From positions 1-64,000 of the forward strand of contig NZ_JANUCQ010000005.1 of assembly GCF_024807035.1 (NCBI RefSeq): a DNA stretch of 64,000 bases. Reading direction: 5' to 3'. Positions 1 through 64,000 of the stretch are shown piece by piece. This DNA comes from Methanococcus voltae PS. GTDB lineage: Archaea; AGJL01; Methanococci; Methanococcales; Methanococcaceae. Each line of letters begins with the position of its first letter. Position 1 is the first letter of the stretch. The notes beneath the pieces are model-generated. The model worked only from the letters and a program-made list of their open reading frames with translations, ran no database searches and was not told the origin of the DNA. The position numbers and the translations under genes were made by a program.

Positions 1-2097
1 TCCACCGTTCTCTTTTGTAGTGTTCCAGTAATTTAAACCAACAACTATACCTGTTTTGATATTTTCCGTATTATTGAATATATTGTTATATATTGAGTTG
101 TTATTTGAATTAATTAAATAAATACCATTATCTATATTTAAACTTATAATATTATTAATAATGGTGTTATTACCACAATTTTCTAATAATATACCCTTTT
201 CGCCGTTTGAATTCATAGTATTATTCGCAATCGTATTATTGTAGCATCTATCGCCATGAATACCTGAAAAATCGTTTGAATTCATAGTATTATTCGCAAT
301 CGTATTATTCCATGAATTTGAGATATAAATGCCACGATCATATTTAGTTAAACTTATATTATTATTTATAAATGTATTATTGTGTGAATTACTTATGTGA
401 ATACCTTCATCTTCATTAAAACATACGGTATTATTCGCAATTATATTATTAGATGATGAAGTGAGGTAAATACCCTCTTCCTGATTTGAATTTGCAGTAT
501 TATTTATAATCGTATTATTCCATGAATTTGAGATATAAATGCCCTGTTCATCATAATTTAAACTTGCGTTATTATATTTAATTGTATTATTGTGTGAACT
601 AAAGAGTTTAATACCTTCTTCACCATTTGAATAGACTGTGTTATTTGTAAGTGTTGCATTAGTAGAGTCTTCTAAGTAAATACCGTTATCGTAATTTAAA
701 CTTGCGTCATTATCTAAAACTGTGTTAACTCGTGTTTTATAGATGTAAATACCACACTGAGTATTTAAACTTGCATTATTATTAATAATGGAGTTATTAT
801 TAGCATTAGATAAATAAATACCATTATAATCGTTTGAATTTGCAGTATTATTTATAATTGTGTTATTATTAGAAATTCGTGCATAAATACCATAATAATT
901 GTTTGAAGTTACAGTATTATTGATAATCGTATTATTATCACAATTATCTATACGAATACCACACTGAGTATTTAAACTTGCATTATTGTTTGTAATAGAG
1001 TTATTATTTGAATATTCTAAGTAAATACCGTTATAGTAATTTAAACTTGCGTCATTATCTAAAACTGTGTTAACTCGTGTTTTATATATATAAATACCAT
1101 TAAAATTGTTTGAATTTGCATTATTATTTATAATCGTATTATTATTAGAAATTCGTGCATAAATACCATGATAATCGTTTGAATTTGCAGTATTGTTTGT
1201 AATAGAGTTATTATCACAATTATCTATATGAATACCACACTGAGTATTTAAACTTACATTATTGTTTGTAATAGAGTTATTATTTGAATATTCTAAGTAA
1301 ATACCATGATAATTGTTTGAAGTTACAGTATTATTGATAAAAATTGCATTATCTACATTTTTTAGGTTAATACCATATTTGTTTGAATTTGCAGTATTAT
1401 TTATAATATTGATGATGCCAGCTACCTTATACATCAGGATACCTGATTCAGTATTTGAATTTATCGTATTATTTATAATAGATATATTCGTTATTTCTGC
1501 TAGTAGAATACCATAGTTCTTATTTAAACTTACATTATTATCCATAATTTTAGTATTATATACCCGGGATAACCCAATACCACTATCAATATTTGAAACT
1601 ATGGTATTATTAGTAATAGTTGTATTATCTAGCGTTTGTAGGTCAATACCATATTTATTTAAACTTATGGTATTATTAGTAATAATTAAGCCATTAGAAT
1701 CGTCATTTGCGTGTATACCATACTCTTTGTTCGAACTTACATTATTATTAATAATTGTAACATTATTAGAATTGCCGATTCCAATACCTCTGCCTACATT
1801 AGATATATTAAAGTTTTTTATTGTTACATTATTTGCATTGGATATATCTATTCCGTAATTCACAGTAGTGGTACTACTATCGTTTATAGTAAATCCCTTT
1901 CCATCGAGTATTACATCGTTACATTGAATATTTATAACATTACCACTGGAAACCGTTATATTATCTGTTAAATAATATTTACCCGGTGTATTTATTGTAT
2001 ACTGTCCATTTATTGCAGTATCTGCATATGTTGCATTAACAGCCAACATTGTTACTAGTAGTAACATAAAAAATGTTATTTTGTAGTTTTTATACAT
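1..2097 (-). CDS. Secreted right-handed beta-helix (NosD-like) repeat protein, 3' end outside window
   Basis: The frame is open for 699 codons from ATG at 2097 down to base 1 without a stop, so only the N-terminal part is present. The start is fixed by a GGAGG ribosome site at 2103-2107. Residues 1-22 form a signal peptide (MYKNYK, then a hydrophobic stretch ending near NATYA). The rest is a long run of roughly 23-residue repeats, about 69 bp each, rich in NNT, NN(T/S)I and GI(Y/H) steps, as in PbH1/NosD-type parallel beta-helices; the last visible residues contain NYWNTTK, a common motif in methanogen NosD-like surface proteins. It is probably an exported, possibly surface-layer-associated or carbohydrate-binding protein. 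The substrate is unknown. Repeat units are nearly identical at DNA level in places, so copy-number change is likely between strains. Confidence 0.85.
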   Translation of the reverse strand, partial: MYKNYKITFFMLLLVTMLAVNATYADTAINGQYTINTPGKYYLTDNITVSSGNVINIQCNDVILDGKGFTINDSSTTTVNYGIDISNANNVTIKNFNISNVGRGIGIGNSNNVTIINNNVSSNKEYGIHANDDSNGLIITNNTISLNKYGIDLQTLDNTTITNNTIVSNIDSGIGLSRVYNTKIMDNNVSLNKNYGILLAEITNISIINNTINSNTESGILMYKVAGIINIINNTANSNKYGINLKNVDNAIFINNTVTSNNYHGIYLEYSNNNSITNNNVSLNTQCGIHIDNCDNNSITNNTANSNDYHGIYARISNNNTIINNNANSNNFNGIYIYKTRVNTVLDNDASLNYYNGIYLEYSNNNSITNNNASLNTQCGIRIDNCDNNTIINNTVTSNNYYGIYARISNNNTIINNTANSNDYNGIYLSNANNNSIINNNASLNTQCGIYIYKTRVNTVLDNDASLNYDNGIYLEDSTNATLTNNTVYSNGEEGIKLFSSHNNTIKYNNASLNYDEQGIYISNSWNNTIINNTANSNQEEGIYLTSSSNNIIANNTVCFNEDEGIHISNSHNNTFINNNISLTKYDRGIYISNSWNNTIANNTMNSNDFSGIHGDRCYNNTIANNTMNSNGEKGILLENCGNNTIINNIISLNIDNGIYLINSNNNSIYNNIFNNTENIKTGIVVGLNYWNTTKENGG

Positions 2098-2177
2098 ATT
2101 ATCCTCCATAATTATTATAAAATTATTTATTTAATTAATTAAATAAATAATTTTTTATTTAAATCTGGGGAAAATCA

Positions 2178-2194
2178 AGGATATATAAAAACAG
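2178..2194 (-). promoter_or_regulatory. TATA-type promoter of the beta-helix protein gene
   Basis: On the minus strand the sequence reads CTGTTTTTATATATCC, a good archaeal TATA box, about 85 bases upstream of the ATG at 2097. The leader between is almost pure A/T. Confidence 0.5.
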
Positions 2195-2297
2195 AACAAA
2201 AAGAACAAAATAACGATAATCAAATATGGAACAAATTAAAATAAAGAGTTAAAATAAAACTTAAACAAATAATAATAATAAAAAGAAAATAAATAAA

Positions 2298-3041
2298 TTA
2301 AATATCTAATATGTTAACAACATCGCCTACTACGATAATTCCAGGAGCTCTTACGTCGCTGTTTTGTGCAATTTCTACAATGGTTCCGAGCGTTCCCTTA
2401 ACCATTCTTTGATTATCTCGGGTACCATCCATTAAAATTGCAATAGGTGTATTTTCGTTTCTTCTTGGATTTCTTAACAATTTTTTTACGTGATTTTCCA
2501 AGTTAGAAATTCCCATTAATATAACAATTGTTTGAGCGTTTAAATCCTCTAATTTAACTTGCTTTTCGCCTTCCGACTTATCTTCTGCTTCATGTCCTGT
2601 TACTACAGTAAAAGATGTTGCAACTTTTCTATGAGTTACTGGTATGTCAAATATTTCCGGTACTGAAATAGATGAAGTAATTCCAGGTATAATTTCATAA
2701 GCTATGCCTTCTTTTTTTATTGCCAGTACTTCTTCGCCCCCTCTACCAAATACAAAAGAGTCTCCACCTTTTAATCGGACTACAAGTTTATTTTCTTTTG
2801 CTTTATTGACTATAATTTGGTTAATTTCTTCCTGTTTGTGCGAATGCTTGCCTTTTCTCTTCCCAACATATATGAGCTCAGCATCTTTGGATGCGTTATT
2901 TTTTATGATGTTTTCCCCAACTAAATCATCGTATATTATAACTTCCGCACTTTTTATTGCATTAATTCCCTTTAAAGTTATTAATTCCTCGTCTCCAGGG
3001 CCTGCACCAACTAATATTACTTTTGAATTGTTTTTTTCCAT
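2298..3041 (-). CDS. cobA: Uroporphyrinogen-III C-methyltransferase (SUMT)
   Basis: This enzyme transfers two methyl groups from S-adenosylmethionine to uroporphyrinogen III to give precorrin-2, the branch point to corrinoids, coenzyme F430 and sirohaem, all needed in a methanogen. The 247-residue protein has the family's usual length. Visible hallmarks are the N-terminal VGAGPGDEELIT loop, LVVRLKGGDSFVFGRGGEE, the VIPGITSS-type loop (here IIPGITSS) and PVTHR. The start is supported by AGGTGTAATT just upstream. It is not fused to a HemD domain. The next gene upstream on the same strand, cofG, lies about 100 bases away, so co-transcription is possible but not shown. Confidence 0.95.
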   Translation of the reverse strand: MEKNNSKVILVGAGPGDEELITLKGINAIKSAEVIIYDDLVGENIIKNNASKDAELIYVGKRKGKHSHKQEEINQIIVNKAKENKLVVRLKGGDSFVFGRGGEEVLAIKKEGIAYEIIPGITSSISVPEIFDIPVTHRKVATSFTVVTGHEAEDKSEGEKQVKLEDLNAQTIVILMGISNLENHVKKLLRNPRRNENTPIAILMDGTRDNQRMVKGTLGTIVEIAQNSDVRAPGIIVVGDVVNILDI

Positions 3042-3145
3042 AATTACACCTAATTAAAAATATAAATTAAATATTGTAATCAATTTACTTTATAATTCTT
3101 AATTTATTCTATATTAAGTTATTCTTTTATTTTTTATTTTAGTTT

Positions 3146-4252
3146 TTAATTTCTAATTCTTTTAATTTCTTGAATTTTATGATATATTCTTTCGTCCAAC
3201 CAATCATTGTTGATGTACTTCGCATATACGGGCAATCTTTCGACTAAAGTATAGCCTAATTCAGCACTAAATTTGTTTAATTCCTCAATCTCTGGCCAAG
3301 GCGCTTCAGGGTTGACAAAATCTTTTGTAACTGGCGAAACTCCACCCCAATCGTCAATACCTGCAAGTAGTAATAATTGACCGGTTTCTTTATTTAAATT
3401 AGGAGGTACTTGAACGGAAATATCTTTTAAAATCATTCTAGATATAATAATTGTTTTTAAAACCTCAAGGGGAGTAGGTTCTGGATAATTCTCCATAGCT
3501 ATGCCCTTTTTAGCCCTAAAATTTTGAATTATTACTTCTTGTATGTTCCCATATTTTTCGTTTATCCTGTTAATTTCAAAAAGTGAATCTACCAATTCTT
3601 CCTTAGTTTCCCCAATACCTATTAAAATACCGGTTGTAAAAGGTATTTTTAATTTTCCCGCATTTTCTATCATTTCTATACGTGTTTTAGGCAATTTTCC
3701 CATGCTATCTTTATGAGCAACCGTATTGCAAAGTCTACTACTTGAATTTTCCAACATTAAACCCATAGACGCGTTAACTTCCCGTAATGTTTTTAAATCT
3801 TCGTAAGAAAGTATTCCACAATTTGTATGGGGTAATAAGTCCGTATTATTTAAACACCAGTCTTCAATATCGTAGAGGTACTCAACAATGTTACCATAGC
3901 CCATTTTGTTTAATTCTTCCATTATTTTTGGATTCTCGTCTACATTTTCCCCGAAAGTAAAAAGAGCTTCGTGACAATTGTATTTATCCGATTCCCTAAG
4001 CGTTTCTTTCATTTGTTCTTTTGTTAAAAGCGTGTAATTTTCTTCTCTAAATGTGCAGTAACCACAAATATTTCTGCACCAGGTACAAACCGGTATAAAA
4101 GCATTTTTTGAATAAGTTATGACTTTATTTGTATTTTTTGTATTATCTGCATTGTTTGTATTATCAAATTTTGATAAATCTAATAAATTTTCTAAAATTT
4201 CTGTTGATGATGTGGAATTTAAGATATTTAACGCATTTTCACGGCTTATCAT
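3146..4252 (-). CDS. cofG: FO synthase subunit 1, radical SAM (CofG)
   Basis: CofG joins a tyrosine-derived radical adduct from CofH to the deazaflavin ring to make 7,8-didemethyl-8-hydroxy-5-deazariboflavin, the chromophore of F420. The radical-SAM cluster motif CRNICGYC (CX3CX2C) lies near residue 60, inside FIPVCTWC..., followed by [11 protein letters not shown]. The start was placed at the ATG at 4252 (MISREN) because GGTGATTCT sits directly in front of it; a start nine codons earlier would put this ribosome site inside the gene. Length is about 368 residues, normal for CofG. The ThiS-like gene lies 96 bases upstream on the same strand. The cofH partner is not in the window. Confidence 0.95.
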
Positions 4253-4348
4253 AGAATCACCACTACTGATTTTTATCAATTATTTTAAATAATTTTAAAT
4301 AATTATTTTATTAATTATTTTATTAACTTTTATTTTTTATTTTTTAAA

Positions 4349-4564
4349 TTAACCACCAGAAACTACGGGCAATATTCTTAATTTATCATTATTTTTTAAT
4401 ATATCATCATCGGATAGTATTTCTCCGCTTTTAACAATTAAAACGTCCTCTAAATCCATTAAATTAATAAGATTATTTACAGTACTATTTTCTTCAATTT
4501 CAATTGTTTTTTCCTGATTATTGTAATTCACAATTACTTTGATTATATTATTCAAATTAATCAA
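4349..4564 (-). CDS. ThiS/MoaD-like ubiquitin-fold sulfur carrier protein
   Basis: This 71-residue protein has the pattern of a beta-grasp sulfur carrier: an N-terminal beta hairpin (IIKVIVNYNNQEKTIEIEE), a central helix (STVNNLINLM), and a C-terminal strand ending in VVSGG with the invariant terminal Gly-Gly used for adenylation and thiocarboxylation. It may serve thiamine thiazole synthesis, tRNA thiolation or protein tagging (SAMP-like); sequence alone does not decide. The proposed start is a TTG with only a weak purine-rich site upstream, so the N-terminus is uncertain. It lies 51 bases downstream of the regulator gene ending at 4616 and upstream of cofG on the same strand. The E1-like protein at 6769 is nearby but in a separate, oppositely oriented unit. 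Confidence 0.8.
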   Translation of the reverse strand: MINLNNIIKVIVNYNNQEKTIEIEENSTVNNLINLMDLEDVLIVKSGEILSDDDILKNNDKLRILPVVSGG

Positions 4565-4615
4565 CTCAAAATTATTATTTTCTATTTTTATTATTATTTT
4601 ATTATTATTTTATTA

Positions 4616-5641
4616 TTATTTTTTATTTTTATCCTTTAAAAAGTTCAATAGTTCTTCAGTATCTCCCATTTGCTCTAATTCTTTTAAACTAAGGGCTGCA
4701 ATTCTTTTATATTGCATATCTTTATTTTCCAATATCAAAATGGAATGACTGTTGAATAATTGTGATATCTCGTTGACTATCAAAGCTTTTCTTTTTACTT
4801 CTTCGTTGCTAGATTCTTGAATATTTGTGAACAACAAGTTTTTGGAGTTTTCTTTATCTTCTCCGAGCGCATCAAAAGGTGCCCTAGTCGTTTCGGTTAC
4901 ATTAAATCCCAAATCACTAAATAAATCAAGTACGTTACTTTTAAAGCTGTCTTCCTCAGATTGATTTTGATGACTTTTTGTCAATTCGCTATTTTTTATA
5001 CTATTCGTATCATATTTGATATTATCATTGCGGGCGGAATCCGTGTTTTTTTCTCGACTAGATATTTCAATATCTTCCCTTATAATGTGTAAGCCCTTAA
5101 CAAGTGGAACGTCCAAATATTCCTCAATCTTAATTGCAACTTCAGCAGACGGGTTTGCTTCATTTTGCTCATATTTATATATGGTTTTCCTTGAAACGCG
5201 GGATATTTCCGCTAATTCGCCGACTGAAATATTTAATTGCTCACGAGTTCGTTTTAACACAGTACCATCGATATTAACGAAAAAACCACCCCTATCCGCA
5301 TAAACTACGGGAGGTTGCCCAGTTATCTGGTTTTCAAAAGTTTTTGAAGTAACTGCTTTTATATGGTGACGTTCGTAAACTACTTCGTCTTCCATTGTTG
5401 AATTACGAGTCCTAGAACCAATTATTATGGGTGTAGCGGATACTATAGACGATATTTTACATAATTCGTCGGATTGCTGAGAGCTTAAGCTATCTATGTT
5501 TTTTAGCACTTTTATAAGCAATCTCGTGTTTCCCCTTCTTGCTATCAAATCAAAGCACGACCTGTCCAAAGATGGCTTTGAAATTACAAAATTATTCTCA
5601 TATAGTATTTGAATACATTCTGATAATAATACTTCTCGCAT
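4616..5641 (-). CDS. Archaeal HTH-type transcriptional regulator, COG1395 type
   Basis: A 341-residue protein with an N-terminal domain resembling nuclease/Holliday-junction-resolvase-like folds (residues 1-110, e.g. FDLIARRGNTRLLIKVLKNIDS) and a central XRE-type helix-turn-helix near residues 125-175 (LNISVGELAEISRVSRKTIYKYEQNEANPS, split here by region). The family is a conserved archaeal regulator of unknown target. The start is set at the ATG at 5641 behind GTGGTTATA; the longer GTG start at 5650 overlaps that ribosome site. Residues about 190-235 are a hydrophilic, low-complexity linker before a C-terminal domain. It is the first gene of a possible three-gene unit with the ThiS-like gene and cofG, and is divergent from the methyltransferase at 5786. 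Confidence 0.8.
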   Translation of the reverse strand: MREVLLSECIQILYENNFVISKPSLDRSCFDLIARRGNTRLLIKVLKNIDSLSSQQSDELCKISSIVSATPIIIGSRTRNSTMEDEVVYERHHIKAVTSKTFENQITGQPPVVYADRGGFFVNIDGTVLKRTREQLNISVGELAEISRVSRKTIYKYEQNEANPSAEVAIKIEEYLDVPLVKGLHIIREDIEISSREKNTDSARNDNIKYDTNSIKNSELTKSHQNQSEEDSFKSNVLDLFSDLGFNVTETTRAPFDALGEDKENSKNLLFTNIQESSNEEVKRKALIVNEISQLFNSHSILILENKDMQYKRIAALSLKELEQMGDTEELLNFLKDKNKK

Positions 5642-5785
5642 TATAACCACGCTTTTTTATATTTTGTACGTTAAAGTAAATATATTTAATACAATTATAG
5701 TTATACTCTATATATAATTATATAGTTAATATTACGCTGGGTTAAACACAATTATAAATAATTATAAATAATTACAGGTCAAATT

Positions 5786-6688
5786 ATGGAAAAAAAGAAT
5801 ATTGATGACAAATTTATTGGATTAAAAATAAAAGACGCCATAATATTTAATGAAAATTTAAAAAAATATGTGGAAATAACGATAAATAAATCAGGAAAGG
5901 AAATTTATAAAATTGATTTTAATTCCAAAGAAGCAGTTTATGAATACAACGTAGCAATTTTAAAAGGATTATATGACTTAAATATGAAATTTCATAGCGA
6001 TGCGTTAGTACCTACCCCCGTTAACCGATATACGTTTATTTATTACATAATAAATAAATTTTTAGATAATTTAGATAATTTAGATAATTTAGATAAGCCA
6101 AAATTAAATATTTTAGAAATAGGCACTGGTTCAGGGATTTTATCAATTTTAATGTCAAAATACTTCTGCGAATTAACCAATAACTGTGAAAAAGATGATA
6201 AATTAATAAATATTTATGCTACAGATATTAAAGAAGAATATTTGGAAATAGCACGGGAAAATTACTCCAATAATTTAGATAAATTAAAATTGCCAATTAA
6301 ATTTGTTAATTCTCAAGGAAATTTAATAAAAAACATTTTGGAATTAAATAAAGAATTAAATAATAAATTTGATATAATATTTACCTATCCTCCATACTAT
6401 TCAGACCATTCGGTCGCTTCGATACGGAGTTTTGGGGGTGCAGATGCTGAAAAAGTCGAGTTAATTGGTGGTGGCAAATACGGGGAAAAATTTTCAGAAA
6501 ATTTAATTGAAGAAGCAAAAGACGTTTTAAATGAAAATGGAATTATTGCATTTATGTTTCCGGATAAACCTGAAGAAAGGCGCGTATTGGTTGAAAATAA
6601 AATTTTAAACTGTAACTTAAAGTTGGAAAAGTACGAAATTCAGTCTGGAAAACGTAAAAGACATATTATATTTGGAATTAAAAAATAA
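5786..6688 (+). CDS. RlmF-related (METTL16-like) N6-adenine methyltransferase
   Basis: A 300-residue class I SAM-dependent methyltransferase. LVPTPVNRYTFIYYI near residue 73 matches the substrate-side motif of RlmF/METTL16 proteins; LEIGTGSGILSILM near residue 110 is motif I; and TYPPYYSDHS near residue 202 replaces the usual NPPF/NPPY of N6-adenine methyltransferases, keeping PPY but with Tyr for Asn. The likely substrate is an RNA adenine, but this is a family inference. A 9-bp slippage repeat (TTAGATAAT units at about 6059-6094) encodes tandem Leu-Asp-Asn just before motif I. The ATG follows AGGTCAAATT. The HcgE-like gene starts 80 bases downstream on the same strand. Confidence 0.75.
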   Translation: MEKKNIDDKFIGLKIKDAIIFNENLKKYVEITINKSGKEIYKIDFNSKEAVYEYNVAILKGLYDLNMKFHSDALVPTPVNRYTFIYYIINKFLDNLDNLDNLDKPKLNILEIGTGSGILSILMSKYFCELTNNCEKDDKLINIYATDIKEEYLEIARENYSNNLDKLKLPIKFVNSQGNLIKNILELNKELNNKFDIIFTYPPYYSDHSVASIRSFGGADAEKVELIGGGKYGEKFSENLIEEAKDVLNENGIIAFMFPDKPEERRVLVENKILNCNLKLEKYEIQSGKRKRHIIFGIKK

Positions 6689-6768
6689 AATTAATAATAA
6701 AATTGTTAAAATAATAATAAAAATAGTAAAAATAATAAACTAATAAAATACAATTAAAATGGGATATT

Positions 6769-7398
6769 ATGGAAAAATTGAATAATAATAACGATGATAT
6801 GGTCGAAATAAAAGCTTTAGAGGATAACTTAAAAGCTACAGGAACCGTTACCGTTCTTGGAGCAGGTCGCTTGGGTGCTAGAGTAGTTATGGATTTATTA
6901 GAAGTCCATAGGGGTGGCTTTGAAAAAATACAAGTTTTTGACGGTGCAAAAATCGATAAAAATGACATTGTCCATAGAAAATATGGTGCAAAAGTAGGGG
7001 ACTTTAAAACTAAATTTTTAGAGGATTATTATCCTGAAAAAATAATAGGGATTCCAAAATACGTAGATGTTGAAAATATAAAATATATAGAAGGCGATGT
7101 CATAATATCGGTTATAGCTGGCGGGGATACTTTAAAAATACGAGAATCGGTATTAGATTACGCGTTAAAAAATGATAAGCAATTTATATCTACAAATGGT
7201 GTTTTTGGAATTGAAAAGCCTGTAAAAGTTGAAATGTCGCAAGAAGCAAAAGGTCCAGTAGAATTCATGAAAAATATGGCGAATCATACTGTTGTAGGTA
7301 CGGGAGGCTTAATTAAAGATGGCGAACCGATTACGCCGTATACGCTTGATAAAATGAGTGAATTAATAGTTAAAACTTCATTAAAACTTAAAAAATAG
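6769..7398 (+). CDS. ThiF/E1-like adenylyltransferase, candidate HcgE
   Basis: A 209-residue Rossmann protein of the UBA/ThiF family. TVTVLGAGRLGARVVMDLL near residue 27 is the nucleotide-binding loop, followed by IQVFDGAKIDKNDIVHRK, the E1-type Asp-Arg region. It contains no cysteine at all, so it lacks both the catalytic thiol and the CXXC zinc sites of true E1/MoeB/ThiF proteins. A short cysteine-poor E1-like protein in a methanogen fits HcgE, which adenylylates the carboxyl group of guanylylpyridinol during synthesis of the [Fe]-hydrogenase (Hmd) cofactor. That assignment is inference; no other hcg gene or hmd is visible here. The start follows GGGATATT. Confidence 0.55.
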   Translation: MEKLNNNNDDMVEIKALEDNLKATGTVTVLGAGRLGARVVMDLLEVHRGGFEKIQVFDGAKIDKNDIVHRKYGAKVGDFKTKFLEDYYPEKIIGIPKYVDVENIKYIEGDVIISVIAGGDTLKIRESVLDYALKNDKQFISTNGVFGIEKPVKVEMSQEAKGPVEFMKNMANHTVVGTGGLIKDGEPITPYTLDKMSELIVKTSLKLKK

Positions 7399-7480
7399 AA
7401 ATTTTACAAAAAAATAAATATAAAACTTAAAAAATTAGTAAATTAGTAAATTAGTTAATTTATACAAAATTTAATCTAAA

Positions 7481-8143
7481 TTATTTGGTTTGAGTAGGTA
7501 TGTAAGGTAATATAAAGTCCACAAAGCTCTCTACGTTTCTTGTTTGGATATAGATTGTTCCAGTGCCTGAAAATCTATATACTAAACCTTCTCCACCCAA
7601 TAAAGTTGATTTTAAACCGCCTACTTTGGTTAATTGATAGTCTAATCCTTCGGTAAATCCTATCAAGTTACCGTTGTCAACAACCAATGATTCGTTGTTT
7701 AATTCAACTGTTTCTATTGCACCGTAGGATGATAAGAATAAATCTCCGTCACCTGTTAACTTCATTAAAAATAAACCTTTACCGCCAAAGAAAGATTTAG
7801 AACCCCCAAATTTGGTGTCTATATCGATATTTGGGGATGATGCCAAATAAGCTCCGTGTTGTACGTATAAGGTACCATTCAATTTATGATATTGTATATC
7901 CCCAGATAAAGATGGTGCTAAAGCTAATTTACCAGAACCGCTAAATGTATTTAGGAATAAACTTTCACCAACTACAGCTCTCTTTAATACGCCAAATAAA
8001 CCCCCTTTAGCTTGTGTTTTTATTTCTACGCTTGGTTCCATGTAAACCATTGCACCAGTTTCTGTCACTACACCTTCATTGTTAAGATTTAACTTTAAAA
8101 TTGAATATGATGGACCTTTTTCGATAGAATAATCGTAAGCCAT
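7481..8143 (-). CDS. AIM24/TIGR00266 family protein
   Basis: A 220-residue protein rich in Gly and beta-strands, with the typical family features: YSIEKGPSYSILKLNL at the N-terminus, TETGAMVYM near residue 30, GGLFGVLKRAVVGESLF near residue 50, and GGEGLVYRFSGTGTIYIQTRN near the C-terminus. The family adopts a TRAP/AIM24 double beta-barrel; its cellular role in archaea is not known. The start was set at the ATG at 8143 because GGGTGTT immediately upstream would otherwise be coding. No signal peptide or membrane segment is seen. It is convergent with the HcgE-like gene and is probably monocistronic. Confidence 0.85.
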   Translation of the reverse strand: MAYDYSIEKGPSYSILKLNLNNEGVVTETGAMVYMEPSVEIKTQAKGGLFGVLKRAVVGESLFLNTFSGSGKLALAPSLSGDIQYHKLNGTLYVQHGAYLASSPNIDIDTKFGGSKSFFGGKGLFLMKLTGDGDLFLSSYGAIETVELNNESLVVDNGNLIGFTEGLDYQLTKVGGLKSTLLGGEGLVYRFSGTGTIYIQTRNVESFVDFILPYIPTQTK

Positions 8144-8243
8144 TTTTAACACCCTTAAATTTTTATAATTTAATTAATATGTTATTATTTATTCTATTTA
8201 TTGTTTTTATCTTTTTTTATTTATATTAATTATATTTATTAAT

Positions 8244-9620
8244 TTAAATTTCCCCAATTCCAATATATATATTATTGTTTCCAATTTTCTTAAAAGCTTC
8301 AGAATACAACTCAATACCGTATTTATCCGCAAATTCTTGCATTCTTTTTCTGCCTGTATCTTTAGTTCGTTCTCCAACTGAAACGAGTACGTAACTATCG
8401 TAAATTTTTTCGCAAGCTAATATCTTTTTTACCTTATATCTACCAGTTCTTAAATCAAGATTTACAATTTCAGGTATTTTTTCAAGGTGCATAATGGCTT
8501 GTTTTGCATCTTCAATTAACATACAGTCTTTTAAGTGCTCAAAGATTACTTTACTATCTTCACTACTTTTTAAACTGCTTACATCTTTTTTCTTTTCTTT
8601 TTCAACCTTTTTGGTTATTCCGTTATCTGTATCCATTAAATTTTCGTCTTTATTATTTCTTTCATTCTTAATTCTTTCATTCCTTTCATTTTTAATGGAT
8701 TTATCATTTGTATTAATGGCTAATCTATCGTTTTTATAGTAATTTAACTTACCACTTTGGAAATCTACGATTATAGACCTAGAAGCTCGGTTTATATCGG
8801 TAATACCACCTTTTGCAAGATAGTTTAATTTTTTACCGATTAATTCTATCGTATCTTCATCTATTTTTTCAACGGGGATATCCTTTAATTCTTCGATTCC
8901 ATAATATTCGCTTAATAGTGTGTTATCGAATTTTTGAAGCCTTTGAAGGATTTTAATAGTTGGAGATGTGATATTTTTTGATTTTTCAAACCTTAAAGCT
9001 CCTGATATTATTAATTCGTCATCGTCATTTGGCTCAATTATTCCAGGAGTGTCTAATAATTTTATATCCTTTGTAAGCTTAATCCATTGTTCTCCCACAG
9101 TTAAACCTGCAACTAAACCACTCCTCGCACTTTTTTTACCCGTAAGTGAGTTAATAATTGAAGATTTACCTACGTTAGGGTATCCCACTACCCCTACAGT
9201 GCCAATGTTTTGAGTTTTGGATGAATTTGGATGAGGTATGGGAGTAGGATTAGAATTAGATAAACTCTTATTTTTAGCTTTATTTTTAGCACCAGTATAT
9301 ATATGAAGCTTTATTTCATCCCTTAATATCTTAGTACCTAATTTATGAGTGGCACTAACGAATACAACCGAAGCGTCAGGATTTTCCGCCATAAATTTCT
9401 TTTTCCAAACTTCTAAAATTTCTTTAGGCACTAAATCGGCTTTATTTAGCACATATATAAGTTTTTTACCATTGTGAATAATACTACTTTCTAAATCGTA
9501 GTTACGAGTAGTTTCAGGGTCTCTGGCATCTACCACCAATAAAATAACGTCACATTCCGTTATTATCCCTTTAACTTTTAATTTTGTAGATATTCTAAGT
9601 GTTGATTTTTTCTTTTCCAT
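8244..9620 (-). CDS. YlqF/RbgA-type circularly permuted GTPase with extra C-terminal domain
   Basis: A 458-residue GTPase whose motifs occur in permuted order: NKAD (G4) near residue 59, SAT (G5) near 89, then GYPNVGKSS (G1) near 146 and DTPG (G3) near 195. Relatives assist ribosome assembly. Residues about 305-355 are a low-complexity, charged linker with NER(N/K) repeats. After it comes a roughly 100-residue segment (EHLKDCMLIEDAKQAIMHLE through IGNNNIYIGIGEI) that does not look like part of the GTPase fold and may be an added domain. The start follows GGTGAAATC. The nearest same-strand gene downstream (AIM24) begins about 100 bases away. Confidence 0.8.
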   Translation of the reverse strand: MEKKKSTLRISTKLKVKGIITECDVILLVVDARDPETTRNYDLESSIIHNGKKLIYVLNKADLVPKEILEVWKKKFMAENPDASVVFVSATHKLGTKILRDEIKLHIYTGAKNKAKNKSLSNSNPTPIPHPNSSKTQNIGTVGVVGYPNVGKSSIINSLTGKKSARSGLVAGLTVGEQWIKLTKDIKLLDTPGIIEPNDDDELIISGALRFEKSKNITSPTIKILQRLQKFDNTLLSEYYGIEELKDIPVEKIDEDTIELIGKKLNYLAKGGITDINRASRSIIVDFQSGKLNYYKNDRLAINTNDKSIKNERNERIKNERNNKDENLMDTDNGITKKVEKEKKKDVSSLKSSEDSKVIFEHLKDCMLIEDAKQAIMHLEKIPEIVNLDLRTGRYKVKKILACEKIYDSYVLVSVGERTKDTGRKRMQEFADKYGIELYSEAFKKIGNNNIYIGIGEI

Positions 9621-9867
9621 GATTTCACCATAAAATTGATTAAATACATTTATACGTTCATACGCTCATTAAGTTATAAAGTTATAAAGTTTGATTATAA
9701 ATTTATAAATTTTAAGTTGTATCAATTAAAATAGTAGCATATCATTTAAATAATTATCAGTGTAAATTATTGATAAAATTGATAAAATTGGCAGAACCAT
9801 ATAAAAATAGTTATATAATATGATAAATAGATAAATAATCCATAAAATTATTAAAATCGGTGTAAAA

Positions 9868-11031
9868 ATGTCAAATTTAAGAGCATTAAGAGCAAGATTA
9901 AGAGATTTTGTAGAAACTGAAGAGGGTTATTTTGCAGTTAATACCTACCAACACCCAAACGACAGAATAATAGCATTTTTAAGATACATTAATTTAAATA
10001 AACTATCAAAAGTTACGAATAAAGAAATTGACGAGTTATTGACGATATATAACTTAAATAAGGACGATGTACGAATTAAATTAGATGAAAACGGAAATGA
10101 GTTAAAATTTATTAAGGTAGCAGATTCGAAAACTGCATACGATATCTTACAACAAAATTATCCAAGATATGTTTATTATGATAGTGTAAACGACGTATTG
10201 TTGCACGCTATACCTTACGCCGATATAAAACAGATTATAAGTCCAAAAGATAGATTAATGGAAATAATAAACAATCCAAAGACTCCATTAGAAGAAAAAT
10301 GTAAAAAATTAGCTGAAAAGTTAAAAGAATGTGGTAAAAAGAATAATTTACCTATTGATTTTAATAATATGGGAGTTTCTGGCTCCACCATACCAAAACT
10401 TAACAATGAAGGTTCGGACATTGATTTTGTAATCTACGGTATGAAATATCACAAAATGGCAAGGAAAATCTTAGAAAAATGCTTTGAAGACGAAGAAATT
10501 CCTGAAATAACCCCCCTATCTGAAAATTTCTGGAAAAAAGCATATACTAAAAGAATTAAAGACGATACTCTTGGTTACGATGAATTTGTATGGCACGAAT
10601 TAAGAAAATACAATCGTGGCTCCATATGTGGAACAATGTTTGATTTATTGGCTACAAGAGAATGGGACGAAATAAACGATAATTACGGCGATAAATCCTA
10701 TAAAAATAATGGTTTCATTGAAATAAATGCCAAAGTAAAGGATGATGACTATATGTTTGATAATCCAGCTACTTATTCTCTTGAAAACGTAGAAATAACG
10801 GGATATGACGGAAATATAAATGTTAATGAAGTTACGGAAAATATGAAAAATTCCTTAAAAGAAGTAGTTTCTTTTACCCATACTTACGCAGGTCAATGTT
10901 TAAATGACGAAAATGTATCCATTAGGGGTAAATTAGAATCCGTAGAATCTTCCAATTGTAAAAGTTACTATAGAATTGTCGTAGGAACTACAAGAGAAGC
11001 ATTTAACGAGTATATTAAATTAAATAAGTAA
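9868..11031 (+). CDS. Predicted nucleotidyltransferase, COG1665 type
   Basis: A 387-residue protein with a polymerase-beta-type nucleotidyltransferase core: the GVSGSTIPKLNNEGSDIDFVIYG region (split residues near 170-192) contains the GS...D-x-D signature expected to bind metal and nucleotide. The family is found in archaea, mainly methanogens; the substrate is unknown. The N-terminal 140 residues (LRALRARLRDFVETEEGY...) precede this core. The ATG follows GGTGTAAAA. It is divergent from the GTPase gene and convergent with the flavoprotein gene, so it is a single-gene unit. Confidence 0.75.
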   Translation: MSNLRALRARLRDFVETEEGYFAVNTYQHPNDRIIAFLRYINLNKLSKVTNKEIDELLTIYNLNKDDVRIKLDENGNELKFIKVADSKTAYDILQQNYPRYVYYDSVNDVLLHAIPYADIKQIISPKDRLMEIINNPKTPLEEKCKKLAEKLKECGKKNNLPIDFNNMGVSGSTIPKLNNEGSDIDFVIYGMKYHKMARKILEKCFEDEEIPEITPLSENFWKKAYTKRIKDDTLGYDEFVWHELRKYNRGSICGTMFDLLATREWDEINDNYGDKSYKNNGFIEINAKVKDDDYMFDNPATYSLENVEITGYDGNINVNEVTENMKNSLKEVVSFTHTYAGQCLNDENVSIRGKLESVESSNCKSYYRIVVGTTREAFNEYIKLNK

Positions 11032-11123
11032 ATACTTTTAAAATAAAATAAAAATAAAAAAATAGCATATTTTTATTTATTAATTCTATTATTTTAGTTT
11101 TTCTATTTTATTAATTTATTATT

Positions 11124-12341
11124 TTAATTATGGTCCTTTTTTCTATCAATTTCTTTCAACAAAGGCGGGAATGGGTCAGATGTTGGAAATATGTTGTAAA
11201 AATGACTGTAGTCCCCACTTCCTTTGAGATATTGTAAAAAGTAAGGTGCAACTTCATTCGGTGAACCCATAGTAACGCCCCCTACGACCTTTCCATCCTC
11301 AAAATAAACTCTATTAAAGCCCCGATACTTTTCAAAGTAAGCACCATGTACATTTCCGGTTTTTATCTCCCTATAATCGTTAGTTTGAGTTCCAATAATC
11401 CCTAATGGTATTTTTAAACGTATTACCTCCATATACGGGATTGGTCTTAATTTAACCAATGGCTCTTTTGTTATATCGTTATGTATGTTAATCGCAACGA
11501 TAGCACCTTGTCTTGCAGAAATAGGAGTGTTACTCCTACCTATAGCGTCACCACAAGCGTATATATTTTCAACGTCGCAACGAACCCTTAAATTACTATT
11601 CACACTGAAAGGTCGAGTCCCCCCAAATGCTATTAAATTGTACACATTTTCATCGTTTAATAACTCTTTAGTTTTGTTTTCGTCTTTTAGTATGTTAAAA
11701 TTAATTATATGGTTTAAAACGTACTTTCTAACGTCCTGGTCTGTGATACGTTTTAATATGTTAGAACGTACGTACGTACTGACTTCAGTACCTAGTGAAG
11801 AAAATACGGACGAAATTTCCGAAGCAGATATTCCACCACCGATTACGACCATTTTTTCAGGTAATTCTTTTAATTTAACCAAATCTGAGTATTTATTGCA
11901 TATTATTTCCTCATAAATGCTTGGATATTCCATACCTGTGGCATAAACTACATAATCGTAGTTTTGCTCTTGCTCTTTTTCAAATCGTTTATATATTACA
12001 TTTATACCTTCTTTTTTTAATTTTTCAAAACTATTTCTTCTAATGCCAGAATGAACTTCATCTATTTTTTTGTTTAATGTTTCAAGGCTCATAAAGTCAT
12101 TTAATTTATATTTATCTTTATCCTGTCCATTAAATCCTTTAACTTCGTTTAGTCTATCGATTGAATCAGAAATTTCTTTGAGTGCATTTATGTATTTACA
12201 TCCATAGTTTAAACAGAGACCCCCCAATTTATCTTTTTCATATAAATCTACAGATATTCCCATTCTAGAAAGCTTTTTGGCACAAGAGGAACCTGCAGGA
12301 CCTGCACCTACTATTGCCACTGTTACATTTGATAAATCCAT
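11124..12341 (-). CDS. FAD-dependent pyridine nucleotide-disulfide oxidoreductase family protein
   Basis: A 405-residue flavoprotein. VAIVGAGPAGSSCAKKL at the N-terminus is the FAD-binding Rossmann loop; GGLCLNYGCKYINAL near residue 42 resembles the GGTC..GC redox-disulfide region of the family, with two Cys spaced CLNYGC; MVVIGGGISASEISS near residue 170 is the second dinucleotide-binding loop; and NIYACGDAIG near residue 262 is the typical FAD-contact motif. The electron donor and acceptor are unknown. The start was placed at the ATG at 12341, behind GGGGGTTATT, rather than a TTG four codons upstream. The upstream region contains a 7-copy 11-bp tandem repeat. Confidence 0.8.
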   Translation of the reverse strand: MDLSNVTVAIVGAGPAGSSCAKKLSRMGISVDLYEKDKLGGLCLNYGCKYINALKEISDSIDRLNEVKGFNGQDKDKYKLNDFMSLETLNKKIDEVHSGIRRNSFEKLKKEGINVIYKRFEKEQEQNYDYVVYATGMEYPSIYEEIICNKYSDLVKLKELPEKMVVIGGGISASEISSVFSSLGTEVSTYVRSNILKRITDQDVRKYVLNHIINFNILKDENKTKELLNDENVYNLIAFGGTRPFSVNSNLRVRCDVENIYACGDAIGRSNTPISARQGAIVAINIHNDITKEPLVKLRPIPYMEVIRLKIPLGIIGTQTNDYREIKTGNVHGAYFEKYRGFNRVYFEDGKVVGGVTMGSPNEVAPYFLQYLKGSGDYSHFYNIFPTSDPFPPLLKEIDRKKDHN

Positions 12342-12683
12342 AATAACCCCCAATATGAATTTTTTATATAATTATTTTATAGTTATTTTATAATTATTTT
12401 ATAATTATTTTATAGTTATTTTATAGTTATTTTATAATTATTTTATAGCTATCTTATTTTTTATTTATTATACTTTTATTTTTAGTTAGCAATAGTAATT
12501 ATGTTGAAATAGATTTATAAATCATATGATGAAATAAAATATAATTTAAAATATGACATAATATAAAGTAATATAAAGTAATATACAATATTATATCGAT
12601 ATATGAATACGATAACAATATATGATTATAAATTAATTTAAACTCTTATTTAATTAAATAATTAAATTTATGGTACGATTATT
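12342..12683. other. Intergenic region between divergent flavoprotein gene and selB
   Basis: No coding frame is seen. The left part is a tandem repeat described separately; the right part is AT-rich with several TATA-like stretches (ATATAAAGTAATATAAAG near 12560-12585) that could serve selB. Confidence 0.6.
12372..12448. repeat. 11-bp AT tandem repeat, about 7 copies
   Basis: The unit TTATTTTATAR is repeated head to tail about seven times with only A/G variation at the last base. It lies 31 bases upstream of the flavoprotein start. Confidence 0.85.
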
Positions 12684-14252
12684 ATGGCGGATTTATCAAA
12701 AGAATTAAACGAATTAAAAGACTTAAAAGATTTAAAAGACTTAAAAAACATTAATTTAGGAATTTTTGGACACATAGACCACGGAAAAACTACTTTATCA
12801 GGCGTATTAACTGAAATAGCTTCTACTTCTTCACTAGATAAGTTACCCGAATCCCAAAAGCGAGGAATAACCATAGATATGGGATTTTCATCATTTAACT
12901 TAATGAAGGAAGAAACAAACCAAAATTACATGGTTACGCTTGTTGATGCTCCGGGGCACGCCGATTTAATCAAAACTGTTGTTAGTGCTGCAGACATAAT
13001 TGATATTGCACTAATAGTGGTGGATGCAAAAGAAGGGCCAAAAACACAAACTGGAGAGCATTTACTCATATTAGATAACTTTAAAATACCTACAATCGTG
13101 GTTATTACGAAAATAGATAACGCAAATAATGACGAAATCGCACAGACAAAGTTATTTATGAATTCCATACTTGGTTCAACTCAGAATTTGAAAAATAGCG
13201 AAATTTTGGAAATTTCCGCAAAAAGTAATATTGGAATCGATAATTTGAAAAATTCAATAATGGAAAACTTATTAAAACTTGAAAAGGAAAATAAACTCAA
13301 TAGAAACATAGATAATTACTTTAAAATGCCTTTAGACCACGCATTTCCAATTAAAGGAGCGGGAACTGTTGTAACAGGAACCATAAACAAAGGGATTGTT
13401 AAAGTTGGCGATGAATTACAGATATTGCCTATAAATATGGAAACAAAAGTAAGAAGTATTCAAAGGTTTAAAAAGAGCGTCGAACATGCAGAAGCCGGCG
13501 ACCGTGTTGGTATGGCACTACAAAACGTAGAAGCTAAGCAAATATACAGAGGTTGTATATTAACTTCAAAAGATACCAAATTACAAATGGTAGATAAAAT
13601 AGTAGCTAAAGTAAAGATTTCAGATATATTTAGATATAATTTAACCCCAAAAATGACTGTACACCTTAATGTGGGAATGTTGACTGTTCCTGCGAAAGTA
13701 ATTACCTACAAAAAGGTTTTAGACCCTCAAAGTAATAAAGCCGAAAATTTAATCGTAAATCAAGTTAGTGCCGGTCAAGAATGCTACTGCTCATTTGAAC
13801 TCGATGATAAGGTACTCGCAGAAGCTGGGGACAGTATATTAATAACAAGGTTAGATTTGCCACCTACCACACTTAGAATTTGTGGTCACGGAACCGTAGA
13901 AAGTTTTGAGTCTTTAAAAGATTTGGATATTAAAAAAGAAGTTTTAAGAGACGGAATAGTTAGAATAGATAAAGGAAGAGTTAGCATTGAATATTTGGCA
14001 CCTTCAAAATCCAATGCGGAAAAACTAATCGGTGAAAAAGTCTACGTTATCGATAAATCAAAAAATATTGAAGAAGTTAAAAAATTATTATCTGAAAATG
14101 ATGTTATAGACTCTGAACGTCCGGAATATATTAAAGCTATTGGGAAGCTTAAAGGTACTTTTGGGACTAAAGGAGTGCTTGTAGCGGATTTTGACGCAGA
14201 TATTGGTAATAGGGACATTGTACTTTTGAAAAGGCTCAGAAGGTGGGGCTAA
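12684..14252 (+). CDS. selB: Selenocysteine-specific elongation factor SelB
   Basis: SelB is the EF-Tu-like GTPase that delivers selenocysteinyl-tRNA to UGA codons. Visible are GHIDHGKTTL (G1) near residue 29, the RGITIDMGF switch region near 59, DAPGH (G3) near 89, and TKID (G4) near 142, then EF-Tu-like beta-barrel domains and a C-terminal domain ending in LLKRLRRWG. Isofunctional EF1A is excluded by the RGITIDMGF and SelB-like domain order. The 522-residue length is somewhat long for archaeal SelB; part of this is an N-terminal LKD tandem repeat (9-bp units) ahead of the GTPase domain. The stop codon directly abuts the ATG of mevalonate kinase, so the two are co-transcribed. Confidence 0.93.
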   Translation: MADLSKELNELKDLKDLKDLKNINLGIFGHIDHGKTTLSGVLTEIASTSSLDKLPESQKRGITIDMGFSSFNLMKEETNQNYMVTLVDAPGHADLIKTVVSAADIIDIALIVVDAKEGPKTQTGEHLLILDNFKIPTIVVITKIDNANNDEIAQTKLFMNSILGSTQNLKNSEILEISAKSNIGIDNLKNSIMENLLKLEKENKLNRNIDNYFKMPLDHAFPIKGAGTVVTGTINKGIVKVGDELQILPINMETKVRSIQRFKKSVEHAEAGDRVGMALQNVEAKQIYRGCILTSKDTKLQMVDKIVAKVKISDIFRYNLTPKMTVHLNVGMLTVPAKVITYKKVLDPQSNKAENLIVNQVSAGQECYCSFELDDKVLAEAGDSILITRLDLPPTTLRICGHGTVESFESLKDLDIKKEVLRDGIVRIDKGRVSIEYLAPSKSNAEKLIGEKVYVIDKSKNIEEVKKLLSENDVIDSERPEYIKAIGKLKGTFGTKGVLVADFDADIGNRDIVLLKRLRRWG

Positions 14253-15353
14253 ATGAAAAATAATGATTTTAATGGCAATTATGATTGTAATTCGGATTGT
14301 AATTGTATTTTAGAACAAAGCCCTTCAAAAATAATTTTATTCGGAGAGCATGCTGTTGTAGATGGTTATCCTGCTATCTCAATGGCAATCGATTTAAAAA
14401 CACACGGTACTATCAAAAAATTAGAATCCAAAAAAATTAAAGTAAATTTGGAAGATTTAAACGAAGAAATTGAAATTAATATCGAAACAGAAGAAGAAAT
14501 AAGAAATTTTTTAAGTTTAGATATTAATACAATTGATAAAAACGTTAAATATGTAGTTTGTGCAATCAAAAATACTTTAAACTATTTAAATGAAAATACC
14601 AATCCTGATGTAAATATCAATGATTTAATTGTACCCTTTGAATTAACATTACATTCTGAAACGCCTGTTAGTTGTGGGCTAGGCTCTTCAGCTTCTGCAG
14701 TGTTAACAACTATCAAATTGGTATCTAAATTATTGGGTAGTGAATTATTAGTTAGATTACTACCAAGTGAAGATTTTACTTCATTATCCAATCTTGAAAT
14801 GGCAGAAATCGCTTATAGTGTAGAAAAAGAAATACAAGGTAGGGCAAGTATAACTGATACATATACCGTCTCTATGGGGGGTATTCTAGAGATAACCAAC
14901 AATGAGTATGACCCTAATAATTTAAATAATAAATTCGTTGAATTTATAAAAACCTGTAATTTCTTAATAGTTTACGTTGAAGAAAGAAGTAGAAAAACCG
15001 CTGAATTAGTGCAAGAAGTGGGAAATAACTCTAAAAAAGATGAAATATTTTCTAAAATTGGAGAAATAATTCTAAAATTAAAAACTTGCAACGATAAAGT
15101 AGAATTTGGAAATTTAATGGTGCAAAACCATAATTTATTAAAAGAATTGAATATATCTACGGAAAAAATTGACCAAGTCATAGAATTGGGCTCTAAATAT
15201 GGATTAGGTGCTAAATTAACCGGTGCAGGTGGCGGCGGTTGTGCAATAATTCTTTTGGATGACGATTCGCTTCATAAAAAAGAATTGATAGATAATCTTA
15301 AAAAAATATCTGTTAAAGGAATTTTTGAATGCAAAATGTACTTAGAATCATAA
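14253..15353 (+). CDS. mvk: Mevalonate kinase
   Basis: Mevalonate kinase phosphorylates mevalonate for archaeal isoprenoid lipid synthesis. It is a GHMP kinase of 366 residues: SKIILFGEHAVVDGYPAIS near residue 25 is the family N-terminal motif; VSCGLGSSASAVLTT near residue 135 is the ATP-binding glycine loop; and GAKLTGAGGGGCAI near residue 325 is the third GHMP motif. The ATG begins right after the selB stop, with AAGGTGGGG inside the end of selB as ribosome site, so translation of the two is probably coupled. The first 20 residues are Asn/Asp/Cys-rich and precede the conserved domain. Confidence 0.93.
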   Translation: MKNNDFNGNYDCNSDCNCILEQSPSKIILFGEHAVVDGYPAISMAIDLKTHGTIKKLESKKIKVNLEDLNEEIEINIETEEEIRNFLSLDINTIDKNVKYVVCAIKNTLNYLNENTNPDVNINDLIVPFELTLHSETPVSCGLGSSASAVLTTIKLVSKLLGSELLVRLLPSEDFTSLSNLEMAEIAYSVEKEIQGRASITDTYTVSMGGILEITNNEYDPNNLNNKFVEFIKTCNFLIVYVEERSRKTAELVQEVGNNSKKDEIFSKIGEIILKLKTCNDKVEFGNLMVQNHNLLKELNISTEKIDQVIELGSKYGLGAKLTGAGGGGCAIILLDDDSLHKKELIDNLKKISVKGIFECKMYLES

Positions 15354-15404
15354 ATGCTAGTTAATAAAAATAAAGAATTTTTTTTATTTCTTATTTTATT
15401 TTTA
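15354..15404. terminator. T-rich tract between convergent mvk and DtxR-family genes
   Basis: The short convergent interval has a run of eight T on the plus strand (about 15379-15386) and further T-rich runs, suitable as an archaeal U-tract terminator for mvk. Confidence 0.45.
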
Positions 15405-15833
15405 TTATTCCTTATTCTTTTCGTCAGGGAATGCTTTTTCGATTTTTTCGCCATGCGGACAAGTTGCGGGTTTTTTCATGTACACGTAGAGTCTTTCGAT
15501 TGTATCATCACTCATCGAGTGTTCTAATTTACAAGCTTCGTTACAAGCATCTTTTAAATCTACACCTAAGCAATCAACTAAAAAATGTTCTATAATTAAG
15601 TGCTTTCTTAATATTTTTCTTGCAATTAATTCGCCTTTTTCATCTAATTTTATCCCTACGTAAGGTTCATATATGATATAACCTTCGCTACTTAATTTTT
15701 TAGCCATACCTGTGACAGCGGCAGGCTTAACACCCAGTAAGTTTGCCAACTCTGTTGTTTTTACGGGTCTTTGCTCTTTTCGTGTAAATATATGAATATG
15801 TTCAAGATAATCTTCAATATTTGGAGAAACCAT
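15405..15833 (-). CDS. DtxR-family iron-dependent transcriptional regulator
   Basis: A 142-residue metalloregulator. Residues 1-60 form the winged helix (IEDYLEHIHIFTRKEQRPVK..., then ELANLLGVKPAAVTGMAKKL), and residues 60-140 the dimerisation/metal domain. EACKLEHSMSD near residue 103 keeps the Cys-X2-Glu-His pattern of iron-type DtxR/IdeR rather than the all-carboxylate pattern of MntR, suggesting Fe(II) sensing. It lacks the C-terminal SH3-like domain of long DtxR proteins. It is divergent from feoA, whose product is itself a FeoA/SH3-like domain. The start follows GGTGATTTA. Regulation of feoA and of itself is likely but inferred. Confidence 0.88.
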   Translation of the reverse strand: MVSPNIEDYLEHIHIFTRKEQRPVKTTELANLLGVKPAAVTGMAKKLSSEGYIIYEPYVGIKLDEKGELIARKILRKHLIIEHFLVDCLGVDLKDACNEACKLEHSMSDDTIERLYVYMKKPATCPHGEKIEKAFPDEKNKE

Positions 15834-16042
15834 TAAATCACCATTTTTATTATGATATCTATTTGAGTAATCTATTAGAGTACTAACTTAAAATTTATTT
15901 TTTAGATTGGGGCATCTTCGAGTAGTATAATGTTAATTATCATACGATTGGATATGTGCGTGAATAATATAGTTAATAATCTGAGTAATAACAAATGCTG
16001 AAATCATGTTACTTATATACATCTATCTTTTATAGTATTTAA

Positions 16043-16072
16043 AGGTTTAAACCAAATTAAAAATTTTAACCT
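16043..16072. promoter_or_regulatory. Candidate operator (AGGTTTAAACC ... TTTTAACCT)
   Basis: A perfect 10-bp palindrome GGTTTAAACC is followed 14 bases later by AACCT, forming an imperfect inverted pair AGGTT/AACCT with the first half. Location between a DtxR-type regulator and feoA makes it a candidate metal-responsive operator; no binding consensus can be proven from one site. Confidence 0.35.
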
Positions 16073-16095
16073 ACGTTAATTAAGTAACTTTAATT

Positions 16096-16106
16096 AAATA
16101 TATATA
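16096..16106 (+). promoter_or_regulatory. TATA-like element upstream of feoA
   Basis: AAATATATATA lies about 140 bases before the feoA start and just downstream of the candidate operator, which suits repression of feoA transcription. The transcription start is not known. Confidence 0.35.
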
Positions 16107-16243
16107 GTAGAAGATACATTGTATATTTAAGTTAGTTTAAATTATTTAATTATAATAAAAGTATTAAAGATTACTAAAATTATTATATTATTGAAATCAA
16201 CTAAATTAATATCCATAACTAATAAAACATCAAGGGTGATTTT

Positions 16244-16450
16244 ATGGAAAGTATTTTATCAAAAAACCCAGGTTCATACACTGTATTAGAAGTAAACGGT
16301 GGAGCTTGTAGAAAATTTTACGAACTCGGTATTATTCCAGGATGTAAATTGACCGTATTAAATAAAAGTCAAGGTCCTTTATTAGTTAGAATAGGAAACA
16401 GTAAAATAGCTATTGGTCGAGGAATGGCTGATAAAATCCTTGTAAAATAA
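16244..16450 (+). CDS. feoA: FeoA-domain protein
   Basis: A 68-residue SH3-like FeoA domain: PGSYTVLEVNGGACRKFYEL, GIIPGCKLTVLNK, GPLLVRIGNSKIAIGRGMADKILV. FeoA proteins are small cytosolic partners of the ferrous iron transporter FeoB. No feoB gene lies next to it; the following gene is on the other strand. The start follows AAGGGTGATTTT. The divergent DtxR-type gene is the likely regulator. It could alternatively act as a separate SH3-like accessory domain of that regulator. Confidence 0.88.
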   Translation: MESILSKNPGSYTVLEVNGGACRKFYELGIIPGCKLTVLNKSQGPLLVRIGNSKIAIGRGMADKILVK

Positions 16451-16505
16451 TAAAATATAGCTAAAAATAAAAAAATTTAAGCTTAATTTTTAAAACTTTA
16501 GAATT

Positions 16506-17432
16506 TTAAAATTCTAAAATCTCATAGATATGATTGATTTCCCCTGACATTATATCTATTTTTTGCTCTTTTGTCATTTCATTACCTTTATTAAATAATA
16601 GGTCATTTAATTCTAAAATAATTGAACTTTTGTAATTATATTTATAGACTAAATCATACAGAGATTTTTCAAATAATGATTTATAAGGTTCCTCGGAATG
16701 TATCAAAGAATAATGCTCTGATTTTTTAGAATCTAAACCTGAAATGTGAATATTAGAAATTTTTGAAGTATCAACTTTTCTTAAAAATTCTGCCACGTCA
16801 GCATTTGCGTGCACAAAATCAAGTGTAAACCTTAATTTTTCGTATTTACCCAAATAATAGTTTATTTCTTCGGGTGTTTTACATAGTTTATTCAATAACT
16901 TCGGTGAATTCTCAATAGATAGTACTATTTCCTTTTTTATTAATTCGTCAACTTGTTGAACAGATTCTAATTCACTATATTCTATATATTCGTTAAATTT
17001 AGAACAAAGCCTTATATAATTAGTTAAATATGCGTATTCTTCATTAATACGGGGTAATCTTTTAGCACTTCGTTGACCCGCATGGAAAACCATGTGTTTT
17101 GCGCCATAAAATTTTGCAACGTGTAAAGCCCAAAAAGTTTCCTCCAAGGTGATATTCCGGAGATTTTCATTTGTAGACGCAGGATTTAACTCTAAATAAG
17201 GTGAATGTATACTTAAATAATCTATTTTACTCATTTCTTTTTTTAAATTTCTCAAATAGTCTTCATCATACCTATTTTTCCAAAATTCCGGATTTTCTAC
17301 GACAAATTCAAAACATGATAGCCCCAATTCCTTAACGGTGTCTATTATCTCTTCTATAGGATATTCCCAAAAAAATAACGATGTAACCCCAATACAAGGT
17401 CTTAAGCGTTTCGATTTTATTAATTCAGACAT
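16506..17432 (-). CDS. Sugar phosphate isomerase/epimerase-like TIM-barrel protein
   Basis: A 308-residue protein of the xylose isomerase-like/AP-endonuclease-2 superfamily. Metal-ligand-type positions are visible as SIHSPY near residue 75, MVFHAGQRS near residue 114, SIENSP near residue 173, TLDFVHAN near residue 202, NIHISGLDS near residue 227 and IILELND near residue 270, spread along the barrel strands. Substrate is unknown; members include endonuclease IV, epimerases and uncharacterised methanogen proteins. The start follows GAGGGGTTAG. It is convergent with feoA, and same-strand nrpR lies about 190 bases upstream. Confidence 0.75.
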   Translation of the reverse strand: MSELIKSKRLRPCIGVTSLFFWEYPIEEIIDTVKELGLSCFEFVVENPEFWKNRYDEDYLRNLKKEMSKIDYLSIHSPYLELNPASTNENLRNITLEETFWALHVAKFYGAKHMVFHAGQRSAKRLPRINEEYAYLTNYIRLCSKFNEYIEYSELESVQQVDELIKKEIVLSIENSPKLLNKLCKTPEEINYYLGKYEKLRFTLDFVHANADVAEFLRKVDTSKISNIHISGLDSKKSEHYSLIHSEEPYKSLFEKSLYDLVYKYNYKSSIILELNDLLFNKGNEMTKEQKIDIMSGEINHIYEILEF

Positions 17433-17619
17433 CTAACCCCTCTTCAGTGTCTTTAATATAATACATTAATAATTTCTGTAATATGTAAAATTCATATCTT
17501 GTAGTATAATATATGAAAAATAGGCAATATATAACTTATGAAATTTAATACAACATTAAAAATAAAAATAAAAATAAAATATGATGTTAAAATATTAAAA
17601 ATAAAATTAAAAAAGCTGA

Positions 17620-19428
17620 TTATAAAATTAAGTCATAATCGTCTAATTCTGAATAATCCATTATTCTATAATGTGTTTCAATTTTTACAGGTATTTTATT
17701 AACATTTAAGTATGCAAATGGATTTGTGCCCCCCAAAGTTACATATCCTAGCATTTCGCTTTCTACTCTTATACCGCACAAGTCATTGTTTGGTTTGCCA
17801 TATTCTAAAATCGAATTCCAACCTAAATCGTCGTAAATTTCTTCAATTTTTGATTTTGAGAACATTGGTACCTTTCTAATGCCTGCTAATAGGGTGGTTT
17901 TGCCATCCGATTTATCAAAAAATACCTCGTGAGGGTCTAAAGAAGTACCTTCGTAAGATATAGCTTCTATAAACCTCATTTCGGGTCTTTCTAATAAGCC
18001 TCCATAGTATGGAAGTACGGGGATTTGATTATTAAGAAGTATACCATCAAAAGTCAATGAGCAAATTGTATAAATATTTAAGAAACCATTTTTAACATCT
18101 TCTTCAATCTTTAATTTATTAGAAATCGATAAATCTTTTTTGTATACTTCTTTTAATAATTTTAAAACATCTTCTTCATTTTTTTCATTTTCGAGCTTAT
18201 TTAGCTGATTTAAATCTATTTTTGCCATATTTACAATAATTTGACCTGATTCATTCTTTATATCAAATTTTACTTCGTGCATCATCGAAATCATTTTTGA
18301 TAAAACGGGTTTGACGTTATAATCTTTTAAAACATTTAAACGTTTTAAATCTTCTATATTGCATATGTCATAACCCTTTGTAGTAGGTTTACCGTAGTTT
18401 TTAAACTTGTACTTGTTTAAAAAGTCGTCAGTAACTTCTATTGGTTCGATAATGTTTTCCTTAGGCACTGGAATTTTTGGATTGTCTATTATATTAGTAC
18501 TCGGATTAATTTCTAAGGCATAACCTAGCTCCACAGGTGGGCAAAGCGGAGTAAGACCGCCTATTAGAGCTACTCCTATCTCTTCATCGTTTAAATTTAT
18601 TCCCAGTATGTTATTTTCCCCGTAACATATAACAGATTTCAAATCATCTTTTTTCAAAAGCTGTTTAAAGTCATTCAACTTTGACTTTGGAATAACCCTA
18701 AAATTAGCAGGTATGTATCCTTCGCCATTTTCCATTACACCCAATACATCGGTCTTTTTTTGCATTATGAAAGCTATTAATGGGTCTACGGATGATTTTT
18801 TGAATTCAATGACACCTTTAAAGTTAACAGGCTCACCGTCTTCATATTTAACAACCCCGCCGTGTTTTGGCATAGGCATTATTCCATTTTTAATCAAATA
18901 ATTGTCAAAATTCACATTACACAGTGTTTCAACTTTTAATTTTGAAATATTGTTTGTTATTTCATTTGTCAATCCTTCCATTTTTAAATAATTTCCAGTG
19001 CTAAAACCTTTCATAAAACTAGATAAAATTAAATCTTTTAATTTATCAACGGTTTTATTCCCCAAGTTTATATCATTTGTATTATTTAAACTACCTTCTA
19101 AATCAAATATTCCTGTGTTTATAATTATTGTTTCTGGATAGTTATTTTTTATAATTTTATCATATATATTGGCGGAAACGGAACCTATACGGTGAGCTAC
19201 ATTAGCTTTTTGTAATTCTTCAGTTCCTTTTTCGGTTATAATCCTGCCGGAATAACCTACTCGCTTTGTTAGTTCTTCATCATCCATAGATTGTAAATGG
19301 TATCTAACCGCACGTTCTCCTATCTCGTATCCGCGTAATTTTAAATCTTCGGCTATTATTTTAGCCCCTATTGGTTTATCATATTTTGAGAGTAAATTCA
19401 AAATCGCAATATTTAGGTTTTTAGTCAT
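17620..19428 (-). CDS. nrpR: Nitrogen regulatory repressor NrpR
   Basis: NrpR represses nitrogen assimilation genes in methanogens and is released by 2-oxoglutarate. The N-terminal winged helix (residues 1-70: LLSKYDKPIGAKIIAEDLKL, then ERAVRYHLQSMDDEELTKRVG) is followed by two tandem NrpR (DUF128) domains, each with a GTSxDP-like motif: KSSVDPLIAF near residue 222 and EGTSLDPHEVF near residue 505, and with related openings MPKHGGVV and LPYYGGLL. At 602 residues it is longer than usual for Methanococcus; the extra length includes hydrophilic stretches near residues 110-125 and 405-430. The start follows AGGTGAGGGA. No perfect GGAA-N6-TTCC operator was seen in its upstream region. Confidence 0.92.
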   Translation of the reverse strand: MTKNLNIAILNLLSKYDKPIGAKIIAEDLKLRGYEIGERAVRYHLQSMDDEELTKRVGYSGRIITEKGTEELQKANVAHRIGSVSANIYDKIIKNNYPETIIINTGIFDLEGSLNNTNDINLGNKTVDKLKDLILSSFMKGFSTGNYLKMEGLTNEITNNISKLKVETLCNVNFDNYLIKNGIMPMPKHGGVVKYEDGEPVNFKGVIEFKKSSVDPLIAFIMQKKTDVLGVMENGEGYIPANFRVIPKSKLNDFKQLLKKDDLKSVICYGENNILGINLNDEEIGVALIGGLTPLCPPVELGYALEINPSTNIIDNPKIPVPKENIIEPIEVTDDFLNKYKFKNYGKPTTKGYDICNIEDLKRLNVLKDYNVKPVLSKMISMMHEVKFDIKNESGQIIVNMAKIDLNQLNKLENEKNEEDVLKLLKEVYKKDLSISNKLKIEEDVKNGFLNIYTICSLTFDGILLNNQIPVLPYYGGLLERPEMRFIEAISYEGTSLDPHEVFFDKSDGKTTLLAGIRKVPMFSKSKIEEIYDDLGWNSILEYGKPNNDLCGIRVESEMLGYVTLGGTNPFAYLNVNKIPVKIETHYRIMDYSELDDYDLIL

Positions 19429-19569
19429 TTGGGTCCCTCACCTAAATTAAAATTATATAATAAGTTGAATATGTTTAATTTGTTATATATAACTATATAT
19501 TTTAAATTAGCAAATTTTATCTAAAAAAATAATATAAAAGAAACGAAATAATTAAAAATAGACTAAAAA

Positions 19570-19608
19570 AATAGAAAATAAAATAGAAAATAAAATAGAA
19601 AATAAAAT
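19570..19608. repeat. 12-bp AT tandem repeat, about 3 copies
   Basis: Unit ATAGAAAATAAA repeated three times in the gap between the secreted protein at 19655 and nrpR. Confidence 0.7.
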
Positions 19609-19654
19609 ATAATAGTAGTAATAGGTAATAACTTAATTATTATTTGTTATTTAT

Positions 19655-20464
19655 TTAATTAGGTAAGCTATCTACTATATCAATGCTGTTAGCGATTAAA
19701 ATACCAGGGTAACTTCTTAACATGATTTTTCCTTCTACTTTAAGTACTGAACCAGATTTTATGTCCTCTTCATTACATAATACTTTTGTTTCAGGACTTA
19801 CTCTTATAAATAATGGGGTATTAGCGCTTGTGTTTATTTTTATATCGTATACGCCATTTTCATCTTTTTCCGAAATGTTTACGATGGTTCCGTATGTGTA
19901 ACTTGGTAATTCGTATTCTTTTATTACTTCTACGCTGTTAGCAACCAAAATACCCGGGTAACTCATTAACATAATGTCTCCTTGTACTTTAATAGCTGCT
20001 CCTTCTTCAATTTCCCCAGTGGTAGTTATGATTTTGGTTTCATTTGTTACGCCAATAAATAAGACTGTTTTTTCACTTGTGTTTATTTTTATTTTGTAAT
20101 TACCGTGTTCGTCCTCTTCTAAAATTTCTATAATTTTACCGTATGTATAATTTTCTTCTAATTCTAATTCGCTAGTTTTATTTTCATCTGTGATATTATT
20201 TGAATTATTAATATTGTCAATATTATCTGTATTATCGGAGGTATCTTCAGTATTAAATCCGAAGAAATTTAAAATTTTATTCCATATATCCACTAATAAG
20301 TTAGATACTGTATATTCGTTATTTGTTTCTGTTTCATTGATTTCGGCACTTATCAAAACTGGTTTGACATTTTCAGAGCTCGAATTTTCCGAGATTGCAA
20401 AAACTGGCACGGTAAATAAAGAACCGATTACCATTAATAGCATTGCAAGTTTTTTTATATTCAT
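19655..20464 (-). CDS. Secreted protein with two tandem OB-like repeats
   Basis: Not recognised as a named family. The 269-residue protein starts with a signal peptide (MNIKKLAMLLMVIGSLFTVPVFA). A Ser/Asn/Asp-rich linker covers residues about 70-105. Two tandem repeats of about 75 residues follow: each begins YTYG(K/T)I, contains a D(E)xG-Y-IKINTS segment, a FI-V--ETK strand, and ends SYPGI L(V/I)ANS. The alternating strands suggest two small beta-barrels such as OB folds, exposed outside the cell. The start follows TTGGTGATAAA. It is divergent in function from both neighbours; no partner is evident. Confidence 0.65.
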   Translation of the reverse strand: MNIKKLAMLLMVIGSLFTVPVFAISENSSSENVKPVLISAEINETETNNEYTVSNLLVDIWNKILNFFGFNTEDTSDNTDNIDNINNSNNITDENKTSELELEENYTYGKIIEILEEDEHGNYKIKINTSEKTVLFIGVTNETKIITTTGEIEEGAAIKVQGDIMLMSYPGILVANSVEVIKEYELPSYTYGTIVNISEKDENGVYDIKINTSANTPLFIRVSPETKVLCNEEDIKSGSVLKVEGKIMLRSYPGILIANSIDIVDSLPN

Positions 20465-20588
20465 TTTATCACCAAATAATACTATGCCTTAAAAATTATA
20501 TATAAATAAAGATTATGTAAGGAATTGACCGAACAATATAAATGATAAAAATATATGAAAAATAGCAATAAAAATATAAATGATTTAT

Positions 20589-21749
20589 TTAATTTCTAAT
20601 TTTTTTAGCAATTACGATAAGATGACCTTTTTTTATATTATTGTGATAATTATTTATATCTTTTAAAGATTTTTTCTCTTCCAACGAGAAAATATCTACT
20701 ATTTCAAAGCCTTTTTCTTCTAAATGAGTTATATATCCATCCAAATTTAAGCTATTTTTTAAGGTATGGCAAACTTTTCCTTTTTTGGCCCCTGCAAAAC
20801 TAAACATATTCCAATCCATATTATCGAAAGCTTTTCTAGTAGCGTATTTTTTACTAGTATTTTCAGGAAAAATTTGTTTAGCTGCAAATATGCCGTTTAA
20901 AGCCGTTGCTTCACAAATTTTATCAAGTACTTCAGGAGTTTTACAATCTGGACTATTTGACGTAAATATTAGGTCATAGCCTTCTGGATTTGAATCATCC
21001 AGCGTATCCACAAAGTTATTTTTAAAATAATTGCCTGGTATTATGGATACTCTTTCAGAGCCATATTCTTCAATATATTTTTTTGTTTCTTCACAAATTT
21101 TAGGTAAATCAAACACTTTACATTTTGAGTCTTCATTTAAGTATGATAAAGCGATACCGTATAAACCGTGACCGCCTGCAACATCTAAAATGCTTTTGGC
21201 ATTTTTAATGTCTTCAAAGCCTTTTAAATAGTCAATAGTAGATTTTAATTCACCTGTCCTACAATCAATTGCCATTCTTTTAACTGCTTCAGGGGAGGAA
21301 GAACCTTTTTTAGTTTTTAATTCTCCAGATTTTAAAGTTTTATCAAGATTAAGCCACTTTTCAATAAATCGTGTGTTTTTATGATATCGGATAAGACTAC
21401 CCATATTACTAAATTCCGATTCTTGATTTAAATAAATCTTTGCAACTTCTGAAGTTTCGTAATATATTATATTGCTGTCATAAGACCGATTATATCTCTT
21501 TATTAATCCAAATTGAACTAAAGCATCTAATATGCTTTCTAATAAATTATCATTTTCCTTAAAATCTTGTTTGATGTACCAAGACGCTATTTCTTCAAAA
21601 GTTTTTGGTTTTTCTAGTAGTCCAAATACATTATAATCTAAACAGTACTTTAATAAAAAGAATTTTCTTAAACCTATGTACGCGTCTTCAAAAAGATTTT
21701 CTATTTGTTCGGGCCCTACACTAGGGGTCTCTAATACATTTTTTGCCAT
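20589..21749 (-). CDS. SAM-dependent methyltransferase, array copy 1
   Basis: First by coordinate of four paralogous class I methyltransferases (386 residues). Residues 1-110 form a helical dimerisation/winged-helix region (VGPEQIENLFEDAYIGLRKF). ILDVAGGHGLYGIALSYL near residue 190 is the SAM-binding motif I and KCKVFDLPKICEE the second. The architecture is that of plant/antibiotic O-methyltransferases (PF00891-like), but the catalytic His-Asp-Trp segment of those enzymes is not present: the equivalent region reads TSNSPDCKTPEV. Substrate unknown. The start follows GGTGTGGAGA. It lies last in the transcription direction of the methyltransferase run. Confidence 0.8.
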   Translation of the reverse strand: MAKNVLETPSVGPEQIENLFEDAYIGLRKFFLLKYCLDYNVFGLLEKPKTFEEIASWYIKQDFKENDNLLESILDALVQFGLIKRYNRSYDSNIIYYETSEVAKIYLNQESEFSNMGSLIRYHKNTRFIEKWLNLDKTLKSGELKTKKGSSSPEAVKRMAIDCRTGELKSTIDYLKGFEDIKNAKSILDVAGGHGLYGIALSYLNEDSKCKVFDLPKICEETKKYIEEYGSERVSIIPGNYFKNNFVDTLDDSNPEGYDLIFTSNSPDCKTPEVLDKICEATALNGIFAAKQIFPENTSKKYATRKAFDNMDWNMFSFAGAKKGKVCHTLKNSLNLDGYITHLEEKGFEIVDIFSLEEKKSLKDINNYHNNIKKGHLIVIAKKIRN

Positions 21750-21890
21750 TTCTCCACACCCTTTGGATATTTATTCTAATTATTTTTAATTATTTTTAAT
21801 TATTTTTAATATACTAATATACTAATATATTTTATCGAAAATATTGTATATTTAAAAAATTATATTATAAAATAAAAAAGATAAATTTAA

Positions 21891-23075
21891 TTATTCTCTA
21901 ATTTTTTTAGCAACTACAATATGATTACCTGTTTTTATATTGCTGTAGTGGTGTTTTTTAACAGCATGATGGTGATTTTTGTCACTGTTTAAAGATTTCT
22001 TGTCTTCTACAGAGAAAATACCCAATATTTCAAAGCCTTTTTCTTCTAAGTAGCTTACATATCCGTCTAAAGTTAAACTATTTTCAAAGGTGTAGCAAAC
22101 TTTTTCTTTTTTAGTTCCCGTAAAACTAAACATATTCCAATCTATACCGTCAAAAGCTTTTTTAGTAGCGTATTTTTTACCGATATTTTCTGGGAAGGCT
22201 TGTTTATTTGCAAATATACCATTTAAAGCCGTTGCTTCACAAATTTTGTCAATCACTGCTGGATTTTTACCCCCTGGATTGTATGAACTAAATATTAAAT
22301 CATACCCTTCTGAATTTGAATCATCTAGCGTATCTATAAAATTATCTGTAAAGAAGTTACCTGCTACTGTTGATACCCTATCAGAACCATATTCTTCAAT
22401 GTATTTCTTTGTTTCTTCGCAAACTTCAGGTAAATCAAACACTTTACATTTTGAGTCTTCATTTAAGTATGATAAAGCGATACCGTATAAACCGTGACCG
22501 CCTGCAACATCTAAAATGCTTTTGGCATTTTTAATGTCTTCAAAGTGTTTTAAATAGTCAATTGTTAATTTTAATTCGCCTGCTCTACAATCAATTGCCA
22601 TTCTTTTGATTATGTCGGGGAAGAAAGAACCTTCTTCAGTTTTTAACTCTCCGGATTTCAAAGTTTCTTCTAAGTTAATCCAACGGTTTGCCCTTTCACC
22701 GTAGGTGAAGAAAGGAGCTAACGAGTCTATTTTGCTAAATTCTGAATTTGGACTTAAGTATGTTTTTGCTATTTCGGTAGATTTATAAACTACATTTTCT
22801 GAGTTGTAAGAAGTGTGATAAACCTTTACTAATCCAAACTGGATTAAAGCATCTAAAATGCTTTCTAATAAATTATTATTGGGTTTAAAACCTTGCTCTT
22901 CAAACCATACTGCGATTTCTTCAAAAGTTTTGGGTTTTTCTAGGAGTTCAAAGACATTATATTGTAAACAGTACTTTAATAAAAAGAATTTTCTTAAACC
23001 TAAGTAAGCATCTTCAAAAAGATTTTCTATTTGTTCAGGTCCAACTTTTGGGGTCTCTAATACATTTTTAGCCAT
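21891..23075 (-). CDS. SAM-dependent methyltransferase, array copy 2
   Basis: 394-residue paralogue with the same plan: VGPEQIENLFEDAYLGLRKF at the N-terminus, ILDVAGGHGLYGIAL for SAM binding, and NHIVVAKKI at the C-terminus. It carries SSYNPGGKNPAV where the other three have a Cys (SPDCK or SPGCK), and a His-rich stretch (NHHHAVKKHHYSN) near residue 370 absent from the others, which might bind metal. Start follows ATGGTGAAAAA. The gap to the next copy upstream (23262) is 186 bases. About 109 bases around motif I are identical to copy 1. Confidence 0.8.
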   Translation of the reverse strand: MAKNVLETPKVGPEQIENLFEDAYLGLRKFFLLKYCLQYNVFELLEKPKTFEEIAVWFEEQGFKPNNNLLESILDALIQFGLVKVYHTSYNSENVVYKSTEIAKTYLSPNSEFSKIDSLAPFFTYGERANRWINLEETLKSGELKTEEGSFFPDIIKRMAIDCRAGELKLTIDYLKHFEDIKNAKSILDVAGGHGLYGIALSYLNEDSKCKVFDLPEVCEETKKYIEEYGSDRVSTVAGNFFTDNFIDTLDDSNSEGYDLIFSSYNPGGKNPAVIDKICEATALNGIFANKQAFPENIGKKYATKKAFDGIDWNMFSFTGTKKEKVCYTFENSLTLDGYVSYLEEKGFEILGIFSVEDKKSLNSDKNHHHAVKKHHYSNIKTGNHIVVAKKIRE

Positions 23076-23261
23076 TTTTTCACCATAACTTTTTTTATTA
23101 ATTTTTAAATGCTATTATTTTTAATTTAAGTTATAATTAGCATAATATAATGAATAATTGGTTTAATTTAAGAATTTAAATAGGAATTATTCTATTAATT
23201 ATTATTTTATTAGCTTATTATTTTATTTTTATTTAATATTCATTTTAGAATTATATTTTTA

Positions 23262-24437
23262 CTATGCCTTTACTTTTTTAGCAACGATTATATAGCTTCC
23301 CATCTGGTTGTTCATTAGTTTAGGGTTACATTTATAGCTAACTTCATTTTTAACGCTTTTTCTTTCGTCAAATGAATATATGTCTAATAATTCAAAGCCT
23401 TTTTCTTTCATATAACTTAAGTATCCATCTAATGTCAAATCGTTTTTAAAAGTATTGCTTGCCCCTTCTTTTCCGAGTGCAGAGAATGAAAACATATTCC
23501 AATCGATATTTTCAAAACTTTGTCTAAGCTGGTATTTATCCCCAATTCCTTCTGAAAATATTTGTTTATTTACAAATACCCCATTTGGAGCCATTGCGTC
23601 GTAAATTTTATCAATTACTTCAATACTTTTACAACCTGGGCTATGGGATGTAAATACTAAATCATACCCTTCTGGGTTATCGGAATCTAATGTTTCGACA
23701 ATTGTACCTTTGTAATAGTCACCAGGTGCGGTAGTTACTCTATCGGAACCGTATTCTGCAATGTATTTCTCTGTTTCTTCGCAAACTTTTGGTAAATCAA
23801 ATATTTTACATTTTGAGTCTTCATTTAAGTATGATAAAGCGATACCGTATAAACCGTGACCGCCTGCAACATCTAAAATGCTTTTGGCATTTTTAACTTC
23901 CTCAAATTGAGATAAATAATCAATTGTAGCTTTTAATTTACGTGAACGGCAATCAGTAACCATTCTTCGAACTGCTTCACTGAAAAATGAGTTTTCCTTT
24001 AATTTAGGTTCTTTTCCCATAAATGTATCTTCTAAATTAATCCATTTTTTAGCTCTGCCTTTGTATGTAAGTAATGGTGATACGGAGTCTATTCCACTAA
24101 ATTCAGATTTTGGATTTAAGTAAATATTTGCAACTTCAGAAGTCTCGTAATAAGTTTCGGCACTGTTATGTGACCGATTGTATTTATTTACTAATCCAAA
24201 TTGCACTAATGCATCCAATACATTCAATAGCAAATTATCATTGGATTTAAAACCTTTTTCTTCAAACCATATTTTAAGTTGTTCAAAAGTTTTTGGCTCT
24301 TCTAGAAGTTCATACATATTGTACTTTAAACTGAATTCCATTAAGTAAAATTTTCTTAAACCTAAATATGCATCTTCAAAAAGATTTTCAATATGTTCTG
24401 GCCCTAATTTTGGACATTCCATTACGTTTTTGCTCAT
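23262..24437 (-). CDS. SAM-dependent methyltransferase, array copy 3
   Basis: 391-residue paralogue; starts MSKNVMECPKLGPEHIENLF, with the ATG at 24437 chosen because TAGGTGGAAAAA is its ribosome site (a GTG three codons upstream lies inside it). Motif I is the same ILDVAGGHGLYGIAL; the post-motif segment reads SHSPGCKSIEV. C-terminus YIIVAKKVKA. It resembles copy 4 more than copies 1 and 2 (shared KYNMYE, SGID(S/T)VSP, KSVKNxxSYxCNPK). Gap to copy 4 is 77 bases, so these two may be one transcript. Confidence 0.8.
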   Translation of the reverse strand: MSKNVMECPKLGPEHIENLFEDAYLGLRKFYLMEFSLKYNMYELLEEPKTFEQLKIWFEEKGFKSNDNLLLNVLDALVQFGLVNKYNRSHNSAETYYETSEVANIYLNPKSEFSGIDSVSPLLTYKGRAKKWINLEDTFMGKEPKLKENSFFSEAVRRMVTDCRSRKLKATIDYLSQFEEVKNAKSILDVAGGHGLYGIALSYLNEDSKCKIFDLPKVCEETEKYIAEYGSDRVTTAPGDYYKGTIVETLDSDNPEGYDLVFTSHSPGCKSIEVIDKIYDAMAPNGVFVNKQIFSEGIGDKYQLRQSFENIDWNMFSFSALGKEGASNTFKNDLTLDGYLSYMKEKGFELLDIYSFDERKSVKNEVSYKCNPKLMNNQMGSYIIVAKKVKA

Positions 24438-24514
24438 TTTTTCCACCTAAATTAATAAATTAGTAAATAATATAATACTATATTAGTAAATTAGTAAATA
24501 ATATGTTAAATCAA

Positions 24515-25690
24515 TTATTGTTTTATTTTTTTAGCAACGACTATATAACTCCCCATTTTGTTAGTCATTATTTTAGGGTTGCATATATAACTTGGCTGAT
24601 TTTTAACGCTTTTTCTTTCCTCAAGTGAATATATATCCAATATTTCAAAGCCTTTTTCTTCCATATAACTTAGATATCCATCCAGTGTTAAATCATATTT
24701 AAAAGTGTTATTAATTCTTGATTTCTCGAATCCTGAAAATGAAAACATATTCCAGTCTATATTTTCTAAACTCTTTTTAACGTTGTATTTATCACCAATA
24801 CCTTCCGTAAATATTTGTTTATTTATAATTAAACCATTTAAAGCGGTTGCTTCACAAATCTTGTCTATTATTTCAGTTGTCTTACAACCGGGGCTATTTG
24901 ACGTAAATATTAAATCATAGCCTTCAGGGTTTGAATCATCCAGTGTTTCTACAAAGTCATTTTTGAAATAATCGCCAGGTAGTGCAGATACTCTATCAGA
25001 GCCGTATTCTTCAATGTATTTTTTTGTTTCTTCACAAACGTGTGGCAATTCATATATCTTACATTTTGAGTTTTCATTTAAGTATGATAAAGCTATACCA
25101 TACAAACCGTGACCGCCTGCAACATCCAAAATGCTTTTAGCGTTTTTAACTTCCTCGAATTGTGATAGGTAATCTAGGGTATATTTTAACTTACCTGCTC
25201 GGCAGTCTAAAACTGTTATCTTAACTAAATCAGTGAAAAACGATTTTTCCTTTACTTCTAGCTTTTTTTCTTTCAATGCGTCGTCTAATTTAGTCCATCG
25301 CTTAGCTCTGTTTTTATATAGTAAATAAGGTGAAACTGTATCTATCCCGCTAAATTCGGATTTTGGGTTTAAATAAATATTTGCAACTTCTGCAGTTTCG
25401 TAATAGATTTTATCGTCATTATAAGACCGGTTATAGCTATTTACTAACCCCAATTGGACTAAAGCATCTAATATGCTTTCTAATAAATTATTATTTGGTT
25501 TAAAACCCTGCTCTTCAAACCATACAGCGACTTCTTCAAAAGTTTTTGGTTTGCTTAGGTATTCATACATATTATACTTCAAAGTGAAATATAATAAGTA
25601 GAATTTTCTTAAACCTAAGTAAGCATCTTCGAAAAGGTTTTCTATTTGTTCGGGTCCTACACTAGGGGTTTCTAATACATTTTTAGCCAT
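24515..25690 (-). CDS. SAM-dependent methyltransferase, array copy 4 (first transcribed)
   Basis: 391-residue paralogue, the most upstream of the run. Same architecture; motif I ILDVAGGHGLYGIAL, then CKIYELPHVCEE and TSNSPGCKTTEI. The DNA around motif I differs at several silent positions from copies 1-3. Start follows CCGAGGCAGTTAA. The 279-base gap to the solute-binding protein gene at 25970 holds AT-rich DNA with GATTGATAA repeats and may carry a promoter for the run. Confidence 0.8.
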   Translation of the reverse strand: MAKNVLETPSVGPEQIENLFEDAYLGLRKFYLLYFTLKYNMYEYLSKPKTFEEVAVWFEEQGFKPNNNLLESILDALVQLGLVNSYNRSYNDDKIYYETAEVANIYLNPKSEFSGIDTVSPYLLYKNRAKRWTKLDDALKEKKLEVKEKSFFTDLVKITVLDCRAGKLKYTLDYLSQFEEVKNAKSILDVAGGHGLYGIALSYLNENSKCKIYELPHVCEETKKYIEEYGSDRVSALPGDYFKNDFVETLDDSNPEGYDLIFTSNSPGCKTTEIIDKICEATALNGLIINKQIFTEGIGDKYNVKKSLENIDWNMFSFSGFEKSRINNTFKYDLTLDGYLSYMEEKGFEILDIYSLEERKSVKNQPSYICNPKIMTNKMGSYIVVAKKIKQ

Positions 25691-25969
25691 TTAACTGCCT
25701 CGGTATTATTAATTAATTGATTAATTAATTTGTTAAAAGTTTTAAAATATTTGTAATTAGATTACGTGATACTATTGATAATATTTGTAAAATTTATAAG
25801 ATTGATAAGATTGATAATATTTGTATTGCTAAATAATTAATATATAGTATCTTATTAGGTAATGTCTTATTAAATAATAACTAATTTAATCAAATAAAAA
25901 AAATAAGTAAATGGAAATTTTATAATTTTAATTCTTTTACTTATTTATCATTTTTTTACAGTACGTGAT

Positions 25970-27148
25970 TTATAAATCTTCCAATTTTTCGAAACCTAAA
26001 TTTCTATCGGAAAGTCTTTCATAAGCTGGCTTTCCAGTGAAGAAAGTATATAATTCGTCTGCTTTTTCAACAGGGTCGATGTCTTCAAACTGTTCTGGAT
26101 AAAGTACCTTACCAATGTAGTAAGAATCTGCTATTCCACTAGCTTTGTTAAATCCATACCAGCAGTATGGGATTAATCTGTAGGTATTACCATTTTTAAC
26201 AGCGTCTAAATTGCCAAATTCCGGCTTCTCTAAATCTTTTAAAATTAAATCCATTGAAGCTGAATTTATAAATAAATAATCTGGATTCCAAGTCACCAAT
26301 TGTTCATCACTTACGCTATAAACTTTACCTTTTTTTGAAATATTGTACGCTACGTTGTTAGCCCTATTATTAGCGCCTAAAAATTCGAAAGGCATCCAAT
26401 GTGGGTCAGTTGTAGTTATACCGTGTCCGCCACTGTATACTCTACCGCCAATATAGATACTTGGACGTTTATCTGATTTTGAAGCTCTAGTCCTCAAATC
26501 TAATTTACATTCTTCTAATTTATTTACTACAGCGTCAGCTCTTTCTTCTTTACCCAATACTTTACCCATTACTCTTAATGATTCTGAATATTTTTCGTTT
26601 TGGTCTTCTGAACCGGTTGTATCCATGAAAACTACTACAACAGGAACACCTATTTTCTTTTGGATTTCGTCTGCTAAATCAGCTTGATAACCTAAGAATA
26701 TCATATCAGGATTTGCAGCAATAATTTTTTCGTAGTAATAGCCAGAACCTGCTTTACCGACCACTGGTAAATCTGTTAATTCCGGGTTTGCTGCAACATA
26801 AGGTAATGCCATAGCACTATCTTTATTACCTTCTGCAACTTCTACGCCTACTACTTTATCAACTGCGTCTAAATAAACTATTTCTCTTAAACAACAGCCT
26901 AAACCAATTACGCGATTTACGTTTTTCGGCACTTGCACTGTCCTACCTGCCATGTCTGTAACAGTTATGAATTCCGTATTTTTATCTGCATCTAAACCTT
27001 TTGGGTCTAGATTATTGTTCCCCTCGTTGCTTTTAATGTCATTCGTTGATTCAGTACTATCGCCAATACATCCACAACTCATTGCTACGATTGCTATCAT
27101 AAGTACATTAAAAGCCATTATAATTGATTTTTTCAAAGCTTTAGACAT
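25970..27148 (-). CDS. ABC transporter solute-binding lipoprotein, iron/corrinoid class, copy 1
   Basis: 392 residues, PF01497-like periplasmic-type binding protein. Residues 1-28 are a lipoprotein signal ending in MSCGCIG, so the mature protein is probably lipid-anchored outside the membrane. TVTDMAGRTVQVPKNVNRVIGLG near residue 62 is the family N-terminal motif. Pocket-region variants: GLGCCLREIVYL and LIPYCWYGFN. The family captures ferric chelates, haem or cobalamin. No permease or ATPase is adjacent. Start follows AAGGACGATAAA. Its upstream region carries an 80-bp block shared with copy 5. Confidence 0.85.
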   Translation of the reverse strand: MSKALKKSIIMAFNVLMIAIVAMSCGCIGDSTESTNDIKSNEGNNNLDPKGLDADKNTEFITVTDMAGRTVQVPKNVNRVIGLGCCLREIVYLDAVDKVVGVEVAEGNKDSAMALPYVAANPELTDLPVVGKAGSGYYYEKIIAANPDMIFLGYQADLADEIQKKIGVPVVVVFMDTTGSEDQNEKYSESLRVMGKVLGKEERADAVVNKLEECKLDLRTRASKSDKRPSIYIGGRVYSGGHGITTTDPHWMPFEFLGANNRANNVAYNISKKGKVYSVSDEQLVTWNPDYLFINSASMDLILKDLEKPEFGNLDAVKNGNTYRLIPYCWYGFNKASGIADSYYIGKVLYPEQFEDIDPVEKADELYTFFTGKPAYERLSDRNLGFEKLEDL

Positions 27149-27534
27149 TTTATCGTCCTTTGGTTACTTCCATATTTTTTAGTATATTTTTTAGTATATC
27201 TTTTAGTTTAAAATTTATTTTTAATTATTTAATTCCAATTATGTTATTATATTGAGGACAAATAATTAAATGGTTGGTAATAATTTTTTAGAATTTATGA
27301 ATTGATATTCATACAAATTAAGAAATAGTATTACTAATTAATATAATTTGCGATATAATCACAATAGAAAAACTAATTTATAAAACTAAAAATAAAAAAG
27401 ATAACAATTAACAGGTTTAAACAATTATAACTCTTAAAAAATCGAAAATAAATCTAGGATTTATAAAATAAGTTCAATTACTTAAAATATAAAATATGGA
27501 TAATAATTAGGTATATATATCATCATATAGTGCA
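27149..27534. other. Intergenic control region of solute-binding protein copy 1
   Basis: Contains the shared promoter block at 27277-27356, listed separately. The remainder is AT-rich with no reading frame. Confidence 0.5.
27277..27356. promoter_or_regulatory. Shared 80-bp regulatory block A with ATGAAT-N4-ATTCAT dyad
   Basis: This block is 79/80 identical, by direct reading, to 33230-33309 upstream of copy 5. It contains the inverted repeat ATGAAT-TGAT-ATTCAT at 27297-27312 and TAGTATTACTAATTAATATAA. Conservation in an otherwise diverged intergenic region suggests operator or promoter function. Confidence 0.6.
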
Positions 27535-28725
27535 TTATTCAGCCTCCCATTTTCCGAATTTTAAGTTATATTCGGAGAGTTCATTGTATACCGGTTTTCC
27601 ATTAAAGAATGTATGTATTTCGTCAGCCTTTTCGATAGGGTCAATATCCTCAAACTGCTCTGGATAGAGTACTTTGCCAATGTAATAAGAATTTGCCAAA
27701 GCATTATCTTCATTAAATCCATACCAGCAATAAGGTAATATTGTATACATTTTATTTTCAGAAACTGCTCTTAAACTTTTAAATTCCGGTCTTTTTAATT
27801 CTTTTGCTATTTTAGGCACTGTGGCGGAATTCGCAAAAATATATTCTGGATTCCAAGATATTAATTGTTCCTTGTTTACCGTACAGTCGTTACTTACTTC
27901 TGAAATATTATAAGCAACGTTATTTGCCCTATTATTTGACCCTAAGAATTCAAATGATGGCAAATGCGGGTCAGTTGTAGTTAATCCAGTAACTCCTCCA
28001 AATACCCTACCTGCAACGTAAATACTAGGTTTTTTATCAGATTTTGAAGCTCTTAAAGCTAAATCTGTTTTATATTCTTTCATTTTACTTAATATTTCTT
28101 CAGCTCTTTCTTCTTTATCTAATATTTTACCCATTAATCTTAAAGATTGTCTGTATTTATTATTTTGAGTACCCGTACCCGTAGGGTTAATATAAGTAAC
28201 TACTACTGGTATACCCACTTTTTCTTGTATATCGTCCGCTGATTCAGCATTGAAACCTATAAATATTACATCAGGCTTCACTTTTATAATTCGTTCATAG
28301 TAATAATTAGAACTCGCTTTACTTACTTGAGTTAAATCCATTAATTCCTTATTTGCAGCAATATATGGCATTCTAGTACCTACTTTTTTATCGCCTTCTT
28401 TTACCTCGACACCAACTACTTTATCCTTAGCACCTAAGTAAATTACTTCCCTTAATGAAGAGCCCAAACCAATTACTCTATTAACTTTTTTTGGAACTTT
28501 AACGATTCTACCTGCCATATCTGTAATTTCTATGTATTCTACATTTTTATCTAAGTTATTATCAATAGTATTGGTGCTATTATTGATAGTAACGCCATTA
28601 TCTTTATCTTCATCTATTATTACGGGAGTTGCAGCCCCGCCCATACACCCGCAACTAATTGTTATTAATACAAGCATAAACATACCGAATAGTATATTTT
28701 TTGGCTTTTTTAAATTTTTATCCAT
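27535..28725 (-). CDS. ABC transporter solute-binding lipoprotein, iron/corrinoid class, copy 2
   Basis: 396 residues. Lipoprotein signal ends ITISCGCMGG. EITDMAGRIVKVPKKVNRVIGLG near residue 66 opens the binding domain; pocket-region variants GLGSSLREVIYL and LPYCWYGFN. C-terminal KVLYPEQFEDIDPIEKADE is shared by all copies. The start follows GGGAGGACAAT, the strongest ribosome site in the array. The region upstream, 28726-29000, has its own AT-rich promoter-like DNA and a 13-bp tandem repeat. Confidence 0.85.
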   Translation of the reverse strand: MDKNLKKPKNILFGMFMLVLITISCGCMGGAATPVIIDEDKDNGVTINNSTNTIDNNLDKNVEYIEITDMAGRIVKVPKKVNRVIGLGSSLREVIYLGAKDKVVGVEVKEGDKKVGTRMPYIAANKELMDLTQVSKASSNYYYERIIKVKPDVIFIGFNAESADDIQEKVGIPVVVTYINPTGTGTQNNKYRQSLRLMGKILDKEERAEEILSKMKEYKTDLALRASKSDKKPSIYVAGRVFGGVTGLTTTDPHLPSFEFLGSNNRANNVAYNISEVSNDCTVNKEQLISWNPEYIFANSATVPKIAKELKRPEFKSLRAVSENKMYTILPYCWYGFNEDNALANSYYIGKVLYPEQFEDIDPIEKADEIHTFFNGKPVYNELSEYNLKFGKWEAE

Positions 28726-28894
28726 ATTGTCCTCCCAATTATATCATTTATTTATTATTTTATTTTATCAAAGTATTATATCAATAGTTAATCACACTTA
28801 ATTAATTAAAATTAATATATTTAATTGTAGTTAAATAGTTTAATAATACTTAATATTAGTACAATACTATATAAATTTAACTGTTAACCTAACT

Positions 28895-28946
28895 AATAAA
28901 TAAAAATAATAAATAAAAATAATAAATAAAAATAATAAATAAAAAA
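28895..28946. repeat. 13-bp AT tandem repeat, 4 copies
   Basis: Unit AATAAATAAAAAT repeated four times between solute-binding protein copies 2 and 3. Confidence 0.85.
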
Positions 28947-29000
28947 GACGATAATATTATTTAATTAGTTAATTACTATTTTAATTATTTTGGAGTCATT

Positions 29001-30188
29001 TTATTGATTTTCTGACCCTAATTCTAATTTTTTAAACCCGCCTATTTTTCCAGTTAAATCGTCATAAGCTGGTTTTCCATAGAAGAATGTGTATACTTCG
29101 TCTGCTTTTTCAACAGGGTCAATATCCTCAAACTGTTCTGGATAAAGTACCTTTCCAATATAGTAAGAATCTATTATCGCTGTACCTTTATTATATAAGT
29201 ACCAACGGTATGGTAATACCTGATAAACGTTATTATTTGAAACTGCATCTAAGTTTTTGAATTCTGGTTTTTGAAATTCTTTTGAAACTTTATCTATTGA
29301 AATAGAACTTATAAATATACATTCTGGGTTCCATTCTAATAATTGCTCTTTACTTATTGCCATACCTTTACTTTCGTTACAAAGGTCATAAGCCACGTTG
29401 TTTGCTTTATTATTAGCGCCTAAATATACTAATGGTGGCCATTTTGCGTCTGTCGCAGTTAATCCATTTATTCCTTGGTATGCTCTACCGCCCAGATAAA
29501 CAGTTTGATTATTGGTGGACTTTGAAGCTCTTAAAGCTAAATCTGCTTTATATTCTTCAATTTTATTTAATATTTCTTCTGCTCTTTCTTCTTTATCTAA
29601 TATTTTACCCATTAATCTTAATGATTGAGTATATTGTTCATTTTGATTTTCTGTACCCACAGGGGCTGTATAAACAACAACTACAGGAATTTGTAATTTT
29701 TCTTGCATATCATCTGCTACATCAGATTCATACCCTATGAATATAACGTCAGGGTTTATTTGCAAGATTCTTTCATAATATTGTTCAACGTTGCCTGATT
29801 CACTTACAATAGGCAAATCCATTAATTCTTTATGTGTTAATATATATAACGTTCTTGAACCTACTTTTTCATCACTTTCTAATTTTTCTACGCCGACTAC
29901 TTTATCAGTCGCCTGTAAATAAACTATTTCTCGCAATGAAGAACCCAATCCAATTGTTCGGTCTACTTTTTTCGGCACTCGAACTGTTCTACCCGCCATA
30001 TCTGTAACAGTTATGTATTCGGTATTTTTATCTAGATTATTATCTTTAATACTTATATTATCATTATCGGTAGTTGATGCGGTTGTCGGTTCAGTAACCT
30101 CACTCGTACAACCACAACTCATTAAGATAGTTACAACCGCAAAAATGCTTAAAATCGTAACTAATGATTTTTTCAGTGTTTTATTCAT
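29001..30188 (-). CDS. ABC transporter solute-binding lipoprotein, iron/corrinoid class, copy 3
   Basis: 395 residues. The signal peptide (MNKTLKKSLVTILSIFAVVT ... MSCGCTS) is almost identical to that of copy 4. TVTDMAGRTVRVPKKVDRTIGLG near residue 61. Pocket-region variants GLGSSLREIVYL and LPYRWYLYN: Arg replaces the Cys of copies 1, 2 and 5. Start behind GAGAAGATAAG. Upstream DNA and the signal-peptide code form a duplicated block with copy 4. Confidence 0.85.
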   Translation of the reverse strand: MNKTLKKSLVTILSIFAVVTILMSCGCTSEVTEPTTASTTDNDNISIKDNNLDKNTEYITVTDMAGRTVRVPKKVDRTIGLGSSLREIVYLQATDKVVGVEKLESDEKVGSRTLYILTHKELMDLPIVSESGNVEQYYERILQINPDVIFIGYESDVADDMQEKLQIPVVVVYTAPVGTENQNEQYTQSLRLMGKILDKEERAEEILNKIEEYKADLALRASKSTNNQTVYLGGRAYQGINGLTATDAKWPPLVYLGANNKANNVAYDLCNESKGMAISKEQLLEWNPECIFISSISIDKVSKEFQKPEFKNLDAVSNNNVYQVLPYRWYLYNKGTAIIDSYYIGKVLYPEQFEDIDPVEKADEVYTFFYGKPAYDDLTGKIGGFKKLELGSENQ

Positions 30189-30327
30189 CTTATCTTCTCA
30201 TATTTTCTCATCAGTTTTGTAGTTTGAAATCTAAATATACAATACTATTGTTACATATATAGTATATATAACCTTACTATTTGTAAAGATAAGTTTAATT
30301 AACTATTAAAAAGTAATACTAAATAAT
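30098..30327. repeat. Duplicated promoter-plus-signal-peptide block B, unit 1
   Basis: Nearly identical to 31592-31821, 1494 bases away. It covers the signal-peptide codons of copy 3, its ribosome site, a TATA-like AGTATATATAACC and AGTAATACTAAATAAT. A further 35-bp match follows after a short diverged gap. Confidence 0.85.
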
Positions 30328-30500
30328 CCCCTATTAAATAACATTTAAAATAAAATATTATTTAGAGCATAAAAAATCATTGGGAAGTAATAATTCAATA
30401 AAATATTAAAAATATTAAAAATATTAATGTACTAACATAAAATAAAATAATAAAAATAATAAAAATCAAAGTAAAAAATAGAAAATAGGTAATAATTTAA
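30189..30500. other. Intergenic region upstream of solute-binding protein copy 3
   Basis: First 140 bases belong to duplicated block B; the rest is AT-rich, ending in runs of AATATTAAA repeats, with no frame. Confidence 0.5.
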
Positions 30501-31682
30501 TTATTTTATGTTTACTTTTTCAAATCCTAAATTCTTTTTAGACATTTCTTCATATACGGGATTTCCATTAAAGAATATATATATTTCGTCTGCTTTTTCA
30601 ACAGGGTCAATGTCTGCAAATTGGTCGGGATAAAGTATTTTTCCAATATAATAAGCGTCAGCTATTGCAGTACCTTTGTTGTAGGAATATAATCTGAAAG
30701 GAGGTACTTTATAAACGTTATCATTTTTAATGGCACTTAATTCTTTAAATTCTGGCTTTTCTAAGTCTTTTTCAACCATTTTAAATGCAGTAGATGGTAT
30801 AAACATGTATTCAGGGTTCCAGTTTATTAATTGTTCTTCACTTACGGATACTCCTTTACTTACATTGTCAACACCATAAGCCACGTTATTAGCCCTATTG
30901 TTAGTTCCTAAATATTCGAATGGTGGCCATCTAGGGTCTGTAGTGGTTAAGCCATTTGTTCCATAATAGGCTCTACCTGGAATATATACACTTGGATTTT
31001 TATCAGATTTTGAAGCTCTTGACATTAAATCTGCTTCGTATTCTTTCATTTTGTCAATTATTTCATTGGCTCTTTCTTCTTTATCTAATATCTTACCCAT
31101 TAATCTTAAGGATTGGTCATATTTTGCATTCTGTTCTTTTGAACCAATTGCAGTGGCATGAACAACAACTACTGGAATTTGTAATTTTTCTTGCATATCG
31201 TCTGCTATTTCTGCTTCCTGATTTCCTAAAAATATTACATCTGGGTTTGCTGTAAGGATTCTTTCGTAATATTGCTGGGTTTTACCTGCTTTATTTACAA
31301 TAGGTAAATCCGCTAATTCTGGGTTTGCTAGCATATATGGCATTCTCATACCTATTTTTTCATCACTTTCTACTTCTTCTATACCTATAACTTTATCTTT
31401 TACGCCTAAGTAAACTATTTCTCTTAATGTACAGGCTAAACCAATTGTTCGGTCTACTTTTTTCGGCACTTGAACTGTTCTACCCGCCATATCTGTAACG
31501 GTTATGAATTCCGTATTTTTATCAGCATCTAAACCTTTTGGGTCTAAATTACTATTTTCGTCGTTGTTTTTAATGTCGCTTGATTCGGTAGCCTCACTCG
31601 TACAACCACAACTCATTACGATAGTTACGACCGCAAAAATGCTTAAAATCGTAACTAATGATTTTTTCAGTGTTTTATTCAT
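30501..31682 (-). CDS. ABC transporter solute-binding lipoprotein, iron/corrinoid class, copy 4
   Basis: 393 residues. Signal peptide like copy 3. After it, the linker SSDIKNNDENSNLDPKGLDA resembles that of copy 1 rather than copy 3, suggesting a mosaic. Pocket-region variants GLACTLREIVYL and PPFRLYSYN: again Arg at the position that is Cys in copies 1, 2 and 5. Ends FEKVNIK. Start behind GAGAAGATAAG. Confidence 0.85.
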   Translation of the reverse strand: MNKTLKKSLVTILSIFAVVTIVMSCGCTSEATESSDIKNNDENSNLDPKGLDADKNTEFITVTDMAGRTVQVPKKVDRTIGLACTLREIVYLGVKDKVIGIEEVESDEKIGMRMPYMLANPELADLPIVNKAGKTQQYYERILTANPDVIFLGNQEAEIADDMQEKLQIPVVVVHATAIGSKEQNAKYDQSLRLMGKILDKEERANEIIDKMKEYEADLMSRASKSDKNPSVYIPGRAYYGTNGLTTTDPRWPPFEYLGTNNRANNVAYGVDNVSKGVSVSEEQLINWNPEYMFIPSTAFKMVEKDLEKPEFKELSAIKNDNVYKVPPFRLYSYNKGTAIADAYYIGKILYPDQFADIDPVEKADEIYIFFNGNPVYEEMSKKNLGFEKVNIK

Positions 31683-31821
31683 CTTATCTTCTCATATTTT
31701 CTCATCAGTTTTGTAGTTTGAAATCTAAATATACAATACTATTGTTACATATATAGTATATATAACCTTACTATTTGTAAAGATAAGTTTAATTAACTAT
31801 TAAAAAGTAATACTAAATAAT
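31592..31821. repeat. Duplicated promoter-plus-signal-peptide block B, unit 2
   Basis: Partner of 30098-30327. Only a few base differences are seen over about 230 bases, including the non-coding part, which points to recent duplication or gene conversion. Confidence 0.85.
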
Positions 31822-31983
31822 AACGATTTAAATAATTTAAAAAATAAAATATTATTTAGAGCATAAAAAATCATTAAAAAATAATAATCTAAAAATCGTA
31901 AAATAAGATTAAAAATAAATAAATTAAAAAATAAAAATAAGATTAAAAAATAATAAAAAAATAATAAAAATAGAAGGATTAAA
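31683..31983. other. Intergenic region upstream of solute-binding protein copy 4
   Basis: First 140 bases are block B unit 2; the rest is AAAATAAT-rich with no frame. Confidence 0.5.
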
Positions 31984-33174
31984 TTATGCTTCTAATTTAC
32001 CATATCCACCCATTCTATTGGCTATTTCTTCGTAAGCTACATTGCCGTCGAAGAACATATATATTTCGTCTGCTTTTTCTTCAGGGTCAATATCTGCAAA
32101 TTGCTCTGGATAGAGTACCCTGCCCACGTAGTAAGCATTTGCTATTGCAGTATCTTTGTTAAATGCGTACCAGCAGTAAGGCAATACTTTGTACACTTTA
32201 CCGTTTTTAACTGCATTTAATCCCTGGAATTCAGGTTTTACTAAATCAGCTGTAACTTCATTCATTGAAGCTTCGCTTACAAATATGTACTCAGGATTCC
32301 AAGATACCACTTGTTCTTTGCTAACTTCTTTACCTTCACTAATCTTTGAAACGTTATAAGCTATATTATTAGCTCCTAAAAATTCGAATGGTGGCCATCT
32401 AGGGTCTGTTGTTGTAATTCCATGAGCTCCGTTGTAAGCTCTACCTGCAACATATGCTGTTGGGTGAACTGTAGCTTTTGAAACTCTAGATTTTAAATCT
32501 TCTTTGTATTCTTCCATTTTGTCCAATACTTCGTTGGCTCTTTCTTCTTTATCTAATATTTTACCCATTAATTTTAAAGAGTCTTCATATTTTTTATTTT
32601 GACCTTCTGAGCCGATTGCTGCAGTGTAAACAACCACTACAGGAATGTTTAATTTACTTTGCAAATCTTCCGCTGCATCTTTATTATTTCCTATGAATAT
32701 TACATCAGGATTCATTTTAAGAATTGCTTCATAATTATAGTTAGCTCCTGCTTTACCTGCTATAGGTAAGTCTATTAATTCAGGGTTTGCTGCTAAGTAC
32801 GGTAATTCAGTACCGCAAGGGAATTTATCATCGTCAGATTTTGCTTTAACACTTTCCCTCATTTCTATTGCTATTACTTTATCTTCTGAATCTAAGTATA
32901 CTATTTCTCTTAATGAACAGCCCAAGCCAATTATTTTATTTATTTTGGTTGGAACTTGTATGGTTCTACCTGCCATGTCTGTAACAGTTATGAATTCCGA
33001 GTTTTTGGTCGTTTCTACACCTTTACTTTGATTTAATTCATTGTTGGTGTTTGCACTATTGAGATTTGCGGAAGGTTCTGTATTTCCTCCAATACACCCA
33101 CAACTCATTACAGTAGCTATGACCATAAAAACACTGAAAACCATAACCAATGATTTTTTTAAAGTTTTATTCAT
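31984..33174 (-). CDS. ABC transporter solute-binding lipoprotein, iron/corrinoid class, copy 5 (first transcribed)
   Basis: 396 residues. Signal peptide ends VMSCGCIGG. TVTDMAGRTIQVPTKINKIIGLG near residue 64; pocket-region variants GLGCSLREIVYL and LPYCWYAFN. It has an insertion (SVKAKSDDDKFPCGTE) near residue 108 containing an additional Cys, and lacks the NNRANN segment of the others (reads GANNIAYN). Start follows GACGATGATATT. It is divergent from the SLC1-type transporter at 33496. Confidence 0.85.
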   Translation of the reverse strand: MNKTLKKSLVMVFSVFMVIATVMSCGCIGGNTEPSANLNSANTNNELNQSKGVETTKNSEFITVTDMAGRTIQVPTKINKIIGLGCSLREIVYLDSEDKVIAIEMRESVKAKSDDDKFPCGTELPYLAANPELIDLPIAGKAGANYNYEAILKMNPDVIFIGNNKDAAEDLQSKLNIPVVVVYTAAIGSEGQNKKYEDSLKLMGKILDKEERANEVLDKMEEYKEDLKSRVSKATVHPTAYVAGRAYNGAHGITTTDPRWPPFEFLGANNIAYNVSKISEGKEVSKEQVVSWNPEYIFVSEASMNEVTADLVKPEFQGLNAVKNGKVYKVLPYCWYAFNKDTAIANAYYVGRVLYPEQFADIDPEEKADEIYMFFDGNVAYEEIANRMGGYGKLEA

Positions 33175-33495
33175 AATATCATCGTCTTTTTTGGTTTTAA
33201 TTATATTAGTAATTTAGTTTTAACGTATAGTAATAATTTTTTAGAATTTATGAATTGATATTCATACAAATTAAGAAATAGTATTACTAATTAATATAAT
33301 TTACGATATGATATTATCAAAACTAATATATTCTTATATTCTTATATTATTATTTAAGATTATATCAGGGTTATTTGCCGATATTAAGACTATTATTCAC
33401 CTTTTTATTTAAAAAAGTTAATAAATGAATTAAATTAATCAAAAAGTATATAATTATGAAATATTAAAGTATATTTTATAACTTGGAGGTGCATT
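33175..33495. other. Divergent intergenic region, solute-binding protein copy 5 / SLC1 transporter
   Basis: Holds the second copy of regulatory block A (33230-33309). The right half is AT-rich, with GGAGGTGC just before 33496 as ribosome site for the transporter. Confidence 0.5.
33230..33309. promoter_or_regulatory. Shared 80-bp regulatory block A, second copy
   Basis: Matches 27277-27356. Dyad ATGAAT-TGAT-ATTCAT at 33250-33265. It is 56 bases from the start of copy 5, against 129 bases for copy 1. Confidence 0.6.
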
Positions 33496-34800
33496 ATGTC
33501 TAACAAAATAATAAATGCTTATACGAGCATACCGTTAGTTGCAAGAATGTTGGGTGCATTGGCTATTGGTTTACCTATTGGTTTGGCAATATCTTTCTAC
33601 TCTCCCGATTTAATAAATGTTATTAGCGCTTATTTATCACCGTTTGGTACTGTTTTAGTAAACATGCTTAAAATGATTGTTATACCTATCATATTCTTCT
33701 CATTGATTTCAGGTGCTGCAAGTATACCACTTGGCAAGCTCGGAAGAGTAGGTATCAAAACTATTTTATGGTATTTAATGACATCATTGTTCGCATCATT
33801 ATTTGGTGTTCTTGTTGCAATGTTATTTAACCCAGGTGTTGGTTTCACACCGCAAGAAGTTGCAAGCTCAGTTACACAAGTTGGTGTTCAGCCATCCGCC
33901 GATATCATTGGTATTTTATTAGGAATGTTTGCAAACCCATTTGCTTCCCTTGCTCAGGGTAATTTCTTGCCTATCATTGTTTTCGCAATTTTATTTGGTG
34001 TTGCTACAAGATTAGTGGCTGATAAACCACTCGATGAAGAAGAATCAAAAAGAGCATTCTCATTAATTGATTTTGCAAAAGCTGTTAACGCTTCAATGTT
34101 CAAAATTGTTAATTGGGTTATGGAATACGCACCGATTGGTGTTTTAGCTTTGACAATTGTAAACTTCGGAACTTACGGTTCCGATTTATTAGGAAGCTAC
34201 GGACAAATCGTTATTGGTATCGTTCTCGGTATTATCGGATTAATAGCATTTGTATACTCCGGATTATTGGTTCTCATAGGAAGAGAAAATCCATTAAAGA
34301 TATTCAACAAAATTAAAGAAGCAATGGTTACAGCATTTGCTACAAGAAGTAGTGCTGCTACTTTACCGGTTTCAATGGAAGTTGCAAGAGATGAATTGGG
34401 TGTAAAAGAAGAATTAGCTTCATTTACCTTACCTTTAGGTGCTACAATCAACATGGACGGAGTTTGTATTCACTTGCCAATGTGGGCTTTCTTCGCAGCA
34501 AACATGTTTGGTATCCCAATGACAATTGATTCAATCCTTGTAATGGTTATCACAACAGTTTTAGCTTCAATTGGTGCAGGCGGTGTTCCTGGTGGAAGTT
34601 TAATGCTTTTATTCATTATTTTAGGTACTATGGGATTAGCTCCAGAACAAATCGCAATTGTTGTTTCATTAGCTATCGCAGTGAACCCAATTTTGGATAT
34701 GTTCGAAACTATGAACAACATCACAGGAGATTTGGTTATGACTTACTTAGTTGGTAAAACCGAAGGCTTAGTTGATGAAAACGTTCAAAAAAAGTTATAA
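33496..34800 (+). CDS. SLC1/DAACS-family amino acid or dicarboxylate:cation symporter
   Basis: A 434-residue membrane protein with eight helices and two hairpins expected. Motifs: ATRSSAATLPVS near residue 282 (HP1 serine-rich tip), ATINMDG near 315 (TM7), GAGGVPGG near 358 (HP2) and LDMFETMNNITGD near 402 (TM8). In GltPh and glutamate transporters the TM8 motif is D-x-x-R-T-x-x-N; here the Arg that binds the side-chain carboxylate is Glu, so an acidic amino acid is unlikely to be the substrate. Start follows TTGGAGGTGCATT. Codons are richer in G/C than neighbours, as common for membrane proteins. Confidence 0.88.
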   Translation: MSNKIINAYTSIPLVARMLGALAIGLPIGLAISFYSPDLINVISAYLSPFGTVLVNMLKMIVIPIIFFSLISGAASIPLGKLGRVGIKTILWYLMTSLFASLFGVLVAMLFNPGVGFTPQEVASSVTQVGVQPSADIIGILLGMFANPFASLAQGNFLPIIVFAILFGVATRLVADKPLDEEESKRAFSLIDFAKAVNASMFKIVNWVMEYAPIGVLALTIVNFGTYGSDLLGSYGQIVIGIVLGIIGLIAFVYSGLLVLIGRENPLKIFNKIKEAMVTAFATRSSAATLPVSMEVARDELGVKEELASFTLPLGATINMDGVCIHLPMWAFFAANMFGIPMTIDSILVMVITTVLASIGAGGVPGGSLMLLFIILGTMGLAPEQIAIVVSLAIAVNPILDMFETMNNITGDLVMTYLVGKTEGLVDENVQKKL

Positions 34801-34959
34801 ATAATAAAAATAAAGATAAAAATAAAGATAAAAATAAAAATACTAAATCATAATCTGTCAAAAATAAAATAAAACGATATTAAAGAATAATTAAAGAATA
34901 ACTAAAAAATAAATAAAAAATAAATAAAAATAATTATTTAATTTCTTTTTTAATTTCTT

Positions 34960-35658
34960 TTAAAAAGTTATAATACAAACAGCCATATATGAGAATTCCA
35001 AGCCATTTTCTATGTTTTTAAGTAATTCACCTAATTTATATGTACTTATTTTTTCATTAGGATAGGATAAATTTTCGCAAATTGTAATTCTTACATCTTT
35101 TAAGTGATAATCAACGTTTTTAAGATTAAAACTAACATTATTTTTGTTTAACATGTATTCAATGTCTTTTTTTATGTCACTTGGTAAAAATATTACACTG
35201 TGATTATTTATTACCATATTATACAGCAATTCTTGATTATGCTCTTTACCATGCAGTGTTAATATAGCGTAATCATCCCAAGATATTTTTAATCTTGCGC
35301 AAGCTACTTGTATCGAAGAAATGCCTGATATAACGGATATATCCTTTTTATCGACGCCTAAATTTATCATAGTCTTTAATAAACCACTAAAACACGGGTC
35401 TCCAGTAGATAGAATACCAATATCTTTATTTTTAAATTTATCGTCAAAAGCTATTTCTTTTAAAGTTTCTTTAAGATTTTTGGATAAATATATTATTTCT
35501 TTATTATTTAAATCGTTTGAATTGATAGAATCAATTGATTTAATCGATTCTATGCTTCTTTTGCTACCTACTAGAATATCTAGTTTCTCTATTGTATCTA
35601 GTGCTTTTAGGGTTATTAAATCGCTACTTCCTGCTCCTATTCCTATAATATAAATCAT
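34960..35658 (-). CDS. cbiE: Cobalt-precorrin-7 C5-methyltransferase (CbiE)
   Basis: CbiE methylates C5 in the anaerobic cobalamin pathway. MIYIIGIGAGSSDLITLKAL is the family opening; STGDPCFSGLLKTM near residue 85 and VISGISSIQVACARL near 108 are further tetrapyrrole methylase motifs. It is separate from CbiT, as usual in archaea. The ATG at 35658 was chosen because GGATGAAACT precedes it; the ATG ten codons earlier has no ribosome site. About 232 residues, slightly long, with a Ser/Asn/Asp-rich SIDSINSNDLNN stretch near residue 45. With cobA this is the second corrinoid gene of the window. Confidence 0.9.
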   Translation of the reverse strand: MIYIIGIGAGSSDLITLKALDTIEKLDILVGSKRSIESIKSIDSINSNDLNNKEIIYLSKNLKETLKEIAFDDKFKNKDIGILSTGDPCFSGLLKTMINLGVDKKDISVISGISSIQVACARLKISWDDYAILTLHGKEHNQELLYNMVINNHSVIFLPSDIKKDIEYMLNKNNVSFNLKNVDYHLKDVRITICENLSYPNEKISTYKLGELLKNIENGLEFSYMAVCIITF

Positions 35659-35979
35659 AGTTTCATCCAACGGTATAATCCTTTTCATTTTTTAATTTTA
35701 ATTTTATTTTTTTATTTATTTTTTTATTTATTGATTAATCATATATCATAATTTACAGTATAGTTTATTCTATTTTTTTATCTTTTTATAACTTTAGATT
35801 TATATTTTATATCTTTTATTTCAAATTTGATATTAAATATATTGATGGAATAATCGATTATATGGTTTATATAATTTTACAAACATATTATTATACACAC
35901 TATAAATTATAAAATAACTACATCCATATAAACTACAAGTCATACGATAAATACGATATAAAGCACGAGGTGTCAGGGT
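35659..35979. other. Divergent intergenic region cbiE / cysS
   Basis: AT-rich without a frame. TATA-like stretches on both strands (for example near 35800 and 35880) could serve the two genes; none is clearly best. Confidence 0.4.
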
Positions 35980-37647
35980 ATGATACACCGAGAATCTCAA
36001 AATTCAGACTCTAATAATAGAGTACTAAGTGAAAAGGGATATTTTATTACCGTATACAACAGCTTAACAAATACTATGGAAAAATTCATTCCATTAGATA
36101 AAAAAGCTATAAAGATGTATATCTGCGGACCTACGGTTTACGATTCGTCACATTTAGGTCACGGTCGTACCTACGTATCTTTTGACGTAATAAAACGATA
36201 TTTAGAACATAAAGGTTATAACGTTTATTTGGTCATCAATTTTACCGATATCGACGATAAAATAATAAATAAAGCTAAAAATCTTAAAATGGATTGTAAA
36301 AATATTTCTGAAGAAAATATAGATTCATTTTTAATAGATATGCTTTCTTTAGGGGTAGAGCCTGCAAATGTATATCCTAAGGTTACACAATCAATCTCTG
36401 AAATAATAGACTTTATAGGCGTGTTAATGAAAAAAGATTACGCTTATAAAACAACGGATGGAATTTATTTCAACGTTAGGAAATTTAGGGAATATGGTAG
36501 GCTTAGCAATATAAAAATAGACAAATTAAAATCTAAAGCTAAAGATAATAAAGAATTGGAAAATAAAGATAATAAAGAAAGAGAAAAAGAAATTAGCAAT
36601 GCGACATCTGAAAAGTTAAATATGGAAGATTTTGCACTTTGGAAGTTTAACGAGCCAGTTTTTGAAGGAGATATTTGTGTAGAACCAGCTTGGGATAGCC
36701 CTTGGGGTAAGGGACGACCTGGTTGGCATATTGAATGCTCTGTAATGAGTGCAAAATATTTTGGAGAATGTTTCGATATACACGGAGGTGGGAAAGATTT
36801 GGCATTCCCTCATCACGAAAATGAAATAGCTCAAAGTGATAGTTATTTTGAAGCGCCTTGTGTAAAATATTGGATGCATACGGGTTTTGTTAGAGTAAAT
36901 GGCGAAAAAATGAGCAAAAGCCTTGGGAATTTTGTAACCATTAAGGATATGTTACAAAAATATAATAAAGACACCTTAAGATTGTTCTTTATCCAAAGAC
37001 ATTATCGCTCGCCTCTTGATTATTCGGACGAATCCTTAACACACGTAAAAAATACATTGGATAAATTTGAAAATTCAATTAAAAAATTAATTTACTATTC
37101 AAAAGATTCTGAAGTTAAAAATAAGCTATCAATAACTGACGTAGAATTTATGAATATATTATATTCCTGTAGAAACAAATTTTATGATGCTATGGACGAT
37201 GATTTTAACACCGTTGAAGCTATTAAAGTTCTTAACACTTTAATAACTGCTACAAATAAATATATGGCAGAATTAGAAAATTTAAAAAATTCTAATGCGA
37301 ATACTTCTATCATAATACAAGCTTTAGAATTTTATAGGGACGTAGGCGAAGTATTTGGAATATTTGGCGATTTAAAGATTGATTGTTATTTAAATTGCTT
37401 AAAAAGGTATGGTTACGAAGAAGAGGTAAAAGAAAGTAGCGCTTGTATTGATAAAATAGCAAAAGCAGAGTTTAGCTTTGCTAGTGCGGGAAAAGTAGAC
37501 GATTTAATGAAATTAGTAATTGAATTACGGGAAGATTTACGAGACAATAAAAATTATGAAATGGCGGACAAAATAAGAGATAAATTAGAAGAATTAGATA
37601 TTATATTGGAAGATAACCCAAAAGGTACCCGATGGGTCATTAAATAA
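35980..37647 (+). CDS. cysS: Cysteinyl-tRNA synthetase
   Basis: CysRS charges tRNA-Cys with cysteine. CGPTVYDSSHLGHGRTYVS near residue 50 contains the first zinc ligand Cys and the HIGH-type HLGH signature; GWHIECSVMSAKYFG and AFPHHENEIAQSD give the zinc site and conserved HHENE; GEKMSKSLGNF near residue 307 is KMSKS. At 555 residues it is longer than usual: an about 20-residue N-terminal extension and a charged Lys/Glu/Asn insertion at residues 184-210 (KDNKELENKDNKEREKE) account for most of it. The start follows GGTGTCAGGGT. Some methanogens lack CysRS and use SepRS/SepCysS, so its presence is informative. Confidence 0.95.
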   Translation: MIHRESQNSDSNNRVLSEKGYFITVYNSLTNTMEKFIPLDKKAIKMYICGPTVYDSSHLGHGRTYVSFDVIKRYLEHKGYNVYLVINFTDIDDKIINKAKNLKMDCKNISEENIDSFLIDMLSLGVEPANVYPKVTQSISEIIDFIGVLMKKDYAYKTTDGIYFNVRKFREYGRLSNIKIDKLKSKAKDNKELENKDNKEREKEISNATSEKLNMEDFALWKFNEPVFEGDICVEPAWDSPWGKGRPGWHIECSVMSAKYFGECFDIHGGGKDLAFPHHENEIAQSDSYFEAPCVKYWMHTGFVRVNGEKMSKSLGNFVTIKDMLQKYNKDTLRLFFIQRHYRSPLDYSDESLTHVKNTLDKFENSIKKLIYYSKDSEVKNKLSITDVEFMNILYSCRNKFYDAMDDDFNTVEAIKVLNTLITATNKYMAELENLKNSNANTSIIIQALEFYRDVGEVFGIFGDLKIDCYLNCLKRYGYEEEVKESSACIDKIAKAEFSFASAGKVDDLMKLVIELREDLRDNKNYEMADKIRDKLEELDIILEDNPKGTRWVIK

Positions 37648-37741
37648 CAAATTAAGAAAAATAGAACAGTTATTCAATTAACTAAGATAAATAAATTAAA
37701 TAAATAAAATTAAAAATAAGGAAAAGGAATTTTATTTATTT

Positions 37742-37800
37742 TTATATTATTTTTTATATTATTTTTTATATTATTTTTTATAGTTTATATTTTATTTTTT
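37742..37800. terminator. T-rich tandem tract between convergent cysS and acyl-CoA ligase genes
   Basis: About three copies of a 13-bp TATATTATTTTTT unit followed by more T runs. On the plus strand it gives several U6 tracts after cysS, matching U-tract termination in archaea. Confidence 0.5.
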
Positions 37801-37807
37801 AGTCTTT

Positions 37808-39523
37808 TTACAATTTAGTCTCATTTAGTCTTTTTTCAACTAATTCTTTACCAATTTGAGATAATTTGTATTTTTGAATTTTACCACTTGCTGTAAGTGG
37901 GTATTCTTCAACCATAAAGACGTATTTAGGCACCTTATATCGTGCAATTTTGGTAATTGCGTAGTCCCTTATGTCTTCTTCGGTTAAATCTACACCTTCT
38001 TCAAGAATTACAAATGCTCCAACGATTTCACCGTATTTTTTATCAGGAATGCCTACAACTTGAACGTCTTTTACGCCATCCATTGTATGAACAAATTCTT
38101 CGATTTCTCTAGGGTAAATATTCTCTCCACCTCTGATAATCATGTCTTTTATTCTTCCAACGATTTTATAGTATCCTTCATCGTCTTGTGTTGCTAAATC
38201 CCCACTGTGGAGCCATCCATCTTCGTCGATTGCCTCAGCGGTTTTTTCTGGCATGTTATAGTATCCTTTCATTACGTTGTAACCTTTACAGCAGATTTCA
38301 CCTACTTGGTTTCTACCGAGTGTTTCACCTGTTTCTGGGTCTACAATTTTTACTTGACTGTGTGGTAGAGCCACACCTACGGTGTTAACTCTTTTATCAA
38401 GGCTATCTGTAGCCTTAGTTTGAGTAAATACCGGTGAAGCTTCCGTAAGTCCATAAGCTATTGTAACTTCAGACATATTCATCTCTTCGATTACTTTTTT
38501 CATTGCCTCTGTAGGACATGTTGAACCCGCCATAATACCCGTTCTCAATGAACTAAGGTCGAACATCTTAAACATAGGGTGGTTAAACTCTGCAATAAAC
38601 ATCGTAGGAACTCCATAGAGCGATGTACATTTTTCTTTTTGGACTGCTGCTAGTGCAAGTAATGGGTCGAATAATTCGAGCATTACAAGGGTACTACCGT
38701 GTGTTAAAACCGCCATAACGCCTAAAACTATACCAAAGCAGTGGAATAAAGGAACTGGTAAGCATAGCCTATCTTTTTCGCTATAGTGCATACTTTCCCC
38801 GATATAGAATCCATTATTTAAGATATTTCTATGCGTAAGCATTACACCTTTTGGAAAGCCTGTAGTTCCGGACGTATATTGGATATTTACCACATCGGTA
38901 TTTTTAACTTGCTTTTTAGCTTCTTCAAGCTTATCATTTGGCAAGTGTTTACCCAATAACATGATTTCGTGCGTATTGTACATACCTCTATGTTTTTCAG
39001 GCCCTATATACATTATAGTTTTTAAATGAGGGTATGTTTCACTGTTTAACTCCCCTCGCTTCTGTGTTTTCAATTCAGGTATTAAATCGTAAACTGTTTC
39101 AATATAGTTTACATCCCTAAATTGGTCTACAATTGCCAAAGCTTTCATATCGGATTGCTTAAGCACGTAATCAAGTTCATGACTTTTATAAGCCGTATTA
39201 ACGGTTACCGCTACAGCACCAATTTTTGCGGTTGCGAATACGAAAGTTAACCAGTCTGGGACGTTTCTTGCCCAAAGACCAACGTTATCGCCTTTAGATA
39301 TACCAATCTCTAAAAGACCTTTCGCCATCATGTCAACACGTTCGTTAAATTCTCCGTAAGTAAATCTTAAATCTCTGTCTGGATAAACCATAAATTCTTG
39401 GTCAGGGTTTTTTGATACCATTTTTTCGAAGAATTCGCCGATTGTTTCTTCAGTAAATAGATTTCCGTAATCTAATGGTGTTTCCATATTTTCATAATAA
39501 ACATTTCCTGTTTTTTCGACCAT
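37808..39523 (-). CDS. AMP-forming acyl-CoA synthetase
   Basis: A 571-residue adenylate-forming ligase that makes acyl-CoA from a carboxylic acid, ATP and Co[19 protein letters not shown] near residue 214 is the P-loop; [14 protein letters not shown] near 355 the motif binding [12 protein letters not shown] near 445; RGGENIYP; and [11 protein letters not shown] near 550 carries the catalytic C-terminal Lys. The closest pattern is that of medium-chain or aryl acyl-CoA ligases, but substrate is not decided by sequence. Start follows TGTGATGTT. It is the last gene of a unit XRE-cupin regulator, thioesterase, ligase. With iorAB 6 kb away it could supply arylacetyl-CoA. Confidence 0.9.
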
Positions 39524-39730
39524 AACATCACATTTTAATTGTTTAATTGTTTGTTTAATTTTTATTATTAATTTTTACTTTAATTTACATCATAATTAGC
39601 TTAATTAATTCGGATTGAAATTGTAAAATTAAGATTGTAAAATTAATAATGTAAAAATGTAAAATGTAAAAAAGCAAATTAGTTGTTATTTAGCTATTAT
39701 ATTATTATTCATAAAATATTAATATAATAT

Positions 39731-40141
39731 TTAATTTTTATCGAGTTCTATGTAATGTTCCATCAGTTGATTTCTTATGTCTTCTGGTATAGGAACTGAT
39801 TTTTGTTCGATAAAATCAAAATGAACAACTACTGCTTTACCTTTTACACACAATACACCGTCTTGCCAAGCTTCGTGATACAAAGTAAATGACTTATTAC
39901 CTATTTTACTAACGTAACTTCTTATTTGAACGTTTTTGCCCAATTCCATTTGGCTAACAAAGTCAAAGTCTGTGTGAGCCATTATAAGTTTCCAATCTTC
40001 ATGTTTTGTTGATAAATTTGGGGTGAACATCTTGAAAAATGGATTTCGTGCCTGTTCAAACCATATTGCTACAACTGTATTGTTTATGTGGCGCAACCCA
40101 TCAATATCGCCAAATCTTGGTTCTACGGTTATTTCGTACAT
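39731..40141 (-). CDS. Acyl-CoA thioesterase, 4HBT hotdog family
   Basis: A 136-residue hotdog-fold protein. PRFGDIDGLRHINNTVVAIWFEQAR near residue 8 holds the typical Asp and HINN motif of 4-hydroxybenzoyl-CoA-type thioesterases, and FDFVSQMELGKNVQIRSYV the following strand. It probably hydrolyses acyl-CoA. The ATG at 40141 was chosen behind GGTGTATAAT; a GTG four codons earlier overlaps that site. It lies between the regulator and the acyl-CoA ligase, which suggests recycling of CoA or proofreading of wrongly activated acids. Confidence 0.85.
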   Translation of the reverse strand: MYEITVEPRFGDIDGLRHINNTVVAIWFEQARNPFFKMFTPNLSTKHEDWKLIMAHTDFDFVSQMELGKNVQIRSYVSKIGNKSFTLYHEAWQDGVLCVKGKAVVVHFDFIEQKSVPIPEDIRNQLMEHYIELDKN

Positions 40142-40305
40142 ATTATACACCAATTCAAGAATTTTACTAAGTTTAATAATTTTTTATTTTTAAATTCATT
40201 TTTAAATTCTGATTTTAGCTTTAATTTTTAATTTTCAGCTTTAATATTAATTCCTTTAATATTTTTATATTACTAATTTTCCTCAATACTACAAGAATGT
40301 AGTAT

Positions 40306-40890
40306 TTACAATGGTGTATATACGACCGCTAAAATCTTTGAATTTTGGTCTTTGGCGTGTAAATTGTGAGGTACGATTGAATCGTAGTATATGCTATCTC
40401 CTTTTGCTAAAACATATACATCTTGTCCGTAATTAATTTCAATCTCTCCGCTCATAACATATATAAACTCTTCACCTTCATGGGAAGATAATTCTATTTC
40501 TTCATTTGCTTGTGGATACACATCGATAATAAATGGTTCCATGTGTCTATCTATTTTACCCGCAGCTAACGAATAAAAGTTTAATTTACTTTCTTCGTCG
40601 TTGGAGTACGTTTTTGTTCCTGAAAATCTAACAACATTTTCTGATGCACCAAATCTTGATACAACTGGTCCTAATTCAGGCAAGTCATCCAAAAAAGTAC
40701 CCAACCTAACGCCTAAAGCTCTTGCAATCGCGATTAAAGGTTTTAATGAAGGTATCAAATCGCCGTTTTCAATCTTTTTGAGCAATTCAACATCGTTACC
40801 GCTAATTTTTGCAAGTTCTTCAATAGACATATTATTTAATTCTCTAACTTTTTTGATTTTAATTCCTACTTGGTTGTTCTTTTCTGACAT
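40306..40890 (-). CDS. XRE-family transcriptional regulator with C-terminal cupin domain
   Basis: A 194-residue regulator. Residues 10-65 form a helix-turn-helix (IKKVRELNNMSIEELAKISG... IENGDLIPSLKPLIAIARAL), residues 115-190 a cupin (SSHEGEEFIYVMSGEIEINY, YVLAKGDSIYYDSIVPHNL) that would bind a small ligand. Such XRE-cupin proteins commonly sit in front of the genes for metabolism of their ligand, here a thioesterase and an acyl-CoA ligase. The start follows GAGGGTAAGT. Its upstream region carries several TTGTAC-containing sites. Confidence 0.88.
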   Translation of the reverse strand: MSEKNNQVGIKIKKVRELNNMSIEELAKISGNDVELLKKIENGDLIPSLKPLIAIARALGVRLGTFLDDLPELGPVVSRFGASENVVRFSGTKTYSNDEESKLNFYSLAAGKIDRHMEPFIIDVYPQANEEIELSSHEGEEFIYVMSGEIEINYGQDVYVLAKGDSIYYDSIVPHNLHAKDQNSKILAVVYTPL

Positions 40891-40910
40891 ACTTACCCTC
40901 TTTTTACTTG

Positions 40911-41093
40911 GAGTACAACTTAAATTTTGTTTTGTTTGTATATATTTATTTTAGGTTATTTTAGGTTATTTTATTCTATTTTCAATTTATTTACTTTAAT
41001 TATTATTTTAATTTAGTTGTACTCTTCTTTTAGTCGGATATCTCCGATTTTTTACAATTTTGCCTCGCATGAGGTTTTGTACAATTTGTACAA
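40911..41093. promoter_or_regulatory. Cluster of TTGTAC operator-like sites upstream of the XRE-cupin gene
   Basis: GAGTACAACT at 40911-40920 is the exact reverse complement of AGTTGTACTC at 41015-41024. Farther out, two copies of the palindrome TTGTACAA lie at 41077-41084 and 41086-41093, nine bases apart. All share the TTGTAC core. The arrangement suggests a looping or cooperative autoregulatory operator for the cupin regulator. Confidence 0.5.
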
Positions 41094-41138
41094 TTTGTTT
41101 GTTTTTTCATTTTGGACCTTTTCCTTATCTTATTTTTT

Positions 41139-41190
41139 ATTCTTTTATTTTATTCTTTTATTTTATTCTTTTATTTTATTCTTTTATTTT
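41139..41190. repeat. 13-bp AT tandem repeat, 4 copies
   Basis: Unit ATTCTTTTATTTT repeated exactly four times. Confidence 0.9.
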
Positions 41191-41493
41191 ATTTAATTTA
41201 GTTACTTAAGTTAATTAAGTTAATTAAGTTATTTACCTAAACTATTTATTCTTTACTTAATTTTACTTAATTCCAGGTATTTATTTTATTGTTAGATTTA
41301 ATGATTGGTTTATTTGCATTAATTAATTGATACATATACATAAACCAAAACATTAAATTTAAAATATATCTTATTATTTAAAAAGTTAACGGTCAAAGGT
41401 AGTTTTGATACGATAAAAAACTGAAAATTAAAAACTAAAAACTAAAATAAAATAATATATAAATAAAAATAAAATAAAAAAGTACTAAATGTA

Positions 41494-42594
41494 TTAAAGT
41501 AGTACGGCAATTCCAACTGCAAAAATACCTAATAATATGTAGTAAAATCCTTTTATATTTGCGTGTTTTGGATTAATTAGTAAAAGCATAGACGTAGCTA
41601 TAAACACACCTGCTGAAAAAGATATCAAAGGCTTAACAGGTAATTCGGGTAATATCCAAAGCCCTGCAAAAGTTCCCAATACTGTTGAAAGAGAAACTAG
41701 GCTTCCAATCAATAATGTATACGGTCCGTAGTACTTCTTTAATGGTGAGAATAACGCAAAACCTGCAGGTAATTTGTGCAAAAGTATTGCAAGATATAAA
41801 GACATTCCCAAACTACCAATAAATGTTAAAGCAATTACTAAACCATCAATAAATGCGTGAATGAAGAATGAAATAGGGTAAATGTATTTAATTCTAACAT
41901 CTACATTCTCGTATATTTTTTCAAGACTGGAAATATTTTTTTGAATTATTTCTTCAGGTAATTTAACGGTTGTTTTTAAAGCCAAATCTTCCTTATTTAT
42001 TTTTGAATTTATTTCTTCACAATCTAAGCAAGTATTTGAACCAATGTTATCGATTGTATAGTTTTTACTGTCATTTTTACTGCTTTTCAGTTCTTTTTCG
42101 TCGTATGATTTATTTACACTATTATTGTAATTTTTATTACCTTTACGACCGATACTTTCATTATGGTTTATATCATAATCTATTATTTCAATAATTTTGT
42201 CTGAAACCTTATTTTTAAATTTCCCTAGTCCATTAACATTAGTATCTTTGGTATTTTTTAATTCTTTTCCAGGATTTTCAGCATTTTCAGCATTTTTATT
42301 GTTTAATCTATTTATAACGTGCAATTGATGATGTACCCCTAATTTTCTAAAATATTTTTCAAATAGTATTACAAGAGTTATACCCAGTAACACGTACAAT
42401 GTAGAATATTTAGAATAACCTTCTGGTATCATAATAAATATGCTTGCCCCTAATAAAAATCCCCCTGCAAATAGCTCATAATTTTCAGATTCCTTTAAAA
42501 AGTTGGTATAATATGCCAAAAATCCTCCAAAAAGCATTATGAAAAATGCCATTATTGCAACATGTATTCCTTCATTGCTTATCAAATCTATCAT
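41494..42594 (-). CDS. ZIP-family metal transporter
   Basis: A 366-residue membrane protein of the ZIP family, importers of Zn, Fe or Mn. TM1-3 occupy residues 1-75; a hydrophilic, Asn/Lys-rich loop of about 135 residues follows; TM4 carries the metal motif HAFIDGLVIAL near residue 248 and TM5 LLHKLPAGFAL near 275 (HxxxD and HKxPxG, the usual binuclear site; the family's second-site residues look partly replaced). The loop contains one CLDC and little His. The ATG at 42594 was chosen behind GGGTGTTTACA. Substrate unknown. Confidence 0.85.
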   Translation of the reverse strand: MIDLISNEGIHVAIMAFFIMLFGGFLAYYTNFLKESENYELFAGGFLLGASIFIMIPEGYSKYSTLYVLLGITLVILFEKYFRKLGVHHQLHVINRLNNKNAENAENPGKELKNTKDTNVNGLGKFKNKVSDKIIEIIDYDINHNESIGRKGNKNYNNSVNKSYDEKELKSSKNDSKNYTIDNIGSNTCLDCEEINSKINKEDLALKTTVKLPEEIIQKNISSLEKIYENVDVRIKYIYPISFFIHAFIDGLVIALTFIGSLGMSLYLAILLHKLPAGFALFSPLKKYYGPYTLLIGSLVSLSTVLGTFAGLWILPELPVKPLISFSAGVFIATSMLLLINPKHANIKGFYYILLGIFAVGIAVLL

Positions 42595-43093
42595 TGTAAA
42601 CACCCATAATATAATCTATATATTTCAAGTTTTTTAATGTTATTTAATCTTTTCTAATATGGTTATTAGATTATCTAATAGTAGGGTTATAAAATTATAA
42701 AAATTTTAAAATTTAAAAATTTTAAAAAATTACCCAATATCTGTAAAATGTGGTAAAAATCTAATAAAATATACAATAACGTTAAATGTTCTAATATTAA
42801 TATTTAAGTATACTTAATATTATTAATTATACTTAAATAATTTTAATAAAAATAAAATATCCTGGTTTAAAGGATTAATACGTTTAAGGTGTACAAGTTT
42901 TCATATTGAATATAGTTTAAAATAAAATTAAAATCTGAATATTTAAGGATATATAATTAGTATATTAATTAAAAATATTAATTAATATGTATTTTATTTA
43001 TTTTATTTATTTTATTTTCTTTTTTATCTTTTACAGTCTAGTATAATAGAAGTTATCTATCGTATAATTTATATCTATTTTAATTATATATAC
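42595..43093. other. Intergenic region between ferredoxin and ZIP genes
   Basis: About 500 bases of AT-rich DNA with no frame; carries the palindrome at 42804-42817 and a partial repeat of its TATACTTAA half near 42828. Confidence 0.5.
42804..42817. promoter_or_regulatory. 14-bp palindrome TTAAGTATACTTAA
   Basis: Perfect palindrome, followed 12 bases later by another TATACTTAA half. It lies about 210 bases upstream of the ZIP gene; an operator role is only a guess. Confidence 0.3.
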
Positions 43094-43300
43094 TTAGTCA
43101 TCTTTTTTCATGTTAATAGTAATTGCATTTACGGGACATTTTCCTACGCATATTTTACAGTTATGGCAGTCTGAAATATCAAAAGCATAGAACTTGCCGT
43201 CTTTGTCTTTTTTCCATATTCGTGGCCCTTTAGGACAAGCATAATAGCACTTTTCGCAACCAGTACACTTTTCCTTATCAACAATTATTTCTACGGACAT
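43094..43300 (-). CDS. 2[4Fe-4S] ferredoxin
   Basis: A 68-residue ferredoxin with two full CX2CX2CX3CP motifs: CTGCEKCYYACP near residue 13 and CHNCKICVGKCP near residue 44, ending VNAITINMKKDD. Between the motifs lies a longer hairpin (KGPRIWKKDKDGKFYAFDI). A general low-potential electron carrier or a subunit of an oxidoreductase. The ATG at 43300 follows TGTGATAATT. No enzyme partner is adjacent. Confidence 0.88.
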   Translation of the reverse strand: MSVEIIVDKEKCTGCEKCYYACPKGPRIWKKDKDGKFYAFDISDCHNCKICVGKCPVNAITINMKKDD

Positions 43301-43625
43301 AATTATCACATTTATATCTTTTTAGGATTTTATTTTAGTTTTATACGTATGCCCACCATAGGTATCAACCATTTTAAATCTTAATAAGATATGCCCATAA
43401 TATAACTTATCATTTTATTATATATTATTTATTGTATTTTATTAATTTATTAATTTATTAATTTATTACTTCAGTATATTCGTTGATATTATCTCAATAA
43501 CAATAATTTAAATAATATAAAATAAAATTAAGAAAAGAAAAATAAAAAAGTAATAAGAAAAATAAAAATGTAATAATATAAAACACAAAAAAAGTAAGAA
43601 AAATAAATAATAAATTGGTGCAGTT
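43301..43625. other. Divergent intergenic region, ferredoxin / DUF531
   Basis: AT-rich, no frame and no clear signal apart from TTATTAATTTATTAATTTAT-like repeats near 43440-43465. Confidence 0.4.
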
Positions 43626-44249
43626 ATGGAAGAATATAATTACGAATATGATTATAAAAAGTATACTAAGAATAATAAAAATAAAAGTGGAAACAAGGAA
43701 AAAAACTACAAAAGATGTACGATGATATTGTACAATTCTTACGATAAATCAAAATGGCACGAAGCCCATAAAAGAGCAATAGCTAGGGCAGCACCAATTT
43801 GCACGGCTTTTGATTGGAATTTAGCGATATACGATTTTCCAGTGGATAAAATAGAAAATTTGGAAGGTTTAGAAAGCACCAATACTGAAAAAGATGTTAT
43901 AAAATTGATTGAAACTACTATAGGCGGTTCTGGTAGTTATTTAAGAAATTTAATTGATAATAACCGATTCATTGTAACAAATAAGTATCAAGCACAATTT
44001 GGTACTCCAATAGCTACAACTTCAAAGCCAGACGCTAAAAAGTTAATAACTCCGAAACAAGTGCTTCAAGAATTGCAAAAAAAGCCTTGTGGAGTGTTTA
44101 TCGGCTTAGGAAGGCATGGTTTACCTAAAGATGTAATGAAAATGGGTCATTATGAGTTAGATATTACTGAAAAAGGTTTATCTCTTGAAACTTGTACTGC
44201 GATAGCTTCAATACCTTCAGTACTAGGTACTATGGCAAAATACGAGTAA
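43626..44249 (+). CDS. DUF531 family protein
   Basis: A 207-residue archaeal conserved protein. The core starts after a charged, Asn/Lys-rich N-terminal 28 residues with RCTMILYNSYDKSKWHEAHK; it contains APICTAFDWNLAIYDFP, and near the C-terminus GVFIGLGRHGLPKDV and LSLETCTAIASIPSVLG, a pattern reminiscent of SPOUT RNA methyltransferases (a trefoil-knot-like glycine loop followed by a Thr/Ser-rich helix start). The function is not established; RNA methylation is a guess. Start follows TTGGTGCAGTT. Confidence 0.8.
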   Translation: MEEYNYEYDYKKYTKNNKNKSGNKEKNYKRCTMILYNSYDKSKWHEAHKRAIARAAPICTAFDWNLAIYDFPVDKIENLEGLESTNTEKDVIKLIETTIGGSGSYLRNLIDNNRFIVTNKYQAQFGTPIATTSKPDAKKLITPKQVLQELQKKPCGVFIGLGRHGLPKDVMKMGHYELDITEKGLSLETCTAIASIPSVLGTMAKYE

Positions 44250-44251
44250 AA

Positions 44252-44312
44252 AATAATAAAATAAATAATAAAATAAATAATAAAATAAATAATAAAATAA
44301 ATAATAAAATAA
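44252..44312. repeat. 12-bp AT tandem repeat, 5 copies
   Basis: Unit AATAATAAAATA repeated five times directly after the DUF531 stop codon. Confidence 0.9.
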
Positions 44313-44425
44313 ATAAAAAATTAAAAGGCGAAAAATTAAATATAACACAATAATTAAATATTTAATTAAATAATAATAGTTGGGATAGTTAAATATAATT
44401 AAATATAGTTAACTATTATAGTTAA

Positions 44426-44821
44426 TTATTTAACGTTAATTGAAACAATCGGCTTTACGGCTTTAACTTTTTTATCAGATATTTTTTTATCTATCAATGC
44501 TAAATCGTTTAATTTACCTTCTATTTCAACAGATATTTCTTTTACAAGGTCAACCGGGTCAATTGATGAATAAACATACGGTTTTTTACCCAAGCCTTCC
44601 CTGTCCATTTTTTTCCTAAATACATGGTCTTCGTTGAACATCTCAAATATTGATTCCCTAACGGTTGAAGGATATATACCAGTTCCTTCTGCAATATCAT
44701 CTACCGTACTTTCACCGTACATTCTTAAGTATACGTATATTTTAGCTTTGACCTCACTACCCATTAATTTGGATAGGTTCGCTATCAATTCTTTATTAAC
44801 AGAACTCAAATCTTTGGTCAA
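44426..44821 (-). CDS. TrmB-like winged-helix transcriptional regulator
   Basis: A 131-residue DNA-binding protein. Residues 15-80 form a TrmB/ArsR-type winged helix (GSEVKAKIYVYLRMYGESTV, then IAEGTGIYPSTVRESIFEMF and a GKKPYVYSSIDP wing). The C-terminal 45 residues are helical with Lys-rich end. The start is a TTG preceded at ideal distance by GGAGGGG (about 44827-44833). A perfect 22-bp palindrome at 44842-44863, just upstream of this site, suggests autorepression. The target genes are unknown; the same half-sites occur in block A of the solute-binding protein array. Confidence 0.8.
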   Translation of the reverse strand: MTKDLSSVNKELIANLSKLMGSEVKAKIYVYLRMYGESTVDDIAEGTGIYPSTVRESIFEMFNEDHVFRKKMDREGLGKKPYVYSSIDPVDLVKEISVEIEGKLNDLALIDKKISDKKVKAVKPIVSINVK

Positions 44822-44841
44822 ATTTTCCCCTCCACTTAACG

Positions 44842-44863
44842 AAATAATGAATATTCATTATTT
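44842..44863. promoter_or_regulatory. Perfect 22-bp palindrome centred on ATGAATATTCAT
   Basis: The 22 bases are identical to their reverse complement (core AATAATGAATATTCATTATT). It lies 20 bases from the TTG start of the TrmB-like gene and so overlaps its promoter or leader; probable operator. Confidence 0.65.
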
Positions 44864-45096
44864 AATTGTAATAATCGCCCCTAATCGTTTAGCCACTCCC
44901 CATATAAAGTTGCTTTAATCAACGACATTGTTAATTATTAAATAATCTAAATGTTTAGTCACCATAGTTGATAAATTAACGTAATTAAGCTAATAGTTAA
45001 TTTAAATAATTAATCAAAATTATTGTAATTTAATTTTAATGATTTATTAGATTACTTTAATATACCTATTATATTTGGCATATTTTAATGATTTAC

Positions 45097-45222
45097 TTAA
45101 AATTTAAAATAACGCTTAGACCTATTAATCGTCTTTATTTTTCCATCTTCAAACGTAATAATCTCATTTATGTATCTTCTTTTATCCCACGATAAAAGGT
45201 TTATAGTTAATTGTTTATATAG
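45097..45222 (-). pseudogene. Probable gene remnant, C-terminal fragment of unknown protein
   Basis: A frame of 41 codons without an initiation codon, ending at the stop at 45097-45099, reads like protein: SWDKRRYINEIITFEDGK, then IKTINRSKRYFKF. Base composition here (RRY, DGK, NRSKR codons) is less AT-rich than the surrounding intergenic DNA. An in-frame stop precedes it. It could be the tail of a decayed gene. No family is recognised. Confidence 0.4.
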
Positions 45223-45316
45223 TTATCCAATATATCCCTTATGTCACCAATTATATGGATATATTAGCTATTCTAAATTTAAAAAAGGGATTAATAAGGA
45301 TATAAAATAAAATAAG

Positions 45317-45374
45317 CTAAATAAAAAACTAAATAAAAAACTAAATAAAAAACTAAATAAAAAACTAAATAAAA
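45317..45374. repeat. 12-bp AT tandem repeat, 5 copies
   Basis: Unit CTAAATAAAAAA repeated about five times, 45 bases from the iorB stop codon. Confidence 0.9.
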
Positions 45375-45417
45375 GTAGAATACTAAAAAGGAGAATAAGA
45401 AATAATTAAATAAATAA

Positions 45418-45984
45418 TTAATTTAAATTATATCCCATTTCAAAAGCTTTTAAATTTACGTCTAAAAATCTTTCAGGAACGGTCTCCTTAATAGCTTTTA
45501 CCCATTCATCTTTGGAAATAGGGCTATTTTTTGCAAGTAACCCGATTAAAACAGTATTTACTGTTTTTATATTACCTGATTCCTTTGCCAAATCCATAGC
45601 ATTAACAAATTTTGTATTTATATTTTTTTCAGCCATTTTCTGCGTAATATCTTCGGGATAATCAACCGCTCCAATAATAACAGGCATTGGATTTATTTTT
45701 TGAGTATTAGATATCAATATGCCGTCTTCTTTTAAATAATCAACGTATCTAGCACCTTCAAGTAATTCGAAGGCTAAAACGATATCTGCGGAGCCTCTTT
45801 CTACTACAGGCGAATATATTTTATCGCCGAATTTAACATGTGCGACTACACTACCGCCTCTTTGTGACATTCCATGAACTTCAGATACTTTAACATCTTT
45901 TCCGATGTTTTGGGCTAACTTCCCAAGTACTTTAGAAGCTAATACGGCACCCTGACCCCCAACAGCAGCAATTAATATATTCAT
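45418..45984 (-). CDS. iorB: Indolepyruvate:ferredoxin oxidoreductase subunit beta
   Basis: A 188-residue gamma-type domain of 2-oxoacid:ferredoxin oxidoreductases. NILIAAVGGQGAVLASKVLG at the N-terminus and SEVHGMSQRGGSVVAHVKFG near residue 38 are diagnostic. With IorA it interconverts arylpyruvates and aryl-acetyl-CoA; in methanogens it often runs toward arylpyruvate for aromatic amino acid synthesis from aryl acids. Start follows AGGTGGAATT; iorA ends 104 bases upstream on the same strand, so one operon is likely. Confidence 0.93.
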   Translation of the reverse strand: MNILIAAVGGQGAVLASKVLGKLAQNIGKDVKVSEVHGMSQRGGSVVAHVKFGDKIYSPVVERGSADIVLAFELLEGARYVDYLKEDGILISNTQKINPMPVIIGAVDYPEDITQKMAEKNINTKFVNAMDLAKESGNIKTVNTVLIGLLAKNSPISKDEWVKAIKETVPERFLDVNLKAFEMGYNLN

Positions 45985-46088
45985 AATTCCACCTAAGTTT
46001 ATTTTTTAAATTTTTTTATGTTATTCTTTATTTTTAAATTTTTTAAGTAGTTTAAGTAGTTTAATTTTTAATTTTTAAGTTTTAAGTT

Positions 46089-47876
46089 TTAATCCTTTTT
46101 TTCCATTAATTCAATTGCAGAACGTTTGCAAACATCTACGCATAAACCGCAACCTACACAAAGCGATTTATTAATTTCTGCTTTTTTAGTTTCATTATTA
46201 AATGAAATTGCAGGACAACCGATTCTTAAACAAAGTTTGCAACCGTTACATTTTTCAGAATTCACTTGTAAATCTTTATATTCAAATTTAATTCCTTTTA
46301 TTAATATACAAGGTCTTTTTGTAATTATAAGCGATGGTTCTTCGGCATTTACTTCTGTTTTGATAACTTCTTCGAGTTTCTCTAAGTCGTAAGCATCAAC
46401 TTCTACAACTCTTTTAATACCGATTGCCTTACCAAGTGCTACAAAATCAATTTGTGGGGCTATATCGCCTTTTAATGTCTTACCGGTTGATGGATTTTCT
46501 TGGTGACCCGTCATAGCAGTTATTGAATTGTCCAATACAATAACGGTGCTATTTCCTTTGTTATATACTATATCAATTAATCCGGTAACGCCAGAGTGCC
46601 AAAATGTAGAATCTCCGATAACTGCAACGGATTTTTTCGCGAATTCTTTGCCTTTTGCCATTTCAAAGCCGTGAGCCATCCCGATACTTGCACCCATACA
46701 AATTGTAGTGTCGATAGCACTTAAGGGAGGTACGCCGCCCAATGTATAACATCCGATATCGCCAGAAACGTTTAATTTAAGCTTTTTCAAAATATAGAAT
46801 GGTCCCCTGTGGTGACAACCCGGGCATAATACCGGAGGTCTAACGGGTAAATCTTCTTGTACGTCGTAGGTAACCAAAGATTCAGAGTTTAACTCACCAG
46901 CTTCTTTTAAACAGTTTCTTATGATTTCAGGGCTTAATTCTCCAATTGTTGGGAAAATTTCTTTTCCAATAACGTTTAATCCCCAAGATTTTATTTCTTT
47001 TTCGAAAATAGGTTCTAACTCTTCAATAACATACACTTTATCGCAAGTATTAACGAATTCGGTTATTGCTTCCTTAGGTAATGGGTATACCATTCCTAAT
47101 TTAAAAAATGAAGCGTTAGGACATACTTCCTTTGCATATTGGTATGATGCACCACTTGTTATGATACCTATGGCTTTATCATTGTATTCCACGTTTATAA
47201 GATTATTTTTAGGATTATTTGCGAATTCTTGAAGTTTATCAAGTCTTTCTTCGATAATAACTCTTCTTTTTCTTGCGTTTGCCGGTGCAGAAATGTATTT
47301 ATCAGGGTTTTTATCATAAGGTCTTGAAATTATCTCTTCATCAGTTATCCGGTTTTCTAAGGACACAATACTTTGAGAATGGGATATTCTTGTAGTTAAT
47401 CTTAAAATCACAGGAGTATCAAATTTTTCACTTATCTCAAAAGCCATTTTCGTATAATCCTTACATTCTTGGCTGTTTGAAGGTTCTAAAACAGGGCATT
47501 TTCCCGCCATTCCAAAGTATCTTGTGTCTTGCTCATTTTGAGAGCTGTGCATACTTGGGTCGTCAGCTACGGCAATTACAAGACCGCTGTTTACTCCAGT
47601 GTAGGTAACGGTCATAAATGGGTCGGCAGCTACGTTTAAACCAACGTGTTTCATTGAAACGATACTCCTTGAGCCGGCTATTGATGAACCTATGGCTACT
47701 TCTAATGCTACTTTCTCATTTGTTGACCATTCTGAATTTATTTCATCATATCGAGCAATATATTCGGTTATTTCAGTACTCGGGGTTCCAGGATAAGCTG
47801 TTGCAACAGTTGCGCCTGCTTCGTACGCACCACGAGCTACTGCAAAGTTTCCAAGCAATAATTCTTTTTTTGACAT
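46089..47876 (-). CDS. iorA: Indolepyruvate:ferredoxin oxidoreductase subunit alpha
   Basis: A 595-residue thiamine-diphosphate enzyme subunit. Residues 1-200 are the pyrimidine-binding domain (ATAYPGTPSTEITEYIA); CPGCHHRGPFYIL near residue 355 begins the TPP domain with GDIGCYTLGG, GDSTFWHSGVTGL and VLDNSITAMTGHQENP; the C-terminus holds two ferredoxin motifs, CNGCKLCLRIGCP and CVGCGLCVDVC. The first has an extra residue before the fourth Cys, as known in IorA. The ATG at 47876 follows GAGGTATACC; the TTG four codons earlier overlaps the site. Cytoplasmic, ferredoxin-linked. Confidence 0.95.
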   Translation of the reverse strand: MSKKELLLGNFAVARGAYEAGATVATAYPGTPSTEITEYIARYDEINSEWSTNEKVALEVAIGSSIAGSRSIVSMKHVGLNVAADPFMTVTYTGVNSGLVIAVADDPSMHSSQNEQDTRYFGMAGKCPVLEPSNSQECKDYTKMAFEISEKFDTPVILRLTTRISHSQSIVSLENRITDEEIISRPYDKNPDKYISAPANARKRRVIIEERLDKLQEFANNPKNNLINVEYNDKAIGIITSGASYQYAKEVCPNASFFKLGMVYPLPKEAITEFVNTCDKVYVIEELEPIFEKEIKSWGLNVIGKEIFPTIGELSPEIIRNCLKEAGELNSESLVTYDVQEDLPVRPPVLCPGCHHRGPFYILKKLKLNVSGDIGCYTLGGVPPLSAIDTTICMGASIGMAHGFEMAKGKEFAKKSVAVIGDSTFWHSGVTGLIDIVYNKGNSTVIVLDNSITAMTGHQENPSTGKTLKGDIAPQIDFVALGKAIGIKRVVEVDAYDLEKLEEVIKTEVNAEEPSLIITKRPCILIKGIKFEYKDLQVNSEKCNGCKLCLRIGCPAISFNNETKKAEINKSLCVGCGLCVDVCKRSAIELMEKKD

Positions 47877-48219
47877 GGTATACCTCAATTTACATTATAT
47901 GGCTTATATAAATTATAATAAACTTTATGAGTTATAATAAAATTCGATTTAATAACTTTACTAGTATATTATTCTAGCTTTAATTCTAGCTTTAATTGTA
48001 ATCTAATTGTAATTATTAATAGTGATAGTATTTGCACATAATAATAATTTCAATTCATATATAAATATTAAGTAGAAGTATTTAAAAAAAACGCTGATTC
48101 GAAGTCTTCGTAAAATTGATAAAGTTACATACTTAGATTAATATATACAAATTAATAAATAATATATTAAGGGAAATTAAAATGCCACATAAAAGGATTA
48201 AAAATATATTAAATTATAA
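47877..48219. other. Divergent intergenic region, iorA / small membrane protein
   Basis: AT-rich. Contains the 11-bp near-palindrome CGAAGTCTTCG at 48100-48110 in an otherwise G/C-poor region, and a 21-codon frame from ATG 48182 that overlaps the start of the next gene. Confidence 0.45.
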
Positions 48220-48669
48220 ATGGGGGAAATTTTGCCAAATTTATTAAAATTATTAAATTTATCGAAGTTATCTCGTAATTTTAAATCCAGCAAGAGAGCA
48301 AAAAACAAAGGAATTACAAAATTATTTTTATTCATAGTTATTACTATGTTATTTTTAAACTCAAGCTGTGGATTAGTTACTAAATTTGTATTACCTATGT
48401 TAAATTCTGAAAATATAGAAAGTATGGACGAAAAAATATTAAATAATAAAAATATAACCTATTCAAACTATAAAGTAGAATTAATTAAAGATTTGGCTCA
48501 TAAAATACCAGTAATGGATAGAGGTACTGAATACGTAATTACACTAATATCTGCAGTAACTTTTAGTATTTTAGCATACGTATTTTTTTCGTACCTGTCA
48601 GAAGAGCATAAAAAACAAAAAAAGCGGTTAGAGAAATCTAAAAAGAGAAAGGAACCGTCATACGTTTAA
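48220..48669 (+). CDS. Small predicted membrane protein, unknown function
   Basis: Not recognised. The 149-residue protein has a basic N-terminus (residues 1-32), a hydrophobic segment LFLFIVITMLFLNSSCG (about 35-52, possibly a lipoprotein-like or membrane anchor), a polar middle, a second hydrophobic helix (VITLISAVTFSILAYVFFSY, about 107-126) and a Lys/Arg-rich tail. Both ends may be cytoplasmic with an external loop. The start is uncertain: the ATG at 48220 has no ribosome site, whereas the TTG at 48232 follows GGGGGAAA closely and would shorten the protein by four residues. Confidence 0.55.
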   Translation: MGEILPNLLKLLNLSKLSRNFKSSKRAKNKGITKLFLFIVITMLFLNSSCGLVTKFVLPMLNSENIESMDEKILNNKNITYSNYKVELIKDLAHKIPVMDRGTEYVITLISAVTFSILAYVFFSYLSEEHKKQKKRLEKSKKRKEPSYV

Positions 48670-48710
48670 TTTTTAATTATTTTTATAGTATACTATTTTT
48701 ATTATTTTTA

Positions 48711-49169
48711 TTATTTCTTTATTTTTATTTCGTTGATGAATTTTTCACAATAATTACACCTTATTTTTAAATTCTCTTTATCTTCTATTTTGAATTTTCC
48801 AGTAACTTTTTCCTTATTAGTTATGCAGTTTGGATTGGTGCAGATTAGTATACCTTCAATTTTATCAGGAACTTTAACTTTAAACTTTTTTACTACTTTA
48901 CTATCCTTTATAATATTTATAGTAGCGTTTGGGGATATTAACGCTATTTTGCTAACTTCTGCTTCACAAAGTTCCTTTCCTTCAATTTTTAAAATGTCTT
49001 TAGCTCCATTTTTTGAATTAACGTTCATAGCCAAAGTTACGGTTGTATCTTTTGGCATATTTAATATTTGATATACGTTTAATGCCTTAGAGCTAGTTAT
49101 GTGGTCGATAACTGTTCCATTATCAATTGGTTTTACTTTTAACTGTTTTTTATCAATTTCTGCAACCAT
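48711..49169 (-). CDS. pyrI: Aspartate carbamoyltransferase regulatory subunit
   Basis: PyrI binds nucleotide effectors and zinc and assembles with PyrB in pyrimidine synthesis. 152 residues: N-terminal allosteric domain (LKVKPIDNGTVIDHITSSKA) and C-terminal zinc domain with Cys at CTNPNC and CNYC (CX4C...CX2C), the usual four ligands. The start follows AATGGTGAATTT. No pyrB in the window. It is convergent with the small membrane protein gene and divergent from the FMN-binding protein gene. Confidence 0.94.
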   Translation of the reverse strand: MVAEIDKKQLKVKPIDNGTVIDHITSSKALNVYQILNMPKDTTVTLAMNVNSKNGAKDILKIEGKELCEAEVSKIALISPNATINIIKDSKVVKKFKVKVPDKIEGILICTNPNCITNKEKVTGKFKIEDKENLKIRCNYCEKFINEIKIKK

Positions 49170-49352
49170 AAATTCACCATTATCATTTATTTCTTTAGTT
49201 TTAATTATAATTTTATAATATGTATTTTTTATAATAGGTATTATTTGTATTACTTATCTTATGTTATTTAACAATTTATATATAGCCATATTTATAAAAT
49301 TTTATTACAGGCAATTTAACCAAAAAATACTCAAAAATAGAGGGGGATTAAA

Positions 49353-49835
49353 ATGGTCTTTAAAATACCTAAAATGAATAAAGAAGAATACGATACTCTT
49401 GTAAATAATAATCACGTTTCAAGAATCGCTTTTTCAGGTTCGGAATACCCATACATTGCACCGTTTTTATATGTATTTGATGGTCAATATATGTATTTCC
49501 TTTCAACCAAATATGGGCGAAAAATAGAGCTTTTAAAAAATAATCCGTATGTATCTGTTGAAATTGATAAATTTTCTGACGATATGTCTTGTTTTAAATT
49601 TATAACTCTTCAAGGAAAAATTGTTGAGGAAGAAAACGCTGAAAAAAAAGTTGAAATTAAAAAGAAATTTGTAGATATGATAATATCCAGAGGTTTATCT
49701 AATATAGTACTCGAAGCACTAGGTCAGAATTCAGAGGAGCCGGTAAAGTCTATAATTACAAATGATAATACCCACATTTGGAAATTAACGGATATTGAAG
49801 ACATTGTAGCATTAAAAAATGAAAAATCATATTAA
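49353..49835 (+). CDS. Pyridoxamine 5'-phosphate oxidase-like FMN-binding protein
   Basis: A 160-residue split-barrel protein of the PNPOx-like superfamily: RIAFSGSEYPYIAPFLYVFD near residue 23, FLSTKYGRKIELLKNNPYVS near 49, and FKFITLQGKIVEEEN near 82. These proteins bind FMN, F420 or haem; 160 residues and the N-terminal MNKEEYDTLVNNNHV suit the FMN-type nitroimidazole-resistance-like group. Substrate unknown. Start follows AGAGGGGGATTAAA. Single gene between pyrI and the nuclease-like gene. Confidence 0.82.
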   Translation: MVFKIPKMNKEEYDTLVNNNHVSRIAFSGSEYPYIAPFLYVFDGQYMYFLSTKYGRKIELLKNNPYVSVEIDKFSDDMSCFKFITLQGKIVEEENAEKKVEIKKKFVDMIISRGLSNIVLEALGQNSEEPVKSIITNDNTHIWKLTDIEDIVALKNEKSY

Positions 49836-50049
49836 ATTATTTTATTATTAAATTATTTTATTATTTTATTATTTTATTATTTTATTTTAGTATCCTTTTA
49901 GTTTACTATTATTTTAGTACCATATTGCGTATTTTTACATAAAATCACATATAAATTAATAAATACTTTGTTTTAGAAATATAATCTATAATTAAATTAC
50001 AATCATAAGTTATAATAGATAATTTAATAAAAATATAGGACTGATTAGT

Positions 50050-50985
50050 ATGGTATTATTCGAATTAAGCAATAATAACAAAATAGCCGAGATTAAAGAG
50101 AAAGAATTTAAATTAGAAAAGGATTTGCAGGACGTATGTGAAAAAAATTTAAAAGAACTTTTAAATTTGAAATTTGTTGCAAGTGAATTTTCCGTTGAAA
50201 AATATCGATTTGATACGGTTGCTTACGACGAAGAAAATAAATCTTTTGTAATCATAGAATACAAAAGAGGACAAAATTATAGTGTTATAGACCAAGGTTA
50301 TGCTTATTTAGCAACAATGTTAAATAATAAAGCTGAATTTATTTTAGAATTCAATGAAAAGTTTGAAACAAGCTTAAAAAGAAAACATATTGATTGGTCT
50401 CAATCTAAAGTTATTTTTATTTCTCAATCGTTTAACAAATTTCAAAAGGATACCATTAATTTCAAGGATTTACCTATAGAAATATATGAAATTAAACGAT
50501 TTGATAATAATACTTTATCATTCAGTGAGGTAAAGGGTAATCGAATTACAAATAGTATTTCAAATATAGCCGTGGAAAATGAAACAATCAAAAAGGTTAG
50601 CTCTGAAGTGAAAACATATACTATGGATTACCACTATAGTATGGGAAGTCCTGAAACCATTGAATTATATGAAAAATTTAAGGATAAAATAGAAGAAATG
50701 ATACCAGATATCCAAATAGAGCCTAAAAAATGGTATATTGCATTTAAAAAGAATAATAAAAACATTGTTGATTTTACGATACAAAAATCTCAGTTGAAAA
50801 TTTGGTTAAATTTGAAAATGGGGGAACTTAATGACATTAAATCGCTATATAGGAATGTTGCAGGCATTGGTAAATTTGGAAATGGAGATTATGAATATAA
50901 TTTTACAAATGACGAAGAATTAGAATATATGTTAAGTTTAATAAAACAAGTTTATAAAATTCAAAATAAAATTAAAGATGATTAA
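50050..50985 (+). CDS. DUF5655-type protein with PD-(D/E)XK nuclease-like N-terminal domain
   Basis: A 311-residue protein. The N-terminal half has a restriction-endonuclease-like pattern: FSVEKYRFDTVAYDEENKSF then VIIEYKRGQNYSVIDQGY, i.e. a Glu at the helix start, an Asp and E-x-K, consistent with a PD-(D/E)XK core. The C-terminal 110 residues (KKWYIAFKKNNKNIVDFTIQ... LKIWLNLKMGELND) match the DUF5655 domain. It is probably a DNA-binding or nuclease-like protein, perhaps defence or repair related; activity is unproven. Start follows AGGACTGATTAGT. No methylase partner nearby. Confidence 0.7.
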   Translation: MVLFELSNNNKIAEIKEKEFKLEKDLQDVCEKNLKELLNLKFVASEFSVEKYRFDTVAYDEENKSFVIIEYKRGQNYSVIDQGYAYLATMLNNKAEFILEFNEKFETSLKRKHIDWSQSKVIFISQSFNKFQKDTINFKDLPIEIYEIKRFDNNTLSFSEVKGNRITNSISNIAVENETIKKVSSEVKTYTMDYHYSMGSPETIELYEKFKDKIEEMIPDIQIEPKKWYIAFKKNNKNIVDFTIQKSQLKIWLNLKMGELNDIKSLYRNVAGIGKFGNGDYEYNFTNDEELEYMLSLIKQVYKIQNKIKDD

Positions 50986-51022
50986 TGAAAATTAATAAAA
51001 TTAATAAAATTAATAAAAATAA

Positions 51023-51328
51023 CTATTCTTTAGGAATTAAATTTTCAAAAGGCTTAAAATACCCCAAAGGTATCAATTCAAATTCTATATAGCCTTCTTT
51101 TACCAAGGGTAGCTTATTAATTTCCAGTTCTGCTTCTTCTACAGAATCGGCTTCTAAAATTAACACTGCTCCTTTATTATCCATTCTAAAATAAAATTCG
51201 CGTACAAAATCAGATTTGTAGCCTTCCCAAAAATGAATAAATTCATCATTTAAGGTTTTTTGCATTTTTTCAGGATTCGTTTCAAAATCCATGGGTTTTA
51301 TATCTTTTCCCACTGCCAATATTTTCAT
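51023..51328 (-). CDS. Small dimeric alpha-beta barrel (YciI/muconolactone isomerase-like) protein
   Basis: A 101-residue protein with the ferredoxin-like pattern of the DABB superfamily: MKILAVGKDIKPMDF strand, VREFYFRMDNKGAVLILEA, and SVEEAELEINKLPLVKEGYI. Function unknown. The ATG at 51328 follows GAGAGGAGCAATT; a TTG five codons upstream overlaps this site. Convergent with the nuclease-like gene. Confidence 0.65.
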   Translation of the reverse strand: MKILAVGKDIKPMDFETNPEKMQKTLNDEFIHFWEGYKSDFVREFYFRMDNKGAVLILEADSVEEAELEINKLPLVKEGYIEFELIPLGYFKPFENLIPKE

Positions 51329-51534
51329 AATTGCTCCTCTCAAAAATATTGTTATTTTATATTATTTCTATTAATAATTATTATTTTTTAGATGCTATAA
51401 ATAATATCATTATTTTCATTATGTACCTATGTTAAAATTCATTAATGTTAAATAATGATATTTTCATAACTTATATTGGGTAAAAAATCAATATTAAAAT
51501 TTAAAAATAAATCTAAAGAGGGGAGAGGGGAATT

Positions 51535-52563
51535 ATGGTAGAAAAGCCAAAAAATGCTACGAATGATACTGCAAACTCCAAAAAAAGAGTTATCGTAGTT
51601 GTAAATAAATATTGGGAATGTGACCCGGTATGTTGGGTTCTTACAAATAGTTATCTAACTGACGAGTGTAACTACACTGATAAAAAATATATCATTGACT
51701 TAGATGTTGAAAATTCGCTTACATTACTTACCTATCCGACTTATGGGTCTGCTAAACCGTTTGAAGGTTCTGGAACTATTCCGAGAATGGTTTTTGAGAC
51801 TGAAAAAAGAAATATAGAAGTATGGTGTATCTCAGACTTGCTTAGTAATAGTGGTTCAGAATTACAGTCAAGTTCTGAAGAAAAAATGAAGTTGCTTCCT
51901 CAAATCTATGAATATGAATACTTAGGGGAGAAATTAGACATAGAAATGGTTATTGCAGTAGGTACGGCTTCCGCGGGACCTTGCGTAACATCTGATTCTC
52001 CATTTGGGACAGATAATATCAATGGTGCCGTTATAATCGGAAGTAACGTATTTATGCACGATGGTTGGGAACAGGGTTCTTTAAGTAAATTTGAGTGTGA
52101 CTGTTGGGGTCAAATAATGCCTTCGTGCTCAAATGATTATATAAGAGAACTCGAAGAAGTTGATTTTAAAAACTATAAAGGACTTATGCTTAGCCCACCG
52201 AATAATCCATCAACCGTTGAAACTCCAGTATATGTAAGTGAAAATTACGTTGCTTTAGGCTCTGTAAATGTAACAAACTATAATTCATATAGTACTAAAG
52301 ATAAAGAAACAGCCAAGACTTTTTTTGAGAATTACCCCGGTAGCCACGATGGAGTTTCCCTGGAAACCACACATTGTTTGATATACCTGGCTGCAAAAGA
52401 TTATTTATGCAGTAATCCACCATTTATGTTCGTAAGTGGTATCGTAGACCGATTTTTATGCTTTGATAGTGATGTTGACCCTACACCTTACGCGCAAAAT
52501 GTTTCAGGAGCACATAACGCAGGAGTCACTGTGGCTTACATAATATCCCAGTTAGAAAAATAA
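51535..52563 (+). CDS. Nucleoside-phosphorylase-superfamily-like protein
   Basis: Tentative. In the 342-residue sequence VIAVGTASAGPCVTSDSPFG near residue 140 resembles the phosphate/ribose loop of purine nucleoside phosphorylases, and SHDGVSLETTHCLIYLAAKD near 275 followed by PPFMFVSGIVDRF resembles the SVETTH...FVSG(I)(T)D region of MTA/SAH nucleosidase-type enzymes. No signal peptide or membrane helix. Nine or more Cys (for example FECDCWGQIMPSC) are unusual for the family and may bind metal or form an exported variant. Start follows GAGAGGGGAATT. The role is unknown. Confidence 0.5.
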   Translation: MVEKPKNATNDTANSKKRVIVVVNKYWECDPVCWVLTNSYLTDECNYTDKKYIIDLDVENSLTLLTYPTYGSAKPFEGSGTIPRMVFETEKRNIEVWCISDLLSNSGSELQSSSEEKMKLLPQIYEYEYLGEKLDIEMVIAVGTASAGPCVTSDSPFGTDNINGAVIIGSNVFMHDGWEQGSLSKFECDCWGQIMPSCSNDYIRELEEVDFKNYKGLMLSPPNNPSTVETPVYVSENYVALGSVNVTNYNSYSTKDKETAKTFFENYPGSHDGVSLETTHCLIYLAAKDYLCSNPPFMFVSGIVDRFLCFDSDVDPTPYAQNVSGAHNAGVTVAYIISQLEK

Positions 52564-52682
52564 TATTTAATTTAACTATTTTTAATTTATTATTTGTTCA
52601 TTAAATAATCATATAAATTTAAAGTTTAAAAAATAAAAAATATATAAAAAATATATAAATAAAAATAATAAAAATTAATGAA

Positions 52683-53207
52683 TTAATTATCTATTATTTT
52701 TTTATTTAAATCATCGAGTGCTTTTAATTCGCTATTCAAACTATTTTCCATAGTTTTTAATTCTCGAGTCTTTATATCCATTAATTCTTTTAATTCATAC
52801 AATTCATTTTGATTGTCAAGTTCTTTCGAATTAGTTGAATTCATATTCTGAAGTTCATGATAATCACTGATTATTTGTTCCAGTGAATTCTCACATTCAG
52901 TAATTTTCGAATTGTAATATCTTACATTTTCCTTACAGTATTCTATTTCTAAAACTAATTCATTTAATAACTTTTTTTCACAAATCAGATAACTTTTTTT
53001 ATCGCTTTTGTGCTTAGAATGATGATTATTTGTTGATTGAAGAGTAATCTCCCTTTGCCTTGAGTATTCTTTAGATTCATTAGTTGGTAATATAAAAAAT
53101 AATTTGCCAACGCGGTCTATAAAACCCTCAAAAAACATAGCGTAGATTACGATTATTCCTATTACTGCCATAATAATTATGGATAGCAGGTTAATATCTA
53201 ATCCCAT
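52683..53207 (-). CDS. Predicted membrane-anchored coiled-coil protein
   Basis: A 174-residue protein with a single hydrophobic helix near residues 8-27 (INLLSIIIMAVIGIIVIYAM), a short polar segment, then a long helical, Glu/Lys/Asn/Leu-rich region from residue 75 to the end with heptad character (KLLNELVLEIEYCKENVRYY and ELKELMDIKTRELKTMENSL). Probably an N-terminal membrane anchor carrying a cytoplasmic coiled coil. No family recognised. Start follows AGGGGCAAT. It is downstream of fttA on the same strand, separated by 580 bases. Confidence 0.6.
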   Translation of the reverse strand: MGLDINLLSIIIMAVIGIIVIYAMFFEGFIDRVGKLFFILPTNESKEYSRQREITLQSTNNHHSKHKSDKKSYLICEKKLLNELVLEIEYCKENVRYYNSKITECENSLEQIISDYHELQNMNSTNSKELDNQNELYELKELMDIKTRELKTMENSLNSELKALDDLNKKIIDN

Positions 53208-53788
53208 ATTGCCCCTATTCCTATTTTATATACATATATATTTTAAATATTACGTTCGTGATATTACTATTTACATTTATATGGCATAGTCAATAATTTA
53301 ATATATTAACTAACATCACGCCATAGTTGGTAGTAATTAAATGAGAAATAGATACCAGTAAATATCTTAGTATCTAGCTAATATTTAGTTAAAAACTTAA
53401 AAATTTAAAAGTTTATTTAATATATTTTTTTATGTAGTATTGTATTTGCCCTTTGTAATACTTCATATTAATGCCGTTATGAATATATACCTTTTAATGT
53501 ATATCATAACAACATTAATATATTATTTAGTTATCATATAAATACTATGTACAATTAATTCAGAACTTATTGAACAATTATGTTATAATATTCAAAAATG
53601 GATAAAAAAATATATAAATGATTAGTTTCCAAAATATTGGTTTCAAAATAAATTAAAAAGAATAGAAAGAAAAAATAAATTAATTTAAAATAAAATAAAT
53701 TAAAATAAATTAATTTAAAATAAAATATAGGTACAAGACTAAAAATAAATAATTAAACTAAGTATTAATTTAATTATTATTAATTTAA
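53208..53788. other. Intergenic region with predicted RNA/DNA secondary structure
   Basis: No frame. It holds a large inverted repeat at 53465-53521 (listed) and a second, weaker set: CGTGAT at 53257-53262 pairs with ATCACG at 53315-53320, and ATGGC at 53281-53285 with GCCAT at 53320-53324. Function unknown. Confidence 0.45.
53465..53521. other. Long imperfect inverted repeat (57 bp hairpin)
   Basis: Arms ATATTAATG / CATTAATAT (9 bp, perfect) enclose GTTATGAATATATA / TGTATATCATAAC (11 of 13 paired, one bulge), with CC opposite AA between. The loop is about 8 bases. It lies 270 bases from the fttA stop codon and 260 bases from the start of the coiled-coil gene. Could be a regulatory RNA element, terminator-like structure or protein-binding dyad. 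Confidence 0.5.
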
Positions 53789-55696
53789 TTATCTTAACCT
53801 AACGGAATCTAAATTCATAGGTGATTTAGTCTCTTTTTTGAATAATTTATACGCAGTACTTGCTAAATCGATACATTTAGACGCTTCACCATGTATAGTC
53901 AATATTCTATCTGGAATTGGTTTTAATTTCCTAAGGTATTTTATAAGTTGTTTTCTGTCACAGTGTCCTGAAAATCCTTCAAGTGTGTGAACAGATAATT
54001 TAACCTTAATAGCTCTTGTTTTTCCGTTTTTACCCATTAAAGGTATCTCTTTCCAACCTTTTTGGATTTTTCTACCTAAAGTACCTTCACTCTGGTAACC
54101 TACGAATACGATAGCGTTTTTCTCGTCATCTGCAAGTGTTTTAAAGTATTCGACACTCGGCCCACCTGTAAGCATACCTGATGTAGCGAGAATAATACAT
54201 GGTTCGTCTCTACCGATTACGTTTCTTCTGTCTTTGGTATCTTTAACTTTCTTAAATACCTCTGATAAGAATGGGTTGTCGCCTTCATGGAAAATTCTGT
54301 TTCTCATGTTCTTTGATAAGTATTCTGGGTAAGCAGTGTGTATTGCGGTAGCTTCCCAAATCATACCATCTAAGAATACCGGAGCGTTGAATAATCCTTG
54401 GTTGTAACCTTCTTCTAGTACGAGCATTAACTCCTGAGCTCTACCAATACCGAATACTGGGAGAATTACTTTACCGCCTCTAGCGATAGTTTCAGAAATT
54501 ACGCGTAGTAATTCTTTTTCTGTTTCATCCCTTTCAGGCAATACGTCGTCGTATCCACCATATGTGGACTCCATGATAAGTGTTTCGAGTCTTGGGAATT
54601 GGCAAACTGCAGGCTCTAATAATCTTGAAGCTTCAAACTTAATATCGCCGGTGTACGCTACGTTGTACAATCCATCACCAATGTGACAGTGTGCAATTGC
54701 GGAACCTAATATGTGACCTGCATTGTGTAAAGTAAGTTTTACAGCAGGTGCAATATCTGTAGTAACTCCATAATCTAAAGGTATTGTATGTTTAATAGCA
54801 TTTTTTACATCTCTTGATGTGTATGGAACTTGTTTACCTTCTTTTTCTGCAATATCTATGTAATCCTTTTGTAAAAGAGTCATTAAGTCTCTTGTAGGTT
54901 TAGTACAGTAAACAGGGCCATCGTAACCATATCTGAATAAACCTGGGATAAAACCACAATGGTCAAGGTGAGCGTGAGTAACTACTACAGCATCAATTTC
55001 GTCAATTGAAAATTCTGGCGCATCAAAGTGAGGGAACGCTTTTTCGTCGTCCATACCTACGTTAATACCACAATCAACCATGATACGGCTTTCCGGTGTT
55101 TGGTGGTATAAACAAGTTCTACCAACTTCACGGCTACCGCCTAAAAATGATGTTCTAATCCAGCAATAGTCTCTTAATTTAACATCTCTATGTATTCTTC
55201 TCCCTATTCTTCTAAGAATATCTTTTACGTCCGCTCTTTCTCTGTACATTGTTGACCTTATGGCCTTTATTGTATCAGATGGAATAGGTGGTGCTCTAAC
55301 AGGTTTAGGCGCCCATTGAATTTCCTTTTTAATGTCCTCTAATGTGCTCCCTTCTTTACCGATTACCAAACCAGGTTTTTTTGACTCGATAATAACCTCA
55401 CCGGTATTAGCGTCAAATATACAGTTTATAACTTCTGCATCATCAGGAACGATTCTTAAAATCCTTTCCTTTGCTATATCAGGTTCGAGTAAAACTGAAG
55501 GGTCGGGCCTTACAGCTATACGTTTTCTAAAATCTTTGGCAAGCTCCTTTATAAAATTATTTGAAAATAGTTCGGGGTTTTTAGCGTAAATTACTACTTC
55601 AGAACCTTCAAATTCCACATCTGTAATTACGGCATTCCCAGGGGCTCTTTTTACTACATTATCTTTTAATTCGTTAAGTATTTCTTCGGCTGACAA
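53789..55696 (-). CDS. fttA: Archaeal CPSF-type ribonuclease / transcription termination factor FttA (aCPSF1)
   Basis: FttA is the archaeal homologue of CPSF73; it cleaves transcripts at U-rich sites and terminates RNA polymerase. 635 residues: KH domains in residues 1-150 (GLVIGKEGSTLEDIKKEI), metallo-beta-lactamase domain with THAHLDHCGFIPGL near residue 240, beta-CASP insert (VILPVFGIGRAQELMLVLEE), SGMLTGGPSVEYF and the C-terminal SVHTLEGFSGHCDR, LTIHGEASKC. All zinc-binding motifs look intact. The start is a TTG behind GGAGGGACAAT, with ideal spacing. Transcribed alone. Confidence 0.96.
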   Translation of the reverse strand: MSAEEILNELKDNVVKRAPGNAVITDVEFEGSEVVIYAKNPELFSNNFIKELAKDFRKRIAVRPDPSVLLEPDIAKERILRIVPDDAEVINCIFDANTGEVIIESKKPGLVIGKEGSTLEDIKKEIQWAPKPVRAPPIPSDTIKAIRSTMYRERADVKDILRRIGRRIHRDVKLRDYCWIRTSFLGGSREVGRTCLYHQTPESRIMVDCGINVGMDDEKAFPHFDAPEFSIDEIDAVVVTHAHLDHCGFIPGLFRYGYDGPVYCTKPTRDLMTLLQKDYIDIAEKEGKQVPYTSRDVKNAIKHTIPLDYGVTTDIAPAVKLTLHNAGHILGSAIAHCHIGDGLYNVAYTGDIKFEASRLLEPAVCQFPRLETLIMESTYGGYDDVLPERDETEKELLRVISETIARGGKVILPVFGIGRAQELMLVLEEGYNQGLFNAPVFLDGMIWEATAIHTAYPEYLSKNMRNRIFHEGDNPFLSEVFKKVKDTKDRRNVIGRDEPCIILATSGMLTGGPSVEYFKTLADDEKNAIVFVGYQSEGTLGRKIQKGWKEIPLMGKNGKTRAIKVKLSVHTLEGFSGHCDRKQLIKYLRKLKPIPDRILTIHGEASKCIDLASTAYKLFKKETKSPMNLDSVRLR

Positions 55697-56664
55697 AATT
55701 GTCCCTCCTATTAATTACAAACAGGTTTATGTTTATAATTTATTAAAAGTATTGACTTGTACTTGTATTGACTGTTGACATGTATTGATTAGTAATGTTA
55801 TCACAATATTGTCTTAAAAATAACTGACTTAAATGGATTTAAAATAATGATTAAATAAATAATATCGTATAATATTGATTTAATCGTCTAATTGTGTTTA
55901 AATTTAAATAAAACTAAATTTTACCTTTATATTTTAATTTTTAATTATTTTATAAGCGTATATAATTCTAAAAAATACTAATTTTAAAACTAAACTTAAA
56001 ATTAACTTTAATATCTACATTATCGAACTATATATTGCTAAAAAAGAATCTCTTATTTTTTTAGTTACCTACTGACTTTAAGGTCGTTATTTTTACTATC
56101 TGTATTGATTATTGTGATTACTAATTAATAAAATGATGATACCTAATACTATAAAATACAGGTTGATAATTAATCTAATTAATATAATTAATATAATTAA
56201 TATCGTAAAATGTGACATTTTGATTTTTGATATTACACTATTTACATACTAATTGTATATAATTAAAAAAGAACACTGCATATGTTCATATCTATAATCA
56301 TAATCATATAAAAAACATCATTATTTAATAGGTTGTATACAACTATGTTAATCATATATTTAATAGTATCTATTTATTCTAAAATATTTTAAGCTATAAC
56401 ATAATGCACATTATAGTATAATATTATCTATTAAGTATCTCCTTTTTATATTTTTTGGTTTATTGCGCTATTATTTTCGTTACGGGTTATTAACATGTAT
56501 AGCTTGTTTTATAGGGTTATTCATTAAATAATATGCTAGAAAAATAATAAAATAAAATAATAAAATAATAAAAATAATAAAAATTTAAATATATAGAATT
56601 ATAGATATATTACATATATTAAATAAAGTTTTATTAAATTTTAGTAATACGGGAATTAAATAGT
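55697..56664. other. Long intergenic region between fttA and hsp20
   Basis: About 970 bases with no convincing frame. It contains AATTAATAT tandem repeats near 56177-56203 and a few isolated G/C-containing spots (56450-56510). No RNA gene or operator is recognised. Confidence 0.5.
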
Positions 56665-56682
56665 AACCAAAAAATATATATA
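56665..56682 (+). promoter_or_regulatory. BRE/TATA promoter of hsp20
   Basis: AACCAAAAAATATATATA combines a purine-rich BRE and an 8-base TATA box, about 60 bases before the hsp20 ATG: the clearest promoter in the window. Confidence 0.65.
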
Positions 56683-56738
56683 GAACTTCAAAGTAATATT
56701 CATATAACAAATTATGCTATAATCTAGAGGTGGTATAT

Positions 56739-57206
56739 ATGTTTGGTAGAGATTCAAACGACCCTTTCGATATTATAAAATCAATGGGCTTTATGGGTGG
56801 AATGACAGATTTAGGTTCTGCATTCGGCTCGATGGGTTCAAAAAAGCACGTTAGAATGAATGGTTTAGAAATACAGGGCGAAGGATTTATGCCAATAACA
56901 ATTATTGATGGTGACGAATCAATAAAAATTATGGCATTTTTACCAGGGGTTGAGAAAAACAACATTGTTATAAACGCAGTTGGAAATTCAATTGAATTAA
57001 GGGCTAAAAGACAACCTTTAGCTGTAACTGAATCAGAAAACGTCATATACAATGAAATGTCTTCAGAAGAAGACGCATATAGGATGATTACGTTACAAAC
57101 GCCGGTAAAGGAAAATGAATCAAAAGCTAAATTTGAAAATGGAATGTTAACATTAGTCCTTCCAAAATCAGAAATTTCAATCAAAAAAGGAATTGATATC
57201 GAATAA
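56739..57206 (+). CDS. hsp20: Small heat shock protein, Hsp20 family
   Basis: A 152-to-155-residue alpha-crystallin-domain chaperone. The core runs from about residue 55 (ITIIDGDESIKIMAFLPGVEKNNI) through VGNSIELRAKRQP to LVLPKSEISIKKGIDIE; the C-terminal ISI is the I-x-I motif used in oligomer assembly. The N-terminal half (DPFDIIKSMGFMGGM) is Met/Gly-rich and flexible. The ATG at 56739 follows GAGGTGGTATAT; the nominal GTG at 56730 sits inside that ribosome site. A strong promoter lies upstream. Confidence 0.92.
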   Translation: MFGRDSNDPFDIIKSMGFMGGMTDLGSAFGSMGSKKHVRMNGLEIQGEGFMPITIIDGDESIKIMAFLPGVEKNNIVINAVGNSIELRAKRQPLAVTESENVIYNEMSSEEDAYRMITLQTPVKENESKAKFENGMLTLVLPKSEISIKKGIDIE

Positions 57207-57486
57207 ATTTAATTTATTCTATTAATTTTTTTATATTATTTTTATAGTATACTATTTTTATTATTTTATTATTTCATATTTATTTTTTTTATTATTTTTT
57301 CAGTTTTTATTCCCCGTATTTTTTAAATTGTAGATATTATTTATATTCCTTAATTCATAAATTATTATATTGGTATAATAAATTACATTAAAATAAATAA
57401 TATGACCACGTATTTAGGATATAATTAACATAATAAGTATAATTATTATTAGTAATTACGTAACTAATGTAAAATTTGGTGATAAT

Positions 57487-59019
57487 TTGGTTTTTAAGGC
57501 TTATGATATTCGGGGAAAATATAAAGAACAACTTGATTATGAATTTGCGTATTCTTTGGGTGTATCTTTAGGTGAAACATATAAAAATGTACTCGTAGGT
57601 AACGACGTTAGGATAGGCTCTGAAGAACTCGTTAAACCGTTTATTTGGGGACTTCTAGACATGGGGAGCAAGGTTTATTATGCAGGGACTATTTCAACTC
57701 CAAAAATGTACTATGGAACCAAAGGCGGGGGCTATGATTTAGGCGTAATACTAACAGCTTCACATAATCCAAAAGAATATACGGGTTTTAAAGTATGTGA
57801 TAAAAACGTTGTGCCCCTCTCACCGGTTGAAGATATTAAACCTAATTTTTCAAGATTGGAGATACAACATACAAAAATTGAGGAAATTCAAAACACGAAA
57901 ATTTTAGATATCCCAGATATTAATTTTGACCCAATCGATGATTATGAAGAATATTTCATAAAAAAATTTAAAAACAGTTTTTCAGATGAAGAATTGGATA
58001 AAATATCAATTTGCGTTGATTTTGCAAATGGTGCAACCACCATGGCTGAAAAAAATGTAATAATGAAGTTATTTAAAAATTATAACTTTATAAATGAGTG
58101 TCCCGATGGAACTTTCCCAGCTCACGAACCGGATACTTTAAAAGAAGAATGTTTACAGCAAATTAAAGACACTACCGTAATTACAGGAGCCAAAATAGGT
58201 CTTATTTTCGATGGTGACGGAGATAGGCTAGGTTTAATAGATGAGACGGGTAACCCATTGAAAGGCGATATAATAACCGCAATAATTGCAGACCAAATTA
58301 TGAAAGATATCGAATTGAAAAAAATAGATTATCCAAACTGCGAATATGAATGCGAATGTATATGTCACCCCATAAAGAAGAAAAAAGAAATGAATGGTAC
58401 AAACGATAAAAACGATAAAAACGATAAAGACAGCGAAGAAATAGTTACTCATACCACTAAACTTACAAAGGACGGCAAACCTTGTATAACTACGCCAAAA
58501 ATAGTTTATGATTTAAGATGTAGCAATATAGTTCCCGAATTAGTGGAAAAACATAACGCAAACGCTATTAAAACTCGTGTAGGTCATTACTTCATCAAAA
58601 AATTAATGCACGAAATCGATGCAGATTTTGCAGGGGAGTTTAGTAATCACTTCTACTTTAAAGAAATAGGGTATTTTGAAAGCCCTTTATTAGCTTTAAA
58701 GTATATTCTAGAAGCTATGGACGATAATGATATGAAATTATCTGAATTAGCAAAACAATACGAAATATACTACCATAGCGGAGAAATAAACTTTAAATTG
58801 GCCGATAAAGATACACAAGAAAAAACTATTGAAACAATTAAAAATCATTTTAAAGATTGTAAAATAGAAACTATTGACGGTATTTCCGTATACTGTGGAG
58901 ATTGGTGGTTTAATTTGCGTGCTTCAAATACAGAACCACTTTTAAGGCTTAATTTAGAAGCCAAATCCAAAAAAGAAATGAATGATAGGGTAGATTATAT
59001 AAAAAGTTTAATTGTTTAA
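57487..59019 (+). CDS. Phosphohexomutase (phosphomannomutase / phosphoglucosamine mutase family)
   Basis: An alpha-D-phosphohexomutase of 510 residues. LTASHNPKEYTGFKV near residue 95 carries the phosphoserine; DGDGDRLGLID near residue 244 the metal ligands; GEFSNHFYFKE near 388 the sugar-binding loop; RASNTEPLLRLNLEA near 478 the phosphate-binding loop. Between GDIITAIIADQI and KIVYDLRCSN lies an about 60-residue insertion, with CEYECECICH and a (NDK) repeat, not usual in the family. Start is a TTG behind GGTGATAAT. Substrate (mannose, glucose or glucosamine phosphate) is not decided. Confidence 0.88.
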   Translation: MVFKAYDIRGKYKEQLDYEFAYSLGVSLGETYKNVLVGNDVRIGSEELVKPFIWGLLDMGSKVYYAGTISTPKMYYGTKGGGYDLGVILTASHNPKEYTGFKVCDKNVVPLSPVEDIKPNFSRLEIQHTKIEEIQNTKILDIPDINFDPIDDYEEYFIKKFKNSFSDEELDKISICVDFANGATTMAEKNVIMKLFKNYNFINECPDGTFPAHEPDTLKEECLQQIKDTTVITGAKIGLIFDGDGDRLGLIDETGNPLKGDIITAIIADQIMKDIELKKIDYPNCEYECECICHPIKKKKEMNGTNDKNDKNDKDSEEIVTHTTKLTKDGKPCITTPKIVYDLRCSNIVPELVEKHNANAIKTRVGHYFIKKLMHEIDADFAGEFSNHFYFKEIGYFESPLLALKYILEAMDDNDMKLSELAKQYEIYYHSGEINFKLADKDTQEKTIETIKNHFKDCKIETIDGISVYCGDWWFNLRASNTEPLLRLNLEAKSKKEMNDRVDYIKSLIV

Positions 59020-59093
59020 TTGAATAATAACTAGATAAATAATTAATAAATAATTATCATTTATTTATTATATATTTATCAATTATTATTATT

Positions 59094-60071
59094 TTATTTT
59101 TTAGAATTCTTTTCTTCTAATTCCTTATCTTTTTTAGTCCAATAATTTGCTAATAAAGGACCGGTTATATTATGCCAAACGCTAAATATTGCACCAGGTA
59201 CCGCTGAAAATGGCGAGAAATACTGCGTAGCCAATGCAACAGATAAACCGGAATTTTGTACGCCCACTTCTACAACTATAGCTCTTCTTTTAGCTTCAGA
59301 TATGCCCAATTTTTTAGTAATTCCATAACTTATTAATAATCCAAGCCCATTATGCAAAATAACTGCAAGCAATACCAAAAGTCCTGAAGTTACTATTTTA
59401 TCCGCATTTACGCCAATAATGGCTCCAACAATTAATATGATGGCTACCACTGACACTAGGGGCATTGATGACCTAAAAGGTTCTAATTTTTTGCCCATTA
59501 ATCCATTTAATACTAAACCCAATGTTACAGGTAAAAGTACTATTAAAAATATGGATTGTATCATCGAAGATGCGGGAATCCCCACCCATTGATGAGCAAG
59601 TATTAACGTCAATATTGGCGTTATTAACGGTGAAGCTACCGTACAAAATGTTGTTATTGCCACAGAAAGTGCCACATCCCCCCTAGCAAGATATGTAATC
59701 ACGTTTGAAGCCGTACCACCTGGACAGCAACCTAATAAAATAACACCTACGGCTAATTCTGGAGGTAATTGCAAAGCTAGTGCGATAATATACGCTAAAA
59801 GAGGCATTAAAGTAAATTGTAAGCCCATACCTAAGAATACATCTTTGGGTCTCTGTAAAACTATTTTAAAATCATCAAACTTTAGGCTCATGCCCATTCC
59901 AAACATTATTATTCCTAAAAATAACGATATGTGTGGTAACGCCCAGGAAAAAACATCTGCATTGAAAAATCCAATAATTGAGCCCAATATAACCCACAAT
60001 GCAAAGTAATTTTCCGCAAGTCTTTTTATACTTTCAAAGACGTCTGAAAAAATGGTTAATATTTGGTACAT
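59094..60071 (-). CDS. Bile acid:sodium symporter (BASS) family transporter
   Basis: A 325-residue membrane protein with about nine or ten hydrophobic segments. Family features are LGIIMFGMGMSLKFDDFKIV near residue 35, GVILLGCCPGGTASNVITYL near residue 115 (the conserved C-P-G-G-T-x-S-N substrate/sodium region), and VEVGVQNSGLSVALATQYF near 275. BASS proteins import organic anions or vitamins with sodium; the substrate here is unknown. The ATG at 60071 follows GGGTGATTTT. Single gene, convergent with the mutase gene. Confidence 0.88.
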   Translation of the reverse strand: MYQILTIFSDVFESIKRLAENYFALWVILGSIIGFFNADVFSWALPHISLFLGIIMFGMGMSLKFDDFKIVLQRPKDVFLGMGLQFTLMPLLAYIIALALQLPPELAVGVILLGCCPGGTASNVITYLARGDVALSVAITTFCTVASPLITPILTLILAHQWVGIPASSMIQSIFLIVLLPVTLGLVLNGLMGKKLEPFRSSMPLVSVVAIILIVGAIIGVNADKIVTSGLLVLLAVILHNGLGLLISYGITKKLGISEAKRRAIVVEVGVQNSGLSVALATQYFSPFSAVPGAIFSVWHNITGPLLANYWTKKDKELEEKNSKK

Positions 60072-60533
60072 AAAATCACCCAATAACAAAATCTAAATCT
60101 AAATTCATAACATAATTATTATTTAATAGTCTATTTATCTAATATTTTAATTAATATCCATTTAAAATTCTATTTAACATTATAACTAACATTATATCTA
60201 ATATTTTATCCCATAAGCTATTTATAATTAAATTGTAATGATTAATCATTATAAATTCAAGTTAAAATAATATAATTACTCATCATATATAAATATATCA
60301 AAGAAACTTTAAAATTTTATTATAGTACCTTATCACCCCTTATTTTTACAATACTTTTATACTATTTTTATACTATTTTTATACTATTTTTATACTATTT
60401 TTATACTATTTTTATTTTAATAACCTATATATTGTACGAAAAAAATAATATATACTATAGATTATCTAAAGATTATCTAAAAAATTAGAATCTTTATTAT
60501 TGACTACTAACCTCATATCTGACAGGGGATATT
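60072..60533. other. Intergenic region with 11-bp tandem repeat
   Basis: AT-rich. It includes the tandem repeat at 60359-60413 and, downstream, TATATACTATAGATTATC, a possible promoter for the gene at 60534. Confidence 0.5.
60359..60413. repeat. 11-bp AT tandem repeat, 5 copies
   Basis: Unit ATACTATTTTT repeated exactly five times. Confidence 0.9.
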
Positions 60534-61667
60534 ATGTATCGATTTAAGATAAAAGATAATTCAAAGGGAATGGTAAGTTATCATATATCATATTGTTATG
60601 AAAAAGAAAACGAAACTGGATGCAATCATAGTAAAAATAGTAATCGTAAAAATAATATTAAAAATAATATTAAAAATAATAACAATGAAAAGAAATCGAA
60701 TTATGAATTAATATTTGATGATGAATTTATCCAAATTATGAATGAGTTACAGAGTGAAAAAAACTTTAATAATTACGTAGATATAATTGTAAATTCAATC
60801 AATTATGAATTTGACGAAAAATTTTTAAAAGAATCAATATTGCTAAAAATTCCTACGTTTTACAATACAATAAACAAAAATATGTGTATAGGAACCGAAG
60901 AAGTTAAAGCAGATGCGCTTAATGATAATTTCTGCAATGAAATTTTTAAATATGTTAAATTAAATAATTTATATGACATAAATATAGAAAATAGCGATTT
61001 AAAAAGCCATATCTTTAGAAAAAATGTTATATTGTTTAATTTGTTAGATATTGAAGATGACTACCTTAAAGAACTAAAAAATAAATTAAAAAGAAATGGT
61101 GCAAAAAAAATAATCTTTATATCGTTCTTTAAATTATTGGGAAACCCTAAAGATTTATTGGAACAGATTACAAAAGAAGTTATATTACAGGAGTTAAATG
61201 TAATACCTCGAAATAACCTGAATTCTGATAAATACGATTGGCGAGAATACCATATTGAGCAACTTCGTAGGGATTCTTCACTGTGTATAAATCTCATAAA
61301 TAGCCTAAATGATTCGGATTTAGAGAAATTTTCTGAAATTATTTCTAAAAAATTAGAATATTTCCCAAACGACCCCAATTTAAATTTTAGTCTGGCAATA
61401 ACAAATATTTTAAAAAAATACCCTAAAAAAGAAGATATATGCGAGTTATCATTTGAAAATGAGGGGGAATCGGATTATTACAATAATTATGTTGATAAAT
61501 ATATAAAAAATGGATTAAATGAATTCAATGAGTTTATAGCAGAATATTTTGTACTGTATATCAATTTAAAATTTGAAAAAAATACTTTATTAAAAAATAA
61601 GATGCTACAACCAATTATGGATGGATATATTCGGTCTTTGGCAAAATATGAGGGTGAAAACCTATAA
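60534..61667 (+). CDS. Uncharacterised Asn/Lys-rich protein
   Basis: Not recognised. The 377-residue protein opens MYRFKIKDNSKGMVSYHISY, followed by a low-complexity Asn/Lys stretch at residues about 30-55 with NNIK repeats, then a mostly helical, Leu/Glu/Asp/Lys-rich body with no signal peptide, membrane helix or recognisable motif. Two SLxKIP-like and ISKKLEYFPNDPNLNFSL segments hint at TPR-like helical hairpins in the second half. Start follows CAGGGGATATT. It is followed 120 bases later by a zinc-ribbon protein on the same strand. Confidence 0.5.
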   Translation: MYRFKIKDNSKGMVSYHISYCYEKENETGCNHSKNSNRKNNIKNNIKNNNNEKKSNYELIFDDEFIQIMNELQSEKNFNNYVDIIVNSINYEFDEKFLKESILLKIPTFYNTINKNMCIGTEEVKADALNDNFCNEIFKYVKLNNLYDINIENSDLKSHIFRKNVILFNLLDIEDDYLKELKNKLKRNGAKKIIFISFFKLLGNPKDLLEQITKEVILQELNVIPRNNLNSDKYDWREYHIEQLRRDSSLCINLINSLNDSDLEKFSEIISKKLEYFPNDPNLNFSLAITNILKKYPKKEDICELSFENEGESDYYNNYVDKYIKNGLNEFNEFIAEYFVLYINLKFEKNTLLKNKMLQPIMDGYIRSLAKYEGENL

Positions 61668-61787
61668 TTGGATTTTGAATTGTAAATGATATATATTAAA
61701 AAATATATATTTTAAATAAATAGGTAAATAAATAGGTAAATAAATATGTTAAAATAGAATATTATTATAAAATTAAGTGGTGAAATA

Positions 61788-62084
61788 ATGGAGTGTCCTA
61801 TTTGTAAGGGGGAAAAATGTATTAAAATGTCAGCTATTGAATTATATGAAGGTTTAATGGACTTATTTTTCAAATATCAAGACCCTGAAAGCGATGTAAC
61901 TTTTAAAAAATATCCTACGGTTGGAGAAATCGGCGCTTGTGAAGAAACTGGTAAAAAAATTTGGTATTGTCCGTACTGTAAAAAACCATTCCCTGAAAAC
62001 TACAAAACCAACGAAGTAACTATTAAATGTCCACATTGTGATAAAACACTTTGTATACCTGTTTCTAATAGAACTTTTTGTTAA
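61788..62084 (+). CDS. Small zinc-ribbon protein
   Basis: A 98-residue protein with Cys pairs CPIC at the N-terminus and CPYC plus CPHC in the C-terminal half (YCPYCKKPFP, IKCPHCDKTLC). This pattern is typical of zinc ribbons; in size it resembles small archaeal RNA- or protein-binding zinc proteins. Start follows AGTGGTGAAATA. It may be co-transcribed with the preceding gene. Confidence 0.7.
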   Translation: MECPICKGEKCIKMSAIELYEGLMDLFFKYQDPESDVTFKKYPTVGEIGACEETGKKIWYCPYCKKPFPENYKTNEVTIKCPHCDKTLCIPVSNRTFC

Positions 62085-62217
62085 ATAATCCTTTTTTTAA
62101 TTTTTAATTATTTTTACTTTTTAAGAAATAGAAATAGGGATAGAAACAAAAAGTAAAAATAATTAAAATAGAGAGTAAAATAAAAATAATAAACGTAAAA
62201 AATAAAAAGAAATATTT

Positions 62218-63066
62218 TTAGTAAGGAACAGGCAAACCTAATTCTCTTCTTTGAACTATTTCTTTTTCATTTTTCTCTTTTTTCTGTAACGAGAGTTTTT
62301 GCACTAAATCTAAACCTGGTTTTACGTCATCAATATTTTTAGTTTCTAAGACGCCCGCTTCAACCATTTTATTTATGTATGCTTCACCTTTTTCAGTTCT
62401 TATAAATATGGTGCTCCAACCGTCTGGGCTACCAACTGAACCGGTTGAGATATCTGCAAGCTCTGCTGTGTAATCTGTGCAAATATGACAAGATTTCTGT
62501 TCATACATATGAGTATCTTTCAATTTAACGGATTTTACATCACCATATTTTGAATAAACCCAAAATTTGCCTTTTCCGATGTCTGTTTTTAAAACGTCGT
62601 CCATTCTGATACCTGCGTATTCTTCGACAATTGCTTTCATACCTTCATATGAAAAGTTTTCCATACAGAATATACCCATTACTAAAGCAATTTTGGAATC
62701 CGTATGCCTAAATCCCATAGGATACTTGATTAATTTTCTTATGGCCTGCACTTGGCAAGGTGTTCCTACAATACCTACCTTTTCTAGTGCATATTCCCTA
62801 ACGGCGTCTTTTAAAACTGACACATTAGGTGATACAGTATATTTGGTACCTGCTGCGTTTAAAACTTCTTCAGGAGTCGTAGCAACTTTCGGAGCGGCGT
62901 TAAATCCATCTTCGGTGTTTGCAACAATCACACCATCGAGAAGTTTACTTTCTAAACCATATATGTAAGCTGCTGATACAATACCACCGTCTTGTGCCTT
63001 TTTTAAAATTTCTTTATCTGTGGCTCTTGCAGATATTACCGTTTTATAATTTCCAAATGGGTTCAA
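62218..63066 (-). CDS. frhB: Coenzyme F420-reducing hydrogenase subunit beta
   Basis: FrhB carries FAD and a [4Fe-4S] cluster and passes electrons to F420. 282 residues: [20 protein letters not shown] near residue 27, [15 protein letters not shown] near 73, [16 protein letters not shown] near 98, [10 protein letters not shown] near 131, and [16 protein letters not shown] near 192. The Cys in GTPCQ, FCMEN and CHIC suit the cluster. Start is a TTG behind GGTGGTATT. frhG ends 105 bases upstream, so the two form an operon; whether this is the selenium-containing (fru) or selenium-free (frc) form cannot be told from these subunits. Confidence 0.93.
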
Positions 63067-63171
63067 AATACCACCACTAAGAAATATGAGCGTATTTCAT
63101 TATTCATTATTTTATTGAAGTTTTTCCTTTATTTTCCGTTTATCAATTATAAATTATAAATTATAAAGTAT

Positions 63172-63900
63172 CTATTCAAGTTTTCGAATTATTTCCGGGA
63201 ATCTAACCCTTGGACATTGCGCACTACAAATTCCACATTTTATACAGAATTCCGAGTTAATGTTTGGTTTTCCTTCGACCATGTCTATTGCGTTAACTTG
63301 ACAAGCTGCCGCACAAGTTCCGCAACCCATACAGAGCGATTTATTAATAACTTCTTTAATTACATCGCATCCACAAGCGTCTTTTCCATATTTGGCAATT
63401 TCTGCAAATGGTTCTAAATATTCCATGTCTCCTTCTAAAGCCGCTGTAAGCAATTTTACAATTGATTCTGTGGAAGGAGGGCACCCTGGAAGTGCTAAAT
63501 CTACTTTAATCACGTCGCCAATCGGTACAAATGAGGCGTGACTAGGTTGTGACATCTGACCGCCTCTAGCAAATCGAGTAACTCCACCAGAAGCTGCACA
63601 AGCTCCAAGTGCTACAACGATTTTTGAGTTCTTACGGGTCGTTAATATGTCATCCATTGAGTGATGGTCGTCTAAACACACACTACCTTCAACTAGTGCT
63701 ATATCAATACCTTCAGGTATTTTTCTTTCGATTAATATTTTGTCATCGGTTTCTGTGATTTCTGTTTTTTCGTCAGCCAACGTTAAAGCATAAACTAACT
63801 CAACAGACCCTAAAATATCAAGTAATTTTTCATAGGTATCTGTAAGGGATATCAAACATCCTGTACAACCACTCATGTGTATATGGGCAATTTTTACCAC
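63172..63900 (-). CDS. frhG: Coenzyme F420-reducing hydrogenase subunit gamma (small subunit)
   Basis: FrhG is the [NiFe]-hydrogenase small subunit with three [4Fe-4S] clusters. [20 protein letters not shown] at the N-terminus gives the proximal cluster Cxx[19 protein letters not shown] near residue 100 and [15 protein letters not shown] near 145 complete it; the C-terminus has two ferredoxin motifs [16 protein letters not shown] and [12 protein letters not shown]. The GTG at 63900 was chosen because GGTGATATA precedes it; the upstream ATG at 63927 has no ribosome site and would bury it. The region 63901-64000 is non-coding AT-rich DNA, so frhA/frhD are not adjacent within the window. Confidence 0.94.
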
Positions 63901-64000
63901 TATATCACCATTATCGATATAATTCATTTTATTTATTCTAAAACTTAGTTAAATTAATTTATTAATTCATTAATAGCCAATTTATAGTTTATTTATTTAT

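Follow-up and report, generated by a model that had tools for sequence, protein, structure and literature searches.

The window, i.e., the 64-kb stretch of Methanococcus voltae DNA that was analyzed, carries an array of nine genes, all on the minus strand, in which four methyltransferase (MT) genes (20589-25690) are followed by five genes for solute-binding proteins (SBPs; 25970-33174). A check of the open reading frames confirmed the array of the original prediction in full: all nine frames are free of internal stops and lie at the coordinates given here together with those of the neighboring features.

15405..15833, minus strand: DtxR-type metal-dependent repressor, near the array
16244..16450, plus strand: FeoA, iron uptake component, adjoining the DtxR gene
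20589..21749, minus strand: MT1, methyltransferase; motif changed to SNSPDCK; ortholog not found in sister genome G005
21891..23075, minus strand: MT2, methyltransferase; ancestral family motif SYNPGGK; His-rich C-terminal loop
23262..24446, minus strand: MT3, methyltransferase; motif SHSPGCK
24515..25690, minus strand: MT4, methyltransferase; motif SNSPGCK
25970..27148, minus strand: SBP1, PF01497 lipoprotein
27266..27359, minus strand: conserved promoter stretch of SBP1; palindrome TATGAAT-N4-ATTCATA at 27296-27313
27535..28725, minus strand: SBP2, PF01497 lipoprotein
29001..30188, minus strand: SBP3, PF01497 lipoprotein
30501..31682, minus strand: SBP4, PF01497 lipoprotein
31984..33174, minus strand: SBP5, PF01497 lipoprotein; closest solved structure TM0189 (2etv)
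33219..33312, minus strand: conserved promoter stretch of SBP5; same palindrome at 33249-33266
34960-35688: tetrapyrrole methylase gene

Relative to the first copy of each type, the array MTs share 58-72% identity and the array SBPs 53-59%. Agreement with its paralogues makes the ATG at 24437, and not the GTG at 24446, the probable start codon of MT3. SBP3 and SBP4 are a recent duplication, because the 300 bp upstream of the two genes are ~94% identical. In comparison with sister genome G005, dN/dS was 0.06-0.19 for the eight array genes that have an ortholog there; the array genes are under purifying selection.

All five SBPs matched PF01497 above the cut-off in the genome search, SBP1 and SBP5 far exceeding it (Pfam), and a lipobox-like SCGC stands near residue 25 of each. 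The predicted model of SBP5 matched 2etv with an E value of 7.5e-36. By the PF01497 cut-off and the fold match, the five SBPs are class-III metal-chelate solute-binding lipoproteins. They share family, fold and lipoprotein anchor with FecBCD/BtuFCD-type metal-chelate ABC importers (PF01497 and PF01032), a class whose solved SBPs are TM0189 (2etv), YiuA, CeuE and MolA, and the permease and ATPase families are the same as well. Unlike these importers, however, the module carries a dedicated MT gene, and in this genome its permease and ATPase lie apart from four MTs and five additional SBPs.

All four MTs passed the cut-off of PF00891 and retain the SAM-binding motifs, and the PF08100 dimerization domain is weak in some copies (Pfam); the fold is confidently predicted to be that of a two-domain methyltransferase. 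The family thus has the two-domain architecture, dimerization domain and SAM-binding fold of PF00891 O-methyltransferases such as ASMT, DnrK and 3mcz. It differs from them in its SAM motif (GGHGLY), its importer neighbors and the catalytic segment: the His-Asp-Trp segment, whose absence had been noted in the original prediction, is indeed missing, and in its place stands S-x-N-P-G-G-K, each residue of which is conserved in ~81-97% of 69 homologues. In three of the four array copies (MT1, MT3 and MT4) this motif is altered from NPGGK to SP[GD]CK. The alteration brings in an extra cysteine, a residue not found in the ancestral motif. In a single-sequence search of the PDB with MT, the S-methyltransferases DtpM (holomycin) and DSYB headed the matches. 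The likeness to DtpM and DSYB/DsyB is nevertheless remote, and since O-methyltransferase-fold proteins outrank DtpM in a profile search, these sequence comparisons argue weakly for sulfur as the methylation target. DtpM acts on a molecule that chelates metal once reduced to its dithiol form. Other systems are known to S-methylate dithiol metal chelators (PMC10500201).

The original prediction had described the array as lacking any permease or ATPase gene. This is correct within the array but not genome-wide, and the reading that there is no transporter was ruled out: a matching FecCD permease and ATPase are located on contig C4 of the same genome, at ~97-102 kb. The contig C4 permease is the ortholog of the permease clustered with MT and SBP genes in relatives, most of which have SBP, MT, FecCD permease and ATPase in one cluster. 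Among 36 Methanococcales genomes, MT is present in 23, and all 23 have the permease, including the three in which the two genes stand apart; 11 have neither gene and two have the permease without MT. Since these two genomes dispense with it, MT is not essential to import. Because of the relatives' cluster and the co-occurrence with the permease in all 23 MT genomes, the array is one half, split off and expanded in tandem, of an importer operon that has a methyltransferase as accessory. The array SBPs probably share the contig C4 permease and ATPase, as the linkage in relatives suggests. The suggestion that the MT and SBP families belong together is therefore borne out, as they are neighbors in most MT-carrying Methanococcales, beside a FecCD permease, and far beyond. 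The refuting case set out in the original prediction, two families that are nowhere else adjacent, does not hold. The pairing had also been proposed as new in its tandem form; the tandem expansion is peculiar to this array, but the pairing recurs elsewhere.

In a wider sample, an importer was found within six genes of MT at 70 of 91 distinct loci (77%), counting as importers the Fec, Opp/Nik, Znu or Tau types or a TonB receptor. Proximity by chance is roughly guessed at <10%, from the six FecCD permeases per genome found in the genome search. The neighbors are FecBCD, nickel-type Opp/Nik or ZnuA/ABC-3 systems, at times with TonB receptors too, and the MT tree shows five changes of importer class, against a mean of 18.7 when shuffled. 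Thus, the MT family is not tied to the FecCD importer of Methanococcales and has re-associated with three unrelated importer classes. Nik/Cnt (Opp-type) importers of nickel or staphylopine-metal and ZnuABC zinc importers, both unrelated to Fec and absent from the array itself, accompany this MT family in other anaerobes; we found no description in the literature of an MT of this family with either. Since MT stands beside Fec, Opp/Nik and ZnuA/ABC-3 systems, the kind of cargo that they share would therefore be metals on ligands, which points away from corrinoids.

We found no paper describing the MT-importer module, which is widespread and, so far, apparently undescribed. A search of the literature on TM0189-TM0191 and MJ0085-MJ0089 yielded nothing useful, and no link to MT is mentioned in the passages retrieved from iron/sulfur proteomics papers on M. 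voltae and Methanosarcina barkeri. A connection to selenium was rejected, as PMC11097638 tabulates Se-regulated transporters with no iron-complex binding protein among them.

In agreement with the original prediction, our best guess is a cargo of metal-chelate type, with methylation of the cargo or its chelator in the cytosol. The five surface lipoproteins would capture related metal-ligand complexes, which would enter through the one shared FecCD permease and ATPase from contig C4; cytosolic MTs would then methylate the imported ligand with SAM as donor, and the methylated ligand would hold its metal less tightly and be unable to rebind it. The methylated atom is perhaps a thiol sulfur, a possible target because thiols often bind the metals of anoxic, sulfidic habitats. 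Duplication of both gene types may have allowed this lineage several ligand variants. That the array is the detached, expanded half of a metal-chelate uptake module, whose MTs methylate the imported ligand and so free the metal, has in our judgment about an even chance of being right; the link to importers is shown, and what we infer is use of the contig C4 permease, the nature of metal and ligand, the atom that is methylated, and that methylation serves to release metal. More tentatively, anaerobes in general may bring in metals on strong, possibly thiol, ligands via any ABC importer, with MT capping the ligand so that the metal is released, and the SBPs and MTs of this Methanococcus lineage may have diversified in parallel for several ligands; we consider this wider reading, its two parts taken jointly, rather doubtful. 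Anaerobes, and methanogens above all, require much iron, nickel and cobalt where sulfide ties metals up, and their uptake of bound metal is poorly known. If the proposal is true, the MT family suggests a cytosolic step new to metal uptake and, by tracking cargo across three unrelated importer classes, is a marker of such uptake systems. Methanococcus species are genetically tractable, so the module is open to direct testing.

Alternatively, the MTs could help to build a small secreted metal carrier, i.e., a metallophore, which the SBPs and permease retrieve once loaded. Small methyltransferase, radical SAM and FmdE-like genes that recur near MT in several lineages could be biosynthetic, and both Fec-type and Opp/Nik-type importers, which are found beside MT, serve metallophore systems. 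However, neither carrier backbone genes nor an exporter adjoin the array, and at most loci the importer and MT stand alone, so that we regard metallophore synthesis as unlikely. Its nicotianamine-type version was ruled out in this genome, in which nicotianamine synthase (PF03059) has no match. Import of corrinoids or other tetrapyrroles, with modification by the MTs, is less probable again. Corrinoids are important to nearly all carrier organisms, the tetrapyrrole methylase gene lies nearby, and BtuC gives the partner permease its best score among NCBIfam models; that score (232 bits) is nonetheless below the equivalog cut-off of 334. As a cargo common to the MT loci, corrinoids were downgraded because the same MT family lies beside Opp/Nik-type and ZnuA/ABC-3 importers, for which, to our knowledge, corrinoid transport is not known. 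Equally improbable is a merely historical neighborhood, in which the MTs would act in some unrelated housekeeping or secondary-metabolite reaction: 21 of 94 MT loci lack an importer at a distance of six genes or fewer, but MT became linked anew to three unrelated importer classes, MT and permease still co-occur where their genes stand apart, and both gene types have expanded jointly here. Least probable of all is detoxification by methylation of a toxic metal or metalloid entering with the cargo, for which the several metal importers associated with MT, the extra cysteine of MT1, MT3 and MT4 and the His-rich loop of MT2 speak, and against which stand the cysteine-free ancestral motif and the lack of likeness to arsenic or thiopurine methyltransferases (Pfam, NCBIfam).

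The palindromes in the SBP1 and SBP5 promoter stretches are exact copies conserved in sister genomes and are probable operators. A wider regulon was rejected: the palindrome occurs at 5 places in the genome vs 6 for a reversed control, and therefore just the two array copies are meaningful. Control by NrpR was likewise rejected, as its gene adjoins the array but the GGAA-N6-TTCC site is absent from the window. From its proximity, the DtxR-type repressor is a possible regulator of the array, and the presence of the DtxR and FeoA genes nearby is consistent with metal uptake.

The nine minus-strand open reading frames of the original prediction are all intact, with coordinates exactly as claimed:

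20589-25690, minus strand: MT1-MT4, four methyltransferases, which passed the PF00891 cut-off
25970-33174, minus strand: SBP1-SBP5, five solute-binding lipoproteins, all with PF01497 matches in the genome search, those of SBP1 and SBP5 far over the cut-off

Relative to the first member of each family, the methyltransferase (MT) paralogues are 58-72% identical and the binding-protein (SBP) paralogues 53-59%. In the sister genome G005 (L040), collinear orthologs were found for eight of the nine genes with dN/dS values of 0.06-0.19, so these eight are maintained genes; MT1 has no ortholog there. A related genome, G006 (L041), has a single MT and a single SBP at the array's position. Upstream of both SBP1 and SBP5 lies a stretch of ~94 bp, 93% identical, containing the palindrome TATGAAT-N4-ATTCATA (27296-27313 and 33249-33266, respectively). 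This promoter stretch with its palindrome is conserved as two copies in G005 and one in G006, and in a genome search the palindrome was not above chance elsewhere in the window's genome. Genes for FeoA and a DtxR-type repressor are situated ~4-5 kb from MT1, and the array may plausibly be regulated by metal. Each of the three genomes that share this arrangement has a gene for the nitrogen repressor NrpR near the array (17620-19428 in the window), and a Methanosarcinaceae MT (L070) likewise has an NrpR-like gene nearby; no NrpR operator was found within the window. The gene directly downstream of MT1 (19655-20464) encodes a putatively secreted protein that matches DUF3221 weakly, in two stretches, and has counterparts in both G005 and G006. 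A tetrapyrrole methylase-family gene (PF00590, 34960-35688), which looks like a corrin-pathway enzyme and is probably unrelated, lies two genes away from the array and is in place in G006 as well.

The array had been described as lacking any permease or ATPase gene. This is correct locally, but a matching permease and ATPase are encoded on another contig, C4. Genome-wide, there are nine matches to PF01497 and six to PF01032. Outside the array, the SBP most similar to it (C4:99948-101093, E 1e-94) adjoins a gene for a FecCD permease; genes for an ATPase and an FmdE-family protein are a short distance away (L018). The proposed pairing of the two families recurs in other Methanococcales, together with the transporter: in G001-G004, genomes similar to M. 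maripaludis, as well as in other Methanococcaceae, the permease (59-70% identical) and ATPase (62-77%) share a cluster with the MT and between one and five SBPs. G005 and G006 share the window's arrangement, and the permease is present there too (92% and 90% identical). Of 36 Methanococcales genomes, 23 have both the MT and an ortholog of the permease (identity at least 53%), two the permease alone (G022 and G028), 11 neither and none the MT alone, these being counts from related genomes and not independent events. Among the 22 Methanococcaceae, MT and permease coincide without exception (both in 15, neither in seven). The operon is split in the window's lineage, and we infer that the array still uses the C4 permease. 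In G019, the remnant of an MT gene, interrupted by stop codons, lies directly before the permease (L046:13150-13635), and an intact MT ~4 kb upstream, a possible intermediate in operon splitting. In M. maripaludis, MMP1176/1177 and MMP1181 have been designated binding proteins for iron transport, and re-sequencing of laboratory strains showed many mutations in MMP1176/1177 (PMC8479958); by gene order, these would be counterparts of array genes.

Scanning GTDB genomes yielded 202 MT relatives, of which 80 loci were kept; nearly all come from groups known to be anaerobic (Archaeoglobi, Methanosarcina, Methanomicrobiales, Methanobacteriaceae, Bathyarchaeota, Atribacteria, Sporomusa, Desulfotruncus and Desulfoluna). 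Together with the Methanococcales and window loci there were 94, which received their labels from similarity to seed proteins whose importer class was confirmed by Pfam; removal of three loci present twice left 91. An uptake component is encoded within six genes of the MT in 70 of these, most often of FecBCD type, with Opp/Nik (13), ZnuA/ABC-3 (10) and Tau (1) also represented; four bacterial loci have TonB receptors nearby, and the Opp-type permeases of one Methanosarcinaceae and one Eubacteriaceae locus exceeded the NCBI cut-off for nickel ABC transporter permeases. An MT tree built by a quick method required five or more changes of importer class, against a possible minimum of two and a mean of 18.7 with shuffled labels. 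The MT therefore follows something common to the importers, and what these classes have in common is metals, free or ligand-bound. The 21 loci with no importer nearby may differ in function.

The AlphaFold2 model of MT2 (pLDDT 90.6, pTM 0.87) is a two-domain methyltransferase fold, and SAM-binding residues are retained in MT1-MT4. As predicted, the His-Asp-Trp segment is missing; its place is occupied by S-x-N-P-G-G-K, common to 69 homologues, whose SAM motif reads GGHGLY, the histidine being invariant. MT2 retains the family motif; in MT1, MT3 and MT4, which form one clade (SH-aLRT 97), it is changed to S-x-S-P-[GD]-C-K, suggesting altered substrate or chemistry. MT2 (21891-23075) also has a His-rich C-terminal loop (residues ~368-385, 4-6 His), possibly metal-binding, which is limited to MT2 and its two orthologs; MT3, MT4 and most relatives lack it. 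A single-sequence PDB search placed the holomycin methyltransferase DtpM first, followed by the sulfur methyltransferase DSYB. Since several O-methyltransferase-fold proteins rank above both in a profile search, sulfur is a tentative candidate for the methylated atom. The SBP5 model is good apart from signal and linker. Its nearest solved structure, Thermotoga TM0189 (~40% identity), is annotated as no more than a putative Fe(III) transporter protein, and the ligands of further relatives are iron complexes, Ni-histidine or molybdate, so the cargo is not readable from these matches.

In the best account, to which we give an even chance, several SBPs would supply a single permease with related metal-ligand complexes; in the cytosol, the ligand would be methylated at the expense of SAM, freeing the metal or blocking its rebinding. 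That the methylated group is a thiol is a doubtful detail; S-methylation of dithiol chelators is known elsewhere, GtmA acting on gliotoxin, and bis-thiomethylated holomycin occurs in Streptomyces (PMC10500201). The main rival is that the MTs serve synthesis of the carrier and not its breakdown; corrinoid cargo, metalloid methylation and a chance association of MT and importer are less likely. None of the protein families involved (SBP, permease, ATPase, methyltransferase) is new, and a literature search, mostly outside subscription journals, found no paper describing the MT-importer association, family motif, importer switching or tandem expansion.

FmdE-family proteins recur beside importers in Archaeoglobi and the window's own genome (L061:4302-4961, L018:3070-3657, L063:4040-5137 and L085:4926-5345, the last recognised by eye only), that of L063 being fused to a TrmO domain, and are a possible additional component of the module. 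Within an importer cluster of G001, a single open reading frame adjoining a small methyltransferase combines a radical SAM domain with a PF01497 domain (L043:3119-4873). The former is usually cytosolic and the latter surface-exposed, hence the combination is odd; it could be a true fusion or a mis-joined frame.
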